Shown piece by piece: positions 1 to 64,000 of a stretch of 64,000 bases of DNA. Each line of letters starts with the position of its first letter. Within the stretch, counting starts at the first letter, position 1. Source of the stretch: Pontiella sulfatireligans (GTDB taxonomy: Bacteria; Verrucomicrobiota; Kiritimatiellia; Kiritimatiellales; Pontiellaceae); the NCBI RefSeq assembly GCF_900890705.1, contig NZ_CAAHFH010000001.1, positions 1,798,001 to 1,862,000 of the forward strand, read 5' to 3'. A program made the position numbers and the translations under genes. A model generated the notes under the pieces. That model was not told the origin of the DNA. It saw only the letters and a list, made by a program, of their open reading frames with translations, and did no database searches.

Positions 1-400
1 TGGTGGTCAGCACGACATACGTCATTCCCAGCGACTTCGCGAGCTTCATCCACTCGTCCGGATTGTACCGCTGCGGATTAAACTTTTTCGCCAGCGCATA
101 GTATTCATCCAGCCCGATATCGCGCGGCGTTTTTTGTTTAAACCGGTTGTGCAGCACGCCCCAGGACGGGCGGTTTTCATTGACGCTATACATGCCCCAA
201 TGCATGAACAAACCAAACCCGGCTTCCGGAAACCACTGCGCCCCCGGATCGGTCGTGGGATGATACGGACTCGTCGCCTCTTCAGACGAAGCCGCCGCAA
301 ACTTTGCCCGTGCCTCATCAAGCGTCAACTTCGCCTCTACGCTCTGGCATCCGGCCATCACAGCGGCCAAGACCAACCCTAAAACCATATGTTTCATCAT
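1..400 (-). CDS. GH29 alpha-L-fucosidase, lipoprotein, partial (C-terminal part outside window)
   Basis: Only the first 133 codons are present; the frame is open to the window edge. The N-terminus is a lipoprotein signal (MKHMVLGLVLAAVMAGC; lipobox M-A-G-C), so the enzyme is probably membrane-anchored. After it come GH29 N-terminal hallmarks: WFPEAGFGLFMHWGMYSVNE, a PSWGVL stretch, KFNPQRYNPDEWMKLAKSLG and the start of the VVLTT strand, all as in retaining alpha-L-fucosidases. The catalytic Asp lies beyond the edge. Two ATGs are possible (400 and 397); AGGAG about 6 bases upstream favours the first. It is the last gene of GH2-sulfatase-GH29, 47 bases after the sulfatase stop, so probably cotranscribed. 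Family is clear; linkage specificity is not. Confidence 0.9.
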   Translation of the reverse strand, partial: MMKHMVLGLVLAAVMAGCQSVEAKLTLDEARAKFAAASSEEATSPYHPTTDPGAQWFPEAGFGLFMHWGMYSVNENRPSWGVLHNRFKQKTPRDIGLDEYYALAKKFNPQRYNPDEWMKLAKSLGMTYVVLTT

Positions 401-447
401 CTCACGTCTCCTGTCATTTTAGGCCGCAGGTCTGCACAACCCAAAGA

Positions 448-2253
448 TCAGCCCTTGCGGACATACACATAATAGGCGGTACTCAGCGGCTTTCCACCGG
501 AGTCCAACAGCGTTGCCGTCATTGTTACCTTCCCCGCTGACAACGGAATGTTAACGATTGCGCACTCGTCCGTTTTCAACACCTTCCTCGTGGCCACCAC
601 CTTGTCGTTGACCTTGACCTCCACCGAAGCCACCGGAAGCGCCTTGCACTGGTTGCCATATAGAGGTCCTTTCACGGGCCCCTTTTCTGTCCAGGCATCC
701 ACCGGCGCATCAAATACCGGCGTACCGCACATGGGCGTATGCGCCTCGCGCGGCCAGCGGCGCACCTCGAACCGGTAGGTTCCGGCCTGGTTTGCCGTCA
801 GATGCCATTCGCCTGTTTTCTTTTTACCCTGCGCGACCGTGCCATGATTCCACAAAGGATCGCGCCAATCGTCTGACGTCAAAAACGTTTCAGGATCCTG
901 TGGCGCACCGATTACGGTATAGGCATATTCACGATCATTCGGACTCACCGTTTCCCAATATTTTTCAAAGCCCTGCTTGAGCTGCGCGGCCATCTCCGGG
1001 CGTTGATCGATCACGTTGTTTTGCTGCCCTGGATCGCTGTCAACATTGTAGAGTTCCTTGTCGTTCACCAAGCGCCACGGACCCTGCATCGCAGTGGCTC
1101 GCTTCCATTTTTCAGGCTCGAGCGTTCGCTGCTTCTCCACACAAACCACGCGCGATGGAAGCAGCTTATCCGGTGCAAAAAGCTGGTCCTTAAAACTGCG
1201 CCCATCAAAATCAACCTTCCGAGACGGGGTGAGTCCGCATAGGTCGATCAAGGTTGGGAGCACATCGATATGGGCATTGAGGTCGGGCACATCGCGGCCA
1301 TGCGCCAGTCCGCCGTTCGGCCAGCGGAAAAAGAACGGCACCCGGTGTCCGCCATCATATTCGCTGCCCTTTCCTGCGCGCATGCCGGCATTGAATACCG
1401 TACGGCCTGCCGTTGCGCCATTGTCCGTCATGAAGATCACGATCGTGTCGTTCGCCACACCCATTTGCTCCAACGTATCCAGCAGACGCCCCATGCCCAG
1501 ATCAATGTGTTCGATCATGGCATAATGAAAAGCCACGGCCTTGCCATACCCCGCATCCAGATATTTTTTTGTTCGCTCAGGATCCGGAATCGAATGCGGC
1601 CCGTGCGGCGCATAGGTCGGGACATACAGGAAAAACGGCTGGGGGCTTTTTGCTTGTTGCTTCACATACTCCACCGCGGTGTCGTAGAAAACGGAGGGGT
1701 TGTAGCCCGGAATAAACTCGCGCTCGCCATTGCGCCAGTAATGATCGTTCACGCGGTCGTTGGTAAAATAGTCGTCCGTGGTTCCCGGCCCGCCATTTCC
1801 CGACCCTTGCCATTCGTCAAAGCCGCGGTCCATCGGACGATAGGGAAAGTTGGCGCCCAGGTGCCACTTACCGAAGATCGCGGTCTTGTAGCCCGACGAC
1901 TTGAACACATCGGCCATCGTCAGTTCCGTTTCGCGCAGACTGTTTCCGCCGGCAATGGTGTGCCACACCCGAACGTGATGCGAATATTTTCCCGTCATCA
2001 GCGCGCTGCGCGTCGGCGCACAGGTCGGATCCACATGAAAGCTGTTGAACCGCACCGAGCTGTCGTGGAGCCGGTCCATGTTCGGCGTTTTAATCACCGG
2101 GTTGCCGTGCGCCGAAAGATCCCCGAAGCCCTGGTCATCCGTAAGCAGAATCACGACGTTGGGTTGCTTCGCCGGTTTTTTCGCCCATGCCGCTGGCAAC
2201 GCCAACATGCCGCTGCCGAGCCCCAATGATGCCATAAAGTTTTTTCGATTCAT
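448..2253 (-). CDS. Type I formylglycine sulfatase with long C-terminal extension
   Basis: Secreted sulfate-ester hydrolase of 601 residues. Signal peptide about 1-24. Metal-binding TDDQG at 38-42; the modification motif CAPTR with Cys78, the residue converted to formylglycine, followed by SALMTG; GKWH at 128-131; a MTDNGATAG metal-site motif near 280. After the usual C-terminal subdomain (about residue 460) there is an extra region of some 130 residues that looks like a beta-rich appendage (EWHLTANQAGTYRFEVRRW). It starts 12 bases after the GH2 stop and is followed by a GH29 gene, which suggests removal of sulfate from a fucose- or galactose-containing side chain before glycosidic cleavage. 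Substrate is inferred from context only. Confidence 0.93.
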   Translation of the reverse strand: MNRKNFMASLGLGSGMLALPAAWAKKPAKQPNVVILLTDDQGFGDLSAHGNPVIKTPNMDRLHDSSVRFNSFHVDPTCAPTRSALMTGKYSHHVRVWHTIAGGNSLRETELTMADVFKSSGYKTAIFGKWHLGANFPYRPMDRGFDEWQGSGNGGPGTTDDYFTNDRVNDHYWRNGEREFIPGYNPSVFYDTAVEYVKQQAKSPQPFFLYVPTYAPHGPHSIPDPERTKKYLDAGYGKAVAFHYAMIEHIDLGMGRLLDTLEQMGVANDTIVIFMTDNGATAGRTVFNAGMRAGKGSEYDGGHRVPFFFRWPNGGLAHGRDVPDLNAHIDVLPTLIDLCGLTPSRKVDFDGRSFKDQLFAPDKLLPSRVVCVEKQRTLEPEKWKRATAMQGPWRLVNDKELYNVDSDPGQQNNVIDQRPEMAAQLKQGFEKYWETVSPNDREYAYTVIGAPQDPETFLTSDDWRDPLWNHGTVAQGKKKTGEWHLTANQAGTYRFEVRRWPREAHTPMCGTPVFDAPVDAWTEKGPVKGPLYGNQCKALPVASVEVKVNDKVVATRKVLKTDECAIVNIPLSAGKVTMTATLLDSGGKPLSTAYYVYVRKG

Positions 2254-2265
2254 AATCTCCTGCTC

Positions 2266-4689
2266 CTAATCCGCCGATGGCGCTGAAAGAATAATCATGC
2301 TGCCGGACTTCAAGCCATCCGCCGTTGCCGTGATTTCAATGCGTCCGGCCTCATCCGTCGACTTTACCAACAATTGGCAAAGCCCGTTGAAAGCCGGCAT
2401 GTGTTCTCCGACAAAAGAGTGCTCCAGATACGGATCGCCATTATCGACGCCCAACATGGTTCCAACACCTTTCACCTTAAATTCAACAAGATTCATCGCC
2501 GTTGGGCAAATGTTGCCTTGCCCGTCTTGAATCTCAGCACGGATATGCACGACATCCGATCCGCTGGCCGTCATCGCGGTTTTGTCGGCGGTCAGAACCA
2601 CGCAGGCGGGCCTGCCCGCGGTTACCCGCACGGTCGCTGCCTCCGGTTTGCCTGCGCGATAGGCCCGCGCCTCCAGCTTGCCGGGCGCATAGGGAACCTT
2701 CCATTCGATGCGGAGCACATCCGGATCCATCGTCTGCCGCCCTAGCGACTTGCCATTCAGGAACAGCTCCACTTCGTCGCAGTTGGAATAGGCCCAGACC
2801 GGAATAACCGTGCCCTTTTTGAACGTGTGCGTCCAATGCGGCAGCAAATGCACCATGGGTTCCGTCGTCCAAAGGCTCTGCAGCAAATAGTAGGGATCCT
2901 TCTTGAAGCCGCACAGATCGAGCACGCCAAAGTCGTTGTTGGTGCGGTTGCCCGATTCGCCGATATAGTCGATCCCCGTCCAGCGGAATTCCCCGATCAT
3001 GAAAGGCAGGTCCCGCGTCAGCTTCCACGAACCCCGGACGCTGATCCGCGTATAGTCGTTGTCGTAGGAACTCGCATACTTCTTGTTTTCCGGCCACAGC
3101 TCCTTTTTCGCCAGGTTGGGCACCCACTCGCCCTTGTCCTTGGTGCTGCCCGAAAGCTCCGCGTCCTTCTTTGCCTTTTTCACGCGGGTCGTCGTCTTGT
3201 ACATGCCCCGCGTGGCAAAGGTATGCGGCACCTCCGAGCCATAGATCAAACGATCCGGATAGGCGGCCTTGTCGTTGGCATATTCCCAAACGCTCCCGCC
3301 GCCGTCGTTGTAGCCCACCACGTCCAGCTCCTGCGAAACGCCAGCCTTGTTGGCCGCAAAAATAAAGTTGTTGCCGCACGTCGCCGGGCGCGTGGGATCG
3401 AGCCGATGGACTTCCTCCACCATCGCCCGAACCAGCGGCGGGCCGTTTTCGGCATCGCCCTTCTCCTTGATTTCGTTGCCGATGCTCCACATCACAACGG
3501 ACGGGCTGTTACGGTCGCGCAGGATCATGTTCTTCAGGTCTTCGCGCCACCATTCGTCGAAATAGAGGTGATAGTCCTGTTCGCGCTTCTGCATGCGCAA
3601 CCCATCAAACGCCTCTTCGAGCACGATCATTCCCATTTCATCGCACAGTTCGATCAGCTCGCGCGCCGCAATATTGTGCGAGGTGCGGATGGCGTTGCAC
3701 CCCGCCTCCTTGAGCAGCCGCAGGCGGCGCTTCCATATGGGGCGGTAAAACGCCGACCCAACCGATCCGGCGTCGTGATGCAGGCAGACACCCTTTAGCT
3801 TGATCGATTTCCCGTTTAGAAAAAGGCCCTCTTTTGGATCCATGCGGAAGTCGCGCACGCCAAAGATTTCCATGTGCTCATCCACCACCTTTCCTGCAAC
3901 CTTCAAACGCGTTTCCAACGTGTAGAGGTGCGGCGTTTCCGGCGACCAGCGCACCGGGTTCTTCAACAGCACAGAAGCCGTTCCATCCGCAGCGGCAATC
4001 TCCGTGGCAACAACAGTTCCATCCTGGGCCGCCACGCTGAACTCCAAAGCCATGCCCGGCACGCCATGCTGCACCTCGACTGCAACATCCAGCCTGCAGC
4101 CGTTCGCCCCCTCGGGCTTGGTTTCGATCCGAACCCCGTGATAGGCCACGTGGGTTTTGTTCGCCACGGTCAGCGTCGCCTTGCGGTAAATACCCGAACC
4201 GGTGTACCAGCGCGAATTGGGTTGGTTCGAATTATCGGCGCGTACGGCAACGACGTTTTTGCCCGCCTTCAAAAAACCTGAAATCTCGTGCCACACCGGG
4301 ACATAGCCGTAGGGCCGCTTTCCCAATGAATGGCCGTTGATCCAAATCTCGCCGTTTTCATAGATTCCGTCAAAATCGATGGTTACCGCCTTGGAAAGCC
4401 AGGCTTCCGGAACCTTGAACTCCTTTCGGTAGCAGCCGATGCCCGTCTGGAAATAAGCGCCATCCTTCAGGCTGCTGTCATCGAAATCGCGGGGGAGTCC
4501 AATACTGAAGTCGTGAGGCAAGCGCACGGAAGTCCACTTGGAATCGTTAAAACCGGAGGCCTCAAACCCCGCGGCATCGCCCAGATGAAACCGCCATCCC
4601 GCATTAAACTCCAGAACCTCCCGCGTCGCACCGCTCGCGCATGCCGCTCCCAGCACAACAGCCACGCACATTATTCTCATAAATTTCAT
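2266..4689 (-). CDS. GH2 family beta-galactosidase/beta-glucuronidase-like glycosidase
   Basis: 807 residues from the ATG at 4689, chosen because GGAG lies 8 bases upstream and MKFMRIMCVAVVLGAACASG is a good signal peptide; an ATG 33 bases further upstream lacks both. GH2 order is visible: jelly-roll sugar-binding domain (LPHDFSIG, DFDGIYENGEIWINGHSLG, RWYTGSGIYR), Ig-like domain, then the barrel starting at LKGVCLHHDAG and RTSHN. The acid/base Glu is about residue 406 (WSIGNE) and the nucleophile about 486 (YGSEVP), 80 apart as usual in the family. Two beta domains follow. First gene of a three-gene minus-strand unit and divergent from the plus-strand sulfatase. GH2 covers several activities; sequence alone does not pick one. 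Confidence 0.93.
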   Translation of the reverse strand: MKFMRIMCVAVVLGAACASGATREVLEFNAGWRFHLGDAAGFEASGFNDSKWTSVRLPHDFSIGLPRDFDDSSLKDGAYFQTGIGCYRKEFKVPEAWLSKAVTIDFDGIYENGEIWINGHSLGKRPYGYVPVWHEISGFLKAGKNVVAVRADNSNQPNSRWYTGSGIYRKATLTVANKTHVAYHGVRIETKPEGANGCRLDVAVEVQHGVPGMALEFSVAAQDGTVVATEIAAADGTASVLLKNPVRWSPETPHLYTLETRLKVAGKVVDEHMEIFGVRDFRMDPKEGLFLNGKSIKLKGVCLHHDAGSVGSAFYRPIWKRRLRLLKEAGCNAIRTSHNIAARELIELCDEMGMIVLEEAFDGLRMQKREQDYHLYFDEWWREDLKNMILRDRNSPSVVMWSIGNEIKEKGDAENGPPLVRAMVEEVHRLDPTRPATCGNNFIFAANKAGVSQELDVVGYNDGGGSVWEYANDKAAYPDRLIYGSEVPHTFATRGMYKTTTRVKKAKKDAELSGSTKDKGEWVPNLAKKELWPENKKYASSYDNDYTRISVRGSWKLTRDLPFMIGEFRWTGIDYIGESGNRTNNDFGVLDLCGFKKDPYYLLQSLWTTEPMVHLLPHWTHTFKKGTVIPVWAYSNCDEVELFLNGKSLGRQTMDPDVLRIEWKVPYAPGKLEARAYRAGKPEAATVRVTAGRPACVVLTADKTAMTASGSDVVHIRAEIQDGQGNICPTAMNLVEFKVKGVGTMLGVDNGDPYLEHSFVGEHMPAFNGLCQLLVKSTDEAGRIEITATADGLKSGSMIILSAPSAD

Positions 4690-4872
4690 CCGTACCACTC
4701 CGCTCCTACACTCCAACAACACTTTTGCCTCACAAAAACAACACCATATATCTCACATATATCAACACCAACGCAATACCGGTTCGTCGCCAAATATGCC
4801 CATGATATCACCTTGCCATATTTTGTCTTTTTGATATATCTCTGTTCTACCAATAACCATAAGGCAACCCAC
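4690..4872. promoter_or_regulatory. Divergent intergenic region with an 11-bp-period CATATATC repeat
   Basis: This 183-base, AT-rich gap separates the GH2 gene (minus) from a sulfatase gene (plus), so it must hold promoters for both. CATATATC occurs twice, at 4745-4752 and 4756-4763, exactly 11 bases apart, about 60 bases upstream of the GH2 start. Further AT-rich tracts (TTTTGATATATCTC near 4830) lie nearer the sulfatase. That the repeat is an operator or part of the promoter is inference. Confidence 0.5.
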
Positions 4873-6300
4873 ATGAAAATACTACAGCTCATAGCGACGG
4901 CATGCGTATGCCTCGGAGGAACAACCTCATACTCAGTCGCCAGACCAGCGCATCAAAAGCCCAATATTGTTTTTATCGAAGTCGACGACCTCAACTACAA
5001 ATATTCCGGTCTTGCAGAAAAAAAACTGCTGGAAACGCCCAACATCGACCGTATTGCACAGTCGGGCACCTATTTTAAAAACGCCATGTGCCAAGGCATG
5101 ATGTGCGGGCCGTCGCGCAACTCCCTGATTTCCGGACTGTATCCCCACAGCATGGGCTTCTACCGCAACGGCCAAATGGGTTCTTTTCCAAAGGGAACCT
5201 GGATGTTCCCTCAAGCCTTGCAGAAAGCCGGCTATTTCACATCCTATATCGGCAAGAGCCATATCAAGGGCTATGCCGGCACAAAGGGGGGGCTCGGCCC
5301 CGATTTGGGGTTTGATCATTCGCAGCACACCGCCGGCCGCGCCGTGCTGCTTGGAAAAGCCAAGAAAGGCGGCGCGATTGACGACTGGTATTTCAATTTC
5401 CTGCAGGAAGAAGGCCTGTTCGAAACCTTAGTCGCCGATAGTGAGAACAAACGAAACTCCACCTTGGCGGAAGACGCCTATCTGGACGGGTTCTTCACCA
5501 AAGCCACGCTGGATTTCCTTGATGGCTACAAGGCGAAAAAACCATTCTTCCTGTGGATCAACTATTCCCTGCCCCACGGGCCGCATGACGTCGCCGATAA
5601 ATACCACACCTTTTCAGCCGACGACATGCCGGGCGTCCAGAAAGCAAATTTCACGCCCCCCGAAAAACTGGTTAAGGACACAAAACGCGTTAAGACAGAC
5701 ATGAAGGAAACCCAGGCGGACTACTGCGCGGCCACCACCTTCATGGACCGGCAGGTCGGCCGCGTTCTGGAAAACCTCAAGAAAAACAACATGCTCGAAA
5801 ATACCGTGGTGGTTTTCTTCTCCGACCACGGCATCATGATGGGCGACCACGAACGCATCCACAAAGGCACCCTCTTCCGCCAGATCACCACCCCCTCGCT
5901 GCTGGTTTCGTGGCCCAAGGGATTTAAACAAAACACGGTCGTAAAAACTCCGGTCGAATTGATGGATGTAATTCCCACCGCGCTGGAGCTGGCCGACGGA
6001 TCGCAATTCGACGAACGTAAAATCAATCTTGGCGAAAGCCTGCTTCCCCTGCTGACCGGCAAGGGAACCTACGAACGCAAGCTGGCGTTCGGCGAGGTGG
6101 AAAGCTACGTGGCCGTTTCCGACGGCCGCTACCGCCTGATCCGCGGCGAAGGCCACAACCTGCTGTTCGACGACCTCAACGATCCCGACAACCTGACCGA
6201 GATCTCGGAGCAACATCCTGAAAAAACCGCTGAGCTGGCCAAGGCTGTAGATGAATGGTTAAGCAAAACCGGCCCCGTCATTCCGCCCAAAGGCTTCTAG
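4873..6300 (+). CDS. Type I formylglycine sulfatase (plus strand, divergent)
   Basis: 475 residues from ATG 4873, the first start that gives a signal peptide (MKILQLIATACVCLGG; cleavage near residue 23); the frame is open further upstream but that stretch is not protein-like. VDDLN at 37-41 holds metal ligands; MCGPSR gives formylglycine Cys78, followed by NSLISG. The Lys motif reads GKSHIKG, not the usual GKWHLG, so Trp is replaced by Ser. Late motifs SDHGIMMGDHERIHKGT resemble choline-sulfatase and iduronate-sulfatase-like branches. It is the only cluster enzyme on the plus strand and converges on the next sulfatase with a 158-base gap in which I see no clear terminator. Substrate unknown. 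Confidence 0.9.
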   Translation: MKILQLIATACVCLGGTTSYSVARPAHQKPNIVFIEVDDLNYKYSGLAEKKLLETPNIDRIAQSGTYFKNAMCQGMMCGPSRNSLISGLYPHSMGFYRNGQMGSFPKGTWMFPQALQKAGYFTSYIGKSHIKGYAGTKGGLGPDLGFDHSQHTAGRAVLLGKAKKGGAIDDWYFNFLQEEGLFETLVADSENKRNSTLAEDAYLDGFFTKATLDFLDGYKAKKPFFLWINYSLPHGPHDVADKYHTFSADDMPGVQKANFTPPEKLVKDTKRVKTDMKETQADYCAATTFMDRQVGRVLENLKKNNMLENTVVVFFSDHGIMMGDHERIHKGTLFRQITTPSLLVSWPKGFKQNTVVKTPVELMDVIPTALELADGSQFDERKINLGESLLPLLTGKGTYERKLAFGEVESYVAVSDGRYRLIRGEGHNLLFDDLNDPDNLTEISEQHPEKTAELAKAVDEWLSKTGPVIPPKGF

Positions 6301-6458
6301 CTTTAAATCATGCAGAGTTATGGCCACGAAGAGGCATAAGAACCAAGCTGTCCGGATCTTTGTGCTAAATTGGTCGCTAACCGCTTCCAATTATGTGCCT
6401 TTTCGAGGCTGCCTTTCGTTTATAGGGAGTCTCAGCATTTAACTTCCGAGGTAATAAT

Positions 6459-7973
6459 CTATTGCTTAAAGAATCCTTCCAGCTTTTTTGAGAGCTCGGC
6501 AACGATGCTTTTATATTCCGGATTTTTGGCGAGGTTGACGGTTTCAAGCGGATCGTTCTGATAGTCGTACAACTCGATGGAATCGATTTTGGACGGATCA
6601 AACTTTCCGGTACGACTGACCGCTTCGTCCACCCACGCGACCATGCGGTAGCGTTCGGTGCGCAGGGCGTAGCCCATCAGTTTGACGTGCTCGCGCGGGT
6701 ATTGGCTCATCGCAAAATCCTTCACCTTGGCCTTGGGGTTTTTAAGGATCGGCACGAGGCTGCTTCCCTCCAGGGTTTCAGGGACTGGAAGTCCGGCCAG
6801 CTCGCAGAGGGTGGGATAGATATCGACGAACTCGGTCATCGACTTGGACTTTTCAGCCGTTGGAAATCCGGGAGCAGAGATGATCAGTGGCGCATGGGTG
6901 GCCTGCTCAAAGTTGGAATGCTTGCACCAGAGCCCGTGGTCGCCGAGATGCCAACCGTGGTCGCCCCACAGCACCACGACGGTATTTTTATCGAGCCCGG
7001 TAGCTTTGAGCTTATCGAGCACCCGCCCGATCTGCGCATCGACATATGAAATGCAGGCATAGTAGGCGTGGATAAGTTCGCGTTGCTGATCGTCCGTCAC
7101 GTCGCCCTTTTTCGGCGTACCGGAATAGTTCCGCAACTCGCCCCAGGAGTGGTAGGCATAGTCCGGCGAACCCTTCGCCTGCTCCCGGAACGGAGCGAGA
7201 TCGATTTTTTCGCGATCGTACAAATCCCAGTATTTTTTTGGGGCAACAAAGGGCAGGTGCGGCTTATGGATGCCCAGCGTCAGAAAAAACGGCTGCTTGG
7301 TTTTCGAAAACCCATCCAGCAGTTCGATGCCATAATTGGCGATGGCGCCATCGGCGTAGGCGTCGTCCGGCACATCGAGGCATTCAGTGGCGGGGCGCGC
7401 GTCCTGCGCTTTCAGCCAATCCTTGCGCGGCTTGTAGCCCTTGATTCCCATGGTTTCCAGTTGTTTAAACGCCTGATGGATCGATTTGGCCTGATACTGC
7501 AAATCAGCTGGAACGGCATAGTCCTTATGGTAGGAAAGGTCGGCATCATGGCGAAAGGGAATCGACCAGGAGGGAGGATCTTCGTCCTTCGAACCGTGCA
7601 TCACCTTGCCGCAACCGGCGGAGGCATACCCGTTTTCCTTGAAATATTGCTGCATGGTGACCGCCTCCGGGCAGACCTCGCGCAGGTTGGTTTTTAGATC
7701 CCACACCTTAGTGCTGTCCGGGCGCAGTCCGGTGAACGTGCTCATGCGCGACGGGGCGCATAGCGCCTGCTGGCAATAGTTGTTGAGCATCACCATGCCA
7801 CCCTCCGCGAGGCGATCGATGTTCGGCGTTTTGATCTGCGTCGATCCATAACAGCCCAGTTCGGGTTTCAGATCATCCACGGAAAGGAAAAGAATATTGG
7901 GTTGGGTGGCAGCGTTTACAATCGCTGTTGCGGTTACAGCAACAGCCATCAGCATTAATCGTTTTCTATTCAT
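6459..7973 (-). CDS. Iduronate-2-sulfatase-like type I sulfatase
   Basis: 504 residues with a signal peptide (MNRKRLMLMAVAVTATAIVNA). SVDDLKPELGCYG at 31-43 and WGDHGWHLGDHG with a KHSNFEQATHAPLI stretch are characteristic of the iduronate-2-sulfatase branch. Formylglycine Cys72 lies in CAPSR; the Lys motif is GKVMH. Last gene of a four-gene unit (sulfatase, sulfatase, GH5, sulfatase), 9 bases after the GH5 stop. It is a clear paralogue of the sulfatase at 9051-10619 and of the sulfatase half of the fusion at 23425-27126. In bacteria this branch acts on several 2-O-sulfated sugars, so iduronate as substrate is not implied. Confidence 0.92.
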   Translation of the reverse strand: MNRKRLMLMAVAVTATAIVNAATQPNILFLSVDDLKPELGCYGSTQIKTPNIDRLAEGGMVMLNNYCQQALCAPSRMSTFTGLRPDSTKVWDLKTNLREVCPEAVTMQQYFKENGYASAGCGKVMHGSKDEDPPSWSIPFRHDADLSYHKDYAVPADLQYQAKSIHQAFKQLETMGIKGYKPRKDWLKAQDARPATECLDVPDDAYADGAIANYGIELLDGFSKTKQPFFLTLGIHKPHLPFVAPKKYWDLYDREKIDLAPFREQAKGSPDYAYHSWGELRNYSGTPKKGDVTDDQQRELIHAYYACISYVDAQIGRVLDKLKATGLDKNTVVVLWGDHGWHLGDHGLWCKHSNFEQATHAPLIISAPGFPTAEKSKSMTEFVDIYPTLCELAGLPVPETLEGSSLVPILKNPKAKVKDFAMSQYPREHVKLMGYALRTERYRMVAWVDEAVSRTGKFDPSKIDSIELYDYQNDPLETVNLAKNPEYKSIVAELSKKLEGFFKQ

Positions 7974-7982
7974 GTCTATACC

Positions 7983-9008
7983 TTATTCTTCCGTAATGGT
8001 TCGTGAGTTAGAGCGTTTCTGGCTTTCATCAATCTTATTATCCGGAAGCAGCGCATCCAGCAGCTCCTTCCGCCAAAAATTATTTTCCGAATCATATATT
8101 CCGAAAACACTGTAGAGTTCCCAATAGTTCCAGGATATGCCGTTGGCTTCCGCCTGCTCGCGGATAAATGTGGTCCACTGCCGGCGCGACTCCATGTCCG
8201 CTTTACTGTACGCACCGAACTCTCCGATATTCACAGGAATGGAATGCGTCTTCGACCAAGACACGGCCGCCTTCATCTCCTCTTCCACCATCCGGCGCTC
8301 TTCGGCACTGCCCGTCCACCGAATGCCTAGTGGACGCGGGGCATCCACCCAACGGGCCCCCTGATGCGTGAATTCGTGCGGCTCATAGTAATGAACCGAA
8401 ACAATCAGGTTGTTTGCATCTGGAACTTCCAGATTCCCGAGTTCATCAATACGGTTCCAGCCGATCGGCGCAATCAGAACCGCCCGCTCCGGATTGGTTT
8501 TCCGGATCAGTTGAACCGCTTTATTCTGGAGACCATTCCAGCGCGCCGCGTTCAGTTTTCCGACCGGCTCGTTCAACGGCTCAAAATACAGAGCCAGCGG
8601 ATAGTCTCGATAGTGCTCGGCCAACTGTTTCCAAATGGAAAGAAAGCGCTCTTCGTGCTTCTCAGGATCATCCATGAGTTCACGGTAATGATGCATATTC
8701 ACTATAACCGTCAGATCACGCGACAACGCCTCCTTGATCGCCCGGTCTACCCGATCCTGAAACTCCGGATCGATCCGGTAAGGCGGCTTGGTTCCAGCAT
8801 GATCCGACCACCGCACCGGAATGCGCACCGAGTCAAACCCCGCTGATTTGATCAGATCAAAATGCTCAAGCTTGAGGCGACGGAAACCCTCTTTTTCTTT
8901 GGGGCTTTCAAAGGTGTTTCCAAAATTGATCCCCCGCCCGATTCTGCTGTTCCAATAGAACGCATCACGCGCGCAATCCGCCGACGTTGCCGACTGTAAA
9001 AACCCCAT
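7983..9008 (-). CDS. GH5 endoglycanase-like protein; true start may lie upstream at a non-AUG codon
   Basis: Clan-A TIM barrel: GRGINFGNTFE, SVRIPVRWSDH, VNMHHY, acid/base Glu147 in FEPLNEP, VSVHYYEPHEFTHQG, nucleophile Glu263 in NIGEFGAY, and ISWNYWELY. 341 residues from ATG 9008, which has AGGAG 8 bases upstream. From there, however, only a stub of a signal peptide is made. In the same frame, from ATC at 9047, comes IKTAINILTGVLLMGFLQSATSA, a complete signal peptide with no stop and no AUG, GUG or UUG. Either AUC initiates, or the start codon was mutated and a shortened, perhaps cytoplasmic, product is made. It lies between two sulfatases, the upstream one ending 42 bases before ATG 9008. 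Exact GH5 substrate unclear. Confidence 0.85.
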   Translation of the reverse strand: MGFLQSATSADCARDAFYWNSRIGRGINFGNTFESPKEKEGFRRLKLEHFDLIKSAGFDSVRIPVRWSDHAGTKPPYRIDPEFQDRVDRAIKEALSRDLTVIVNMHHYRELMDDPEKHEERFLSIWKQLAEHYRDYPLALYFEPLNEPVGKLNAARWNGLQNKAVQLIRKTNPERAVLIAPIGWNRIDELGNLEVPDANNLIVSVHYYEPHEFTHQGARWVDAPRPLGIRWTGSAEERRMVEEEMKAAVSWSKTHSIPVNIGEFGAYSKADMESRRQWTTFIREQAEANGISWNYWELYSVFGIYDSENNFWRKELLDALLPDNKIDESQKRSNSRTITEE

Positions 9009-9050
9009 AAGAAGGACTCCTGTTAAAATATTGATAGCCGTTTTGATCGC

Positions 9051-10619
9051 TTATTTATCCTGCGCAATGCCGCGCTTTTTAAAGATGCGTTCGAAACCGG
9101 CGATCACATCCTTATATTCGGGATTGCCTGCCAGGTTGGCGGTTTCGAGCGGATCTTTTTCATAGTCGTAGAGTTCGTTCGCCACCATCGGCCCCGAACG
9201 CTCGCCACCGTAATAATCCATTTTCACCCACTTCACATAGCGGTAGCGTTTGTCGCGCAGGGTGTACCCCATCAGACTGTTATTCCGCGGATATTGCTCC
9301 AGCGCTGCCTCGTGCACCATCGCCTTCGGATCTTCGAGGATCGGCAACAGCGATTTGCCTTCGACACTCTTGGGGATCGGCAGCCCCGCCAGTTCGCACA
9401 GCGTCGGGAAAATATCCACAAACTCCGAAGGTGATTCAGTCTTGGTGCCTTTCGCCTTTTGAGTTGGTGCGGCAAAAATCAACGGCGACCTCACGGCCTG
9501 CTCATAATTGGTGTGCTTACAAAACATGCCATGATCTCCGAGGTGCCAGCCATGATCTCCCCAAAGCACGATGATGGTGTTGTCGGCCAAACCCAGCTCG
9601 TCGAGTTTGGCGAGCACCTTGCCGATCTGGGAGTCGGTATAACTGACGCAGGCGCGGTAGCCATGGATCATTTCCAACTGCTGTGCTGCCGGGATCGGCC
9701 CCGGCGCAACCCCCGAATAACTGCCGCGTAGTTCCCAGCAGTCCTGCCCCGCATAATCCGGGGCGCCTTCAGGCATCTGCTGGAACGGCGCGAGTTTAAT
9801 TTTTGACCGGTCGTACATGTCCCAGTATTTTTTTGGTGCCACAAAAGGCAGGTGGGGCTTTTTAAAACCGACCGCAAGAAAGAAGGGCTTTCCACCCTTG
9901 GCTAACTTTTCCATCTGATCGATTGCGCAGTTGGCGAAAGACCCATCGTCATAGGCATCATCCGGGAGATCTATGCATTCGGTCAGCGGCTTGACCATCG
10001 GATATTCCAACAACGCCTGGACATAGGCCTTCTTATCGATTTTCTTGATGTTGTTCTTCTTCAGATAAGCCTTGAGTTCCTTGTTCTGCTTCGCCACCTC
10101 CGGATTGTGGAAACCGCTGGTTGGCTTGAGAATACCCTCGGCAAAGTAGCGCTGTTGAGGGTGCTGCTGGAACGGTTGCGACCATGATGGCTCATCAAAG
10201 GTTTTATCGACACAACGTGGATCATAAATTTTTCCTGTTCCGGTCGTCTCATAGCCTTTAGCCCGCAGGTACTCCGGCAGTGAGAGCGTATCGGGATTCG
10301 CTTCACGCATTTTGGTCTTCAGGTCGTAAACCTTTGTCGTGTCCGTATAGGTTCCGGTCATCAGGCTGGCGCGCGACGGCCCGCAGACCGACTGCTGGCA
10401 GGCATTGTTCAGGAACACCGTCCCCCGCTCCGCCAGCGTATCGATGTTTGGCGTCAGGACATCCGTATCGCCGTAGCATCCGAGCATCGGCTTGAGGTCG
10501 TCCACCGCGATGAACAAGATGTTCGGCCTCGTGGCGCGGGCATCCTTGCCTGCGCTGCGCTGACTGGAAGCCTGCACCACAACCACTGACAGTAGAACTG
10601 TTGCTAAAATCCGTTTCAT
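9051..10619 (-). CDS. Iduronate-2-sulfatase-like type I sulfatase
   Basis: 522 residues. MKRILATVLLSVVVVQASS is a signal peptide. AVDDLKPMLGCYG at 38-50, formylglycine Cys79 in CGPSRASLMTG, Lys motif GKIYD, and WGDHGWHLGDHGMFCKHTNYEQAVRSPLI put it in the same branch as the sulfatases at 6459 and 23425. The start overlaps the stop of the preceding sulfatase in a TAATG arrangement, which points to translational coupling. It contains a lysine-rich insertion (KAYLKKNNIKKIDKKAY, roughly residues 180-197). Sulfate-ester hydrolysis is certain from the family; the sugar is not. Confidence 0.92.
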   Translation of the reverse strand: MKRILATVLLSVVVVQASSQRSAGKDARATRPNILFIAVDDLKPMLGCYGDTDVLTPNIDTLAERGTVFLNNACQQSVCGPSRASLMTGTYTDTTKVYDLKTKMREANPDTLSLPEYLRAKGYETTGTGKIYDPRCVDKTFDEPSWSQPFQQHPQQRYFAEGILKPTSGFHNPEVAKQNKELKAYLKKNNIKKIDKKAYVQALLEYPMVKPLTECIDLPDDAYDDGSFANCAIDQMEKLAKGGKPFFLAVGFKKPHLPFVAPKKYWDMYDRSKIKLAPFQQMPEGAPDYAGQDCWELRGSYSGVAPGPIPAAQQLEMIHGYRACVSYTDSQIGKVLAKLDELGLADNTIIVLWGDHGWHLGDHGMFCKHTNYEQAVRSPLIFAAPTQKAKGTKTESPSEFVDIFPTLCELAGLPIPKSVEGKSLLPILEDPKAMVHEAALEQYPRNNSLMGYTLRDKRYRYVKWVKMDYYGGERSGPMVANELYDYEKDPLETANLAGNPEYKDVIAGFERIFKKRGIAQDK

Positions 10620-12124
10620 TATTTACCCCAGCTTTGATCGCGCGTATGCGCGTTGATTTCCTTGCGCCAGTCTTGCAGCACGGCGAGCATTTCCGCCGTC
10701 TTTTCCGGCCTCTTTTTGGACAAATCGTTCTGCTCCCCGATGTCCTTAGACAGGTCGTAGAGCTCGACGTGGTCGGCGTTGTACCATTCCAACAACTTAT
10801 AGTCGCCGATACGCACCGCACTGCTGTCGGTGTCGCCGGTGCTGTACGGCCGGCTCGTTGGCGAATGCCAGAACACCGGCTTGCCGCGCTTGAACATCTC
10901 CCCTTTCAGCGAAGGCACAATGCTGATGCCGTCGATGTGGTTTTTCGGTTGCAGCGGCAGCCCGGCCATTTCGAGAAACGTCGGGAACAGGTCGGAGCCG
11001 ACCACCACATCCCGTTCATTCACAAAGCCCGGTTTGGTGACGCCCGGCCACTTGACGATGAACGCCTCGCGGATGCCGCCTTCGTAGAGCCAGCCCTTGC
11101 CGGTTTTTAACGGCAGGTTGCTGGTGGCCAGCGGACGCCCGCTGATCTTGCCGTTGGTTTCGCCGCGATTTGAAAGCCCGCCGTTATCGGCCGTGAAGGC
11201 AATGATCGTGTTGTCGGCAATGCCAAGTTTTTCCAGGGTCTGGAAAACACGGCCGAGACTTTCATCGACGCTTTCAATCATAGCGGCGTAGACGGCATTA
11301 TCCTGCCGCATCTTTTGATCGCCCCGCCCCGTTGCCTGGTCGACCAGCGCATATTCCGGCCCGTCAAACTTCATGGTCTTGAGCTTGGCCTCATATTTCT
11401 TCACCAACCGCGCAGGCGCTTCGAGCGGTGTGTGTACGCCGTAGTGCGAGAGATACAGGAAGAACGGGTTAGATGAATTGTCCTCAATAAAATCCAGACA
11501 CTTCGTCGTCATGGTTTCCGTGATGTAGTCACCGTCCTTTCCGTCTTCCATGCCGGCGATATATTCCTTATCCAGACCGATCTCCCAACCCTTCTTCAGC
11601 TTGTCGGTCTCCTTCTTCCGGTACGGATAAAAATAGGTGGTGGGAGCACCGGCGGCGCCGGCGGCAATATTGACATCAAAGCCCATATTCTGAGGCAGCG
11701 TTTCGGCCTCGTGGGCCAGATGCCACTTGCCGGCAAAGCAAGTTTTGTATCCGCCGGCGCCGAGCGCCTGAGCCATGGTGCGGTCTTCGGGCTGCAGATG
11801 GCCCTTGCCTCCCGGCACGCCTCCTCGCGCGGGGAACCGACCGGTGATGACGCCGTAACGCGCCGGCAAGCAACGCGGATGGGGCGTGTAGCCCTGCATA
11901 TATCGCACACCTTCCTTCGCCAGACGGTCAATGTTCGGTGTTTCATAAAATTTGGAGCCCTGAACGCCCAGATCCATCCAGCCGAGATCATCGACGTAAA
12001 ACAGAATAATATTGGGGTGGCCTTCGGCGGTCTCCACTTTGTTCCGACTCTTTGCCTTCGCCGCGCCGAAACTGGTAGCGGCCGAAGCAATCGCGGTGGT
12101 TTGCAGGAAATGTCTTCTTCTCAT
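10619..12124 (-). CDS. Tat-exported type I sulfatase
   Basis: 501 residues from ATG 12124 (GGAG 7-8 bases upstream); an ATG 51 bases earlier would bury the signal. MRRRHFLQTTAIASAATSFG is a twin-arginine signal, unlike most of its Sec-type neighbours, implying export in folded form. YVDDLGWMDLG at 43-53, formylglycine Cys85 in RCLPARYGVITG, GKWHLAHE, and TADNGGLSNRGETNG belong to an arylsulfatase or GalNAc-6-sulfatase-like branch. First gene of the 12124-6459 unit; the next sulfatase starts inside its stop codon. Upstream lies a 159-base regulatory gap with the TGTTATAT repeat. Confidence 0.92.
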   Translation of the reverse strand: MRRRHFLQTTAIASAATSFGAAKAKSRNKVETAEGHPNIILFYVDDLGWMDLGVQGSKFYETPNIDRLAKEGVRYMQGYTPHPRCLPARYGVITGRFPARGGVPGGKGHLQPEDRTMAQALGAGGYKTCFAGKWHLAHEAETLPQNMGFDVNIAAGAAGAPTTYFYPYRKKETDKLKKGWEIGLDKEYIAGMEDGKDGDYITETMTTKCLDFIEDNSSNPFFLYLSHYGVHTPLEAPARLVKKYEAKLKTMKFDGPEYALVDQATGRGDQKMRQDNAVYAAMIESVDESLGRVFQTLEKLGIADNTIIAFTADNGGLSNRGETNGKISGRPLATSNLPLKTGKGWLYEGGIREAFIVKWPGVTKPGFVNERDVVVGSDLFPTFLEMAGLPLQPKNHIDGISIVPSLKGEMFKRGKPVFWHSPTSRPYSTGDTDSSAVRIGDYKLLEWYNADHVELYDLSKDIGEQNDLSKKRPEKTAEMLAVLQDWRKEINAHTRDQSWGK

Positions 12125-12215
12125 CCTAATCTCCAATCTACTGGTATAACACGTATATAGCGTAAGACGAATCAAAGCAATGAAAACGGACAGTATTTAA
12201 CACAAAAATAGATAT

Positions 12216-12234
12216 TGTTATATGTATGTTATAC
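12216..12234. promoter_or_regulatory. TGTTATAT direct repeat (11-bp period) upstream of a sulfatase operon
   Basis: Plus-strand TGTTATAT at 12216-12223 and TGTTATAC at 12227-12234 are 11 bases apart. An inverted copy, GGTATAACA, is at 12143-12151, so both arms of the 159-base gap (12125-12283) carry the element. The sulfatase start is at 12124, about 92 bases away. Two further sites of the same form occur at 37140 and 62462. A 7-base half-site, 4-base spacer, 7-base half-site layout is typical of OmpR/PhoB-type response regulators; assigning it to such a regulator is inference. Confidence 0.45.
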
Positions 12235-12283
12235 CGACCGACCCGAAACAGCACAAACGCCCATTCACCCCAGTCGCCATGAC

Positions 12284-13498
12284 CTATTTCTTTTTAACAT
12301 TCTGCGTCAGATCCACATATTCCCCGCTCATAAATGCCAACGACATTGCCGTCCATGAAAGTTGATAATAGGTGCTGCGAGCGGTCAGTTTAAGTGTTTT
12401 GAGCAGGTCGTAGGCTTCTAAGGCAAAATCATGATATGCCGAATCCGTCATGGCCGCTACACCGGCACACCCGACGATCACCGCCGAACGAGAGCTGGCG
12501 ATCGGAGCAGCGGCCGGACGAGGCGTTCCATCCAGTTCATATTCGTCGGTCAGCTTCCCGGCCCCCTGAGCACCAAAAAAGGCATTTACTTTTTCGAGAT
12601 AGGCTTTGGCGCGCGGGTCGCCCGTCCAGCAATAGTGCTGAGCAATACGAAACGGGGTGCGGGCGGAATCCGTCTGATAATGTGTGGGTGCCCCCTCGAA
12701 AGCCGTCACGGGCTCGCCCTTCGCGTTGCTCCACGCGGGAACCAGTCCGTTTTCAGCATTGCCGTTCGCCTTGTTCAGGCTGTTGAACAGCGCCGTGTAG
12801 TTGACGTCAATCACATGATCCCAAAACGCAACGTCATCGGTATAGCGCCCGAAAACTTCGAAGAACGCCGGTGCGAAATAAGAAAGATTCAACAGGTCCG
12901 CCCCGCCCCATTGATTGCCCGGCTTCACAATACCGGTCTCGTGCTCAATCTCGTGCTTCTTCACGAGAGCAACCTGGCGTAGAGCATAGTCGCGGTAACG
13001 CTGCGCCAACGCGCCGGATCCACCCCACTTGGAGTCCGCCATGATCAGGGCAAAAGCAATGTCTTCATCCGAATCGGTCGCAGCGGTCGGCGAGTCCGCT
13101 CCCGGACAGGCCTTCGTTCCTTCCGGATTGATATACCATGCCATCAGTCCGGTGCTGTCCACCCAATGAAGGCTGTAGCGAAACAGGTCGTCGAAAAGTT
13201 CCTGATCATCAAAATAGACGGAGAGGATCATGCCGTAGGCAATGCCCTCGGAAACGGTCGAATTAGCAATTCCATCCGGCGTGTCGAGCCTCACCACCCG
13301 GCGAAATCCATTCGCTCCATCCCCGGTCACCAATGTCGTCTTCCAGTGGGCGTAGGCGTGTCGGGCATCGGCAGGGTCCGCTTGTTTCGGAAGCTGACAT
13401 CGATCAGGTTTCACCTGCTGCATACTCGAGCATCCGCAAAGCAGTATAAGCAAAGAACCTACTCCCAGCATCCGCATCAAGCTCATATCAGACGTCAT
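12284..13498 (-). CDS. GH8 family glycosidase, lipoprotein
   Basis: 404 residues. GSLLILLCGC is a lipobox with Cys23, so the enzyme should be lipid-anchored. GH8 hallmarks are the acid Glu84 in VSEGIAYGM, YFDDQELFDDLFRYS, AWYINPEG, ATDSDEDIAFALIMAD (140-154) and the late TDSARTPFRIAQHYCW helix, consistent with an inverting (alpha/alpha)6 enzyme. GH8 includes endoglucanases, chitosanases, xylanases and reducing-end xylose-releasing exo-oligoxylanases; with a GH10 and esterases nearby, a xylan-type role is plausible but unproven. It begins 60 bases after the SMP-30 gene and ends before the sulfatase promoter gap, so it may close the transcript that starts near 27126. Confidence 0.9.
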   Translation of the reverse strand: MTSDMSLMRMLGVGSLLILLCGCSSMQQVKPDRCQLPKQADPADARHAYAHWKTTLVTGDGANGFRRVVRLDTPDGIANSTVSEGIAYGMILSVYFDDQELFDDLFRYSLHWVDSTGLMAWYINPEGTKACPGADSPTAATDSDEDIAFALIMADSKWGGSGALAQRYRDYALRQVALVKKHEIEHETGIVKPGNQWGGADLLNLSYFAPAFFEVFGRYTDDVAFWDHVIDVNYTALFNSLNKANGNAENGLVPAWSNAKGEPVTAFEGAPTHYQTDSARTPFRIAQHYCWTGDPRAKAYLEKVNAFFGAQGAGKLTDEYELDGTPRPAAAPIASSRSAVIVGCAGVAAMTDSAYHDFALEAYDLLKTLKLTARSTYYQLSWTAMSLAFMSGEYVDLTQNVKKK

Positions 13499-13558
13499 GT
13501 TCCATACCCCCTACCATTCACTAGATCCCGCGAAGCCAAATCCTGCACAGCACCAAGG

Positions 13559-14563
13559 TCACAGTGAAAAGCCCGGATTGCTCAACTCAATTTGGTACAC
13601 ACTCTTGCCTGCTGTAACGTATAATATCTTGGATGTAGGCCCTCTTCCAAAGGTGACATTCGTCGGTTTCTCCGGCACTGCTATTGAAGCCAGTTCATCT
13701 CCCGACGGCGAAAACACCGCCACTTTCCGATCTCCATGCAAAGCAGCATAGACATTGCCCTTGATATCAACCGCCATACCATCGGCTTTGCAAGCGGCAA
13801 ATTCGCCACGATATTCGACCTCACCATTTTCATCTAAATCGTAGGCAAGAATCGCATGAGGTACAGTTCTTTTTTCCAACTGCCCAACTCCTCCGCCCAC
13901 CGCTCCATTATCTACTGAAGCAACATAGAGGGTGCGTTGATCCGGGGATACCATCACACCGTTAGGCTTGACCGCATTGATAATAATCAGGGAGACCTTT
14001 CCGTCCGGGTCAATTCGATAAACCCCTTGAACCGATTGATATATCGGTTCAAATGCCATCTGACGCCCATAGGAGGGATCAGAAAAATAGATGCGTCCTT
14101 TTTTATCAATCGCCAGATCATTGGGCGCATTGAAAGGCAACTCTTTATAGGTCGCCGCCAGAATGACGCTTTTCCCCGTTTTCATATCGGTTCGAATGAT
14201 TCGACGCCCCCCGAAATCAGCCCCTTGGGCAATCACCAGATTTCCATCCGCATCAAAAGCCATCCCGTTGGCCTGTCCGCTCGGCGAACGAAAGATGCGA
14301 GCTTCTTTCTTTTCAACATCATAGCGCCAGATATGACCGGCCATATCGAGTCCGGTATGGCTCCAGGTTATATCCGAGAAATAGAGATCCCCGTCGGGAG
14401 AAACGGCAGGCCCTTCCGTAAAGGAATCGGCCCCATCAAACAATACTTCCAACTTGGAACCGGGAGGAAAAATGGAAGGCTCATCTGCAATAGATTCGAC
14501 CATCAAAAACCCAAAACACATCCATACACCCAATACAATCCGCCAACTTCCTTTGATATTCAT
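13559..14563 (-). CDS. SMP-30/gluconolactonase-family protein, secreted
   Basis: 334 residues with an N-terminal signal or anchor (about 1-26). The six-bladed propeller pattern of SMP-30 is visible: FTEGPAVSPDGDLYFSD with metal-ligand Glu50, GQANGMAFDADGNLVIAQG, FNAPNDLAIDKKGRIYFSDP with the central Asn, GVMVSPDQRTLYVAS, and CKADGMAVDIKGNVYAA. Family members hydrolyse sugar lactones or aryl esters. In this cluster it could open a fuconolactone or another lactone, or act as an esterase; an extracellular location would be unusual for a catabolic lactonase, so the role is open. It lies 32 bases after a sulfatase scrap and 60 bases before the GH8 gene. Confidence 0.88.
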   Translation of the reverse strand: MNIKGSWRIVLGVWMCFGFLMVESIADEPSIFPPGSKLEVLFDGADSFTEGPAVSPDGDLYFSDITWSHTGLDMAGHIWRYDVEKKEARIFRSPSGQANGMAFDADGNLVIAQGADFGGRRIIRTDMKTGKSVILAATYKELPFNAPNDLAIDKKGRIYFSDPSYGRQMAFEPIYQSVQGVYRIDPDGKVSLIIINAVKPNGVMVSPDQRTLYVASVDNGAVGGGVGQLEKRTVPHAILAYDLDENGEVEYRGEFAACKADGMAVDIKGNVYAALHGDRKVAVFSPSGDELASIAVPEKPTNVTFGRGPTSKILYVTAGKSVYQIELSNPGFSL

Positions 14564-14595
14564 AGTTCAATCTCCTGCAACAACATTACGGGTAG

Positions 14596-14664
14596 TTACC
14601 ACGCCTCGCCCGGCACATGCCATTTGCCGATCATACAGGTTGTGTAGCCGGTTCCTTTCATCAT
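14596..14664 (-). pseudogene. Sulfatase fragment (22 codons around the GKWH motif)
   Basis: A 22-codon frame reads MMKGTGYTTCMIGKWHVPGE then AW and stop. GYTTCMIGKWHVPG matches the conserved Lys/His segment found in the middle of every type I sulfatase here (compare GYKTAMIGKWHLG), yet no formylglycine motif or remaining body exists. Its ATG overlaps the TGA of the preceding hydrolase. It is best read as what is left after deletion of a sulfatase gene. The length leaves some chance of coincidence, but the motif is highly specific. Confidence 0.7.
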
Positions 14665-15815
14665 CATTTAACCTTTGTATTTTCCATGGCGAAATCGACG
14701 GTCATTTGAACAACCTCATCCTGGCTTGGCTCGATCCCGGCATTCCACCAACCGTGGGCCGCCCCCCTCACCATCTGGACGGTCACATCGGCCCCGCAGT
14801 CGGCGGCCTTTTCCTTCAAATGCGCCGCGTGCTGCGGTGGGATCACAAAATCCTGGTCGCCGTGGATATGCAGCAACGGAGCATTGTCATTCTTCAGCCA
14901 CCAGACGGGGCTGAGTTCCTCGGTCATTTTACGGACCGCAGCATCTTCCTTCCCATAGTTAAAATGCTGTGACTTATTGATGTACCGCGACCAGTGGTCG
15001 GGCGCAAATTTTCTATCCGGCCCTTGGTAATCAAATAAGTTATTGTCCCGGAAATCGGAAGGCCCGAACCAGGAAACTCCGGCGGCCAGTTCAACCTTAT
15101 ATTTCGCCAGCGCAGGATCCCCCGCAAAATCATCCGCTCCCGAAAAAGTCAATAACTGAGCCAAATGCCCGCCGGCCGAGGAGCCGAACACCACGACGCG
15201 ATTCATATCGACATCGAGTTCCTCTTCATGCTGTTTGAGGAAGCGCAGGCCATCGCGACAATCGACGACACAGTCGCGCATCAGCACATCATCTTTTGGA
15301 TTCCACATTTTTACCAGACGATACATCACGCTGACGCAGACAAAACCCTGATCGGAAAGCTGATCGAACAGCGGTTGGATATCGCCGCCGATCTCTTTGT
15401 TCCCGCCGACCCATCCACCGCCGTGGGTATAGTAAAAGACCGGTGCTTTACCATCGACCGGCTTGCGCGGGGCATAAATATCCATGAGCAGCGTTTCATT
15501 ACCCGCCCGTTTGTAGACCACATTACGGGTGACGGTGCCATCCCATTTCGGATCAGGCAGGTCAGCCCCGACCACAAATTCGTCAAACGACACAAAGCCA
15601 TCCTGGTCGGCATCCAGATTCCCGTATTTCTGCCAAGCCGCGCCATCCGTTTCAGACAGCTTGTAGTCGCGCGTTTTATCTGCCTTCACGAAGGCGTTGT
15701 TCGCCTTGATCCCCCGATTATACGCATCATCCGTTTTCAGGTCGGCCGGAAACGCCATCGAACATCCGCTCAAAAGGACGAAACACAACAAACTTTTTAA
15801 TTGTCGAGTAGACAT
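14664..15815 (-). CDS. Alpha/beta-hydrolase (carbohydrate esterase-like) lipoprotein with N-terminal EF-hand
   Basis: 383 residues from ATG 15815 (AAGGAAG upstream). LLCFVLLSGC is a lipobox with Cys18. Residues 68-79 (DADQDGFVSFDE) form a canonical EF-hand loop, preceded by a weaker one near 46-57, so the N-terminus probably binds calcium. The catalytic part has the oxyanion motif HGGG (131-134), nucleophile Ser213 in GSSAGG, an acid in HGDQDFVIP and the His in GAAHGWW, as in the acetyl-esterase/HSL-like branch. Likely role: removing acetyl or other ester groups from the target polysaccharide (inference). Its promoter or 5' leader directly abuts the truncated end of the group II intron. Confidence 0.88.
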   Translation of the reverse strand: MSTRQLKSLLCFVLLSGCSMAFPADLKTDDAYNRGIKANNAFVKADKTRDYKLSETDGAAWQKYGNLDADQDGFVSFDEFVVGADLPDPKWDGTVTRNVVYKRAGNETLLMDIYAPRKPVDGKAPVFYYTHGGGWVGGNKEIGGDIQPLFDQLSDQGFVCVSVMYRLVKMWNPKDDVLMRDCVVDCRDGLRFLKQHEEELDVDMNRVVVFGSSAGGHLAQLLTFSGADDFAGDPALAKYKVELAAGVSWFGPSDFRDNNLFDYQGPDRKFAPDHWSRYINKSQHFNYGKEDAAVRKMTEELSPVWWLKNDNAPLLHIHGDQDFVIPPQHAAHLKEKAADCGADVTVQMVRGAAHGWWNAGIEPSQDEVVQMTVDFAMENTKVK

Positions 15816-15872
15816 AATATACTTCCTTTCAATATTTTTAACTTTCACTTTCAATATTGCAAGGAACGTCAA

Positions 15873-16543
15873 TGCCCCTCACAGAACCGGACTTGTGGAT
15901 TTCCCACATCCGGCTCTTCGATTCATCTCACGCAACACGAACATCCCGCACTGGGACTGTCCCGCTCCACCGCCCTGTTCCTGCCAAGGCTTATGGAGCA
16001 CCTTTCGCGTATTCCGATATAAGGAAAAGTTTGAGCTCAGTTGTATCCATCTCAGTGTATGGCATCCTTCGCCTTTTCCCTTTACGACAAACCGTCAACC
16101 CCTTCGGGCGGCTCTATGTCCTCGGCGGGCATTGCCCCGCCTACCCCTCTATTACGGGTCGATCCGACTACCGGAGCATCGTACCGCCTCGTCACCTCTT
16201 CGGCTTCCTCAGCGGCTTTCGCGGAATGCCCCGGTTCTCCCAAGTTCCGCCTTAAACAATTCATTCGCCCGCCACGGCCTGAGACCCCGGCACGCCGTGC
16301 AACCCTCGCCTTTCACGGGCTACACGATACTGGCTTCCAGGAGATGAAACCCTTGGCCCTGCGCAACAATGGAAAATTTCGGGGCTTATAGCCTTCACTT
16401 CCGTTGTGGCTGACGAGCTGCTATTCCTACAGCTTCGACTGACTCGTTGCCTCCTCAACCGTGTAGGTCTATTCCATGCCGGCGACTAACCTTTACATGG
16501 GCTGGATTGTCCAGCTTGTTTAAGACTGCTTTGCTTGGCGCAC
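15873..16543 (-). mobile_element. Degenerate group II intron (RT deleted, 3' end truncated)
   Basis: Read on the minus strand, the element begins with GTGCG at 16543, the canonical group II 5' end, 17 bases after a GH29 stop. About 450 bases of structured, non-coding sequence follow. Then comes a short frame, MDTTELKLFLISEYAKGAP and stop, that looks like the first residues of an intron-encoded reverse transcriptase, followed directly by an apparent RT tail and domain V at 15884-15916. Normally some 1.2 kb of RT lies between. After domain V the GAGGGGCA strand has no partner and no usual 3' splice end is seen, so domain VI is truncated near 15873. Unlikely to splice or move unaided. Confidence 0.75.
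15884..15916 (-). ncRNA. Group II intron domain V hairpin
   Basis: The minus strand reads GAGCCGGA, a stem-loop around a GAAA-containing loop, then TCCGGTTC. This is the domain V signature: AGC catalytic triad, closing G-U wobble at the third pair, two-base bulge region, total about 33 bases. It is the most conserved part of group II ribozymes and appears intact here even though the rest of the element is decayed. Confidence 0.85.
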
Positions 16544-16559
16544 TCATTTTTTCATTTCA

Positions 16560-18356
16560 CTATTCATAGAGCTCCAACGAATTGAGATCCATGTAGCCGT
16601 CCCACTTGAGGATCTGCAGACGGAAGGCATCGGATACCACCGGCTCAGCCAGCAGAATATTACAGTCGCCGCCAATGGAGGTTCCGGCATGAACCGTTTT
16701 CCAACCCTTGGAACTTTTGGCCTGGATTTCGTACTTCTGCACCCGGCTTCCGCTGCCGAACTTACCCTCCATCAGTTTGATTTGACTGACTGACATCGGG
16801 ACTTTCAGTTCAAGCTGAATCCAGGGCTGTGCATCTTTCGAATCCGGGCCCCAGGTGTTTTTCACAAAGATCCCTTCGGAAAATTCCGTTGCATCAGCAG
16901 CGACCACGTTCCGCGCACCTTTTTTGGGATTGTGTTCGCTCGAAGCCGTCGCAGCCGCTCCAATAGAAACCGGTATTTCGAGTGTATTAATTGGAGTGAT
17001 TTCCGATGCCGGCTGATCAAGTGTGAGCTTAATCAAGGTATTGATCGGATTAATATTTACTGCATCCATTTTGATGATCAGTTTTTCCGGAGTCTGAACA
17101 AATTGAGCAGTTCCGCCCGAGAGGACTTCCATCGATTGGATACCGACCGGCAGTGCCGGAAGCTCCAGCACGCCGTTCCATGAGGCCAATATATGCAGAT
17201 ACATCGTGCGGTCCTTATAGGTCGATGCCCCCCAGATGCCGGGGATATACGGACCGCCCTGCGTACCATAAATCGATTCCCCGTACGTCTTCATCCAAAC
17301 GCCCACTTCGAGCAGGCGCTTTTGATGATCCGGAATAAATTCGCCGGTACCGCGCGGCCCGACTCCGAGCGCCAGGTTACCGTTACCGCCCGCACAGCGA
17401 ACCAACAGACTGATGGCCTGCGTCAACGGCATAGCCGGCTTCTCACCCATCCAGGCCCAGCCGCCGCCGATCACGCTACAGGTTTCCCATGGGCGGTTGG
17501 TTTGGAAGCGGCCGATCGAGCGCTCCGGCCCATCAAAATCGCCGCCATGAAGCTGAGGGGAGTTCCATCGATGGTTAAGGATAATGCCCGGCTGCAGTTC
17601 GCGGATCATGCGCACAAGTGCGTCGCCATCCCATCGATCGGCCGGCAGGCCAAGGCCATCGAACCACATGACATCGATCTTTCCGTAGTTGGTCATCAGC
17701 TCGCGGATTTGCGGAAATAGAAACTCTTTTGCATATTTTTCATAGTCTGCGGAGGCATAGATCGGGTTGTACCAATCGGGTTGTGAATAATAGAGCGCGA
17801 CCTTGATCCCGTATTTATGACAGGCATCGACAATCTCCTTCGTCGCATCGCGGCCGAACGGGGTATTCATGATGTTGTAGTCGGTGAGCTCGGTGTCGAA
17901 CACGCAGAACCCGTCGTGGTGCTTGGTCAACCAGATTAAATATTTTGCACCGGACTTTTTCACGGTGCGTACCAACTCGTCGGCATCAAAGTTCGGCGCT
18001 TCAAGCTGCTTATATTGGTTGTCGTAGATTTCCTGCGGGATCCCCTTGGTTACCTTGTCGTCTGTCGAATGCCCCGGCCGCGGCCCCATGCGCCCCCAGC
18101 CGAGTGAGCACTCCAGCATCGATGCCGGCCCCCAACAGTAGAAGAGTCCGAAGCGAGCCTCGTTCCACCAGGCCATATCCTCTTCGGAAGCGAATAAAAA
18201 CGGGCGGTTTTCTTCCGGCACCGTTTCCATCCATTGAACCAATTCTTCAGGATGGTAATACGGCTCAATCCCGTCGGTATGCGTCGGCATCGCAAAAGGA
18301 CTCAGGCAGGATGCCGCCCATGTGATTAAAGTTAAAATATAGATACCATTTTTCAT
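16560..18356 (-). CDS. GH29 alpha-L-fucosidase with C-terminal F5/8-type domain
   Basis: 598 residues, signal peptide about 1-22. Catalytic domain: DMAWWNEARFGLFYCWGP, KYLIWLTKHHDGFCVFDT, NTPFGRDATKEIVDACHKYG, nucleophile Asp233 in MWFDGLG, and GGNGNLALGVGPRG. A beta domain and, from about 450, a discoidin-like F5/8 type C module (VSIGAAATASSE and QIKLMEGKFGSGSRVQKYEI) follow, probably carbohydrate-binding. The usual FIHWG is FYCWG here, losing the HW His. The start immediately follows the upstream stop (TAA then ATG). Very close paralogue of the GH29 at 21594-23381, so the pair arose by duplication with the large glycosidase between them. Confidence 0.93.
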   Translation of the reverse strand: MKNGIYILTLITWAASCLSPFAMPTHTDGIEPYYHPEELVQWMETVPEENRPFLFASEEDMAWWNEARFGLFYCWGPASMLECSLGWGRMGPRPGHSTDDKVTKGIPQEIYDNQYKQLEAPNFDADELVRTVKKSGAKYLIWLTKHHDGFCVFDTELTDYNIMNTPFGRDATKEIVDACHKYGIKVALYYSQPDWYNPIYASADYEKYAKEFLFPQIRELMTNYGKIDVMWFDGLGLPADRWDGDALVRMIRELQPGIILNHRWNSPQLHGGDFDGPERSIGRFQTNRPWETCSVIGGGWAWMGEKPAMPLTQAISLLVRCAGGNGNLALGVGPRGTGEFIPDHQKRLLEVGVWMKTYGESIYGTQGGPYIPGIWGASTYKDRTMYLHILASWNGVLELPALPVGIQSMEVLSGGTAQFVQTPEKLIIKMDAVNINPINTLIKLTLDQPASEITPINTLEIPVSIGAAATASSEHNPKKGARNVVAADATEFSEGIFVKNTWGPDSKDAQPWIQLELKVPMSVSQIKLMEGKFGSGSRVQKYEIQAKSSKGWKTVHAGTSIGGDCNILLAEPVVSDAFRLQILKWDGYMDLNSLELYE

Positions 18357-21300
18357 TTACTCTCCGTTTGCCGGTAGCAGAGTGATGGCGGAAATGCCCA
18401 CCACTCCCTCGCTGACCGTTGCACGTATTTCGATCTCTTTCAGCACGCGTGCCGGATCGCTGGGAATCGCCAACGACTTAGCCTGCGCTTCACAATTCGA
18501 TTTATTGCAAGTGCCCCAACCAGGACTCCATACCAATTCGCCCAGCGGAACCGATGTTCCTTCCCGGCTGAATGATTGGAAATAACCATCCATGTTGTAT
18601 GGAGGAATCAACGAAATCAGATCCGGCTTGCCGGAATCGTAATGAAGAATCACCTCCCCGTTGGGAATATAATTTTTAATGGGGCTGACATAGTTCTGCA
18701 TCAGTAACCAAACCTTTTCCACCTTGCGGCCAACTCCAACCCGAGCGGCAGCAGGCAATGGATAGGGTTGCCCCCAGCTGGAGAGCGCCAGCAGATTACC
18801 AGCGTTTCCGGCAACCGAATCAGGCCGGCCCTTAAGTAGAAAATCGATCCCATTATCCGCGCTGATGACTTCCGGACCGTCATTCATTTTTCCAGGCACC
18901 GTATGCCACCACCCCTTGATCGTTGTAGGACTCCCATAGTCAGTTTGAAACGGAGTTTTTGTGACCAACTCCCACAAGGTCGTATTATAAACTGAAGAGA
19001 GGTCCATCAGGACCAGGCGCGTCTTATCCGCCACCGAAAGAACCGGCTCTTTTTCGGGCGGATTATTCAATGTAAGAATAGGTTCATGCGTTGACGAAGG
19101 CATCGAATCCTCTTTGGACTGAACCCTCTTCAACTCTACTGTGGAAACCATCTCTTTCGGGGTCGTCACCGTTGCTCCCCCCGACCGCAAGGAAACCACT
19201 TTAACCAACGGTTGCGGGGTCTTGATTTTCAGTACCACCCGCTCCCCCTTCCGCTGATAGGAATAGCTGACTTGCGGAGTGGTAATTTCAGCCGTTTCCC
19301 AGCCGGACGGGAACGCGGGCGTTATGTACAGCCGGTCGTTTTGGATTTCCGGTTCAATGCCAAACAATCCCCGAACCGTGGTATGCATAAACGGATCATC
19401 GGAATCGATGTATTCAACACCGCCCCCTCCGCCGCCACTGGTATTCCCAATCGAAAAATGAACCCCCGGAGTTTTGCTACGGAAAGAAGAGAGCGTAGCC
19501 GTTTCCATGTAGGGCCACCACAAATCAGTATCACCGCACTTCATGCCGGCAAGTACAGCCAGACACGTATCGCCGGTCGGAACCCAATGCACGCTCCAGC
19601 GAATCGGCCACCAATCGCAGTTCATCAGCATGTTCACGCCGGAATCCCCTTCAAAGCCATAATGGGATTCGATCCAGCGCATGGCTCGACGCCCCTTGTC
19701 GGCAGCAATCGAGCCATTGTTAATTCCTTTATACTGCTCCCAGGTTTGCGGATGCCCTCTCCAGACTCCGTTTGCGCCAATGGATCCGAGAATGCCCTGC
19801 TCTTCACTCCACAGTTCCTCAAACGTTTTTGTTTTAATTCGGTCTGCCATGGCACGGTACTGATCCGCTGCGTCAGTATCACCAACCACAACCGCCATTT
19901 TTGCCGCCCGATCATGCATCGCCCAGGCCGTGGACGTGGGGGTCGCCGCCTTGGGACCTTTACCATTGGAGTCGCAATTCCAATATTCATATTTCGCCTG
20001 AAACAGACCATCGCCATCGGGATCGTTATTTGTGCATTCCCATTCAACCGCCTTCTTAAGGGCTGGCCAAAGATCGCGGATAAACTTTTCATCACCGGTC
20101 CAGCAATAGAGCCACCACACATGGTCCACCCAGTACGGCGTGTTATTTTCTGCGTGATAAGCCGCCAACGAGGGAGAGACCCAGTTGATAAATCCATCTT
20201 CTGCCTGCATAGCCGCAAGGAAGCGCATATGATTTTTTACTTCCGCCAGATCCCCTGCCCACATTTTTCCATACCAACCAACGGAGATATGTGAATACAT
20301 GAGCCACTTGAAACTACTCAACACCATCCCCGGCCCCATCTGATGGTACTCACTGATGCAGCGCTCAAAATTGACCAAGGCATTTAAATACGGGTCGGGT
20401 GTTTTAATCTGGAACCGGCTGCGGCGCTCATCCCAATACTCAAGCGCCTGCGTAAGTTGGACCGATGGATTGTTCTGTAGCGTCGTAAACTTTTTTCCCG
20501 GATTCAGCGCCGGTTCGATATAGCAATCGAACCAGGCCTTTTTCAGCACATCCCGTTCGACGGACCACGCGTTAGCGGCTGGTGTATCCAGCCGCGCCAT
20601 CATTTCATCTGCCAGAGCCTGATTATGCTGCGTTACGCCCCAGGTTGCGGTGATGTAATAAACCTTTTTTTTATGCGTACTGCTAAAGCGAACCGACTGC
20701 CCGTATTTCGATTCAAATGAGGTCCCTGTACCGTTGCCATCCCAACCGACCAACACCACTCCGTTCGGCAGGTTCTTTTCCGTCAACTCAGCGGTGCACC
20801 CGCTGATTCCAACATCATTACTGTTAGTTTCCTTTGCGCTCCAGTAGAGATCCCCATAGGTCCACTCAAGAAGCATTGGGCGATCAAACTCTACTTTGCA
20901 GACAAAGCCATGCTGCTCCAGGGTCGGCGCGATGGTGATCGCCGCATTCCATTCCTTCTTCGGTCCGCTCACCTCGTATTGTGTATACCCCGGTCGGAAT
21001 ACCGTTTTGGAAGGATAGGTATCCATCTTCTGCAACCCCGCAGCAGAAGGAACCGCCAACCGAAGTGTTCCGAGCGCCGGGGCAACTTTTGCTTTTGCTC
21101 CATCCTCTCGGGAAAACAGCGGAAAGCAACTATCCACGGCAGAGGAGTAAACGCCAGAACCCGTAGTCGTATGCATTTTAAACAACGGAATATCACCGTT
21201 GGCCAGATTGTTTCTTCCAATCGTAATGGATCGGTTATACGACTTTTTCCCATTTATGATTTGGAAGCCCCCGTCTTCGACCGGCTGATACCGCAATTCA

Positions 21301-21488
21301 GTCTCGTTTGACGCCTGATGGCCGGAGGTTCCTAGAAGTACACTCTGATCTGAATCAGGCATGACCAATGGCTTCACCGGGGCATCAAAAAACCTGACCG
21401 AAGGTACCAGCGTTTCTGAGGCCATTGTAGCGGCAATCAGACCTGCTGCACACGCAGTGCATATCATTTGACCGATTCTATTCATCAT
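18357..21488 (-). CDS. Large secreted (alpha/alpha)6-barrel glycosidase-like protein, family uncertain
   Basis: 1043 residues with an N-terminal signal (MICTACAAGLIAATMA). Residues about 25-330 form a beta-rich domain; ELRYQPVEDGGFQIINGKKS then YNRSITIG resembles the N-terminus of DUF4450 proteins. Residues about 350-760 look like an (alpha/alpha)6 barrel: WYGKMWAGDLAEVKNHMRFL, AEDGFINWVSP, WVDHVWWLYCWTGDEKFIRD, NNDPDGDGLFQAKYEYWN and HDRAAKMAVVVGDTDAADQY, the pattern of GH78-, GH95- or GH63-like enzymes. About 820-1043 is an extra beta domain. I cannot assign catalytic residues with confidence. It sits between two paralogous GH29 genes, which suggests action on the same fucosylated chain. 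Confidence 0.75.
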   Translation of the reverse strand: MMNRIGQMICTACAAGLIAATMASETLVPSVRFFDAPVKPLVMPDSDQSVLLGTSGHQASNETELRYQPVEDGGFQIINGKKSYNRSITIGRNNLANGDIPLFKMHTTTGSGVYSSAVDSCFPLFSREDGAKAKVAPALGTLRLAVPSAAGLQKMDTYPSKTVFRPGYTQYEVSGPKKEWNAAITIAPTLEQHGFVCKVEFDRPMLLEWTYGDLYWSAKETNSNDVGISGCTAELTEKNLPNGVVLVGWDGNGTGTSFESKYGQSVRFSSTHKKKVYYITATWGVTQHNQALADEMMARLDTPAANAWSVERDVLKKAWFDCYIEPALNPGKKFTTLQNNPSVQLTQALEYWDERRSRFQIKTPDPYLNALVNFERCISEYHQMGPGMVLSSFKWLMYSHISVGWYGKMWAGDLAEVKNHMRFLAAMQAEDGFINWVSPSLAAYHAENNTPYWVDHVWWLYCWTGDEKFIRDLWPALKKAVEWECTNNDPDGDGLFQAKYEYWNCDSNGKGPKAATPTSTAWAMHDRAAKMAVVVGDTDAADQYRAMADRIKTKTFEELWSEEQGILGSIGANGVWRGHPQTWEQYKGINNGSIAADKGRRAMRWIESHYGFEGDSGVNMLMNCDWWPIRWSVHWVPTGDTCLAVLAGMKCGDTDLWWPYMETATLSSFRSKTPGVHFSIGNTSGGGGGGVEYIDSDDPFMHTTVRGLFGIEPEIQNDRLYITPAFPSGWETAEITTPQVSYSYQRKGERVVLKIKTPQPLVKVVSLRSGGATVTTPKEMVSTVELKRVQSKEDSMPSSTHEPILTLNNPPEKEPVLSVADKTRLVLMDLSSVYNTTLWELVTKTPFQTDYGSPTTIKGWWHTVPGKMNDGPEVISADNGIDFLLKGRPDSVAGNAGNLLALSSWGQPYPLPAAARVGVGRKVEKVWLLMQNYVSPIKNYIPNGEVILHYDSGKPDLISLIPPYNMDGYFQSFSREGTSVPLGELVWSPGWGTCNKSNCEAQAKSLAIPSDPARVLKEIEIRATVSEGVVGISAITLLPANGE

Positions 21489-21593
21489 CCTGATTCAATC
21501 CGTTGAAATCTGATTCCTGAAAAACAAACAGACCTTCCTTCATTGCACCGTGGCCGTTCAAGGCCCGGAACAGAATATACAAACGCGGTTTCT

Positions 21594-23381
21594 CTACTCG
21601 TACAATTCAAATGAGTTAAGATCCATGTAGCCGTCCCATTTGAGGATCTGCAGGCGGAAGGCATCCGACTCCACCGGCTCCTTGAGCAGAATATTACAAT
21701 CGCCGCCGATGGAGGTTCCGGCATGAACCGTTTTCCAACCCTTGGAACTTTTGGCCTGAATCACATATTCCTGCACACGGCTTCCGCTGCCGAACTTACC
21801 CTCCATCAGTTTGATTTGGCTGACCGATTTCGGTTCGATCAATTTAAGCGCCAACCACGGCTCTTTATCCTTGGACGCCGGACCCCAGGTATTTTTCACA
21901 AAGATACCTTCAGAAAATTCTGTCGCATCGGCCGCCACTACATTGCTTGCACTCTTATTCGGGCTGCGCTCACTGGATGCCGTTGCGGCTGCACCAATGG
22001 AGACCGGTATTTCGAGTGTTTTAATCGGGGCCATTTCAGAGGCGGATTTTTCCAGTGCCAGCTTAATCAGTGTGTTGATCGGGTTGATGTTTTCCGGGGC
22101 CATCTTGATGATCAGTTTTTCCGAAGTTTGGAAAAATTCGGCCGTCCCACCGGTCAACACGTCCAAGGTCTGTATTTTTGAAGGAAGTGCAGGCAGTTCC
22201 AGTACGCCATTCCACGAAGCGAGTACGTGCAGATAGACCGTGTTGTCTTTGTGGGTCGATGCTCCCCAGATGCCAGGGATGTACGGGCCGCCCTGCGTGC
22301 CGTAGATCGACTCGCCATACTGCCCAAGCCACTGCCCCATTTCGCGCATGCGTTTAGCGTGGTCCGGCAGGAAAACGCCGTCGCCGGTCGGCCCAACGCC
22401 GAGCGCCAGATTTCCACCGCCACCGGCACAGCGAACGAGCAGACTGATCGCCTGCGACAACGGCATGGCAGGCGCATCGCCCATCCAGGCCCAACCGCCG
22501 CCGATCACCGTACAGGTTTCCCATGGACGGTTGGTCTGGAAACGCCCGATCGAGCGTTCCGGTCCATCGAAATCGCCGGCATGATATGGCGGATGGTGAA
22601 ATCGGTGATTGGTGATGATATCAGGTTGTAGCTCCCTAATCATTTTCAACAGTTCACCACTATTCCATGTGTCGGCATTTCGCCCCAATCCGTCGAACCA
22701 CATGATATCGATCATGCCATAATTGGTCATCAGCTCGCGGATTTGCGGGAACAAGAATTCTTCACAATACTGTTCATTCTTCCCTTCAGCATACAGCGGA
22801 TGGTTCCAGTCGGGTTGGGAATAGTAGAAACCGATCTTGATACCGTATTTATGACAGGCATCGACAATCTCTTTAGTGATGTCGCGCCCGAACGGGGTGT
22901 TCATGATGTCGTAATCAGAATAAGCCGTATCGAAGGTGCTGAATCCATCGTGATGTTTGGTGGTGAACAGAAAATATTTAGCGCCGGACTCTTTAACCAG
23001 TTTAATCCATTCATCGGCATTAAAATCTGCGGCTTCCAGCAGTTTGTACTGGTTATCGTAAACGTCCTGCGGAATCCCTTTGGTTACTTTCCCATCGGTC
23101 GAATGCTGCGGGCGCGGGCCGAGCCGCCCCCAGCTCATGGAACACTCGAGCATCGAACTCGGCCCCCAGTGCACGAAGATCCCGAAGCGGGCATCCAACC
23201 ACCAGTCCATGGCCCCTTCGCTGGCAAACAGGAACGAGCGGTTTTCTGCCGGCACCGTTTCGATCCATTGGGTCAGCTCTTTTGGATTATAATAGGGTTC
23301 AATCCCGTCGGTGTGATAATGGGCGGCCTGTGACACTCCGACCAATGCACTGACTAAAAAAAATGCTCCAAACTTTTTCAT
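21594..23381 (-). CDS. GH29 alpha-L-fucosidase with C-terminal F5/8-type domain
   Basis: 595 residues from ATG 23381 (AAGGAGAGG upstream; signal MKKFGAFFLVSALVGVSQA). AMDWWLDARFGIFVHWGPSS keeps the His-Trp pair that its paralogue at 16560 has lost. KYFLFTTKHHDGFSTFDT, NTPFGRDITKEIVDACHKYG, nucleophile Asp230 in IMWFDGLG and GGGGNLALGVGPTG follow, then a beta domain and an F5/8 module almost identical to that of the paralogue (KLMEGKFGSGSRVQ). It starts 43 bases after the esterase-sulfatase fusion and is followed, after 105 bases with no feature I recognise, by the large (alpha/alpha)6 protein. Confidence 0.94.
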   Translation of the reverse strand: MKKFGAFFLVSALVGVSQAAHYHTDGIEPYYNPKELTQWIETVPAENRSFLFASEGAMDWWLDARFGIFVHWGPSSMLECSMSWGRLGPRPQHSTDGKVTKGIPQDVYDNQYKLLEAADFNADEWIKLVKESGAKYFLFTTKHHDGFSTFDTAYSDYDIMNTPFGRDITKEIVDACHKYGIKIGFYYSQPDWNHPLYAEGKNEQYCEEFLFPQIRELMTNYGMIDIMWFDGLGRNADTWNSGELLKMIRELQPDIITNHRFHHPPYHAGDFDGPERSIGRFQTNRPWETCTVIGGGWAWMGDAPAMPLSQAISLLVRCAGGGGNLALGVGPTGDGVFLPDHAKRMREMGQWLGQYGESIYGTQGGPYIPGIWGASTHKDNTVYLHVLASWNGVLELPALPSKIQTLDVLTGGTAEFFQTSEKLIIKMAPENINPINTLIKLALEKSASEMAPIKTLEIPVSIGAAATASSERSPNKSASNVVAADATEFSEGIFVKNTWGPASKDKEPWLALKLIEPKSVSQIKLMEGKFGSGSRVQEYVIQAKSSKGWKTVHAGTSIGGDCNILLKEPVESDAFRLQILKWDGYMDLNSFELYE

Positions 23382-23424
23382 CTTACCTCTCCTTGTGCAC
23401 ATCTATTGACGTTGCCAGACAAAA

Positions 23425-26400
23425 CTATTCCGCGACCTCAATCTTAAAGAATTCCTGCCATTTTTCGGTCGGCATCGGTACCGGTGCTGTAATGCCGGTC
23501 TGACGGATTGTCCAGACGCTGTCGGTCAGATTAGAGGACGAGAGAAGGCTATAAGTAACCCCGACCGCTTCCGGCCACGCAATCTGTCCGTTATCGAGTT
23601 CCAATCCACCCAGCGTTTTATTGGCCGGTGCCGCCGGAGGTGTCGACGCTTTTAATCGGTCACACCCGCGGGCTTCGCTCGAGTCTCGCATCGAAATCGA
23701 GAACTGATAGGCCAATCCTTCAAATCCGGGTTCACCAGCCAGATTGATCGTCTCCATTGGGTCCTGCTGATAATCGTAAAGTTCATTGGTGATAACGTTA
23801 CCTGAGGAGCCAATCCACTCCATGTAGCGATAACGATCCGTACGGTAGGCATAACCATAATTACCGCTTCCGTAATGGCTGACGATGCCGGTCTGGACTT
23901 CCGCGGAATCATCCGTAATAACCGGAACCAAACTGCGCCCGGACAGTGGCCGTGGAAGCGGATCCACGGAGTTCGGCGGCTGTACCGGTTCTGGAAGCCC
24001 CGCGAGATCGCACAAGGTCGGGAATATATCCAGCAGACCGACCGGTGTCGTCGATGTTTTACCCTGAGCATATCCCGGCGCGCTGATGATGAACGGAACG
24101 CGGGTCGCCTGTTCGAGATTGGTGTGTTTTCCCCACTCGTTATGGTCGCCCAGATGGAATCCGTGGTCGCCCCACAGCACGATGACGGTGTTGCTGGAGA
24201 GCCCTAGAATATCCAGCTCGTCGAGTATGCGACCGACCTGCTCATCAACGTGTGAAATGCAGGCATAATAACCGTGCAGCAGAAGTTTCTGCTGATCCTC
24301 CGGAAGAATTCCGGAGGTGATTTTCAGGGCATCGCCTCCACCATCAGTTTCCAGATAATAGTTGCTGCGCATCTCGGTTATGCTGTTTAAAGAATAGCCG
24401 GTGGCATTGGCCATTTCGTACGGGAAAGGGTGCGGGATAAAATCATTCCGGTCATACAGGTCCCAGCTGGATTTCGGCGAAAGGAACGGCAGATGCGGTT
24501 TTTTGAAGCCGACTCCGAGGAAGAACGGCTGATTGGTTGCCAGGGCATTCATCATTTCGATTCCCTTCGTCGCCGCAACGCCGTCCGTAAAGTTGCTGGC
24601 GGGCTGATTGACACTTTCCGAAGCCAGTGTCAGGTCTTTATCAAGAACCGCATTATAGGCTTTGCTGCTGCTGACGCTGCCGCCTGAGTTTTGGAATTGA
24701 TGCGACCAGGATAGCGGATCGTCCACAGAACCGCCGTCTTCGTTGATGGTGCCGTCCGGATTCATGGAGCCGACACAGCGGTAGTCGTTGATTTTTCCAG
24801 TGGCGGCCGTAGTGTAGCCATAGTCAATAAAATGCTGGGGAATGGTGACAACATTGGTGACACCACGGGTATTGTCGCGCTCCCCATTTGCGCTGAGGCC
24901 GCGCATTTTATTAAAGCCCATCACGCCGGTCTGCTCCGGCATCAGGCCGGTCATCAGACTGGCACGGCTCGGGCCGCAGACCGCCCATTGGCAATGAGCG
25001 TTCAGGAAGGTGGTTCCCCGGGTTGCCAACCGATCCATATTGGGGGTCTGAATCAGATCGTTCCCATACGCGCTGACGATCGGGTTCATATCGTCAATGG
25101 CGATAAACAGGACATTCGGTTTTGGATCGCTAACAACCGGCTCCATAATGGCAACCACATTAGTCGCAAAATCAGCAGCTCCCAGCTCCGTAAAATGCAC
25201 CGTTGTGTTCATCGTATACGAAGCATCAGACGAGGAAATCGAGTCGCCGTCCACCAGGTAAAGCTGCTCATCGCCGGCGGCAATTCGTGCATTCACCACA
25301 TCGCTCACAGCCTGCCGAACGTCTCCTGCGGTGACCCCGCTTCCAGGATCATCCACAACCGTTGTGGCAACGAGCGTACAACAGAAAATCTCCGCGTCCG
25401 GCTGCCGCAACCGCACCGTTGAAAGTAGCGCTTCATAGTCAGCCGTCAGCTCAGAAACCGTCTTCCCTCCCTGCCAGTCGTTATATCCAATCAAAATCCA
25501 GATGGCTTCGACTGGATCGAAATCCTCTAGCAAATCAGCCACATCCGGAGCCATTTTACCCCCGCCAACCGCCAGATTGAACAGTTCCATATCCAGCGCC
25601 TCAGCCACTTGATAGGGATAGCCTGCAGCGGTCGTGCTCTGCCCGGTCCCATGCGAAATGGAATCGCCCAGGAACACGACCTGTTTGTTTTCAAACGGGT
25701 TCCCCGCTTCGAGCACCTCGCCGGCCTTCACCTCCACTTTGGAAAGGATCGGATTTGCCCAATTGGGAAAAACGACATCATGACGAACTAATTCCCCCGG
25801 AGCACTTGCACTCACGAGCTCCACAACAAACGGAATCGCACTGGAAACCGGGTTCTCTAATGAGACATGCGCCGGAGTCGAAACATACGTCCCATTCTGG
25901 TACGTCGTGAATTTAGACGAGTTCCGATATTCATCCCCCACCCCATAATCAAATGTCAACTTTACGGTATCACTGCGAGTGTAGAGGGTGAGCTTGACCC
26001 CGGAGGTGGTTTTAGCTTTGACTGGGCTCACATTCGAATACGTATTATCAAAATCAAACCGATGGAAATTCATTCCGTTTGCATCGATATCTAAATATTT
26101 CGCCCCCTGAACATAGAGATTGGCAGAAGTCAGCGGCACCTCAACAAACTGCGGGATAGCCACATTGATCTCCAGCGTGGCCGAATTGGTTACGCCCTTG
26201 CCGTCGGTCACATAGACCGTCCAACTGTTCAGTCCCTCTGTCGACGGCGAGGTTCCGGTCAGGGCACCGTTACTTGCAACATTCAACCAGACAGGGCCGC
26301 CTTCTGCCCAAAACGTCATCGTGTCGTCATCCAGATCGGTGGCATAATCCGTCAATGACGCATTGCAGCTCGTGTCGGGTGAAACAGAAGGAGCCGCCAC

Positions 26401-27126
26401 CGGATCAGAATCGAACTCTGAAGCACGATTACCGACGGGAGCATCCTCCGTAAAAGCCATTCCTCCCAAAACGATCTGATTCGAATCATCATCGGGAATG
26501 ACGTAACTGCTGGTAAAACCGGAGGTGCTGGTAAAAACCCCGTCTCCCACTCCGAACTTGCCGACTCTTTCAATGTCATTCGCGATGGCCTTCGTGGAGA
26601 ATACATTATAGGAAGCGTACCCCTCCACATAGACACCTTGCGCAATCACGGTGCCGAAATTGTAGACCAGATCCAGCGATGAAATGGCGGCATCATTAGC
26701 AGATTCCAGCAAGACAGGATCCGTCAGCAGTTTAATACTTTTAGCCGCGTCAGACCTCAGCTGATAAACCCCGATGGCGATGTGCCCACTCGCATCATGC
26801 CCATAGTCCAGCGTCACGGTCCCGCTGGACATTGCGGTTCCATACCAATACTGGACTGCGGCACCGGCAGACGCGTTTCCCTCGTCTGTCCACGCGAGCC
26901 CTGCTGTGCCGCTCAGCTCCAAATTGGAGGAGGTGCGGATTTCACTATTATTGCCCGATCCCATGACGGCAATCACATCGCCAATTCCCACAGAAAATGT
27001 GGCGATATTGTTGTTGGCGGGACTATAAGTGCTGTACGTCGCGGAATCCACAACCAAAACATCCGCATGAAGCGTGCTTACCGAAAATAATAATACCATC
27101 AGGGTACTTAATGCATTACGTATCAT
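23425..27126 (-). CDS. Bifunctional SGNH esterase - type I sulfatase fusion
   Basis: 1233 residues, signal peptide 1-21. About 22-225: an unnamed beta-rich domain that recurs inside the GH10 at 27431. About 240-320: putative Ig/cadherin-like domain (DDDTMTFWAEGGPVWLNVAS). About 325-465: beta domain of the type preceding SGNH hydrolases. About 473-660: SGNH hydrolase with VVFLGDSISHGTG (Ser near 482), GGGKM, IGYND and TTVHFTELGAADF (His near 644). About 670-1150: iduronate-2-sulfatase-like sulfatase with AIDDMNP, formylglycine Cys717 in CGPSRASLMTG, GKINDYRC and WGDHGFHLGDH. The tail resembles half of the C-terminal module seen on other proteins here. One chain could remove an acyl group and a sulfate from the same sugar. 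First gene of its transcript. Confidence 0.9.
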   Translation of the reverse strand: MIRNALSTLMVLLFSVSTLHADVLVVDSATYSTYSPANNNIATFSVGIGDVIAVMGSGNNSEIRTSSNLELSGTAGLAWTDEGNASAGAAVQYWYGTAMSSGTVTLDYGHDASGHIAIGVYQLRSDAAKSIKLLTDPVLLESANDAAISSLDLVYNFGTVIAQGVYVEGYASYNVFSTKAIANDIERVGKFGVGDGVFTSTSGFTSSYVIPDDDSNQIVLGGMAFTEDAPVGNRASEFDSDPVAAPSVSPDTSCNASLTDYATDLDDDTMTFWAEGGPVWLNVASNGALTGTSPSTEGLNSWTVYVTDGKGVTNSATLEINVAIPQFVEVPLTSANLYVQGAKYLDIDANGMNFHRFDFDNTYSNVSPVKAKTTSGVKLTLYTRSDTVKLTFDYGVGDEYRNSSKFTTYQNGTYVSTPAHVSLENPVSSAIPFVVELVSASAPGELVRHDVVFPNWANPILSKVEVKAGEVLEAGNPFENKQVVFLGDSISHGTGQSTTAAGYPYQVAEALDMELFNLAVGGGKMAPDVADLLEDFDPVEAIWILIGYNDWQGGKTVSELTADYEALLSTVRLRQPDAEIFCCTLVATTVVDDPGSGVTAGDVRQAVSDVVNARIAAGDEQLYLVDGDSISSSDASYTMNTTVHFTELGAADFATNVVAIMEPVVSDPKPNVLFIAIDDMNPIVSAYGNDLIQTPNMDRLATRGTTFLNAHCQWAVCGPSRASLMTGLMPEQTGVMGFNKMRGLSANGERDNTRGVTNVVTIPQHFIDYGYTTAATGKINDYRCVGSMNPDGTINEDGGSVDDPLSWSHQFQNSGGSVSSSKAYNAVLDKDLTLASESVNQPASNFTDGVAATKGIEMMNALATNQPFFLGVGFKKPHLPFLSPKSSWDLYDRNDFIPHPFPYEMANATGYSLNSITEMRSNYYLETDGGGDALKITSGILPEDQQKLLLHGYYACISHVDEQVGRILDELDILGLSSNTVIVLWGDHGFHLGDHNEWGKHTNLEQATRVPFIISAPGYAQGKTSTTPVGLLDIFPTLCDLAGLPEPVQPPNSVDPLPRPLSGRSLVPVITDDSAEVQTGIVSHYGSGNYGYAYRTDRYRYMEWIGSSGNVITNELYDYQQDPMETINLAGEPGFEGLAYQFSISMRDSSEARGCDRLKASTPPAAPANKTLGGLELDNGQIAWPEAVGVTYSLLSSSNLTDSVWTIRQTGITAPVPMPTEKWQEFFKIEVAE

Positions 27127-27430
27127 TTATCTTTCTCCACCATTCTTTTTCGATATCTATATATATAACTTTTTATATCTATAAAGGAGAGACTTCCAGA
27201 GGCCATAGCGCAGCTTAATTTTTGATTAAACTCTACCACAAACTCGCTGATCACAGTATCGGCTACCTCCCATGACCATCCTGTAAATCTCTGCCTGGCT
27301 ACTAGGACACATCATTTAACCAATAGTGAGTAATACAATTCCGCGTTTCATACTTTTCTCCTCTACCCGATCCTGTAATTCCTTTTTACATTCAGATTTC
27401 TTTAATAAGCAAAAAATACGTCTATGCCAA
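27127..27430. promoter_or_regulatory. 304-base intergenic region: promoter of the fusion gene, decayed sequence, no intact gene
   Basis: Just upstream of the fusion gene (minus) lies an AT-rich segment with ATATCTATA at 27153-27161 and again at 27175-27183, 22 bases apart. The second copy continues as ATATCTATAAA and is shared with the sulfatase promoter at 37080; on the minus strand it gives TTTATAGATAT, which could be a -10 element. The remainder, towards the GH10 stop, contains an 11-codon start-like frame and otherwise nothing I can identify. No clear terminator follows the GH10 gene. Confidence 0.45.
27316..27351 (-). other. 11-codon frame with strong Shine-Dalgarno, possible gene-start remnant
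   Basis: GAGGAGAAAAGT precedes an ATG at 27351, giving MKRGIVLLTIG and stop. The ribosome site is as good as any in the window and the residues look like the beginning of a signal peptide, but the frame ends at once. It may be the 5' stub of a lost secreted-enzyme gene or a short leader peptide. Weakly supported. Confidence 0.3.
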
Positions 27431-30400
27431 TTACGGTGTGAAGGTGATGTTCAAGCGAATAAACGCTTCCGTTTCCGTCAGCGGCACCCGGTTCGTTGCC
27501 GACTCAAATCCCGTCACCGGGCCAGCCCCCCGTCCGACAACCTCAACGTCGTTGGTGCTCCACACACCACTGACCAGGTTGGAGTTCGACTCAACCGCAT
27601 AGCTCAGGCCGCGGGCCGCAGCTTCCGTAACACCCCATTCAACATGGATATACTGCAGATAACTTCCCTCGATCGACTCAACCGGAAGATTGGCCGCCCC
27701 GCCGATGGCATATGTAACGAGATTGTTCACGCCGTCCCCATTGGCATCTTCGAGCAGGTTGGTATTTGAACCGTGTCCCTGATCCGCCAGCCAATCGCTG
27801 TATAGCGATGAGGGGTTGTCCGAAATTGGATTAAGCCGGGCAATCTGGATATTGTCGATATCCATGTAATCGCCAGGTTGCCAGAGATTGCCGCCGTTCA
27901 GGGCCTGGAACTGCACACGAAACTGCTCAAAGCTGAATCCGGCATGCAGCGCCATCTCACCGGGCAGATGTTCGACTTCCGCTCCGCCCCCCAGCGTGGT
28001 GTAGGCCCGGAAAGAACCGAGCGCACCCGTGTTATCAAAATCGTAGACCAAACGAATATGCAGATTGCTTAGAGAAGTCGTACCGTTGACAACCAAGCTA
28101 CTTGTAGCACCACCGGTTCCTGTGCCGGCGGTGAGACTTAGGTTGAACACCTGGTTCTGATAGCGCAGAAGAGCCCGGTTGTCCTTGTCGCCGAGAGTCA
28201 CGTCACGGATCCCGAATCCACCTTGGGCGAACGCCGTGTTGGTAAACGCATAGCTGTTACTGAAATCAGCGGCCACCACATCCCAACTCACTTGGATCAT
28301 GCCGTTGCTGATGCCAAGATAAGATGCACCCGTTTTCCCAACAAAGAACCCCTCATCGGCCACTCCTGTCGCGGCGAAACGAGCCATTTCATTGATCACA
28401 GAGCCCATTGCCCCCCCGCCCAGAGTGTCCCCATTCACGGAACTTTCCGTACCAGCGGTGTCCAGGGCGACGCCATCGGCTGCTCCGGTGAAGGCCCATG
28501 TATCCAACTCTTCGACGGCGAGTGGGTTCAGATCAACATCATCGAGCATCACCACCGTGGTCTGGTTGCTGAGTAGTGTGTATTCGACGGGATAATCTTT
28601 GCCGTCATAATGGACGGTGATGTCGTAGTCGCCCTTGAAGCCGCGAACCGATGTTTCGCCAGCGGCGTCGGCTGTGGCAGACTCCTCGGTAACGTAACGA
28701 ATGCGATGGAGGTAGTACCAGACCAGCCCGTTCAACTTGATGGTTCCATCATAGCTACACATGGCCCAGTCTTCCACGGTCATGTAGGTCCAGGCCGTCA
28801 ACCCCGCGACCAGCGGATGACTGAAATAAGTAGTCAACGTCTCTTCCGTAATCTGCGCACGCAACGTTTCATCTACAGGGAACGTGTCTTTCGCGCGAAT
28901 CTCAAACTCCGTTCCAACCATTGGAAGACCATACCGGTCTCCAAAGTCATCCAGACGGTCATAAATCACATCCGGATCGAGATAGCCACGCGTCATGCGA
29001 CTCTGGAATCCGATCCGGGAGAGCGGAGCGTCGTTGGCTTGAAGGATATCGAGATGACTCATCATCGTGTCGCGGCGGCTGGTATATCCCGTTGGGTTTA
29101 TGGAAACCGGTTCCGCAGAGATTATGCCATATTCGTTCAATAAATATCGGCATTCCGGCAGGACGGCATTATTGGCCCCAATTTTGAACCATTCGGCCAT
29201 CTGGTCCCAGCCAATCAGATCCTGAATGCGGTGATTATCGCGAGTTTCGTTAATGACGTCCCACTCGTAGACCGGCCATAGCGAGGCCCATTCTGAGATG
29301 TCGGCTTGGATCTGGTCTTTCAGTTCTTGTTGCAGTGCCGGCTCGGCCAACTTGGCTTCTTGCTCACCCACCACGCGGGCATTCGCAAAAGCCAGGCCGC
29401 ATACCGCCGTATTTCCAGAACTATCGTGCGTCCAGATGCTTTCGAGTGCGGACACATTATTAAAATAAGAGTGAGCCGACTTTCTCTTCGAGTTCACCAG
29501 CACCCATTCGGCCGATGCGGGATAGATTCCGGCTACATAGGTGGAAACCCCCTCCAGCAAAATACCCGAGGAAGTTCCGGCAAAGCTATACGAATTGGTC
29601 AACCCGGACACATCGGACTGACTCGATGTAACAATATCCAGCAAACTGATGGCTCCGCCGTCGGGACGAAGGTGATAGACCACCACGCTTGAATAAGCGG
29701 CCTCCCTTGAAATATCCACCTGAACCGTTCCATCCGCCAGCACATCGGAAATCCAATAGCCGACACTCGGCCCGGTTCCCTTGGCGCGATCAAATAGGAT
29801 CGACGAAACAGATGCCGTCCCACTGAAGGTCACATTGGTTTCAAGCGGTTCCGTCCCGACATTGGAGCTCCAAAGTACCACCACCGTATCCCCGGCGAGC
29901 GCATCAACGGTTGCAATCACTTCATTGGTAACAGCTGCCGTACCGTACTGCTTAGATAAATAGACATGATCCCAAAGCGTTTCAAGGGCCACCACTTTTT
30001 CCGTCACAGCGGGGGTCATATGGGTTCCGCCCGGCCACATGAGCAAATGCCCGCGAACCGGCATATTGATGCGTTGCGCCCAATCAAAGAATCCCGGCAA
30101 ATAGGCCTCAAACCCGCTTCGGAGTTTCTGCTTCAGTCCGTTGTTCAACCCCACGCCATTGTAGAGTTTTTGAAATATTTCCTGATAGCGGTTGGTGCTG
30201 ATTCCTTGGAGATTATTGTCGGAATCGGTCAAGTCTCTTACCCGCAACACCCCCGAAAAGTGAAAGTCGTGGTCCTTGAGTTTCACGTCAACCTGCGCGC
30301 CCTCGATCGAGACCCCGTTGACATCGACCACCTGGATATCGAGATCGGCTTTACGGTGTTGTTCAATCCGAGCCTCCGCGTCGACACGCCATTGCGGCAC

Positions 30401-30568
30401 GACATCCGGCTTGACCAGGTCGGCAATTTGCTGTTGCTCGGCGGGCGTCAGCACCACACCCAGATCATCCGCATACTGCTGCACTTCTTCCGGTGTAAGC
30501 GTTGCCGCCTGAACCGCAAGAGAACCCAAAATAGATAGTGTTACGATAAGATACCGGACGATGTTCAT
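27431..30568 (-). CDS. GH10 xylanase-like protein with a domain inserted in the catalytic barrel
   Basis: 1045 residues, signal peptide 1-21. GH10 signals: FHFSGVLRVRD, RGHLLMWPG at 172-180, acid/base Glu441 in WDVINETRD, nucleophile Glu554 in MVGTEFEI, AGLTAWTYMTVEDW. The two Glu are 113 apart as expected, but RGH to WDVINE spans about 265 residues where ordinary GH10 enzymes need about 50; roughly residues 190-400 are an insertion homologous to the N-terminal domain of the 23425 fusion (VGYWISDVLADGTVQVD, YHLRPDGGAISLL). About 690-930 is a beta-sandwich shared with the 30689 protein, then a DANGDGVNNL calcium-type repeat and the common C-terminal module. Expected to cut beta-1,4-xylan or a related backbone. 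Separated from the upstream gene by a terminator. Confidence 0.9.
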   Translation of the reverse strand: MNIVRYLIVTLSILGSLAVQAATLTPEEVQQYADDLGVVLTPAEQQQIADLVKPDVVPQWRVDAEARIEQHRKADLDIQVVDVNGVSIEGAQVDVKLKDHDFHFSGVLRVRDLTDSDNNLQGISTNRYQEIFQKLYNGVGLNNGLKQKLRSGFEAYLPGFFDWAQRINMPVRGHLLMWPGGTHMTPAVTEKVVALETLWDHVYLSKQYGTAAVTNEVIATVDALAGDTVVVLWSSNVGTEPLETNVTFSGTASVSSILFDRAKGTGPSVGYWISDVLADGTVQVDISREAAYSSVVVYHLRPDGGAISLLDIVTSSQSDVSGLTNSYSFAGTSSGILLEGVSTYVAGIYPASAEWVLVNSKRKSAHSYFNNVSALESIWTHDSSGNTAVCGLAFANARVVGEQEAKLAEPALQQELKDQIQADISEWASLWPVYEWDVINETRDNHRIQDLIGWDQMAEWFKIGANNAVLPECRYLLNEYGIISAEPVSINPTGYTSRRDTMMSHLDILQANDAPLSRIGFQSRMTRGYLDPDVIYDRLDDFGDRYGLPMVGTEFEIRAKDTFPVDETLRAQITEETLTTYFSHPLVAGLTAWTYMTVEDWAMCSYDGTIKLNGLVWYYLHRIRYVTEESATADAAGETSVRGFKGDYDITVHYDGKDYPVEYTLLSNQTTVVMLDDVDLNPLAVEELDTWAFTGAADGVALDTAGTESSVNGDTLGGGAMGSVINEMARFAATGVADEGFFVGKTGASYLGISNGMIQVSWDVVAADFSNSYAFTNTAFAQGGFGIRDVTLGDKDNRALLRYQNQVFNLSLTAGTGTGGATSSLVVNGTTSLSNLHIRLVYDFDNTGALGSFRAYTTLGGGAEVEHLPGEMALHAGFSFEQFRVQFQALNGGNLWQPGDYMDIDNIQIARLNPISDNPSSLYSDWLADQGHGSNTNLLEDANGDGVNNLVTYAIGGAANLPVESIEGSYLQYIHVEWGVTEAAARGLSYAVESNSNLVSGVWSTNDVEVVGRGAGPVTGFESATNRVPLTETEAFIRLNITFTP

Positions 30569-30638
30569 GTTCTACCTCTTTAACTTGATACGCTTTGACA
30601 CGAATGGCGCAATATAGTTCAAATCCCAGTTTTCACCG

Positions 30639-30668
30639 AAAAAGCCCCGGCGTTTCCGCCGAGGCTTT
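30639..30668 (-). terminator. Rho-independent terminator
   Basis: On the minus strand, AAAGCCTCGGCG, loop GAAA, CGCCGGGGCTTT then TTC: a 12-bp stem with one U-G wobble and a run of five U. It lies 20 bases after the stop of the 30689 gene and before the GH10 start, so the two are probably separate transcripts. Confidence 0.85.
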
Positions 30669-30688
30669 CGTAATGATTTACCGCACGC

Positions 30689-32563
30689 TTACGGGGTAAA
30701 TGTAATGTTCAGACAAAGAAACTTCACATCAACATCTGTTTCAACCCGATTCGTTACCGCGTTATAACCAGATACGGCCGATGCACCGCTTCCAACAAAC
30801 TCGATACCCGTTGTGGTCCAGTTCGTGTTCACCAAATCCGTTCCCACGTTAAGGATAGAGGACAGTCCACGATCCGCCGCATCATCACGCTCGAAATAGA
30901 CATACTCGAGGTAGTTGGTTCCGCCCTCGCTCATCTGCGATTCTACCGGGGTATTACCCTGGTCAGCAGGATTATCCGGTGCACCACCGAAAGCATACTC
31001 GCTCAGGTTATCGAGCAGATCACCATCCGCATCATCGGTCAAATTAGTGTCTGCCCCCACCGTGTAATCAGCCAGCCAGGATTCATAGGCTTCTTCCGGT
31101 GTTTGATCACCCGTCGCAGGATTCAACTTAGCAAGCGTTATGTTATCCATCTGCATCGTGTCGCCCGCCTGCAGATAGTTTCCTCCATTGATGGTTTGGA
31201 ACTGCTGACGGAACTCACCGATCGTCTGTCCTGCATATACGCCTTCGACCGCTGCGGTTTGTTCTGCTCCTGCACCAATGGTGTAAAAGACACTATAGGT
31301 TCCAAGATCCATGTCCAAAACCTGACGAACATTAATGACATCACTCGCAACGGTTCCATCTTCCAACACAACCGTTGTGTTGCCACCTGTACCTGTGACC
31401 GTCAGCACAAATTGGTCAGTAGCACCAGAATAACGAGCCAGTGTGCTCAGGTCGTGGTCAGATCCGTCATTAAAACGGAATCCGAAACCTGCCTGAGCCG
31501 ACGTGTTACTCGCCGCGGTATTCACCATGTCCCACGTCGTCATGTCAAAGGACACTTGATAGACACCCGTCGTAGCACCCGCATAGGAAGCATGCGTGAA
31601 GCCCTTAAAAGCCGCTCCGGTTCCCGCAGCGAACAAGTTGACGGTTTCACCTTGGATATCGACACCTTTTGCCACGGCACCACCCAGTGTAGACCCGGTT
31701 CCTGTGGAACTAGGCACGGTACCCACAGCAGCGCCGTCCACTCCCCCGGTGAGGTCCCAGCTCTCGAGCAGTTCAACTTCTGGCGGTGGCGCCGGTGGGC
31801 CCGGCTGGAAGGTTTCAATCGTCCACTGGTCGATTTCCACAGTACATTCAGGCTCGAAGTCTTTGTACATCATGCCAATCCGGATTTTATCCAGCTCAAC
31901 AAAATTCGTCTGATTAGTGTTGGTCAATCCAAACGCACCATCCACGGCGCCAAGCTGCCAAATTGTATCCACGCCTTCGCGCAGGTAATAGGTTGAATAG
32001 GTGTCGGTCTCCAGATCAATGTCCATTCGCAATTGAATCCCCGTCCAACCGAGCGCGGTCATATTCAGATTGGTGTCTGAGCTGATTTCAATCGTCGTCT
32101 GCAAATCATCTCCATACACGGTATCCGCTTTCATCTGCACTTGATTCCCCGGGCCCCCCACCTTCAGGTAGAGGAAGGCCATCTTGGAACCGTCCCCGAT
32201 TCCAACGCCGATGCCTGAGTTATAGGTCGTCTCTGCATCAAAGTTAAAATCATTAAACCGAACCGTGGACCGCAGGATTGTATTGGACGTCCCCGCGTAA
32301 AACGTAGACCCTAACGCAGCATAGGCCGAGGTATTCGCCGGCGCCATATTGCTCCAGACCAGTGAACTCCCATCCGTTGCGCCATAGGCTTCCATTACGG
32401 AGTTGGGACTAAACGTCCCGGTTCCGCCAGCGCCATCGCTAACCCCATCGAGCGTCGTGCCTGCTGTCTCATTAAACGTAATGTCATTGACGACCGATGT
32501 CTGCGCGGATGCACTTATCGCCGCCGTCATGAGCGCCATTGTAATCCCAATAAACTTCTTCAT
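30689..32563 (-). CDS. Secreted double beta-sandwich protein, no catalytic domain recognised
   Basis: 624 residues from ATG 32563, preferred over ATG 32575 because GAGGTTAG lies 8 bases upstream and MKKFIGITMALMTAAISASA is a clean signal. Residues about 22-255 form a concanavalin/LamG-like beta-sandwich (FNDFNFDAETTYNSGIGVGI), then a PGPPAPPP linker, then a second sandwich (about 262-470) homologous to the one in the GH10 protein (GEFRQQFQTINGGNYLQAGD). DADGDLLDNLSEYAFGG near 514 and the common C-terminal module close the chain. No enzymatic motif is visible; a carbohydrate-binding or surface-attachment role is a guess. It follows the GH29-NodB gene by 102 bases and ends in a strong terminator. 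Confidence 0.8.
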   Translation of the reverse strand: MKKFIGITMALMTAAISASAQTSVVNDITFNETAGTTLDGVSDGAGGTGTFSPNSVMEAYGATDGSSLVWSNMAPANTSAYAALGSTFYAGTSNTILRSTVRFNDFNFDAETTYNSGIGVGIGDGSKMAFLYLKVGGPGNQVQMKADTVYGDDLQTTIEISSDTNLNMTALGWTGIQLRMDIDLETDTYSTYYLREGVDTIWQLGAVDGAFGLTNTNQTNFVELDKIRIGMMYKDFEPECTVEIDQWTIETFQPGPPAPPPEVELLESWDLTGGVDGAAVGTVPSSTGTGSTLGGAVAKGVDIQGETVNLFAAGTGAAFKGFTHASYAGATTGVYQVSFDMTTWDMVNTAASNTSAQAGFGFRFNDGSDHDLSTLARYSGATDQFVLTVTGTGGNTTVVLEDGTVASDVINVRQVLDMDLGTYSVFYTIGAGAEQTAAVEGVYAGQTIGEFRQQFQTINGGNYLQAGDTMQMDNITLAKLNPATGDQTPEEAYESWLADYTVGADTNLTDDADGDLLDNLSEYAFGGAPDNPADQGNTPVESQMSEGGTNYLEYVYFERDDAADRGLSSILNVGTDLVNTNWTTTGIEFVGSGASAVSGYNAVTNRVETDVDVKFLCLNITFTP

Positions 32564-32665
32564 AGCTAACCTCATGTTATATGTCTTTCACTCACACCAT
32601 CCCGCAGTCCACTGCAGAACAACAATTCATCAACAAATACTGATTTATCTCATATACTCAAAAAC

Positions 32666-34264
32666 TTACTCCCGGCCGGTTACCACATCCGCCACGTTGA
32701 CCGCACCGCGCAGTCGCTTGGACGATGAGGTTGCAAATAGTTCCCGCACCGTGACGGATGTAAACTTCTTCGTTTTCAGCTCAGCCAGGACAGCATCGAG
32801 TTCAGCCAATGTTTTTACTTCAAGAATGGCTCCCGGAGCCAATGCGTCCGAAGGTTCTACTGCCGTGAGCCCCAGATAATTGAGTACCGGCCAGGTAAAG
32901 TCATCGTATTCATATTCGGGTGCCCGGAATACGACCGGTGATTGGGTGGTGCGCAGTTGCTTCTGAACGGAATCGACCTCATTGCGTACCAGACGGGCAT
33001 TGGTTTTTCCGGTGATAACGGAGGATTCTTTTGAACCGTTTCCGAGTTCATGACCAGCCGTTACGAGTTCACGAAGCAATGCTTTCTCTTTTTTGGCAGA
33101 CGCTTCATTTACGAAAAAGGTTCCTCGACATTGCGCAGCTTCCAGACGCGCTGCCGCAGTTTTCAGATTGTCAGGACTCCAGTCTGGCGCAAAGATAAGG
33201 GAGACCTGATTGCCTTCAACGGCAACCTTCGATACTGGTCCCCGTGTAATATCGTACAGCTCGCTGTCGGCATGCGACACTTCGGCCGGATCCCACATTT
33301 CGCCTACCTGCTTCAGCACCGCAACGGTTTCAGGATGCAATACCCCGGTTTTTTCCGGCGCACAGTTCAGTAGCAGGTTGGCATTGCGATCGTTCAGCGG
33401 ACGCAGCAGTTTGTTTACGATATAGTCCGCATTCCGCACCGGAACACAGGGCGCTTCCGGATTGGCAAACCAGCCGTTGTTCAGCTTATCGCATACTTCG
33501 GTCGCCACAGTGTTATCAGGAGCAGGCAGCTCAAGCGAATACGGATACTCGTACCCGAACAGATCTGAGTCTTCCATGCTGCTGGAATTATTAGCGATAA
33601 CCAGGCAGTTCGGCTGTAAGGAATGAATATGCGCTTTAATCCGGCGCCATGCACCTGGCGTCATCCCGCCTTTGTCGGTACCACTCTGATCGATCCAAAC
33701 CAAGTCGACATCACCATAGTTTGTAAGCAGTTCCGAGAAATGAGTTTTAACCATCCCTTCGGCATCAATGGTTCCGGTTGCGTAATCTTCATGCGGCAGC
33801 GTCTGATAGTTTTTCCACTGATCCCCACCCCACAGCGGGAAGCAATAGTAGAAACCGACCTTCAGGCCGCGGGAACGGAATGCATCAACATATTCCTGAA
33901 CGACATCTGCTTTTCCATCTTTATAGTTCTTGAACCAGGTCACATCACGATCGGATGTGGCGGTATCCCACAGGCACCAGCCGCCGGTATGCTTAACCGT
34001 CAATACAGCATATTTCATTTTTGCTGCAACCGCCGCATCGGCCCACTGGCCGAAATCGAGGTTATCCGGATTAAACAGCAGCGGATCCTCCTGACCGCTG
34101 GACCAACCGCCCGGCACAAACGTCGACATGTTAAAATGCATAAACATGCCAAACTTCCAGCTCAGAAACTCGTCTTGCAGTGCATTTAGGTCACGCGCGT
34201 CAACACGGGAACCCATTCCCGAGAAAACACCTGCCAGCAATATGCATATCAACCTAGACATCAT
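32666..34264 (-). CDS. GH29 fused to a degenerate NodB/polysaccharide-deacetylase-like domain
   Basis: 532 residues, signal peptide about 1-23. Residues 24-340 are GH29 of the shorter kind: SWKFGMFMHFNMSTF, KYAVLTVKHTGGWCLWDT, GLKVGFYYCFPLW, predicted nucleophile Asp192 in VWIDQSG (WID, not WFD), and NLLLNCAPEKTG. From about 354 the sequence follows the NodB fold: strand VSLIFAPDW, AAQCRGTFFVN, VTAGHELGNGSKESS, VVFRAPEYEY. The first motif lacks the TFDDG Asp pair and the HxxxH zinc ligands are replaced (GHELGNGS), while RxPxY is partly kept, so deacetylase activity looks lost. Gene order is sulfatase, GH29, then this gene, with a 14-base gap before it. Confidence 0.82.
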   Translation of the reverse strand: MMSRLICILLAGVFSGMGSRVDARDLNALQDEFLSWKFGMFMHFNMSTFVPGGWSSGQEDPLLFNPDNLDFGQWADAAVAAKMKYAVLTVKHTGGWCLWDTATSDRDVTWFKNYKDGKADVVQEYVDAFRSRGLKVGFYYCFPLWGGDQWKNYQTLPHEDYATGTIDAEGMVKTHFSELLTNYGDVDLVWIDQSGTDKGGMTPGAWRRIKAHIHSLQPNCLVIANNSSSMEDSDLFGYEYPYSLELPAPDNTVATEVCDKLNNGWFANPEAPCVPVRNADYIVNKLLRPLNDRNANLLLNCAPEKTGVLHPETVAVLKQVGEMWDPAEVSHADSELYDITRGPVSKVAVEGNQVSLIFAPDWSPDNLKTAAARLEAAQCRGTFFVNEASAKKEKALLRELVTAGHELGNGSKESSVITGKTNARLVRNEVDSVQKQLRTTQSPVVFRAPEYEYDDFTWPVLNYLGLTAVEPSDALAPGAILEVKTLAELDAVLAELKTKKFTSVTVRELFATSSSKRLRGAVNVADVVTGRE

Positions 34265-34278
34265 TATTATTTACTCTG

Positions 34279-35640
34279 CTAATTCTGTGAAATTTTTCCG
34301 GACTTGCCTGTGTAGAGATCAATCGCTTCATCCAGTTCAACTTTGATTACTCGGCCCAGGCCAATATCCAAGTCATCAGGCACATCGAGAAAGCGCGAAG
34401 GCGGAACGTTGTTCCATGGCGCGCCGCCGGCATTTTTTATATTCACTTCTGCATCGGGTGCACCGAGTACGGAAATTTTCTTCGGCGTGTTCTGAAGCCC
34501 TTTGAGCATCAGGCCGTTCACCGGGTCACTCGAAACAAACAGGTAGAGCGTTTTCCGATCCTTGGAAATCGTGCTGCACCCCGCATAGTGGTTTTTATGG
34601 ATTCCGGCGGTGCTGCCATAAACCGCTTCACCGTTTAGCTTCAGCCACGCACCGATCTGGCGAAGACTGTCCTGTTGCCATTGAGGTATCGTGCCGTCCG
34701 GTTTGGGGCTGACGTTGAGCAACAGATTACCACCCATCGCTACCGTTTCGCTCAACAGTTGAATAAGGTATGGCGTATCGATGTGGTTATTAACCGAAGC
34801 TTGCATCCGTTCGCTATATCCCCAGCCCGGACACATGGTCATGCACAGTTCCCACGGTCCGTTCAACTGGGCAAATGGAATCCCCTGCTCCGGCGTATCA
34901 TAATCTCCATACTCGCCCATCCGGGCATTCAGTATCACATTGGGAGCCCACGCTTTGAGTTTTTCGCGCATGCCTTTCATGTCCCAGTATTCTTCGGAAA
35001 CATCCCAATCGCCATCAAACCAAAGCAGATCAGGCTGATACCCGCACAGCTCTTTCAACTGCGTGTCGTTAAACGTGCGAAACCGCTGCCAGGCCTCCGT
35101 AGAGTCAGGTGTTTTCTTTTTGGCATCCGTTTTTCTCATTTTACCGATCGTGCCGTAATCCTTGTTGGCCCAATCCAGCCATGAAAAATAGAGACCCACT
35201 TTTAACCCCTGCTCGCGGAGGGCTTCAGCATACGGTTTCACCAAATCACGTCCCGCCGGGGTTTTTCCGATCACATCCAGATCACCTGCCTGGGTGTCCC
35301 ACAGCGCCATGCCGTCGTGATGCTTGGTGGTCAAAACCGCGTAGCGGGCCCCCGCCTCTTTGAACAACTTCGCCCAGGCCTCCGGGTCATAATTTTTCGC
35401 AGTGAACGAATCGCCCTGCTTCATGTAGTCTTCAAAAGTGATCTTGTTGTTGAAGATGGGCCAGGACGCTCCGTCGCCATTCACCGAATAGATGCCCCAA
35501 TGGATAAAAATACCGAACTTCGCATCCTTAAACCACTCCATCTCCGGAGTGAAGCCCCCCGGAACCGTTTCCCGTTCTCTAGCCTCACCACTCAACAAAA
35601 TCAACACGGTCATAGCGACCATTAGCATCATTGCTTTCAT
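34279..35640 (-). CDS. GH29 alpha-L-fucosidase
   Basis: 453 residues from ATG 35640; a GTG six bases upstream has no room for a ribosome site, whereas GGGGTG precedes the ATG. Signal MKAMMLMVAMTVLILLSGEA. Classic family: WFKDAKFGIFIHWGIYSV, YAVLTTKHHDGMALWDT, GRDLVKPYAEALREQGLKVG, nucleophile Asp209 in LLWFDGDWD, and GGNLLLNVSPKPDG. The C-terminal beta domain is short and there is no F5/8 module, closer to the canonical alpha-L-fucosidase than the long GH29 proteins here. It starts 16 bases after the sulfatase at 35657 and precedes the GH29-NodB gene, probably in one transcript. Confidence 0.95.
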   Translation of the reverse strand: MKAMMLMVAMTVLILLSGEARERETVPGGFTPEMEWFKDAKFGIFIHWGIYSVNGDGASWPIFNNKITFEDYMKQGDSFTAKNYDPEAWAKLFKEAGARYAVLTTKHHDGMALWDTQAGDLDVIGKTPAGRDLVKPYAEALREQGLKVGLYFSWLDWANKDYGTIGKMRKTDAKKKTPDSTEAWQRFRTFNDTQLKELCGYQPDLLWFDGDWDVSEEYWDMKGMREKLKAWAPNVILNARMGEYGDYDTPEQGIPFAQLNGPWELCMTMCPGWGYSERMQASVNNHIDTPYLIQLLSETVAMGGNLLLNVSPKPDGTIPQWQQDSLRQIGAWLKLNGEAVYGSTAGIHKNHYAGCSTISKDRKTLYLFVSSDPVNGLMLKGLQNTPKKISVLGAPDAEVNIKNAGGAPWNNVPPSRFLDVPDDLDIGLGRVIKVELDEAIDLYTGKSGKISQN

Positions 35641-35656
35641 TTTCACCCCAGTATTA

Positions 35657-37045
35657 TCAATCTAAAGCATAGTCAGGATTTAACGTGAGTTCGGGGGCTC
35701 CAACCTCTTTTTCCCACCGGCGCAGCTTTTGCGTCAACTGCTGCATTTTTTCAGGATGGCTTTTGGAAAGATCGTGCTCTTCCTTCGGATCATCCTTCAG
35801 GTTGTAGAGTTCGAAGGTGCTGTACTCGACGTTTTCCCGCAGCTTGAAATCGCCATCAAAAATGACGTTGCGCCAGGGATATTTCCAAAGCTTGGTTTTT
35901 TCGTTGTAGGCTCCGTATTTCGGATAGTAGCAGACAATGGAACGAGCTGGCAGCGTCTTGCTTTTCCCGGTCAGCAACGGCGTCAGCACTTCGCCGTCGA
36001 GCGGATGGTTTTGAGGGCGCTCCACTCCGGCCAAATCGAGGAAGGTGGGATAGAGGTCAACGTGGGTGATCCGTTCAGCGCACTCGCTCCCTGCACCGAT
36101 CTTTCCCGGCCACTTAAAGATGTAGGGAACCCGCAGGCCGCCGTCGTAGACATCGCCCTTCTGCCCGCGATAGCCGCCGACGAGATCTGCGCAGTATGAT
36201 CCGTTGTCGGAGGTGAAGATAACGATCGTATCCTCTTCGAGATTCATTTCTTTCAATGCCGCCATCAGCCGACCCACACAGTCGTCGAGATGCTTGGTCA
36301 TCGCAGCAACTACCGGAACGTTCTCCGGCTTGCGGCTGATGAACTCCTGTCCCTTGAGCTTCTTTTCAAAGTGGTCGATATAATCCTGCCGGGTTTCGAA
36401 CGGGGCGTGGACGAGGTAGTACGGCATATAGAGAAAGAAAGGCTGCTCTTTTTTAACGGATGCCTTCATGAATTTAATCGCCTCGCCGGTGAAGTATTCA
36501 TTGGAGTCCATGCCTTCCGGCAGTTTCAACGGCGGATCGGTACGGCTGTCGTCATAATGCCCTCGGCAAACGTACGCCTCGTCGAAACCATGATAGCGCG
36601 GGTGCAGCTCATTCTTATAGTTCCCTGCGTGCCACTTGCCATACATCGCCGTCGCGTAGCCGTTGGCCTTGAACTGCTCGGCAAAGGTAACTTTATCCAA
36701 CTGCAACCCAGTCAGTTTCGGAACAATATATTTAATCAGGTGTTCTTTTCCCCGGTGATGCTCCATCACCCGGTAGCCGCCGGTGCGCGGGGCATACTGC
36801 CCGCTGAGAATCGCAATGCGCGAGGGTTGGCAGGTCGGATGATCAGCATATCCATTCGTAAACTTCATGCCCTCAGATCTAAGCCGGTCAATGTTCGGCG
36901 TTTCCAGCCAATCCGTGCCGTAGCAATGCAATCCGCCATAGCCGAGATCATCCGCCAGAATAAAAACCACATTAGGTTGCGCCCACAGCACCGCAGGCAT
37001 CGCCAAAGCCAGTCCCACTATCCACATACCGAGTTGTCTATGCAC
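35657..37045 (-). CDS. Type I formylglycine sulfatase (GTG start)
   Basis: 462 residues. I place the start at GTG 37045 because GGAGGAGAAC lies directly upstream; an ATG 30 bases earlier would put this ribosome site inside the coding region. Signal about 1-22. LADDLGYGGLHCYG at 30-43, formylglycine Cys72 in PTCQPSR, then SGQYAPRTGGYRV; GKWHAGN; TSDNGSYCADLVGGYRGQKG. Close paralogue of the sulfatase at 50337-51719, and both are immediately followed by a GH29 gene, so a sulfatase-GH29 pair seems to have been copied. A TGTTATAT repeat lies about 95 bases upstream. Confidence 0.93.
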   Translation of the reverse strand: MHRQLGMWIVGLALAMPAVLWAQPNVVFILADDLGYGGLHCYGTDWLETPNIDRLRSEGMKFTNGYADHPTCQPSRIAILSGQYAPRTGGYRVMEHHRGKEHLIKYIVPKLTGLQLDKVTFAEQFKANGYATAMYGKWHAGNYKNELHPRYHGFDEAYVCRGHYDDSRTDPPLKLPEGMDSNEYFTGEAIKFMKASVKKEQPFFLYMPYYLVHAPFETRQDYIDHFEKKLKGQEFISRKPENVPVVAAMTKHLDDCVGRLMAALKEMNLEEDTIVIFTSDNGSYCADLVGGYRGQKGDVYDGGLRVPYIFKWPGKIGAGSECAERITHVDLYPTFLDLAGVERPQNHPLDGEVLTPLLTGKSKTLPARSIVCYYPKYGAYNEKTKLWKYPWRNVIFDGDFKLRENVEYSTFELYNLKDDPKEEHDLSKSHPEKMQQLTQKLRRWEKEVGAPELTLNPDYALD

Positions 37046-37139
37046 GTTCTCCTCCAAATTTTTATAATACAACACATATATATCTATAAACGTATTGTGT
37101 CAATTTTTTTGGACATTAAACCCGCTAACAATCCATTTT

Positions 37140-37158
37140 TGTTATATTTTTGTTATAT
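37140..37158. promoter_or_regulatory. TGTTATAT direct repeat (11-bp period) upstream of a sulfatase gene
   Basis: TGTTATAT at 37140-37147 and again at 37151-37158 on the plus strand, an exact 11-base period. It lies 95 bases upstream of the GTG start at 37045, the same distance and orientation as the site at 12216 relative to its sulfatase. Between it and the gene, ATATCTATAAA (37080-37090) reads on the minus strand as TTTATAGATAT, a possible -10 element shared with the 27175 site. Confidence 0.5.
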
Positions 37159-37205
37159 GTCAAATTAAACACTAAATGATAACAGCCCCATTTTTCAATT
37201 AAATG

Positions 37206-37229
37206 AAAAAAGAGGCCGGTTCAAACCGG
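37206..37229 (-). terminator. Rho-independent terminator
   Basis: The minus strand shows CCGGTT and AACCGG around a very short loop, followed by CCTCTTTTTT. It is about 45 bases after the stop of the GH29 at 37275, so that gene is probably monocistronic and separated from the sulfatase downstream. Confidence 0.75.
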
Positions 37230-37274
37230 ACGTTGCACCACCATAGACAGCACCCTATACTTTTCTGCCAACGT

Positions 37275-39032
37275 CTACAAACGGAAGGCTTCTAACTTCA
37301 GGAGGTTCGGCTTTTGCCCAAAAGCGTTTTCGAGGAAACGAATGCGTAGCTTCGAGGTGGTTGTTTTCGGTGCTTTCAGACTGAAGTCCATACCAATTTG
37401 CCCGCCTTCAAAGAGTGATTTCCATTCTCCGTTCGCATCGTACTCGATGACGAATTTACGGGTGGAACAGTTCCGAATCTGCTCAGCCATGGTGATGTAG
37501 TTGAACTCGGCCTGCTTACCGAAATCAAATTCCAGCCATAGATCCTTATCGTTCCCTTGGGCGGACCACCAGCCTTTGTGTTTCTTACCTTCCACAAAGT
37601 TGCCCTGTGCACGGCCCATTAAGGTCTCCACGCTGTTGCGTCCGGTCTGAGCCGACGAGGCGGTCGCGGATGCTATCTCAACCCTGGCGCCATCCGGTAC
37701 GGGCTCAATTACGGGAATATTAGTCGCGCGTCCTTCCACGGTCAGCACAACGATATTATCGATCGGATCAACGTTGGCCGGATCAAGTTTGATGGTCATG
37801 GTATTGCCAGACTGCTCCAGTTCAACCTTTCCACCGCCCAATACTTCGCAACTAGTCACCTTCACAGGCAGCGCGGGAATGGTGATTTCAGGTTTGCCCG
37901 AAAACTTCGGCAGAATGTGCAGGTAGATCTTGTTGTCCTTGCGACAGGTGACGCCCCATGGAGCGGGCTTGTAGGGTCCACCGGTGGTTCCGTAAACGCT
38001 CTCGCTGTTTTTTCGCATCCATTCGCCAATAAAGCGGTAGTTTTCTTTTTCGGGCGAATTGATGGTTCCCTCTGGAGTCGGCCCGGTATTCAGCGCAAGA
38101 TTACCGCCGGAGCCAATGCACTGAATCAAAAGACGCAGGCAGGTCTGATAGGTTTTCACGCGCTTTCCACCGGTCCACGACCAGGCTTCGCTCATCGTTA
38201 AATTGGTTTCCCACGGACGATTGATTTCAAAGTGACCGATTTCCTGTTCCGGATTGTCATAATCGCCGTTCACCGAAAATTCACCCGGCATGCCCCCGCC
38301 CCAGCGGCGATTGATGACAATACCCGGCTGCAGCGTGCGGCACATCTTGAGCATGCGCGGCGTATCCCACTGGTAGTATTTTGTGCCGAGGCCGTCAAAG
38401 AACAGTCCGGCAATCGGGCCGTATTCCGTGAGTAGCTGTTCCAACTGCTCGAACATATATTTGCGATAGCGGTCGTTGTTGTCTGTCAGGCAATCAGGAT
38501 GAACCCAGTCCGGTTGCGAATAGTACCAGACAATCTTGATGCCATACTTATGACAGGCACCGGCAAGCTCTTTGGCAACATCGCGACCAAAGGGCGTATT
38601 GGTGATTTTATACTCCGTATTCTTTGCATCAAACATGCAGAAGCCGTCGTGGTGCTTAGTGGTGAAAATAAAATATTTTGCCCCCGTATCCTTCACCATG
38701 CGAATCCATTCGTCGGCATCGAAATCAACCGGATTGAATGTTTTATAGAGGTTGTTGTATTCCTCCTCCGGCACACCGGAATTCGCCTGTTTGCCTGCAC
38801 CGGGCCGAGGACCGTTCCGGCCCCAACTGGCCGGAACTTTGGCCAGACAATACGGGCCCCAATGCATGAATACACCGTACCGTGCTTCCATCATCCAATC
38901 AATCGCGTCTGGCTCGGCATAAATGGTTGGCTTGTATTCCTCTGGCATCTCATCGTATTTCACATCGCTCGGATTGGCCTGAGCCAAACCTGTCGCCAAA
39001 CAAGCGACCAAAAGGATTGTGCGTTTCATCAT
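37275..39032 (-). CDS. GH29 alpha-L-fucosidase with C-terminal F5/8-type domain
   Basis: 585 residues; signal MMKRTILLVACLATGLAQA. ATGs at 39032 and 39029 are both possible after AAGGAG. DWMMEARYGVFMHWGPYCLA, KYFIFTTKHHDGFCMFDA, NTPFGRDVAKELAGACHKYG, nucleophile Asp213 in LFFDGLG, and GGNLALNTGPTPEG define the enzyme; a beta domain and an F5/8-like module (about 440-585, WWSAQGNDKDLWLEFDFGKQ) follow. It belongs to the same long GH29 group as 16560 and 21594 but is clearly more distant. Its upstream region (39033-39140) now ends at an insertion sequence, which may have replaced earlier regulatory DNA. Confidence 0.94.
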   Translation of the reverse strand: MMKRTILLVACLATGLAQANPSDVKYDEMPEEYKPTIYAEPDAIDWMMEARYGVFMHWGPYCLAKVPASWGRNGPRPGAGKQANSGVPEEEYNNLYKTFNPVDFDADEWIRMVKDTGAKYFIFTTKHHDGFCMFDAKNTEYKITNTPFGRDVAKELAGACHKYGIKIVWYYSQPDWVHPDCLTDNNDRYRKYMFEQLEQLLTEYGPIAGLFFDGLGTKYYQWDTPRMLKMCRTLQPGIVINRRWGGGMPGEFSVNGDYDNPEQEIGHFEINRPWETNLTMSEAWSWTGGKRVKTYQTCLRLLIQCIGSGGNLALNTGPTPEGTINSPEKENYRFIGEWMRKNSESVYGTTGGPYKPAPWGVTCRKDNKIYLHILPKFSGKPEITIPALPVKVTSCEVLGGGKVELEQSGNTMTIKLDPANVDPIDNIVVLTVEGRATNIPVIEPVPDGARVEIASATASSAQTGRNSVETLMGRAQGNFVEGKKHKGWWSAQGNDKDLWLEFDFGKQAEFNYITMAEQIRNCSTRKFVIEYDANGEWKSLFEGGQIGMDFSLKAPKTTTSKLRIRFLENAFGQKPNLLKLEAFRL

Positions 39033-39140
39033 TTTCTCCTTATCAATTATTTGTTTCTGTCAAATCTTCTGTTCGTTTTCTGCTCTAAACTACTTCTCTT
39101 ACGGGAGTTGATGCATCCGGCATCTTCTCCCCCATTTTAT

Positions 39141-39155
39141 TCCGAGTTTTGATTG
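39141..39155 (+). repeat. Left terminal inverted repeat of the IS
   Basis: TCCGAGTTTTGATTG, perfect inverted match to 40691-40705. The base outside differs on the two sides, so the repeat ends exactly here. Confidence 0.9.
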
Positions 39156-39216
39156 GGTAAGATGGGGTCGTTCCAAAGCCCTTTTGCCACACGCAAAAAA
39201 TGCATCGGAGGACCCC

Positions 39217-40689
39217 ATGAAAAATGATCTATGGAAACTGCTTCGCTGGGTATGCCGCAGGCTCACGTACAACGATCTGGCTTCGGTGGTGCCAGTACTG
39301 CTTGAAGTACTCAACGGATCAAGGCAAGACATCGAACTCAAACCACAGGAGGTGCGGCCTCCGCACTACCGGCAGTTCCGGGTCGATCCGACCCCTCCGC
39401 TATGCGATCCCCGGCCAGCGCCCGAACCACAAAAGGACTGGGAAGAAATACGGGGCGATCACCTCCGGGCAACGGGAAAAACAATCGCCATTGTGAAACG
39501 GAAAAAGGGAGCGCCAACACCGCCTGAGAAATGCCGTTGCCAGCACTGCCATGCCCCCGTGCGATATCTCTACCTCAACAACGGAAAACTAGGGTCGCAG
39601 GTGAAATGTAAAATCTGCAAAGGAACCTCGCCAACCGACAAGCCCCGACGCGAAAGCAAGGCGCGCTACTGGTGTCCGCACTGCGGCTACGCTCTCTTCA
39701 AATGGAAAGAGGATGGCCTGTGCACCGCCTTCAAGTGCCCGAACGACCATTGCCCTGTCTACGAGCGCAACCTCGCCGAACTCACGCCCGAAGAGCGCGC
39801 CATGCGCAAGGCCGGAAGCACCAGCCAGTTCAAACTGCGATACCTCTTCAGGGAATATCACTTCGCGTCGGAAAAGCTTCCGCTCAAGCGCCCCGAAGAC
39901 GCCCCGGTCGACCTCAACCGCATCCACCACAGCCTGCATACCCTCGGGCTCTGCCTCACCTTCTCCATTAGTCTCGGACTCAGTGCCCGGCTCACCGCCC
40001 AGGCACTCGAGCGCGTCTTCGGCATCTGCATCTCACACCAAACCGTCATCAACTATATCAAAGCCGCGGCCTGCCAGCTCGCCGACTTCACCGATGAAAA
40101 CAGCCCCGTTCCCGAAGGAACCTGCGCGGCGGACGAAACCTATATCAAGGTCGGCGGAAAGACCCGCTACACCTGGCTCGTCATCACCGAAACGCGCCGC
40201 GCCATCTGCGGCTACAACCTCTCTGAAACACGAGGGGCCGAACCTGCGCTCGGACTGATCCAAAGCATGTGCGGCCCGCCGGACGCGCCCAGAGCAAAAG
40301 CCTTCGAACTCGTCACCGACGGCCTGCCCTCCTACGACAGCGCCACCATCGCCTACAACACCGCCGCCATCAAAGAAGGCGGAGAAGCGATCTTGAACAA
40401 ACGCACCGTCATCGGACTCAAGAACCTCGATCCCGAAAGCGAAGCCTACCGCGTCTACAAGCAACTCATCGAACGGCTCAACCGCACTTACAAATACCAC
40501 ACACGACCACGGGCCGGGGTCAAGGAGTTCGATGGAGCCGCGGCACTAACCACGCTCTTCGTCACCTACTACAACTTCATGCGACCGCACGGCAGCCTCG
40601 GCGGGCATGCGCCCGTCGCGCTCGCCTGCCTCAAAGGCAAACGGCTCTACCCCGACATGTGGGTCGAGCTGCTTCGGCAAGCCGCATAA
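39217..40689 (+). CDS. DDE transposase with N-terminal zinc-finger region
   Basis: 490 residues from ATG 39217 (GGAGG 6 bases upstream). The first half has several CxxC pairs (CRCQHCHAP, CKICKG, YWCPHCGY, KCPNDHCPVY), likely zinc-binding DNA-recognition modules. The catalytic domain has Asp306 in CAADETYIKVGGK, Asp368 in LVTDGLPSYDS and Glu419 in LIERLNRTYKYHTR, followed by VTYYNFMRPHGSL, typical of IS6-like rve/DDE transposases. The gene fills the element between its inverted repeats and is on the strand opposite to its neighbours. Exact IS family should be set by comparison with curated elements. Confidence 0.9.
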   Translation: MKNDLWKLLRWVCRRLTYNDLASVVPVLLEVLNGSRQDIELKPQEVRPPHYRQFRVDPTPPLCDPRPAPEPQKDWEEIRGDHLRATGKTIAIVKRKKGAPTPPEKCRCQHCHAPVRYLYLNNGKLGSQVKCKICKGTSPTDKPRRESKARYWCPHCGYALFKWKEDGLCTAFKCPNDHCPVYERNLAELTPEERAMRKAGSTSQFKLRYLFREYHFASEKLPLKRPEDAPVDLNRIHHSLHTLGLCLTFSISLGLSARLTAQALERVFGICISHQTVINYIKAAACQLADFTDENSPVPEGTCAADETYIKVGGKTRYTWLVITETRRAICGYNLSETRGAEPALGLIQSMCGPPDAPRAKAFELVTDGLPSYDSATIAYNTAAIKEGGEAILNKRTVIGLKNLDPESEAYRVYKQLIERLNRTYKYHTRPRAGVKEFDGAAALTTLFVTYYNFMRPHGSLGGHAPVALACLKGKRLYPDMWVELLRQAA

Positions 40690-40690
40690 A

Positions 40691-40705
40691 CAATCAAAAC
40701 TCGGA
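40691..40705 (-). repeat. Right terminal inverted repeat of the IS
   Basis: CAATCAAAACTCGGA, the exact complement of the left end; it begins one base after the transposase stop codon. Confidence 0.9.
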
Positions 40706-40909
40706 TGTCAAAGAACACGAGGCCTTCGCCTCAGCTACCCACAGCCCCGCTGTGCGCCGCCGCCCTCATCAGGGCTAAAAAACAACAATCAAATCATCGC
40801 CGACACAGAAACCATCCCCATCAAAAGCCCTCTTTCGGCCCGTTCCGGGAACCCATCTCACCTTGCTTCTCTGCCATCGGCTCTTTCATAGAAAATTTTA
40901 CAGTTCCAA
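40706..40909. other. 204-base gap with three small hairpins downstream of the nine-gene operon
   Basis: Three perfect short inverted repeats follow each other: GAGGC/GCCTC at 40719-40732, CACAGC/GCTGTG at 40740-40754 and GCCCT/AGGGC at 40762-40775. They are 135-190 bases beyond the stop of the sulfatase at 40910 in its reading direction. None is followed by a good U-run on the minus strand, so calling this the operon's terminator region is tentative. No gene seen. Confidence 0.35.
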
Positions 40910-42409
40910 TTATTTCTGGTCCATCCAAGTCAGCTGTTCCCACCACTCCGGACCGTCATTCTTTTGCGGCGTACCCAGTGAGCTCCGACCCTTCATCACA
41001 AGCTGTGTGAGCTTCGTCTCAAGTTGCTTCACAATCTCCGGGTGCGCCGCATAGAGATTGTTTTCCTGTTCGGGATCATTTTCCATGTCGTAAAGCCCGT
41101 ACTTTCTTTCAAAGCGATGGAACTGCAGTTTCCATCGTCCATCACGCAAGGCAAAACGGCCAGCCAGATCATGGTGGACCAGACCGTTGCGTTCATAGCC
41201 CCGTGATTGCCCTTTGAGCAATGGCATCATGCTGAAGCTATCCTCTCCCGCATTTTCAGCCACAGTTTCGCCAACGAGTTCGGCGCAGGTGGCATAGAGG
41301 TCGTTCAGGCAACAGGCCATATCGCAACGGGAGTCAGGTTTTACTGCTGCCGGCCAATGGACGATGTACGGAACACGATGCCCGCCTTCGTCGAGCGAGC
41401 CCTTCCGACCTTTGTAAATGTAGCTGGGTTTGTGGTTAAACTCCTTTTCCTGATTCGGGGAAAAAGAGGCATTCGATGCGCCATTGTCGGCCGTGAATAC
41501 CAGCAACGTATTTTCCAGCAGACCCTGTTTTTCCAATGCTTGTAAAACCTGCCCCACCGCCCAGTCGATTTCCTGAATAAAATCGCCATAGATACCGCAC
41601 TCGCTGGATCCCTTGAACTCATCGCGCGGCAGCACGGGGGTGTGCGGGGCGTTGAGCGGAAGATAGAGAAAGAAAGGGTTGTCCGCCTTCTGTTCTGCAA
41701 TGAACGCAACCGCCTTTTCGGTAAAGTGCTTCAGCACCAGTTCGGGACGAAACCCTTCCACCTGCAGACCGGAACGCATCATGATTTGCTTATTCTCTTT
41801 GCTACCCTGTTTCGGGCGCAGTTCAGTCGGAACCTTCGTGACATGGTCATTTTCGAGGAATGTATACGGCGGAAAATCGAGCGAGGCATTGATTCCGTAG
41901 TACCAGTCGAATCCGCAATCGATGGGGCCGCCGGAAAACGGCTGGGTAAAATCAACCTGATCCTCAATGCCTTCTGGCCGCCAGTCGGAAATCCCCGAGC
42001 CATCCTTCAGCTTCCAGTTGAGACCCAGATGCCATTTCCCGATCATCGCGGTTTTATACCCGTTGCGTTTAAGCAGGTCAGCCACCGTGTCGCGATCGGG
42101 AGCGATCACCGCGCGACCATAGCCGTTGACCACCTTGAATTTGAGTTCGCTGCGCCAGTTATAGCGCCCCGTCATCAAACCATAGCGGGTCGGCGTGCAG
42201 ACGGCCGACGAAGTATGGGCGTCGGTAAAATGCATTCCTTTTTGAATCAATGAATCCAGGTTTGGCGTGCTGAGCTTCGCGTCGGGGTTCAACCCGGACA
42301 CATCCCCTACCCCCATATCATCCGCAAGAATGAATACGATATTGGGTTTACCCGCATGAACGGCAACAGAGGCCATGGCAACGGTCAATAATAGAATGAT
42401 TCTCTTCAT
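40910..42409 (-). CDS. Type I formylglycine sulfatase
   Basis: 499 residues from ATG 42409; ATG 42421, directly after the previous stop, is an alternative without a ribosome site. Signal MKRIILLLTVAMASVAVHA. LADDMGVGDVSGLNPDAKL from 28, formylglycine Cys71 in AVCTPTRYGLMTGRY, GYKTAMIGKWHLG, a TADNGASNASFSPN metal motif, and WWEQLTWM at the end. Paralogue of the sulfatase at 55985-57574, which shares CTPTRYGLMTGRY, the WRS motif and the same tail. The pair bracket the nine-gene operon as its last and first genes. Sulfated hexose or hexosamine specificity cannot be told from sequence. Confidence 0.93.
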   Translation of the reverse strand: MKRIILLLTVAMASVAVHAGKPNIVFILADDMGVGDVSGLNPDAKLSTPNLDSLIQKGMHFTDAHTSSAVCTPTRYGLMTGRYNWRSELKFKVVNGYGRAVIAPDRDTVADLLKRNGYKTAMIGKWHLGLNWKLKDGSGISDWRPEGIEDQVDFTQPFSGGPIDCGFDWYYGINASLDFPPYTFLENDHVTKVPTELRPKQGSKENKQIMMRSGLQVEGFRPELVLKHFTEKAVAFIAEQKADNPFFLYLPLNAPHTPVLPRDEFKGSSECGIYGDFIQEIDWAVGQVLQALEKQGLLENTLLVFTADNGASNASFSPNQEKEFNHKPSYIYKGRKGSLDEGGHRVPYIVHWPAAVKPDSRCDMACCLNDLYATCAELVGETVAENAGEDSFSMMPLLKGQSRGYERNGLVHHDLAGRFALRDGRWKLQFHRFERKYGLYDMENDPEQENNLYAAHPEIVKQLETKLTQLVMKGRSSLGTPQKNDGPEWWEQLTWMDQK

Positions 42410-42421
42410 CGTGTTTTCCAT

Positions 42422-43948
42422 TTACTTGAGTTTAGGAATTTTTTCTTCAAATACGATTTTAACGGCATGCGCAAAATTCGTCTCCGGCTGCTCGCCCAGC
42501 GCAATGTTCAGCCCATCCTGATTCTGCTCCCAGGCCAGATCCAGCCCGTTATCAACACGGCTAATGGATTTGACAGAGCCCAGATCCAGACGACCTTTGG
42601 CGAGAGTTTTCACCTGCATGTTTCCGCCTTCCGGCCAGTCCATCGTGATGACATACAAGGTGTCGCCGGATTTGTTGCGGGTAAAGCGGATGTCGGAGGA
42701 CGTCATGGCCGACTTGATGCGCATTTTTCCCTCAATTTTACCGTCGCCTTCCTCGGCCTTCACCCAGGGGCGCGTTTCAAAGATTGCTTCGCCGTTCACC
42801 TTGTTCCATTGGCCGAGTTCTTTAAGGGCCCGAACAGCAGATGCCGGAATGCGGCCGAGCGGATCCGGAGGTATGTTCAGCAACAGGCAGCCGTTCTTAC
42901 TAACTAGGTCGACAAACAACTCAACCAGCGTGTCGGTTTCAACCACGCCCTTCTCCGCGAATTTCGCGTTGTAAAACCAGGGGCCGACCGAGGTGTCATT
43001 CACCCAGGGTTTGTCCGACAGTTCCAAATGCCCGCCCCGCTCATGGTCCATCACCGTGAAGTCTCCGGGGAACGCCTTCTTCGGGTTTTGCTTAAAGGTG
43101 ACAATCACCTCTTTGTCCCACTCCGCAGCGCTGTTCAGATAGTGCGTAAAGAAGTCCAGCACCGGCTCTTCGGGCATGGCGGCAATGCCCCAATCAAACC
43201 AGATAAAGTCCGGTTCGTATTTATTGATCACCTCAACCAACTTCGCCAGCCACTCCCTGCAGAATTCCGCCGCCTCGGGAGATTTCTGGCCAACATCTTC
43301 CGCATGGGGTTTGCAATAGAGCGATTCATTCCCGGGCTTCCCTGCATCATAGGCATAGGCATGCCGATAGTAGTGCCAGCTGTAGGCATGGTGAAAAGAG
43401 GTCACAAACTTCATCCCGCGTGCACGAATGGCTTTTTCCAGTTCTGCGCACGTGTCGCGCCCAAAGGTCCGCTCGATGTTCCAGGGTGTGACCTCGCTGC
43501 CCCACATGGCAAAGTTGTCGTGATGCATGGCCACTGGTCCCGCAAAACGAGCGCCCGCTTCGGCAAAGAGATCGGCCCACACCTCGGCGTCGAACTCAAC
43601 CGGCTGGAACATGGAAACCAGATCCTTGTAGCCGACTTCATGCTGGCTGCCATGGGTTTTTACATGGTACTCAAACTCATCCTGCTTCGGATCGTACATA
43701 TCGCGACCATAGGCATGATCAGGACGAAATTCATTCGCTTTGCTGATGGGCCCCCAGTGGGTGTAAATGCCGAGCTTTCCATCCAGGAACCATTCGGGTG
43801 CCCCGGGATGCTGCCGGATGGAGTCCCAATCCGGGGTATACGGGCCGGTCTTAATCTCGCTACCGGTCAACGAACCACCAAAAGCCACCATGGAAGCGGC
43901 CACAGCCGCCATCGTTAAAGATACTTTTTTAATTACTTCAAATCCCAT
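42422..43948 (-). CDS. GH29 alpha-L-fucosidase-like protein; start codon uncertain (possible AUU)
   Basis: 508 residues if ATG 43948 is used, which overlaps the upstream sulfatase by 16 bases and has no ribosome site. In frame, ATT at 43933 overlaps the sulfatase TAA as TAATT, the same geometry as the TAATG at 10619, and gives (I)KKVSLTMAAVAASMVAFGG, a textbook signal peptide. AUU initiation or a start-codon mutation are both possible. Catalytic part: WFLDGKLGIYTHWGPISKAN, AGPVAMHHDNFAMW (TKHHDG changed to AMHHDN), RTFGRDTCAELEKAIRARG, nucleophile Asp252 in IWFDWG, and NGCLLLNIPPDPLG. The divergent HHDN motif marks a separate GH29 subgroup. Confidence 0.87.
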   Translation of the reverse strand: MGFEVIKKVSLTMAAVAASMVAFGGSLTGSEIKTGPYTPDWDSIRQHPGAPEWFLDGKLGIYTHWGPISKANEFRPDHAYGRDMYDPKQDEFEYHVKTHGSQHEVGYKDLVSMFQPVEFDAEVWADLFAEAGARFAGPVAMHHDNFAMWGSEVTPWNIERTFGRDTCAELEKAIRARGMKFVTSFHHAYSWHYYRHAYAYDAGKPGNESLYCKPHAEDVGQKSPEAAEFCREWLAKLVEVINKYEPDFIWFDWGIAAMPEEPVLDFFTHYLNSAAEWDKEVIVTFKQNPKKAFPGDFTVMDHERGGHLELSDKPWVNDTSVGPWFYNAKFAEKGVVETDTLVELFVDLVSKNGCLLLNIPPDPLGRIPASAVRALKELGQWNKVNGEAIFETRPWVKAEEGDGKIEGKMRIKSAMTSSDIRFTRNKSGDTLYVITMDWPEGGNMQVKTLAKGRLDLGSVKSISRVDNGLDLAWEQNQDGLNIALGEQPETNFAHAVKIVFEEKIPKLK

Positions 43949-45630
43949 TTTAGTTTTGGGTTCAGGTTTTCCAGATATTCCTTTCGATCCTTCATACTCT
44001 TGGGTGTGGCCTCACAGGCTTCGAGATACGGCCCGATCAGCGATTCCGCCACCTTCCGGTCCTCTTCCGTGTCGTTCCAGTATTGATCGATCACCTTATT
44101 GAAGGGATATTTGTCGGTGTCCTCTTTGTATTCCGCACGCAGGGCTTTCAGCTGCACCTTGAGATCCTTGACGACAACGGCATATTTCGGATCGTCGTAG
44201 ATGTTGTTCATCTCCTTGGGATCGTTGACCATGTCGTAGAGTTCCCACGAGAAGGCCATATCCGGCTCATCTTTCTGCCAGTGGGTGCTGTAATAGAAGA
44301 TCAGCTTATATTCCGCTGTCCGGATCGCGATGTTGGCCGGAATCCGATGGTGCACGAGGTGCAGCCAGTAGTGGTAGTACGCCGCCTGTTTCCATCCTTC
44401 CGGCTCTTCACCCGTTTCGAGAATCGAGCGGAAGCTTTTGCCCTGCATATAGTCGGGGGTTGCCACACCAGCGTAGTCGAGCAGCATCGGCGCAAAGTCG
44501 ACATTCTCAATGATTGACCCATTGCGGGATCCGGCCTTGATGGATTCCGGATAGCGAACGATCAGCGGCATGCGGATCGACTCGTCGTAGGGCCAGCGCT
44601 TATCGGTGTAGTCGTGTTCTCCGAGGTAGAACCCCTGGTCGCCGGTATAGACAATCACCGTATTGTCATAGAGCCCTTCGGCCTTGAGGTAGTCGATCAC
44701 GCGCTGGATGTTATCATCCACGCCCTTCACACAGCCCAAATAGGACTTCAGGTAATTCTGGTAGCCGATGCTTTTGGCCTGATCGTCAGTGTATTCCGGA
44801 TTCAGCTTTCCCTTTTTATCGATCTTATCCGAAAAGCGGCGGAAGTGGCTGCGGCGACCGACCGAGGTTCCGATGTAGGGATACAATTCGCCATTCTTTC
44901 CCTTGGTAGCCAGCGAACCGTGGTTGCCGTCCGTGTAGAGGGTTTCCGGTTCGGGGATAAAGACGTCCTTGAGGTAATCCTTGTAGCGCGGGGCTGGCCG
45001 GAATGGGCCATGCGGCGCCTTGAAATGGAACTTCACAAAGAAAGGCTTCGCCGGATCTCGCTTGGTTTTGAACCAGTCCAGCACGGTATCGGTCACGATA
45101 TCGGAGCAGTGACCTTTTTCCTCAATCAGGGTCCCCACGGTATCACCTAAGGTTCCTTCTGCGAATTCAGGATCCGTATACCGTCCCTGACCCTCGAGCA
45201 CCTTGTAGTAGTCAAACGCCGAGGGGCGCGACCCGAGGTGCCACTTCCCCACGACCGCGGTCTGGTAGCCCGCTTTGCGCATTTCATGCGCGAGGTACTG
45301 CTGATCGTGTTTCAGTGAACCGCCCAGTGTGTACTGTTCATTCACGGCGCTGTACTGGCCGGTCATGATGGATGCGCGGCTCGGAACGCAGATCGAATTA
45401 TTACAGAACACATTGTCGAGCACCATCCCCTCGCTGGCGAGTTTATCAAGATTCGGCGTCGGGTTAAGCTCGGCCAGCCGACTGCCATAAACCCCGAATG
45501 CCTGAGTCGTGTGATCGTCCGACATGATGAACAGGATGTTTGGTTTCGACTGGCTCACCACAGGTGGCTTTTCCGTGGCCACGGCGGAGATAGAAGCCAA
45601 GCCGATTAACAGTGTTATGATTCGTTTCAT
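43933..45630 (-). CDS. Type I formylglycine sulfatase
   Basis: 565 residues; signal about 1-18. IMSDDHTTQAFGVYG at 35-49, formylglycine Cys81 in NSICVPSRASIMTGQYS, VVGKWHLGSRP, and TGDQGFYLGEHDYTDKRW resemble bacterial N-acetylglucosamine-6-sulfatase or mucin-desulfating types. The C-terminus is about 60 residues longer than its neighbours, ending in a charged helical stretch. The start overlaps the stop of the preceding sulfatase in an ATGA, and its end overlaps the following GH29, so translation is probably coupled through all three. Confidence 0.92.
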   Translation of the reverse strand: MKRIITLLIGLASISAVATEKPPVVSQSKPNILFIMSDDHTTQAFGVYGSRLAELNPTPNLDKLASEGMVLDNVFCNNSICVPSRASIMTGQYSAVNEQYTLGGSLKHDQQYLAHEMRKAGYQTAVVGKWHLGSRPSAFDYYKVLEGQGRYTDPEFAEGTLGDTVGTLIEEKGHCSDIVTDTVLDWFKTKRDPAKPFFVKFHFKAPHGPFRPAPRYKDYLKDVFIPEPETLYTDGNHGSLATKGKNGELYPYIGTSVGRRSHFRRFSDKIDKKGKLNPEYTDDQAKSIGYQNYLKSYLGCVKGVDDNIQRVIDYLKAEGLYDNTVIVYTGDQGFYLGEHDYTDKRWPYDESIRMPLIVRYPESIKAGSRNGSIIENVDFAPMLLDYAGVATPDYMQGKSFRSILETGEEPEGWKQAAYYHYWLHLVHHRIPANIAIRTAEYKLIFYYSTHWQKDEPDMAFSWELYDMVNDPKEMNNIYDDPKYAVVVKDLKVQLKALRAEYKEDTDKYPFNKVIDQYWNDTEEDRKVAESLIGPYLEACEATPKSMKDRKEYLENLNPKLKWDLK

Positions 45631-47060
45631 TTCTTACCTTTGTTCAGCTTCAGGGATTTCCATTTATTGACGGGCTGATACGCAGGATCCTTATAGTCCG
45701 CGCCTGAATGACTTTTTTCCACACTTTGAAAAAAGGCGATCAGTTCGCGCTTCATATTGTCAACGCGTTCTGGGAACTGCGCGGCCACATCGTTTTCCTC
45801 AGCTCGATCCTTGGACAGATCGTACAGCTCACCGGCAGGCATCAACAATTTATAGCCATCTTTAACGAGCGATGACGTTCCATTCGCGTAACGGAATGGA
45901 ATCGCCCGTTCGCGGGCTTCGGATTTCCCGATCAGGACCGGCAGAATATCCTGTCCATCGAGCGGACGGGCGTCGGGCATTTGATAATCGACGAGTTTTC
46001 CAATGGTTGGAAAATAATCGAGAGTGGAGAGAATGGCGCCTGATTCGATGCCGGCTTCAATTTTTCCAGGCCAAACCGCGAAGGCCGGAACGCGAACCCC
46101 ACCGTCATACAGAGCACGCTTACGGCCGCGCAATCCATCGGTCGTCCCCATGCGCCGTCCGGCGGCCTGCTTGCCCTCAGGCCCGTTATCGCTGCAGAAA
46201 AAGATCAGCGTATTTTCGGCGGCCCCGCTTTTTTCCAATGTTTGGAAAATACGGCCGACCTGCTCGTCGAGTTCAGTAATGCATCCGTAGAAATGCGCGG
46301 CCTCGCCATGTCCTTCATACATTTTTAGATATTCCGGTCCGGCTTCAATATCTTCGTGCGGGGCATTGAACCAAACCACGGCCAAAAACGGCTTTTTGTC
46401 GGCAACCGCCTGTTCGATAAACGGCACGGCGCGGTCGACCACCACACGGGCTGCGCCGCCCAACAAGCTTTCATCGCTCCCGTCAAGCGCCACGCCATTT
46501 TCATAGAAGGGATTGTTTTTTGCCCGTTTCCCAAGGCCGGGATTCCAGGTGCAAATCGCAGATTCCACGACAAAGGACGCATCGTAGTCGCGCTCCCACG
46601 GCGGGGCAAAGTTCAGCTCCGGCTTTCGTTTCTCTCCCTTAGCAGACATGGTTTTGCTGAGCGTTCCCAAGTGCCACTTCCCGAAATGACCAGTCGTGTA
46701 GCCTTTGGATTTCAACATACGGGCCAGCGTAATTTCCTGTGCGGGAAGGTGTGCCTGATTTGCACCGTAGATTCCAAAACGATCATGGTGGCGCCCGGTC
46801 AGACAGGTGGCACGGGTCGGCGAACAGACTGAATTCCCTGAATAAAAGTGCGTCAAGGTGATGCCTCGCTTCGCCAGTGCGTCCATATGCGGGGTTTTAA
46901 TAATCTTGTTTCCGTTAAAACCGGTATCCCCATACCCCAGATCATCGGCCATCATTAAAATGATATTCGGAGTCTGCGTCTCTGCCTCAACCCCAAAACC
47001 CAAGGCACAAACAGCAAAGATCAATAAACAAGTCTTCACCCTATTCCGTATTTTACCCAT
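45627..47060 (-). CDS. Type I formylglycine sulfatase
   Basis: 477 residues from ATG 47060; GTG at 47063 is one codon earlier and equally served by AAGGAG. Signal about 1-26 (VKTCLLIFAVCALGFGVEA). MADDLGYGDTGFNGNKI from 37, formylglycine Cys79 in SVCSPTRATCLTGRHHDRFG, FGKWHLGTLS, and CSDNGPEGKQAAGRR follow the arylsulfatase A-like plan. It sits between two other sulfatases with a 4-base ATGA overlap downstream and a direct stop-start junction upstream. Three different sulfatases in a row imply a polymer sulfated at several positions. Confidence 0.93.
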   Translation of the reverse strand: MGKIRNRVKTCLLIFAVCALGFGVEAETQTPNIILMMADDLGYGDTGFNGNKIIKTPHMDALAKRGITLTHFYSGNSVCSPTRATCLTGRHHDRFGIYGANQAHLPAQEITLARMLKSKGYTTGHFGKWHLGTLSKTMSAKGEKRKPELNFAPPWERDYDASFVVESAICTWNPGLGKRAKNNPFYENGVALDGSDESLLGGAARVVVDRAVPFIEQAVADKKPFLAVVWFNAPHEDIEAGPEYLKMYEGHGEAAHFYGCITELDEQVGRIFQTLEKSGAAENTLIFFCSDNGPEGKQAAGRRMGTTDGLRGRKRALYDGGVRVPAFAVWPGKIEAGIESGAILSTLDYFPTIGKLVDYQMPDARPLDGQDILPVLIGKSEARERAIPFRYANGTSSLVKDGYKLLMPAGELYDLSKDRAEENDVAAQFPERVDNMKRELIAFFQSVEKSHSGADYKDPAYQPVNKWKSLKLNKGKK

Positions 47061-47063
47061 CAC

Positions 47064-48602
47064 TCATTGCTCCTTTTTACTCTTCAGTTCTTTTTTATAA
47101 TTCGATATCGCAGATTTGTGATACAGATCCTTCTTCGCATCCCATTCGATCTCACGATTAAAAACATCCGCATACTGAGCATAGTCATTATAATTCAGTG
47201 CGTTTCCTTTCCAATGAACCAGTTGAGCATCGTAGGCGCTACGCATTTCTTCCAACTGTTGGCGTGACTCCGGATCTGCGGCTAAATTCGTCATTTCCCG
47301 CGGATCCTTACTATTCAGGAACAACTCTTCCACGGCCTCCATGCCATCGTCCTCATAAGCCCAGTAGATGTATTTCCAATCCTCGGAAACCACCGCGAGC
47401 GAAAGCGTGGGCGCACTGCCAAACAGCTGCATCAACGGCAGGAACTCGCGCACTCGAGGCTCTTTGTTCTCCAATAATGGCAGGAGACTTTTCCCATCCA
47501 TATTTGCAGGAATCGGCAATCCGGCCAAGTCCAACAGAGTCGGGGCCACATCAATTCCGGCTGTCACGGCGGGGGTTCGGGCTCCGTTACCCGGTCGACG
47601 CGGATCATAAATAATCATCGGGGATCGCGAGGGCTCCTCGTAGGGCAGACATTTTCCAGAAAAGCCATGCACGCCTTCAGAATATCCGTTATCCGAGCTG
47701 AAAATGATCACGGTATTTTCTGCAAGGCCTTGCTTCTCCAACTCCGCACGAACCATTCCGATGGCATAGTCGACTCCGCTGATCAGCTGGTAGTACCCGC
47801 GCTTGACCTCATCGTATTTAGTGAAATAACCGTTTTTCTTATGATACGAAAGATACTGACGCCCCTGCTTTGGCTGCTCCGCCAGATGCTCCCCATTTTC
47901 CGGCCCGAAATTGGCTGGTTTGGAAAACGTCTTCCCCTCATATAAGTCATCAAAAAATGGATCTGGATTAAACGGTAAATGAGATGCCTTAAAAAACAGG
48001 GACATACAAAATGGCTTTCCACTACCCTTTGCTTTTTCAATAAAATCTATCGCCCATGCGCCATAGGCTCGCGTGCTATGGGGATACGTATCTGCATACT
48101 GCTTAATATATTCATTTTTAGACGTCTGATAGTCCGTCTGCCCCACTCCGCCAGCCCAATCGTCAAAGGAATCCACGGGCAATTGATCGTAGGAATTATG
48201 CCCGCTGTTTTTACTGACCTCATCGGTTACAGCAAACCCGAACTTTCCGGCGAATCCAGTATAATATCCAGCCTGCTGAAGTAGTACCGGATAGGATTTT
48301 GAAAAGATCGCGCGAGTCATTGACCCATGCTGAAAATTACAGCCGTGTTTATATTCCAGCAACCCGGTCATCACTGACGCTCGGCTCGCCATGCAGATGG
48401 CCGTCGTATTGTAATGCCGGTCAAAGATAACGCCCTGCGCCCCGAGCTGATCCATGTTCGGCGTATGAATCTCCGTGTTTCCCATGCAGCCCATCGCTTT
48501 GTACGACTGGTCATCGGTAAACAAAAACACAAAATTCGGGCGCCCCACCGCAACAACGTGCGATCCCAACAAACAGACCAACATAAAAAGAATTTTTTTC
48601 AT
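47064..48602 (-). CDS. Divergent type I sulfatase with CMASR modification motif
   Basis: 512 residues; signal MKKILFMLVCLLGSHVVAVG. FTDDQSYKAMGCMG at 28-41; the formylglycine motif is CMASR (Cys70), with Ala where CxPxR normally has Pro, followed by ASVMTG. The Lys segment reads AGKFGF, so the Trp-His of GKWH is missing. SSDNGYSEGVHGFSGKCL is the late metal-site region. The C/SxAxR variant is known to be accepted by some maturases, so it can still be active. It follows a GH29 gene by one base. The combined changes mark a distinct sulfatase subfamily. Confidence 0.88.
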   Translation of the reverse strand: MKKILFMLVCLLGSHVVAVGRPNFVFLFTDDQSYKAMGCMGNTEIHTPNMDQLGAQGVIFDRHYNTTAICMASRASVMTGLLEYKHGCNFQHGSMTRAIFSKSYPVLLQQAGYYTGFAGKFGFAVTDEVSKNSGHNSYDQLPVDSFDDWAGGVGQTDYQTSKNEYIKQYADTYPHSTRAYGAWAIDFIEKAKGSGKPFCMSLFFKASHLPFNPDPFFDDLYEGKTFSKPANFGPENGEHLAEQPKQGRQYLSYHKKNGYFTKYDEVKRGYYQLISGVDYAIGMVRAELEKQGLAENTVIIFSSDNGYSEGVHGFSGKCLPYEEPSRSPMIIYDPRRPGNGARTPAVTAGIDVAPTLLDLAGLPIPANMDGKSLLPLLENKEPRVREFLPLMQLFGSAPTLSLAVVSEDWKYIYWAYEDDGMEAVEELFLNSKDPREMTNLAADPESRQQLEEMRSAYDAQLVHWKGNALNYNDYAQYADVFNREIEWDAKKDLYHKSAISNYKKELKSKKEQ

Positions 48603-48603
48603 A

Positions 48604-50322
48604 TTATTTCACCGGGGGGAACAGTTCATATTCTGCAATCAGGAATTTTTTCACCTTGCTGATGCGGAGGCGGATTCGATCCGTGGTGAGGGGTTTGTCG
48701 AAAAACTTCATGGTTTCCCACTTCAGTTTAAAACCCTTGGGAGTGACATCTTTCCACCCATTGGAACCGTCGTGAATCTCTATGTGCACCTCATTCTTCG
48801 GCACCCACTCTTCGCCACGCGCAATACTGAAACTGCCGATGGTCTGAGGCGAATCCCAGGCCGCTTCAATCAGGATTTCTTTTTCCCCTTTATTCAAGTA
48901 GCCTTCCCAAAGCGTATGCACATTCTGATCCCGCAATGCCTCGATATCCGACGTGGTATCCGAACAGGTCAACGTGGCGGTCTTGGTCAGCGAGGGAACC
49001 CGTTGGAGCGGCTTAACCGGATAAACCGGCTTGTCAAACGTCAGTTCGATCGTCGTGAGGATTTTTCCTCTTCCAGCCTTTGGAACATTGACTGATATTT
49101 TTTCTAATGCTTGGAAACACTCCACATCGCCGCCGGAGAGTACCCGTGCAGATTGCAGTTTCAGGCCTGTGAGTTTAGGAAACTCCAGTGCGCCCTGCTC
49201 CGGCCAACGGAAGATATGCAGAAATGCGCGGTTGTCTTTGCAAGTGGCCACGCCCCACGGGCCGGGGATATAGGGTCCGCCGCGCGAGCCGCGAATGCTT
49301 TCTTCACCGTGCACCGTCCACCATTCGGCGAGTTTTTCAAAGCTTGCGCGCTCTGCCGGATTCACCTGGCCGTCACCCATCGGGCCGATGTTCAGCAATA
49401 TATTGCCGTCCCCGCCCCACGTGTAGAGCAGGACTTCCATCAACTGCTCGATTTTCTTCGGACCGACTTTCGGGTTGTAGCCCCATTGCCCGGTTGTGGT
49501 ATGACAGGCTTCCCAGTTTTGATCGCGATTAAAATAGCTGATGTTATGTTCCGGCGTGTAATAGTCGGCTCCGGCGCCACCGCGATCGTTGACCATGCAG
49601 TTGGGATGCAGCTTACGAATGGTTCCCATTATTTCTTCAGCGGTATTACCCCAGTCGCCCGGCCCGAGTCCATCAAAGAAAACGGAGTAGATCGGGCCAT
49701 AGTTATTAAGCAGCTCATCCATCTGGTTTTTATAGAACTCGATGTAGCGCGGATGATTTTTGTCGGAGTCGCAGTCCGGGTGATGCCAATCGCGCGGCGA
49801 ATAGTAGAAGCCATATTCCATGCCGTTCGCTCGCGCTGCGTCGGACAGCATTTTTGCGATGTCCTTTTTATACGGCGTGCTCATCATGTCGTATTCGGTA
49901 TAAGCCGAATCAAACATGGAAAATCCGGCGTGGTGCTTGGTGGTGAACACGATGTAGCTCACGCCCGCGGCCTTCGCCATTTTCATCATTTCATCGGCGT
50001 CGAATTTTACCGGGTTGAAGGTTTTGTACTGAGCGTCGTACACCTCCGGTTCCAGCTGCGCCGTTTTGTACGGCTTCCCGCCTTTACGATGACTGGGGCT
50101 GTTGCGGGAATGCCCCAATTGCTGGCCCAACTGGCTGATCGGCCCCCAGTGAATAAACATGCCGAAGCGCTGATCCTTCCACGCCTCCTGCGCCGCTTTC
50201 GACGCGGTCGGCAGTTTGATTGACTTATCGACCTTGAATTCCTGTATCTCAAAATTATCGTCTGCGGCCAATACAGCACCGGCCATCAGTACAACACTCA
50301 ATATCATTCGTTTCACACACAT
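48604..50322 (-). CDS. GH29 alpha-L-fucosidase with C-terminal F5/8-type domain
   Basis: 572 residues from ATG 50322 (TTGGAG 8 bases upstream; signal MCVKRMILSVVLMAGAVLAA); the frame is open further upstream but would overlap the sulfatase end. AWKDQRFGMFIHWGPISQLG, SYIVFTTKHHAGFSMFDS (HHAG instead of HHDG), STPYKKDIAKMLSDAARANG, nucleophile Asp217 in VFFDGLG, and GGDGNILLNIGPMG. A beta domain and an F5/8-like end (IEIHDGSNGWKDVTPKG) follow. Coupled to the sulfatase at 50337 (14-base gap) as in the 35657/34279 pair. The Asp-to-Ala change in the conserved HHDG loop is worth noting for activity. Confidence 0.93.
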   Translation of the reverse strand: MCVKRMILSVVLMAGAVLAADDNFEIQEFKVDKSIKLPTASKAAQEAWKDQRFGMFIHWGPISQLGQQLGHSRNSPSHRKGGKPYKTAQLEPEVYDAQYKTFNPVKFDADEMMKMAKAAGVSYIVFTTKHHAGFSMFDSAYTEYDMMSTPYKKDIAKMLSDAARANGMEYGFYYSPRDWHHPDCDSDKNHPRYIEFYKNQMDELLNNYGPIYSVFFDGLGPGDWGNTAEEIMGTIRKLHPNCMVNDRGGAGADYYTPEHNISYFNRDQNWEACHTTTGQWGYNPKVGPKKIEQLMEVLLYTWGGDGNILLNIGPMGDGQVNPAERASFEKLAEWWTVHGEESIRGSRGGPYIPGPWGVATCKDNRAFLHIFRWPEQGALEFPKLTGLKLQSARVLSGGDVECFQALEKISVNVPKAGRGKILTTIELTFDKPVYPVKPLQRVPSLTKTATLTCSDTTSDIEALRDQNVHTLWEGYLNKGEKEILIEAAWDSPQTIGSFSIARGEEWVPKNEVHIEIHDGSNGWKDVTPKGFKLKWETMKFFDKPLTTDRIRLRISKVKKFLIAEYELFPPVK

Positions 50323-50336
50323 TCGATTGTCTCCAA

Positions 50337-51719
50337 TTACTTCAGTGAATAGTCCGGATTCGGCTCCAGTTGAGGCGCATGGATCGACTTCAGCCACTGA
50401 TGCAGCTTTACAGTTTGGGCCTCACATTTTTCAGGATTCCTCATGGCGAGGTTTTGTTGTTCCTTCGGATCGTCAGCAAGATTGAAAAGTTCGTATTCTC
50501 CGTATTCAGGATATTCGATAAGCTTGAATTCGCCATCGTAAATCACGTTGCGCCACGAGAAGCTCCAACGGCCCTTCTTGGCATTGAACTGGGCATATTT
50601 GGGATAGAAGCAGAATACTTGTCGACTCTGCATGCGGTTGCTCTTTCCTGTTAAAATCGGAGTTAAATCTTTCCCATCCAATGCATAGTCGGCGGGAGGT
50701 TCAATACCGGCCAGTCCGAGCAGGGTCGGATACATATCCACACCGATAATCCTTTCATAGGAAACACTGTCCGGCTTAATTTTTCCAGGCCACTTGAAGA
50801 TGTAGGGGACCCGCATGCCGCCGTCGTAGGTGTCGCCCTTGCGCCCGCGGTATTCACCCACCAGATTGCGGTCATACGACCCGTTGTCGGAGGTGAACAC
50901 CACAATCGTTTCTTCCTCGACCCCCAGCTCCTTAATTTTATCCAGCAACACACCGGAAAAGTCATCGAGCATTTTGGTCATCGCAACGGTGACGTCTAAA
51001 TCCTTCCCCCCTTTCTCCAGATCGAGGCCGCTCAACTTTTTCTTGAAGTGGTCGATATAGTCCTGCCGGGCTTCTGCCGGGCCATGCACGAGGAAATAGG
51101 GCATGTAAATAAAGAACGGCTTATCGGCCTTCACCGATTTTTCCATAAAGGCCGACGCTTTTTGACTGAACAGCTCTTCAATCATCATCCCGTCCGGCAA
51201 GTCGACCGGGGGGGTTGATTTTGCCTTGTAATGGGCTCCGGCACTCGCAAAAGCCTCGTCGAATCCAAAATATTCCTGCGGATGGGTCTGCCTCTCGTTT
51301 GAGACATGCCACTTGCCATACATGGCGGTGGCATAGCCCGCATTCTGAAAAACAGTTCCCAGAGTAATTTTATCCGTGGCGAGCTGCTGGTTTTTCGGAA
51401 TCACGTATTTCGCCTTGTCCTCGTCGCCATAGCTGTCTTTTACCCGGTAGATTCCGGTTCGAGGACCGTACTGACCGGAGAGGAGCGCGGCGCGCGACGG
51501 ACGGCAGGTCGGATAGGCCGCCAGCCCGTTAGAAAAGTGCATGCCTTCCTGGCAAAGCCTGTCGATGTTGGGTGTCTCGATATATTCCGTGCCGTAACAA
51601 TGCAAACCGCCGATGCCCAGATCATCCGCCAGAATCAATATTACATTCGGCTGCTTCGCAATTGCCAACGTAGCCAGCAGCCCACACGCAGTCGCCCATA
51701 TCATCCGTTTTTTTATCAT
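50337..51719 (-). CDS. Type I formylglycine sulfatase
   Basis: 460 residues; signal about 1-21. LADDLGIGGLHCYG at 30-43, formylglycine Cys72 in PTCRPSRAALLSGQYGPRTG, YGKWHVSNE, TSDNGSYDRNLVGEYRGRKG, and the tail PQLEPNPDYSLK match the 35657 sulfatase (PELTLNPDYALD) along the whole length. Start ATG 51719 with GGAG upstream, only 6 bases after the stop of the large modular protein. With the GH29 downstream it repeats the sulfatase-GH29 arrangement seen at 37045-34279. Confidence 0.93.
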   Translation of the reverse strand: MIKKRMIWATACGLLATLAIAKQPNVILILADDLGIGGLHCYGTEYIETPNIDRLCQEGMHFSNGLAAYPTCRPSRAALLSGQYGPRTGIYRVKDSYGDEDKAKYVIPKNQQLATDKITLGTVFQNAGYATAMYGKWHVSNERQTHPQEYFGFDEAFASAGAHYKAKSTPPVDLPDGMMIEELFSQKASAFMEKSVKADKPFFIYMPYFLVHGPAEARQDYIDHFKKKLSGLDLEKGGKDLDVTVAMTKMLDDFSGVLLDKIKELGVEEETIVVFTSDNGSYDRNLVGEYRGRKGDTYDGGMRVPYIFKWPGKIKPDSVSYERIIGVDMYPTLLGLAGIEPPADYALDGKDLTPILTGKSNRMQSRQVFCFYPKYAQFNAKKGRWSFSWRNVIYDGEFKLIEYPEYGEYELFNLADDPKEQQNLAMRNPEKCEAQTVKLHQWLKSIHAPQLEPNPDYSLK

Positions 51720-51725
51720 TTTTAT

Positions 51726-54700
51726 CTACTCCGTTGCTTCAATTTTCAGGCGGATAAACCGCATATCGGAAATGGTATCCATTCGGTTCGTTACCGATTC
51801 GAATCCGGGTTCAAGCCAAGCGGCGGGCAGCTCGATATACCCGTTTGTGTTCCAGACATTGGAAACAAGATCTGTTGCGGTTTCGACTCTGTAACTCAAT
51901 CCACGGGCGACCGCATCCGCGCGGCGGCGATAGATATAGTCGACCACGTTGGAGCCGCCGTTTGCCACCAATTTGCCCGTCGGAATAATCGGCGGCATTT
52001 CCGCTCCGGTGGTTGGGTTGCCACCGAAGGCGTACTCCAAAAGGTTGACCAGACCGTCGCCGTCCGCATCGATATCATATGAGGAATTGCTGGAGACCAG
52101 GCCGTTTTCAGCGCCCCATTGCTCATAAAAGTTTCCAAGCATTGGAAGAACGGTTCGGATTTCAAGAACCGGCGCGCTGCCGCCTTCGCTGCTGATCAGC
52201 TTAGTAACCAGATTGTCTTGCTCATCCAACGCCACGCTCCACGTGCCGTTGGACGAGACGTAGCCAGTGATATCAATTTCGAACCAACTTCCGGCCACTG
52301 CCGTCCCCTCGCCTATTTCGACTCCGAAGGTCGGACGGTTGCTCCAAACCAGACTCGACTCCGTCCAGTTGTTATCGACGACCGCATAGACTTTGACCGG
52401 AGCTGAAGAATCATCGGATCGTAGCTTGAGAACAGCTTTTCCAACCGGGTTGGTCAAGCCGGAAACAACGAACTGCAGATAAGGAACGCGTGCAAAACCG
52501 CTGGAGGAATTGCGCATCGTAAGACCGGTATCATCACCGAAGTTGTCGCCCGGTTTATTGGCCTGCACATAGGTGTCGCGGTCGTTGGCATTAAAGGGAA
52601 TCGGCGCAGCAAGATTGAGCACTTCGATCTCAAGCGTAGCCGTATCGCTGCCATGCACGCTGTCAGCAACCTGCACTATAAAGCGGTTCACGCCGACGTT
52701 GGTTGTCCCCGGCGTCCCCGACAGCACTCCGTTCGAAGAAACATTCAACCAGGCCGAACCGGAGAGCTTCAAGAAGGTCAACGGATCGTCATTCGGATCC
52801 ATGGCATATGCGGTCAATGCGCTGCTGAATGCTTCGCCGACAACCGCGTCTGCCTCGATTGAATCAACCGTGAAATAGGGCAGCGTGGCGGGTAGAACAG
52901 GCTGGCGCGCAGGATAAAGGTCGTTTCTCGCCAGCAGGGAGGCTTCACCTTCGGCTAATACACGGTTGTAGATGTGCGAATCATCCAGATGACCGCTGAA
53001 ACAGGCATCGGATACGATTGTTGATTCAGAACCGCTCCAGATACGGGTGGCATCGGCCGATCCGCCGAGCGCGGCACGAAACGCGGCGTCGCCGATAGAC
53101 AAAACCGACGTCGTAAGATTGGTTGAGACAAGCCGGCTGTTTCCATTATAGAAGTAACACGAAAGGCTGCCGGACTCAAAAGAGGCTGCAACACTATACC
53201 ACTGCTGTGGCAAAATGGTTCCGAGCTGGACAAACGTTTCCTGCGGCTGGTTCCAGACGCCCGCCCAGAGCGTGATGCCGCTGAGATAAATGGACATTCC
53301 GCTGTCTGCACCGCCCTCTTTGTAGAGCACCTGCGTTCCGTGGGATTGCGCCGACCAGAAGTGCAGGCTGACCGAGCGGTTGGTGCTTGAGCCCAAATCG
53401 GTGGTTGGGATATCGATGAAGTCATCGACCCCGTCCAACAAGGCGATTCCATTGGAAACCGTTGCACCGCCGGTGAGCACGCCATCATTGTCGGATCCCT
53501 GACTGGAAATGTCGGACAGGCCGGTACCATAGGTATAGCCGACCACATGGCCCTGGTCATGGATATAGGGCATGGTGTCCACATCGCCGCCTACGGTATC
53601 GTAGTCGGAATCGAATTCGAGTTTGTCGTCCTCCATCGGCCAGGTTTGCGCGATGATTTCCGTCAGGTTATCTGTGCCATCCTTGTCCCAGTCGTAGGTG
53701 GCATCGTTATCCTTGTAGGAAATGTCGTCGCGGGCATTAATGCGCAGAATACGCTCCCAGATATTCGTGACCCCGTCGTTCTCCGCATCCTGCAGGGCAT
53801 CCGCGGGGTCGAGCGGATCGAAGAGATGGGTTGTCGTGAGCGGGTCGTCGCCCCACTTGACAGCCATGAGCAGTTCCCACGCGTTATCCATGCCGTCACC
53901 ATCGAAATCGGCCATAATGCCCAGATCGGCCATCGGGTCGCCGTCCGAGGGATCGAGCGGATCGAAAGCGGCCATGGTGCATTCGTACGTGTCGAGAATG
54001 TTGTCCTGATCGGTGTCGGCCAGGTACGGATTGGTTCCGTAGAGATTGATTTCATCGTCGGTGGAAATCTGGTCGCCATCGGGATCGGAGGCAACCGCGG
54101 TTCCACTGCGGTTCATCGCTTCAAGCACGGGCAGCATTCCGGGACGCCAACCGAGGCCCTGGGTAAAGTTGTAGTTGTTGTAGCTCAGCCAAGTGATCCG
54201 GATCGGGATATCAGCGGAATCACAAAGGCTGTAGAGATTTTCGACGAAACGGATGCGGTGCGGAATGTATTCATCGTGGCGTGCGTTGGAATCGGTGGGG
54301 CGCACGGCACTCATAATGAGGGGCACATTGTTGGCCGCAATCCAGTCCTTGGCTTCATTCAAGTTGTCGATAACGATCTGCTTATCTTCATCGAGCACCC
54401 AGCCGCGCCCGCCGGCAAAGTTCTTGTGGAAGTCGGAGAACCAGTAATTGCCGGAGCTGGTGTCAATGCCGTCGCCGGCATCGTGGTCTTCATAGGGGAA
54501 CGTCATTTCCACCAACCGGAAGACATTGTTGAGGCTCGGCGGCGGACAAATAAGCATCCGGCCCTGATCAACCAGCCGGACTTCTTTCGTCACACTGTCG
54601 TGAAATGCATCGAGTGACGCGGCATCCCCCATGAAACTGTTGCCGCCGGTTTCGAGGAACAGATGGTAGGCCAGCCGGTGTGAATCAAACTTGCAGTGGT

Positions 54701-56015
54701 CGAGCACGTTGGTCCACCAGGCAAAGTGCTCGGCGGCATAGCCTTCTTTCCAAACATTGGAACCATCGTCCTCATTGGCCAGCTCCCACTCGGCGTTGCC
54801 CTTGTTGCCGATGTGGCAGTACATACCGTGACGGCTGATCTGCTCAACCCACCGATCAAGCAACTGGAAATACTCCGGATTGTTCTGCGGTGTATTCGGC
54901 GTCATCTTGTCCTGAAGAAAGCGGCCGATGTGCATGCGCACGTGGCCGAAGCCGGCCTTTTTAATTTCAATAACGTCCAGCTCGGGGATCGGATCCTTGT
55001 CCGAATCAGCCTCGACAATCAGACCGATTCCCATGGCATCAACATAGTCGAAATTGGTGATCGGATCGTCCGGAGGCGCAGTCAGCGTTCCGCCCTGTAG
55101 ACCGACCACTTCGGTGATGGCATCGCTAGAGGCATCGGAAACCGAAATCTGCACCCACTGGTTGGTGGGCGTGCGATAAAACCAGAGATCCTCGAGGAAT
55201 CCATAGGCGGTTGCTGCACTCCATTCCCCGGCGGAGGGTTCGACTGTTTGAAAGAGAAGCTTGTAGTTGCAGGTCGTGATATTCGTCGGAGATGAAACTT
55301 CGAGATGGATGTGGTCGGAGTCGACCAGCAAGGTGCCCGTCCGGTTGGTTCCCGCCCGGTCGGTTACGGTCAGCATCAGGTTCGAGACGGCGGGCGAAGA
55401 GACGCTTTCAACAGTCAGGCTTTCGAAGTTAAACGAATCTGTTCTAGCATCAGCAAGGTCACCCCCGGAAACCAGGCCGCGCAATGTCAGCGGGGATCCG
55501 GCCGTCAGCACCACGCCGGCAGAAAAGGTGTAATCGCCGGAATTTGTAACAGACGTTCCGTTCCATGAAATCTCGTACAAATCCAAGGCGGTGATCGCCT
55601 GAAAATCAAAGGCAATCAGTTCGACATCCGCATCAAAGCTCAGCGCAAGCGATTCGCTTGGATTGATGGAGTCGGAACGGCCGCCGTCGATGCCGATCCG
55701 GGATCCGGCATTCATGACTCCCGGGGTCGCTCCGTCCGCTTGTGTAATCTGTATCGCGGTCATTACCAGCCCGTCATCCGGACAGGTCAGGCTGGCGCCC
55801 GCGCCCGCCCCGTCAAACGTGCCGTTCCCTGAAGAGCCGGTGGCGCTGACCAGATTGGTATAATCCCCATTCCATTCAACCACGCGGGAGGCTCCTGCAT
55901 AGGGAAGGTCTGTCGTCAGGCCGCCAAACTGAATTTTCTCTGCCCAGACAAGGGATGGAAACAAAAGAAATACAGCTACGGTCTTTATTTTCCAATGTTT
56001 GGAACGATCCAGCAT
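51726..56015 (-). CDS. Giant modular secreted protein with GH5-like barrel, calcium repeats, LamG, Ig-like and DNRLRE domains
   Basis: 1429 residues from ATG 56015, which overlaps the upstream sulfatase by 31 bases; signal about 1-26. About 26-330 beta-rich domain; about 335-635 a clan-A-like barrel (GFGHVRMHIGRF, YHLFLETGGN near 454, YWFSDFHKNF, VPLIMSAVRPT near 567); about 643-820 thrombospondin type 3-like Asp-rich repeats (DPDGDQIS, DFDGDGMDNAWE); about 850-1030 LamG/concanavalin fold; about 1050-1135 putative Ig domain; about 1138-1285 DNRLRE-type domain (RDTYVQANKPGDNFGDDTGL); then the common C-terminal module with DADGDGLVNLLEYAFGGN. The NEP Glu position may be LETGGN, but no nucleophile Glu is seen at strand 8, so catalysis is doubtful. 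A polysaccharide-binding role is possible. Confidence 0.85.
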   Translation of the reverse strand: MLDRSKHWKIKTVAVFLLFPSLVWAEKIQFGGLTTDLPYAGASRVVEWNGDYTNLVSATGSSGNGTFDGAGAGASLTCPDDGLVMTAIQITQADGATPGVMNAGSRIGIDGGRSDSINPSESLALSFDADVELIAFDFQAITALDLYEISWNGTSVTNSGDYTFSAGVVLTAGSPLTLRGLVSGGDLADARTDSFNFESLTVESVSSPAVSNLMLTVTDRAGTNRTGTLLVDSDHIHLEVSSPTNITTCNYKLLFQTVEPSAGEWSAATAYGFLEDLWFYRTPTNQWVQISVSDASSDAITEVVGLQGGTLTAPPDDPITNFDYVDAMGIGLIVEADSDKDPIPELDVIEIKKAGFGHVRMHIGRFLQDKMTPNTPQNNPEYFQLLDRWVEQISRHGMYCHIGNKGNAEWELANEDDGSNVWKEGYAAEHFAWWTNVLDHCKFDSHRLAYHLFLETGGNSFMGDAASLDAFHDSVTKEVRLVDQGRMLICPPPSLNNVFRLVEMTFPYEDHDAGDGIDTSSGNYWFSDFHKNFAGGRGWVLDEDKQIVIDNLNEAKDWIAANNVPLIMSAVRPTDSNARHDEYIPHRIRFVENLYSLCDSADIPIRITWLSYNNYNFTQGLGWRPGMLPVLEAMNRSGTAVASDPDGDQISTDDEINLYGTNPYLADTDQDNILDTYECTMAAFDPLDPSDGDPMADLGIMADFDGDGMDNAWELLMAVKWGDDPLTTTHLFDPLDPADALQDAENDGVTNIWERILRINARDDISYKDNDATYDWDKDGTDNLTEIIAQTWPMEDDKLEFDSDYDTVGGDVDTMPYIHDQGHVVGYTYGTGLSDISSQGSDNDGVLTGGATVSNGIALLDGVDDFIDIPTTDLGSSTNRSVSLHFWSAQSHGTQVLYKEGGADSGMSIYLSGITLWAGVWNQPQETFVQLGTILPQQWYSVAASFESGSLSCYFYNGNSRLVSTNLTTSVLSIGDAAFRAALGGSADATRIWSGSESTIVSDACFSGHLDDSHIYNRVLAEGEASLLARNDLYPARQPVLPATLPYFTVDSIEADAVVGEAFSSALTAYAMDPNDDPLTFLKLSGSAWLNVSSNGVLSGTPGTTNVGVNRFIVQVADSVHGSDTATLEIEVLNLAAPIPFNANDRDTYVQANKPGDNFGDDTGLTMRNSSSGFARVPYLQFVVSGLTNPVGKAVLKLRSDDSSAPVKVYAVVDNNWTESSLVWSNRPTFGVEIGEGTAVAGSWFEIDITGYVSSNGTWSVALDEQDNLVTKLISSEGGSAPVLEIRTVLPMLGNFYEQWGAENGLVSSNSSYDIDADGDGLVNLLEYAFGGNPTTGAEMPPIIPTGKLVANGGSNVVDYIYRRRADAVARGLSYRVETATDLVSNVWNTNGYIELPAAWLEPGFESVTNRMDTISDMRFIRLKIEATE

Positions 56016-57574
56016 AACTGTTTCCACCATTCTTCACCATCGTTTTTCTGTTTTGCACCGGGGGTGCTGCGGCCATCCTGCACGAGTTTCGTGATCGTTG
56101 CCGTCAGCTGCTCGACCTTTTCGGGATTGGATTTGAACAGGTTTTTCTGTTCACCGATATCGTCCGCCAGATTGTAGAGCTTGTAGGCGTTGGCATTTTT
56201 GGAAAAGCAGAGCTTCCAGCCGCCCTGACGGATGGCGAGATAACCGCCAAAGTCGCGGCTGACCAGTGTGTCGCGTACCGGAGTGGTACTGCCCTTCAGA
56301 GCGGAGAGAAAACTAAAGCTGTCTTCGGCCGTGTTGTCAGGGATTTCCGAACCTGTAATTTCCGCGCAGGTGGCAAAGAAATCGTTCAGGCAAATCATCA
56401 CATCACTTCGGCTTCCCGCGTCTACCACGCCGGGCCACGTGGCAATGAACGGAACACGGTGGCCGCCTTCAAGCAAACGACCCTTGCAGCCGTTGTAGAT
56501 ATAGCTCGGATTATGCCCGTATTGTTCTTTTTGCGCATCGGGAAAGGCTTTCGGCGAATAGCCGTTGTCGGTGGTGAAAATCAGCAGGGTATTTTCCAAC
56601 TGTCCGCTGGCTTTCAGCGCCTTGACCACCTCGCCGACGGCCCAGTCGACCTCCTGCACAAAGTCGCCATAGGTACCTGCCTGACTTTTTCCTTTGAACT
56701 GTTCATTGGGAACCACAGGCGTATGCGGCGCCGTAAGCGGCATGTAGACGAAAAACGGCTTTTCGCTCGTGTAGTCATCGATGTACCGGGCGGCATGGCG
56801 TGCAATTTCCGGCAAGGCGTCAGTGGGCTTAACCCCTGTGCCGGCCAGTCCGGGGCGCCACGAGGCTTTAGGATATTTATTGCTGATTTTCTTCAGTTCT
56901 TCGGCAGGCACCTTGTTGCTGCGCGCCTCCACGACTTCCGCCGGCTCGGGAACCAGTTTACCGCTGTGCTTGATCAATTCCGTATAGTGCAGGCGATCAT
57001 TTTCAATGAACGCATACGGTGCCATATCCCATGACGCGGCCGTTCCGAAGAAATAATCAAATCCAAGATGAGTCGGCCCCAACTGGATCGGCGCAGCGAA
57101 ATCGATTTTCAATTCGGCTTCATCCTCGTCCGGTTTGAGTTCCGTGAATACGGATCCGTCCTTTTTGGTCCAGGTGATGCCTAAATGCCACTTGCCGAAC
57201 ATCGCCGTATTGTAGCCTTTCTCTTTGAGCAGCGAGGCCACGGTTTTCCGATCCCTGGAAACCAGGCACGGGCTGTAACCGCTCAGCACCCGTTCTTTAA
57301 GGCGGCTACGCCAGCTGTAGCGGCCCGTCATCAGTCCATAGCGGGTGGGCGTGCAAACCGCCGACGAGGTATGCGCATCGGTAAAATTCATGCCGGCAGA
57401 AACAAGGGCGTCCAGATTGGGTGTTTTAACTTTTGCTTCCGGGTTGAGGGAGGCGACATCCCCCACGCCCATGTCGTCCGCCAGAATGAATACAATATTA
57501 GGCGCGGCTTGTGCCAACATCATCCCCATCAATAAAAAAACAAAGCTTCCCGCAATCCTATATCTAAATGACAT
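55985..57574 (-). CDS. Type I formylglycine sulfatase, first gene of a nine-gene operon
   Basis: 529 residues from ATG 57574, the start with GGGA upstream and a proper signal (MSFRYRIAGSFVFLLMGMMLAQA); the longer frame runs into a terminator hairpin and the PEP-CTERM gene. LADDMGVGDVASLNPEAKV, formylglycine Cys74 in AVCTPTRYGLMTGRYSWRS, MFGKWHLG, and TTDNGYSPKAFPDA. Paralogue of the sulfatase at 40910-42409 but about 30 residues longer in the middle. Everything from here to 40910 is on the minus strand with gaps of 15 bases or less, or with overlaps. Confidence 0.93.
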   Translation of the reverse strand: MSFRYRIAGSFVFLLMGMMLAQAAPNIVFILADDMGVGDVASLNPEAKVKTPNLDALVSAGMNFTDAHTSSAVCTPTRYGLMTGRYSWRSRLKERVLSGYSPCLVSRDRKTVASLLKEKGYNTAMFGKWHLGITWTKKDGSVFTELKPDEDEAELKIDFAAPIQLGPTHLGFDYFFGTAASWDMAPYAFIENDRLHYTELIKHSGKLVPEPAEVVEARSNKVPAEELKKISNKYPKASWRPGLAGTGVKPTDALPEIARHAARYIDDYTSEKPFFVYMPLTAPHTPVVPNEQFKGKSQAGTYGDFVQEVDWAVGEVVKALKASGQLENTLLIFTTDNGYSPKAFPDAQKEQYGHNPSYIYNGCKGRLLEGGHRVPFIATWPGVVDAGSRSDVMICLNDFFATCAEITGSEIPDNTAEDSFSFLSALKGSTTPVRDTLVSRDFGGYLAIRQGGWKLCFSKNANAYKLYNLADDIGEQKNLFKSNPEKVEQLTATITKLVQDGRSTPGAKQKNDGEEWWKQLCWIVPNIGK

Positions 57575-57596
57575 ATCAAAATTCCCGTTGCTTAAT

Positions 57597-57636
57597 AAAA
57601 ACATGGGCCTTGGCTGGGTTTCTCCAGCCTCGGCCC
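57597..57636 (-). terminator. Rho-independent terminator of the PEP-CTERM gene
   Basis: Minus strand: GGGCCGAGGCTGG, short AGAAA-type loop, CCAGCCAAGGCCC, then ATGTTTTT. A 13-bp stem with one mismatch region. It lies 30 bases after the PEP-CTERM stop and just before the sulfatase start. Confidence 0.85.
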
Positions 57637-57665
57637 AAATATGCGATACCTTGCTATGGCTTGCC

Positions 57666-58835
57666 CTACATCCTGAATGCCCTGCGAACGAACAGCAGGG
57701 TCGCGCCCATCGCAGCGACCAGCCCCAACGTGGCGGGTTCCGGAATAACGGTGTAAACCGAGGTATTGCTTCCATCAAATTTTGAGACCAGCAAATTGTC
57801 ACCGGTACCAAATACCTGATCGTAGTCCGTTCCTAAATCAAGCGTATTGATGTCCACAATCCCACCACTCCCGGTTAACGTCCCCGCAGCGACAAGAGTC
57901 GCTACATCGGCCGTGTGGTCGCCTTCCCATACCAGCAGCCCGTCGGCCGAGAAGCTCATATTGGTGAAGCCCGAAAGCGAAGCAGCAGACAGCAGCGACA
58001 GGGTTCCCGACGCGCCGATTGAGATGTTGTCGGCGTTCACGGTACCGCCGTTAAGATTCGCGGCACCCGTTAGTCCTGCCGAACCACCCACGTTGAGTTG
58101 CCCGACCGTAAGCAGTCCATCCGCATCGACCGTCAAGGTTCCGCTGCCGGTGTTCATTCCACCAACCCGTGCCCGGTCTGCCGTCACGGAACCGCCGGAA
58201 AGAACTGCGGTGCCGGTTCCATACATGCCGACAGATAAATCGCCGCCAATAATTGCTGTGCCCGCGGTGATACCGAAGTGCCCGGAATTGTCCGGCGCTG
58301 AGAAGGAAGCGATCATGAAATCGGCGGCGACACTCATATTTCCGCCACTCATATTGAGTTCCCCCCGCGAGCCCGAGTTTCTTCCAAGATCCAGATCGAT
58401 GCTCGAGGTAAAACTGCCTGAATCCAGATTGATGATGCCCGTTCCTGAATAGCCAATTGCGGCATTTCCCGACGCATAGGAAACCGCCCCGCCATCAATA
58501 TTCAGGATGGAAGTGGTGCTTGCTGCATTCGCCAGGCGCAATTGACTGAAACCGATTGACCCGCCGGTCGCCACATTAATCGTGTCGGTTCCACTCCCTG
58601 CCACATCGCCCGTTTGCGTCTTGGCAAAGGTGCCGACATCCGAATCGATCGTGGCGACCGCGTTGCCGCCATTAAATTCAACCAAATCGCCGGCAGCGGG
58701 AATGCTGCCTCCAACCCAGTTCGCCCCGTTCGTCCAATTTCCAGTAGCCCCCGCAGCCCAATCAACGTTAGCCACCGACGTGTCGGCCAGGCCGAGCACC
58801 GCGATTGCCAGAACCGCGCCTGTTATTTTATTCAT
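57666..58835 (-). CDS. PEP-CTERM sorted, beta-helix-like secreted protein
   Basis: 389 residues; signal MNKITGAVLAIAVLGLADTSVA; start supported by AAGGAAAATAAA. The body is low in charge and built of irregular Gly/Asn/Thr repeats (GYSGTGIINLDSGSF, GGSVTADRARVGG, LNGGTVNADNISIGASG) typical of right-handed beta-helix or autotransporter-associated strands. The end, VIPEPATLGLVAAMGATL then LFVRRAFRM, is a full PEP-CTERM signal: PEP motif, hydrophobic segment and basic tail, cleaved by exosortase in known systems. It is the only such protein in the window. Possible role in extracellular matrix or substrate attachment (inference). Flanked by terminators, so monocistronic. Confidence 0.9.
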   Translation of the reverse strand: MNKITGAVLAIAVLGLADTSVANVDWAAGATGNWTNGANWVGGSIPAAGDLVEFNGGNAVATIDSDVGTFAKTQTGDVAGSGTDTINVATGGSIGFSQLRLANAASTTSILNIDGGAVSYASGNAAIGYSGTGIINLDSGSFTSSIDLDLGRNSGSRGELNMSGGNMSVAADFMIASFSAPDNSGHFGITAGTAIIGGDLSVGMYGTGTAVLSGGSVTADRARVGGMNTGSGTLTVDADGLLTVGQLNVGGSAGLTGAANLNGGTVNADNISIGASGTLSLLSAASLSGFTNMSFSADGLLVWEGDHTADVATLVAAGTLTGSGGIVDINTLDLGTDYDQVFGTGDNLLVSKFDGSNTSVYTVIPEPATLGLVAAMGATLLFVRRAFRM

Positions 58836-58910
58836 TTTATTTTCCTTGTTTTTTCATCGAACCAACCGAGAAAACCTATCTCTCCGATCTGCCGATCCGA
58901 CCCTATATTT

Positions 58911-58952
58911 AAAAAAAGTGTACGACGAAAGTTCCAGTGATTGGAACTTTCG
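58911..58952 (-). terminator. Rho-independent terminator
   Basis: Minus strand: CGAAAGTTCCA, loop ATCAC, TGGAACTTTCG, then TCGTACACTTTTTTT. A perfect 11-bp stem and seven U, 10 bases after the stop of the 58963 gene. Confidence 0.88.
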
Positions 58953-58962
58953 CCGTTTGGAC

Positions 58963-61900
58963 CTACTCGGTGATTTGCAGGCCGATGAACTTCACGTCCA
59001 AGTCGATAGGAATCAGGTTGGTTACCGCATCCAATCCCAGACCGGGGTTGTTCGGATTCCATGGGCCTGCTCCATCTTCCACGGCATCCGTGGCTTCAGA
59101 GAAGGGAATATAGACCAGATTGTCGGTGTCCAATACCGTGTAGACCGGACGAGGTTCGCTATCCAGTCGCGGATAGACATAGACCAGATTGGTTCCGGTT
59201 TCATCCACTCCCAACATTAGATCCTGCTTACCGTTGTCCGCGGGATCACTCGGATCACCCATGGTTCCCCACTCATGTACGTTAACGACACCGTCGTTAT
59301 CCGGGTCGGCATTGGCTTCGGCATCGGCATTGTAGATATTGAATCCATCGGTCCATAGCTGGAGCGACGTAGGTTGCTCGCCGGCGCTGACGCCAAACGA
59401 TTCAACATGAACATAGATACCCAGCTCTGAGAAATATCCTACCGCCTGTATATCATTGAATGCCGGTGCGGTCCCAAATGAGTTGCCCACTACCGTCATC
59501 ATATTTGTCGTCGTAGCTGTGGCCAGCGTGAGTGTGGTCCACAACTCCTCCGAAATATCAGAAATGACAAGCGGCACCTTATCACTGATAGAGGTCTGAC
59601 TGATATACCAGATCGAACCATTCCGGATTGCGGCATGCAATGCGCCTCCGCCCCACCCGGTAGAATCTTCAACTTCAGCGGAATAGGAAGCCACAACGCC
59701 ACTGAAGTCCTGGATTTCCTCGAACCAGCAGAGTACAGACAGCGTTGAACCCGCATCGGCTTTTTTGGTACGGAGTCGAATGTAATCTAACGGGGCGGTC
59801 TGGTCGATTCGCCAGTTTTGATAATCAACATCCAAATCCGTAGACTGTTTAAATATCTGCGAAATAGACGCCAACGGGGGTACCGCATTCGTGTCATACG
59901 TCAAGAGTCCATGATACCAGCTTGCTTCACGGAAAAGAATCGCATCGCTAGATACCGGAATAGATATATCTGTGGCTTCATCCCCGTTCACATCAGCAGT
60001 CACGGCCAGTCCTGTTGGGCCCCAGCCTTTGACAATAACCGCCAAAGGACGAACCGGAACGATGTCAGACAACGCTTCCGCCGGAACGGTCGGATATACC
60101 GAAGCCACTTTGTAGAAATAGGTGGTTCCGTTAGACAGTCCATCGGAATCCGTGTAGTCCAGCTCGGCTATGTTGGTCAGCAGTCCGTATGGCCCGTCAA
60201 TATCCAACGCTTTATATACGTTATAGCTGCTGGCTTCCAAAGCGGCTTGCCAGGTAAGGATCGCTGAAAAGTTTCCGCCTTCTCCAAATACAATCGGTGC
60301 AACCGGAGTCGGCTGAACGTCATCTGCCTTGATCAGACTGAATGAATCGATGGCAACACTCTTGACGCTGGTAGGAATCGCGGTGCCAGTTCCCTGATCC
60401 GATTTACCTTGATCAGCATCTTCGCCAATACCCATGCCGAAATACATGAAATCAGCACCGTAGGCATCCGTGGATCCGTTATAGGCATCCTGTACGGTAG
60501 TCGCGTTGGTGTAGGATCCTATGATCATCTCCGCCACGGCCGTGTAGGTATTGGTGATCGATGATTTACGAATGGTCCAGTTAATCGTAATCGGATCGGT
60601 CACAGCATCCGGACCGTTGGTGGCATCGTTTCCGTCATTCTCCCAGTTTGGATCCCAGCCTGCAACGTCACGCGCCGCTTCAAGAATACGAGTATTGTTA
60701 GACTGATTAAAGGTCAGATCGATGCGCCCGGAAGCCTGCGTTCGAACATAGAAGAAAATGTCATTTTTATCGGCATTATCCAATCCCGAATCTGGATCGG
60801 CGGTCAGGCCGAATTTAAACAGTTCGCCACCGGAAAGACCCGCGACATCATTGGTTCCCGTAAACGAACCCACCACATTGGTGCCTGATTCATCATAGAC
60901 ATCAAAAGTGCTGATCACTTCCTGCCCGGGTGTTGCCGGAGCCTTGAGCTGGAAGGTGATCGATCCCGTCCACTCATCGCCCACGTTGTTGGACATGATG
61001 GTGTTGTAGTACACGTCATTGGCCAACGTATTGTCGAAGTTGTTGGTATAGGCTTCGGAATCCGCGAATCCGGAACCAGCAGCATCGGTGATCGCGAATA
61101 CCGGAGAAGTTCCTAGAGAGGCATCCTTCCAACGGTTCTGACCGTCGATATTTCCATCGGCATAGGCAGGGGCATCGGAAGCGGAGAAGTCCGTATCTAC
61201 AATCAATCCGGTTGCTGCTGACTGCGGCTCAGCAGAGACTTCCGCAGAATCCGCATCGGTTGCTCCCGTTGCGCTGGCCCGCACGAAATAATAATAGGTC
61301 GTGTTGTTAAGAGCAGTTGTATCCACGAAGGAGGTGCCGTTCGTGGTTCCAATCGCTGGATCCAGAAAGCTTCCAGACGTTGTTGAGCGGAAAACCTGAT
61401 AGCTTGTGGCCTCTAAAGAGGCGGTCCAGCTGAGATCAACCAGATTATTGCCGCCATTGGCGGTCAGCACCGGAGATTCGAGAACCGGCGCATTGCCGCT
61501 GGTTTGATCGACGCTCATAGAGTCAATGGCGATATCGATCAAAGGGGCGGTTCCCCCGTCATCCGCATCGCGATCATGCCCCATGGCCAGTGTCATACTC
61601 ACAGCATCATAGGCATTGCTTTTCACCATCGTGTTAATGTTTATGGACGGATCAAATACGGAGAACGCACCGGTATTCTTGTTGGACAAGACGGCAACCG
61701 CGGAATAGGTATCGGCAATACGTGTTTTACGCAACGTCCAAGTGAGGCTTAATGGATCGGTTTCAAAATCTGCGGTAACATTATTCGTATCCAGAAGCTG
61801 AGGATCCCATCCAATTGCTTCGTCGCTTAGCTCTCCGAGAGTCTGATAGTTTCCTCTTTTGCTGAGCGTCACCTGCGTATTCCCATTATTTTTATAGCGC

Positions 61901-62319
61901 AAGTGAATGGTGATATCTTCGTCATCGCCAGAATCCAACGCATTGGTTGCTGCAGCGGTCAATCCGATATCAAAAAAGTCATGGGCACCCCCCAAAAGGG
62001 CGATATTGGTTCCGGGACTTGCGGTTGTGGACAATGAAAAATCCATCACGCCTACCCATTCGTCATCTTCCGCATTTCCAAGGGTTGCAGGATGATAGAC
62101 ATAATTCCCATTGGTCATATCGAAACTGCCGGCATAAGGCGCGGTATCCGCCACCCCGCCGCTCATATAGAAGGCCTCTGCGCCGGTTTCCGGCATCGAT
62201 GTCCAAGCCGAGTTCAATGTAATATTTCCCTCTGTATAGTCAGAGAAGTCTGTATTAATCAAACCTGATGCTCCGGATATCATTCCCGCACATAGTATAA
62301 TTGGTAACAACCGCTTCAT
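58963..62319 (-). CDS. Large secreted protein with tandem LamG-like and fibronectin type III units
   Basis: 1118 residues; signal about 1-19; very strong GGAGGAGAGAAC ribosome site. Two units repeat: a beta-sandwich (about 20-275: EDDEWVGVMDFSLSTTASPG; about 375-665: VGDEWTGSITFQLKAPATPG) each followed by an FN3 domain (SWTASLEATSYQVFRSTT; TWQAALEASSYNVYKALD). Another beta domain spans about 775-1000, then a calcium-type repeat (ADPDNDGVVNVHEWG) and the common C-terminal module ending VTNLIPIDLDVKFIGLQITE. No catalytic motif. Similar proteins are often surface or matrix components; here it may bind or hold the polysaccharide. Own promoter and terminator. Confidence 0.82.
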   Translation of the reverse strand: MKRLLPIILCAGMISGASGLINTDFSDYTEGNITLNSAWTSMPETGAEAFYMSGGVADTAPYAGSFDMTNGNYVYHPATLGNAEDDEWVGVMDFSLSTTASPGTNIALLGGAHDFFDIGLTAAATNALDSGDDEDITIHLRYKNNGNTQVTLSKRGNYQTLGELSDEAIGWDPQLLDTNNVTADFETDPLSLTWTLRKTRIADTYSAVAVLSNKNTGAFSVFDPSININTMVKSNAYDAVSMTLAMGHDRDADDGGTAPLIDIAIDSMSVDQTSGNAPVLESPVLTANGGNNLVDLSWTASLEATSYQVFRSTTSGSFLDPAIGTTNGTSFVDTTALNNTTYYYFVRASATGATDADSAEVSAEPQSAATGLIVDTDFSASDAPAYADGNIDGQNRWKDASLGTSPVFAITDAAGSGFADSEAYTNNFDNTLANDVYYNTIMSNNVGDEWTGSITFQLKAPATPGQEVISTFDVYDESGTNVVGSFTGTNDVAGLSGGELFKFGLTADPDSGLDNADKNDIFFYVRTQASGRIDLTFNQSNNTRILEAARDVAGWDPNWENDGNDATNGPDAVTDPITINWTIRKSSITNTYTAVAEMIIGSYTNATTVQDAYNGSTDAYGADFMYFGMGIGEDADQGKSDQGTGTAIPTSVKSVAIDSFSLIKADDVQPTPVAPIVFGEGGNFSAILTWQAALEASSYNVYKALDIDGPYGLLTNIAELDYTDSDGLSNGTTYFYKVASVYPTVPAEALSDIVPVRPLAVIVKGWGPTGLAVTADVNGDEATDISIPVSSDAILFREASWYHGLLTYDTNAVPPLASISQIFKQSTDLDVDYQNWRIDQTAPLDYIRLRTKKADAGSTLSVLCWFEEIQDFSGVVASYSAEVEDSTGWGGGALHAAIRNGSIWYISQTSISDKVPLVISDISEELWTTLTLATATTTNMMTVVGNSFGTAPAFNDIQAVGYFSELGIYVHVESFGVSAGEQPTSLQLWTDGFNIYNADAEANADPDNDGVVNVHEWGTMGDPSDPADNGKQDLMLGVDETGTNLVYVYPRLDSEPRPVYTVLDTDNLVYIPFSEATDAVEDGAGPWNPNNPGLGLDAVTNLIPIDLDVKFIGLQITE

Positions 62320-62461
62320 GTTCTCTCCTCCTGTTAGGATTATCTAGTTATGCCATACTTTCCTAGTGACAATTTATTGACGTGGGTGGAAGTGATATAA
62401 TGGACACGCTAAGCATGGTTTTTTTTGTTTTATGGACTCATTCAGTCTAAAACCCCGCTTT

Positions 62462-62480
62462 TGTTATATATTTGTTATAC
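62462..62480. promoter_or_regulatory. TGTTATAT direct repeat (11-bp period) in the divergent region
   Basis: TGTTATAT at 62462-62469 and TGTTATAC at 62473-62480. The 255-base gap (62320-62574) separates the minus-strand 58963 gene from the plus-strand ECF sigma gene. The site is about 95 bases before the sigma start and 143 bases before the other start. Its orientation relative to the minus-strand gene matches the sites at 12216 and 37140. Which gene it serves is open. Confidence 0.5.
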
Positions 62481-62574
62481 TTCCCGTATGTTTTTTGATA
62501 CTCCTGCTTTCATTTGGGACTACAACCACCTGACAGCTCACTCATTTCCGTGTATGGTTCAGATATCAAAAATT

Positions 62575-63198
62575 ATGAACGAGAAGCCAACAACCGAGAC
62601 CGAAGATCCCAACCGCACGCGGGCGACACTCATCCGGCGGGTCAAGAACCAGCACGATGATGCGTCGTGGGAGGACTTCGACCGCATCTACCGGCGATAT
62701 ATCTACGCCATCATCCGTGGCATGAACATTTCCGAACATGACGCCAACGATATTGCCCAGACGGTACTGCTCGGCATGTGGAACAAACTGCCGAACACCG
62801 ATGTTGAAAATATCCGACGCTTCCGGAGCTGGCTCTCGACCATAACAAAAAATGCCGTACTCGATTTTATCAGGAAGAGAACCCGCGACACCGAGCGTGT
62901 GCATAAGGCGGAAAAGGAAGACGACCTCACTTATCTCAAAACCATCAGCCTGCCGGACATCGAAAAGATTGCGGATAAAGAGTGGAAGCTTCACCTCACC
63001 AACCTCGCGCTCGAAAACATTAAGCCGCTCTTCTCCGGACATGCGATCGAAGTGTTCCAACGCAGCCTGGATGGCATGGACATCAAGGCCATTGCGAAGC
63101 AGCTCGACCTACAGGAAAATTCGGTCTACCGGTTGAAGAACCGCGTTAAGAAACGTCTAATTATTGAGATTGAGCAATTGCGCGAAGAACTGGAGTAA
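62575..63198 (+). CDS. ECF-type RNA polymerase sigma factor
   Basis: 207 residues from ATG 62575; earlier in-frame ATGs (62554, 62488) would add a non-conserved leader and none has a clear ribosome site. Region 2 is evident around 30-100 (DDASWEDFDRIYRRYIYAII, DANDIAQTVLLGMWNKLP, RFRSWLSTITKNAVLDFIRK) and region 4 around 150-200 (EVFQRSLDGMDIKAIAKQLD, QENSVYRLKNRVKKRL). Directly followed by a Ser/Thr kinase gene whose ribosome site overlaps the sigma stop. Sigma-kinase pairs of this kind are common in planctomycetes and relatives, where phosphorylation rather than an anti-sigma factor is thought to control activity. Whether it drives the sulfatase cluster is unknown. Confidence 0.92.
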   Translation: MNEKPTTETEDPNRTRATLIRRVKNQHDDASWEDFDRIYRRYIYAIIRGMNISEHDANDIAQTVLLGMWNKLPNTDVENIRRFRSWLSTITKNAVLDFIRKRTRDTERVHKAEKEDDLTYLKTISLPDIEKIADKEWKLHLTNLALENIKPLFSGHAIEVFQRSLDGMDIKAIAKQLDLQENSVYRLKNRVKKRLIIEIEQLREELE

Positions 63199-63203
63199 AA
63201 GAC

Positions 63204-64000
63204 GTGGGCGACGAAAAGCATCCGAATATGGAGGATCAACTCCTTACGCGAAACGAACGGGTGCTCGACCTTTACGACGCGAAATCCTCAGACCTGCCCG
63301 ACGAAGAGGAAGAATCCCTTCTGCCCATCCTGAATTCACTCGAAGAAAGTGAAGAGCGCTACAAGGAAATCGATCTGATTGCAGAAGGCGGCGAAAAACG
63401 GGTAACGCGCGTGCATGACCACCGCCTGAACCGCCAGATTGCCATGGCGCGCGCGATCAAAGCAAAGAACCGGCAAGACCAGGAGCAGTTTCTGCGAGAA
63501 GCCCAGCTCGAGGCCAACCTCGCCCATCCGAACATTGTGCCGGTGCATAACATGGGTATCGATCCCGAGGGCGTGCCCTTCTTTACGATGGAATTAATAC
63601 CTGGCGACAGCCTCAAAACCGTCATCAAAGAACTGCGAGAGGGAAACGAGGAGTATGTACGCCGCTATCCCTTGAGCGTTCTGCTGCACCTATTTCTGAA
63701 AATATGCGATGCCATTGCCTACGCCCACTCACGCAACGTGCTGCACCTTGACATCAAACCAGACAACATTCGTGTTGGCGAATTCGGGGAGGTGTTCATC
63801 TGCGATTGGGGGCTGGCCCGGATTCTCTACTCCGATATGACCACCACCGATACGGGCACGCTGGATGGCGATATCCTTAATGACATGACCCAGACCGGCA
63901 TGCTCAAAGGAACACCCGGCTTCATGGCTCCGGAGCAGACCCGCTCGCAAGGGGACAAAATATTTCAAACGGACATTTATGCCATGGGTGCCCTGCTGTA
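63204..64000 (+). CDS. Ser/Thr protein kinase-like protein with altered N-lobe, partial
   Basis: Starts at GTG 63204, with TGGAG 8 bases upstream inside the end of the sigma gene; continues past the window edge (265 codons seen). Residues 1-52 are an acidic leader. Kinase domain from about 53: the glycine loop reads EGGEKRV and the position of the VAIK lysine reads IAMARAI (79-85), so the ATP-anchoring Lys is not in its usual place. C-lobe motifs are good: Asp183 in VLHLDIKPDN, Asp201 in CDWGLAR (DFG as DWG), GTPGFMAPEQ. An active kinase with a displaced Lys (for example Lys86) or a pseudokinase are both possible. Confidence 0.88.
   Translation, partial: MGDEKHPNMEDQLLTRNERVLDLYDAKSSDLPDEEEESLLPILNSLEESEERYKEIDLIAEGGEKRVTRVHDHRLNRQIAMARAIKAKNRQDQEQFLREAQLEANLAHPNIVPVHNMGIDPEGVPFFTMELIPGDSLKTVIKELREGNEEYVRRYPLSVLLHLFLKICDAIAYAHSRNVLHLDIKPDNIRVGEFGEVFICDWGLARILYSDMTTTDTGTLDGDILNDMTQTGMLKGTPGFMAPEQTRSQGDKIFQTDIYAMGALL

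Follow-up and report, generated by a model that had tools for sequence, protein, structure and literature searches.

A shared all-beta module interrupts a GH10 barrel and heads an esterase-sulfatase fusion in Pontiella sulfatireligans

Introduction

Carbohydrate-binding modules set inside the catalytic barrel are described in the Xyn10C-type GH10 xylanases of Bacteroidota. In these enzymes CBM4, CBM22 or unclassified modules stand in the loop between beta3 and alpha3, a loop found to be accommodating to insertions, and enzymes of the Xyn10C-like cluster are active although they lack the minus-two Glu (PMC7848910). In one such enzyme, Pm25, the inserted CBMs are xylan binders that aid the enzyme on insoluble polysaccharides and work independently of the GH10 module (PMC7848910). 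A second described system is found in marine Bacteroidetes, where sulfated xylans are the predicted target of loci whose GH10 contains a sulfatase domain (PMC6794258) and xylose-rich substrates have been named for such loci (PMC6298971). Strains of Pontiella degrade sulfated polysaccharides (PMC10880615), while P. sulfatireligans F21 is reported not to grow on xylan, its genetic potential to do so being granted (PMC7356697).

Here we describe a GH10 protein of P. sulfatireligans encoded in a stretch of 64,000 nucleotides (the window; all coordinates without a locus name are positions in it). The protein shares with Pm25, BACOVA_04390, BACINT_04215 and BXY_29300 both the beta3-alpha3 interruption and the absence of the minus-two Glu. 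However, whereas the Xyn10C-type enzymes carry one to three CBMs (4, 22 or unclassified) and lie mostly in SusC/SusD loci of Bacteroidota, the window GH10 carries a single module without a Pfam match and belongs to Kiritimatiellota, with no SusC or SusD among the 24 window ORFs scanned. Of the two named insert families of Xyn10C-like enzymes, CBM4 and CBM22, Pfam assigns neither to any of 15 copies of the module described here. XynA (7d88), a GH10 without an insert, has 37 residues between its two aligned pieces and shows Q-G-H and the minus-two Glu where the window GH10 has Q-S-R and Asn.

Results

The interrupted GH10 protein

The gene is organized as follows.

27431..30568, minus strand: GH10 protein with inserted module, 1045 aa
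29975..30508, minus strand: N-terminal extension, then the GH10 barrel as far as the helix that follows beta3 (RGHLLMW), aa 21-198 (alignments, model)
29357..29974, minus strand: module inserted in the beta3-alpha3 loop, approximately aa 199-404 (lacking in nine of the 11 loop-spanning subfamily members; own fold; profile match)
28529..29356, minus strand: remainder of the GH10 barrel with the beta strands that follow, aa 405-680 (Pfam 407-602, model)
29246..29248, minus strand: E441 in WDVINE, putative acid/base (invariant in 11/11 subfamily rows)
28907..28909, minus strand: E554 in GTEFE, putative nucleophile (invariant in 11/11 subfamily rows)
27434..28516, minus strand: C-terminal region, LamG-like by eye, common to neighbouring proteins (blastp)

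The Pfam profile and the predicted barrel fold both place this protein in GH10, as does the pair of glutamates, E441 and E554, whose roles as acid/base and nucleophile we take to be those known from GH10 enzymes. Glyco_hydro_10 is the sole Pfam family of the 1045-residue protein (E 6.2e-14, best stretch 407-602), no second one appearing at E up to 1, and all 50 listed matches of a structural search with the model of the GH10 part are GH10 xylanases. The N-terminus is signal-like by eye. The C-terminal region has no Pfam match and is 40% identical over 380 columns to the product of 30689-32575 (blastp, E 2.2e-61).

Between RGHLLMWPG and WDVINE the original prediction counted about 265 residues, and the distance from RGH (172) to WDVINE (436) is indeed 264. 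The value of about 50 that it gave for a normal gap holds for 10 of 11 GH10 rows compared (46-52 residues) but is too low for the nine uninterrupted members of the enzyme's own subfamily, where the gap is 55-83. Alignments and the model agree that the interrupted loop is that between beta3 and alpha3, on the catalytic face of GH10-type barrels, so the insertion does lie in a loop by the active site, as had been proposed. The model of the GH10 part (pLDDT 77.5, pTM 0.76; five models span 68-77.5) sets the insert between beta3 (residues 151-153) and alpha3 (382-408), with pLDDT below 50 at 291-372, in the second half of the insert, where the alignment is two rows deep.

Homology of the insert to the N-terminus of the fusion protein

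The gene next to the GH10 encodes a fusion protein with a second copy of the module.

23425-27126: GDSL esterase-sulfatase fusion, 1233 residues
26443..27066, minus strand: second module copy at the N-terminus of the fusion, aa 21-228 (blastp, profile)
26161..26400, minus strand: He_PIG Ig-like domain, aa 243-322 (Pfam E 5.5e-7)
25177..25674, minus strand: GDSL esterase domain, aa 485-650 (Pfam E 5.1e-16)
23689..25119, minus strand: sulfatase domain, aa 670-1043, with SGSH_C to 1146 (Pfam Sulfatase E 6e-38)

Residues 1-240 of the fusion have no Pfam name. The reported alignment of the insert with this N-terminus is recovered by blastp of the whole proteins (E 8e-10, 27% over 212 columns); YWISDVLADGTVQVD at GH10 residue 271 has its counterpart in the fusion at 93, and VYHLRPDGGAISLL at residue 297 has its counterpart at 120. 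The Smith-Waterman score of insert against fusion is 158, and none of 1000 shuffles scored as high (mean 39, maximum 87). A profile made solely from the N-terminal copies of six sulfatases, hence free of inserts, matches GH10 206-396 at 54.8 bits, compared with at most 7.7 bits for 200 shuffled GH10s; when all 13 other module copies enter the profile, the GH10 scores 120.6 bits and the best shuffled GH10 6.8. Comparison of profiles by hhalign, two inserts against the six sulfatase copies, gave a probability of 99.15 and an E-value of 3.6e-19 over 193 columns. The 0/1000 shuffles and the 200 shuffled GH10s rule out chance or composition as the source of the similarity, and the profile homology bears out the earlier claim that one module is used both as an N-terminal domain and as an insertion.

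The copies in the two adjoining genes are old relatives rather than sisters. The fusion's copy is 67% identical to that in a fusion of a related genome (G017), and the insert is closest to its counterpart in another Pontiella GH10 (39% over 189 columns). Recent copying of the fusion N-terminus into the adjoining GH10 is disfavoured by the module tree.

Fold and family search

Modelled alone, the inserted module is a confident all-beta domain, a beta-sandwich, of about 200 residues (pLDDT 87.4, pTM 0.87). None of the 15 module copies has a CBM model in Pfam (E up to 10) or NCBIfam; Pfam does not hold every CAZy CBM family. As for a known family, only scattered matches were obtained, each to one copy among the 15, the best being PA14 at E 0.0075 in Pfam and others at E 0.18 in NCBIfam and E 0.039 in PHROGs. 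The lone sequence match in the PDB, 3fkq (an NtrC-like two-domain protein; E 0.0048, 80 profile columns), was taken as chance. In the fold search of the PDB by Foldseek no match fell below E 0.001: the top one is 5iku, a collagen-binding domain pair (E 1.0e-3, TM 0.29), followed by double-jelly-roll phage coat proteins, with TM 0.34 or less among the 50 listed. The modular xylanase Xyn30D ranks 49 (E 0.08). In a further listing of 50 fold matches, most VIA rows span half of the module and no CBM title occurs, an absence that is uninformative taken alone.

Predicted viral structures gave longer matches. For 50 of 722 BFVD matches at E up to 0.001, TM by query length is 0.46-0.68 over 204-258 columns, and 9 of the 50 listed are named minor tail protein, the comparison being one of predicted with predicted structures. 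The models thus point to a fold shared, over the whole module, with a domain of phage minor tail proteins. One of these, which BFVD names a minor tail protein, is A5YJY9 from Mycobacterium phage Tweety; it resembles the module in fold over its full length, but its sequence-profile similarity to the module is not significant (hhalign E 0.14, probability 0.4%), though the alignment is in the same register as the fold match; tblastn of the module against phages gave one match, at E 6. Phage minor tail proteins are often adhesion proteins. As the predicted structures compared were viral ones, the matches to phage proteins may simply represent a broader family of folds. Among the matches listed in our literature searches (Kiritimatiellota GH10, sulfatase and modules; GH10 domain insertion), none names the module.

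Insertion history and unusual motifs of the GH10 subfamily

Among 11 subfamily members that span the loop, two carry the insert and nine are uninterrupted; the insert is also missing from a Rubritalea protein whose best segment is 45% identical. The two inserted GH10s form one clade in the gene tree (96/93) and their inserts one clade in the module tree (96/98), a test that rests on two rows and is equalled by 31 and 40 of 500 label shuffles. From these sequences a single insertion event in a small GH10 lineage is most likely. Between the two inserted genes the insert is 39% identical over 189 columns, against 57% over 441 columns for the rest of the enzyme.

The subfamily has W-P-G after beta3 in 11 of 11 members and, also in all 11, Q-x-R where 7d88 has Q-G-H. 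Its minus-two position is occupied by Asn in eight members, Asp in two and Gly in one, and never by Glu. For comparison, 11 GH10 ORF rows from genomes of relatives (15 loci tried) comprise six with Q-G-H or Q-C-H, four with Q-S-R or Q-N-R, one of which (the long ORF of locus L028) is also within the subfamily set of 11, and one with no match. The His replaced by Arg corresponds to H205 of Cex, which lies close to the nucleophile; the mutant 2his is among the structural matches of the GH10 model. As a guess, an Arg at this place might suit a sulfated substrate; judged by sequence, Q-x-R together with the missing minus-two Glu makes a change of substrate possible.

Distribution of the module and its linkage to GH10

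A single-protein search found four module copies in the source genome, and a 15-row profile (A2) found seven. Among 97 genomes of relatives the same profile matched 29 times, in 10 genomes, and 25 of these matches have E below 1e-17. A 9-row profile (A1) matched 6 of 387 genomes of the phylum, four of them in the order of Pontiella and the other two weakly (1.1e-4, 7.4e-4), suggesting that the module belongs mainly to Pontiella and another genus of its order.

With profile A2 at E up to 0.01, 19 sources (the window and the loci) yielded 28 ORF rows, four of which derive from broken copies on a single contig, L068. Sulfatase accompanies the module in 14 of the 28 rows (five by Pfam, nine by motif only) and GH10 in four (three by Pfam, one by motif), two of the latter having a sulfatase as well. 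The module heads sulfatases, stands between domains, or follows a LamG-like region (LamG-like by eye). One of the double proteins lies just past the window in the same genome (L028:9184-14439, minus strand; 1752 aa) and joins subfamily GH10, He_PIG and sulfatase, by Pfam, with the module at 880-1083; the other, in genome G017 (L029:12857-18370, minus strand; 1838 aa), joins the module to subfamily GH10 and sulfatase domains that were read by motif. Both resemble the GH10-sulfatase proteins of marine Bacteroidetes in having the two enzyme domains in one protein, but in both the module and He_PIG stand between GH10 and sulfatase, and neither is mentioned for the Bacteroidetes proteins in the excerpt used here (PMC6794258). 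Other module proteins, such as those of L002 and L003, have no Pfam domain; the C-terminal parts of these two match that of the window GH10 (35% over 135 and 49% over 194 columns, respectively).

Several other module ORFs were observed in the survey. In L068 (genome G010) two module copies, each spread over two overlapping frames, precede sulfatase ORFs (3124-3510, 3459-6869, 6620-7318, 7074-8165), as a result of either a frameshift or an assembly error. L070:9868-10674 and L069:9449-10501 encode 269 and 351 residues with little beyond the module and a PEP-type C-terminal motif, and lie 9.5 and 3.3 kb from subfamily GH10s. L063:2860-7470 encodes 1537 residues with the module near the N-terminus, Nidogen-like and TSP3 matches and no enzyme domain by Pfam.

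Module and subfamily GH10 are linked in the genomes. Eighteen of the 29 module matches lie within 15 kb of a subfamily GH10, where 0.4 would be expected by uniform placement; this count uses a distance picked after the data were seen and GH10s sought in 58 of the 97 genomes, treats tandem module copies, which are not independent, as separate, and includes four modules in the same gene as the GH10 and two linked to a hand-added GH10 fragment (G003 contig 67) that falls short of the E cut-off. Conversely, 11 of 14 subfamily GH10 matches have a module within 15 kb. The linkage supports a shared substrate.

Discussion

The reading that we favour, by a modest margin over doubt, is that this portable beta-sandwich module is an accessory domain of carbohydrate-binding type on enzymes that act on a sulfated, probably xylose-containing, polysaccharide, and that it was inserted in one GH10 lineage. 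There it would sit in the beta3-alpha3 loop beside the substrate cleft, leaving the barrel unbroken, and would hold the polymer at the enzyme, much as CBM4 and CBM22 do in the same loop of Xyn10C-type xylanases. A carbohydrate-binding role, its ligand and a possible effect on catalysis are inferred from the company that the module keeps: its linkage to GH10s and sulfatases and the presence of Bacteroidota CBMs in the same loop are consistent with substrate binding. What the original prediction said of a shared module in two placements, its all-beta fold and its beta3-alpha3 site stands, but no match to a known CBM was found in Pfam or NCBIfam, and position by itself does not imply the substrate binding near the cleft that it suggested, because the inserted CBM4s of the precedent act independently of the GH10 module. 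A place by the cleft is not required either, because nine of the 11 subfamily members lack the insert, and in two of these nine (L028, L029) the module stands further along in the same protein. The missing CBM model, the weak PDB fold matches and the faster divergence of the insert all count against a binding function.

Should the module instead be ligand-free and serve as a structural spacer or for stability, in the manner of the He_PIG domains that adjoin it, its insertion would have been tolerated and neutral. Such a role would fit its places before or between catalytic domains and beside He_PIG domains, an insert that diverges faster than the barrel, and a GH10 loop that is accommodating to insertions (PMC7848910). 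We nevertheless think it unlikely, though to be taken seriously, since the insert persists in two species whose enzymes otherwise differ at 43% of positions and the module is concentrated near one enzyme subfamily, as a general spacer need not be. Rather improbable, in our judgment, is a protein-protein or cell-surface docking domain that unites the products of one locus (GH10, sulfatases, LamG-like proteins): the module does occur on several proteins of one locus and its fold is like that of predicted phage proteins, 9 of the 50 listed being named minor tail protein, but a separate C-terminal region of the GH10 is already common to its neighbours. That the interrupted GH10 is decayed or inactive, as Arg for the 7d88 His in Q-x-H (11/11) and the missing minus-two Glu might suggest, is very improbable, since both features are common to inserted and uninterrupted members, both catalytic Glu residues are invariant in 11/11, and Xyn10C-like enzymes are active without the minus-two Glu (PMC7848910).

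An extension of the carbohydrate-binding reading, which we put forward as doubtful speculation, sees in the module the founder of a new carbohydrate-binding family that shares its fold with phage minor tail domains and is specific for a sulfated, xylose-rich algal polysaccharide. The Arg-for-His GH10 subfamily, whose Arg would fit a sulfated substrate, would have captured it once, as an independent Kiritimatiellota counterpart of the Xyn10C design. The architectural idea, a binding module in the beta3-alpha3 loop, is known; the part and the phylum are new. Our comparison suggests that this GH10 loop is apparently used in two phyla for different cleft-side modules, so that the value of the position can be tested by comparing them. 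The unnamed module family can also serve to flag gene clusters in which GH10s and sulfatases occur together, and the clusters so marked belong to bacteria known for sulfated algal polysaccharides and not for growth on plain xylan.

Other features of the window

The window has a G+C content of 53.3%. A sulfatase domain was found in eight of the 24 ORFs scanned and an alpha-L-fucosidase domain in six, together with GH2, GH5, GH8, a rhamnosidase-type domain and esterases; the source, a marine bacterium, probably lives on sulfated seaweed sugars. At 32666-34264 an alpha-L-fucosidase domain (64-322) is fused to a polysaccharide deacetylase domain (352-469) in a protein of 532 aa. A plus-strand ORF at 39184-40689, transposase-like by eye, lies amid the minus-strand enzyme cluster, and the ORF at 58963-62319 encodes 1118 aa without a Pfam match at E up to 1e-4.
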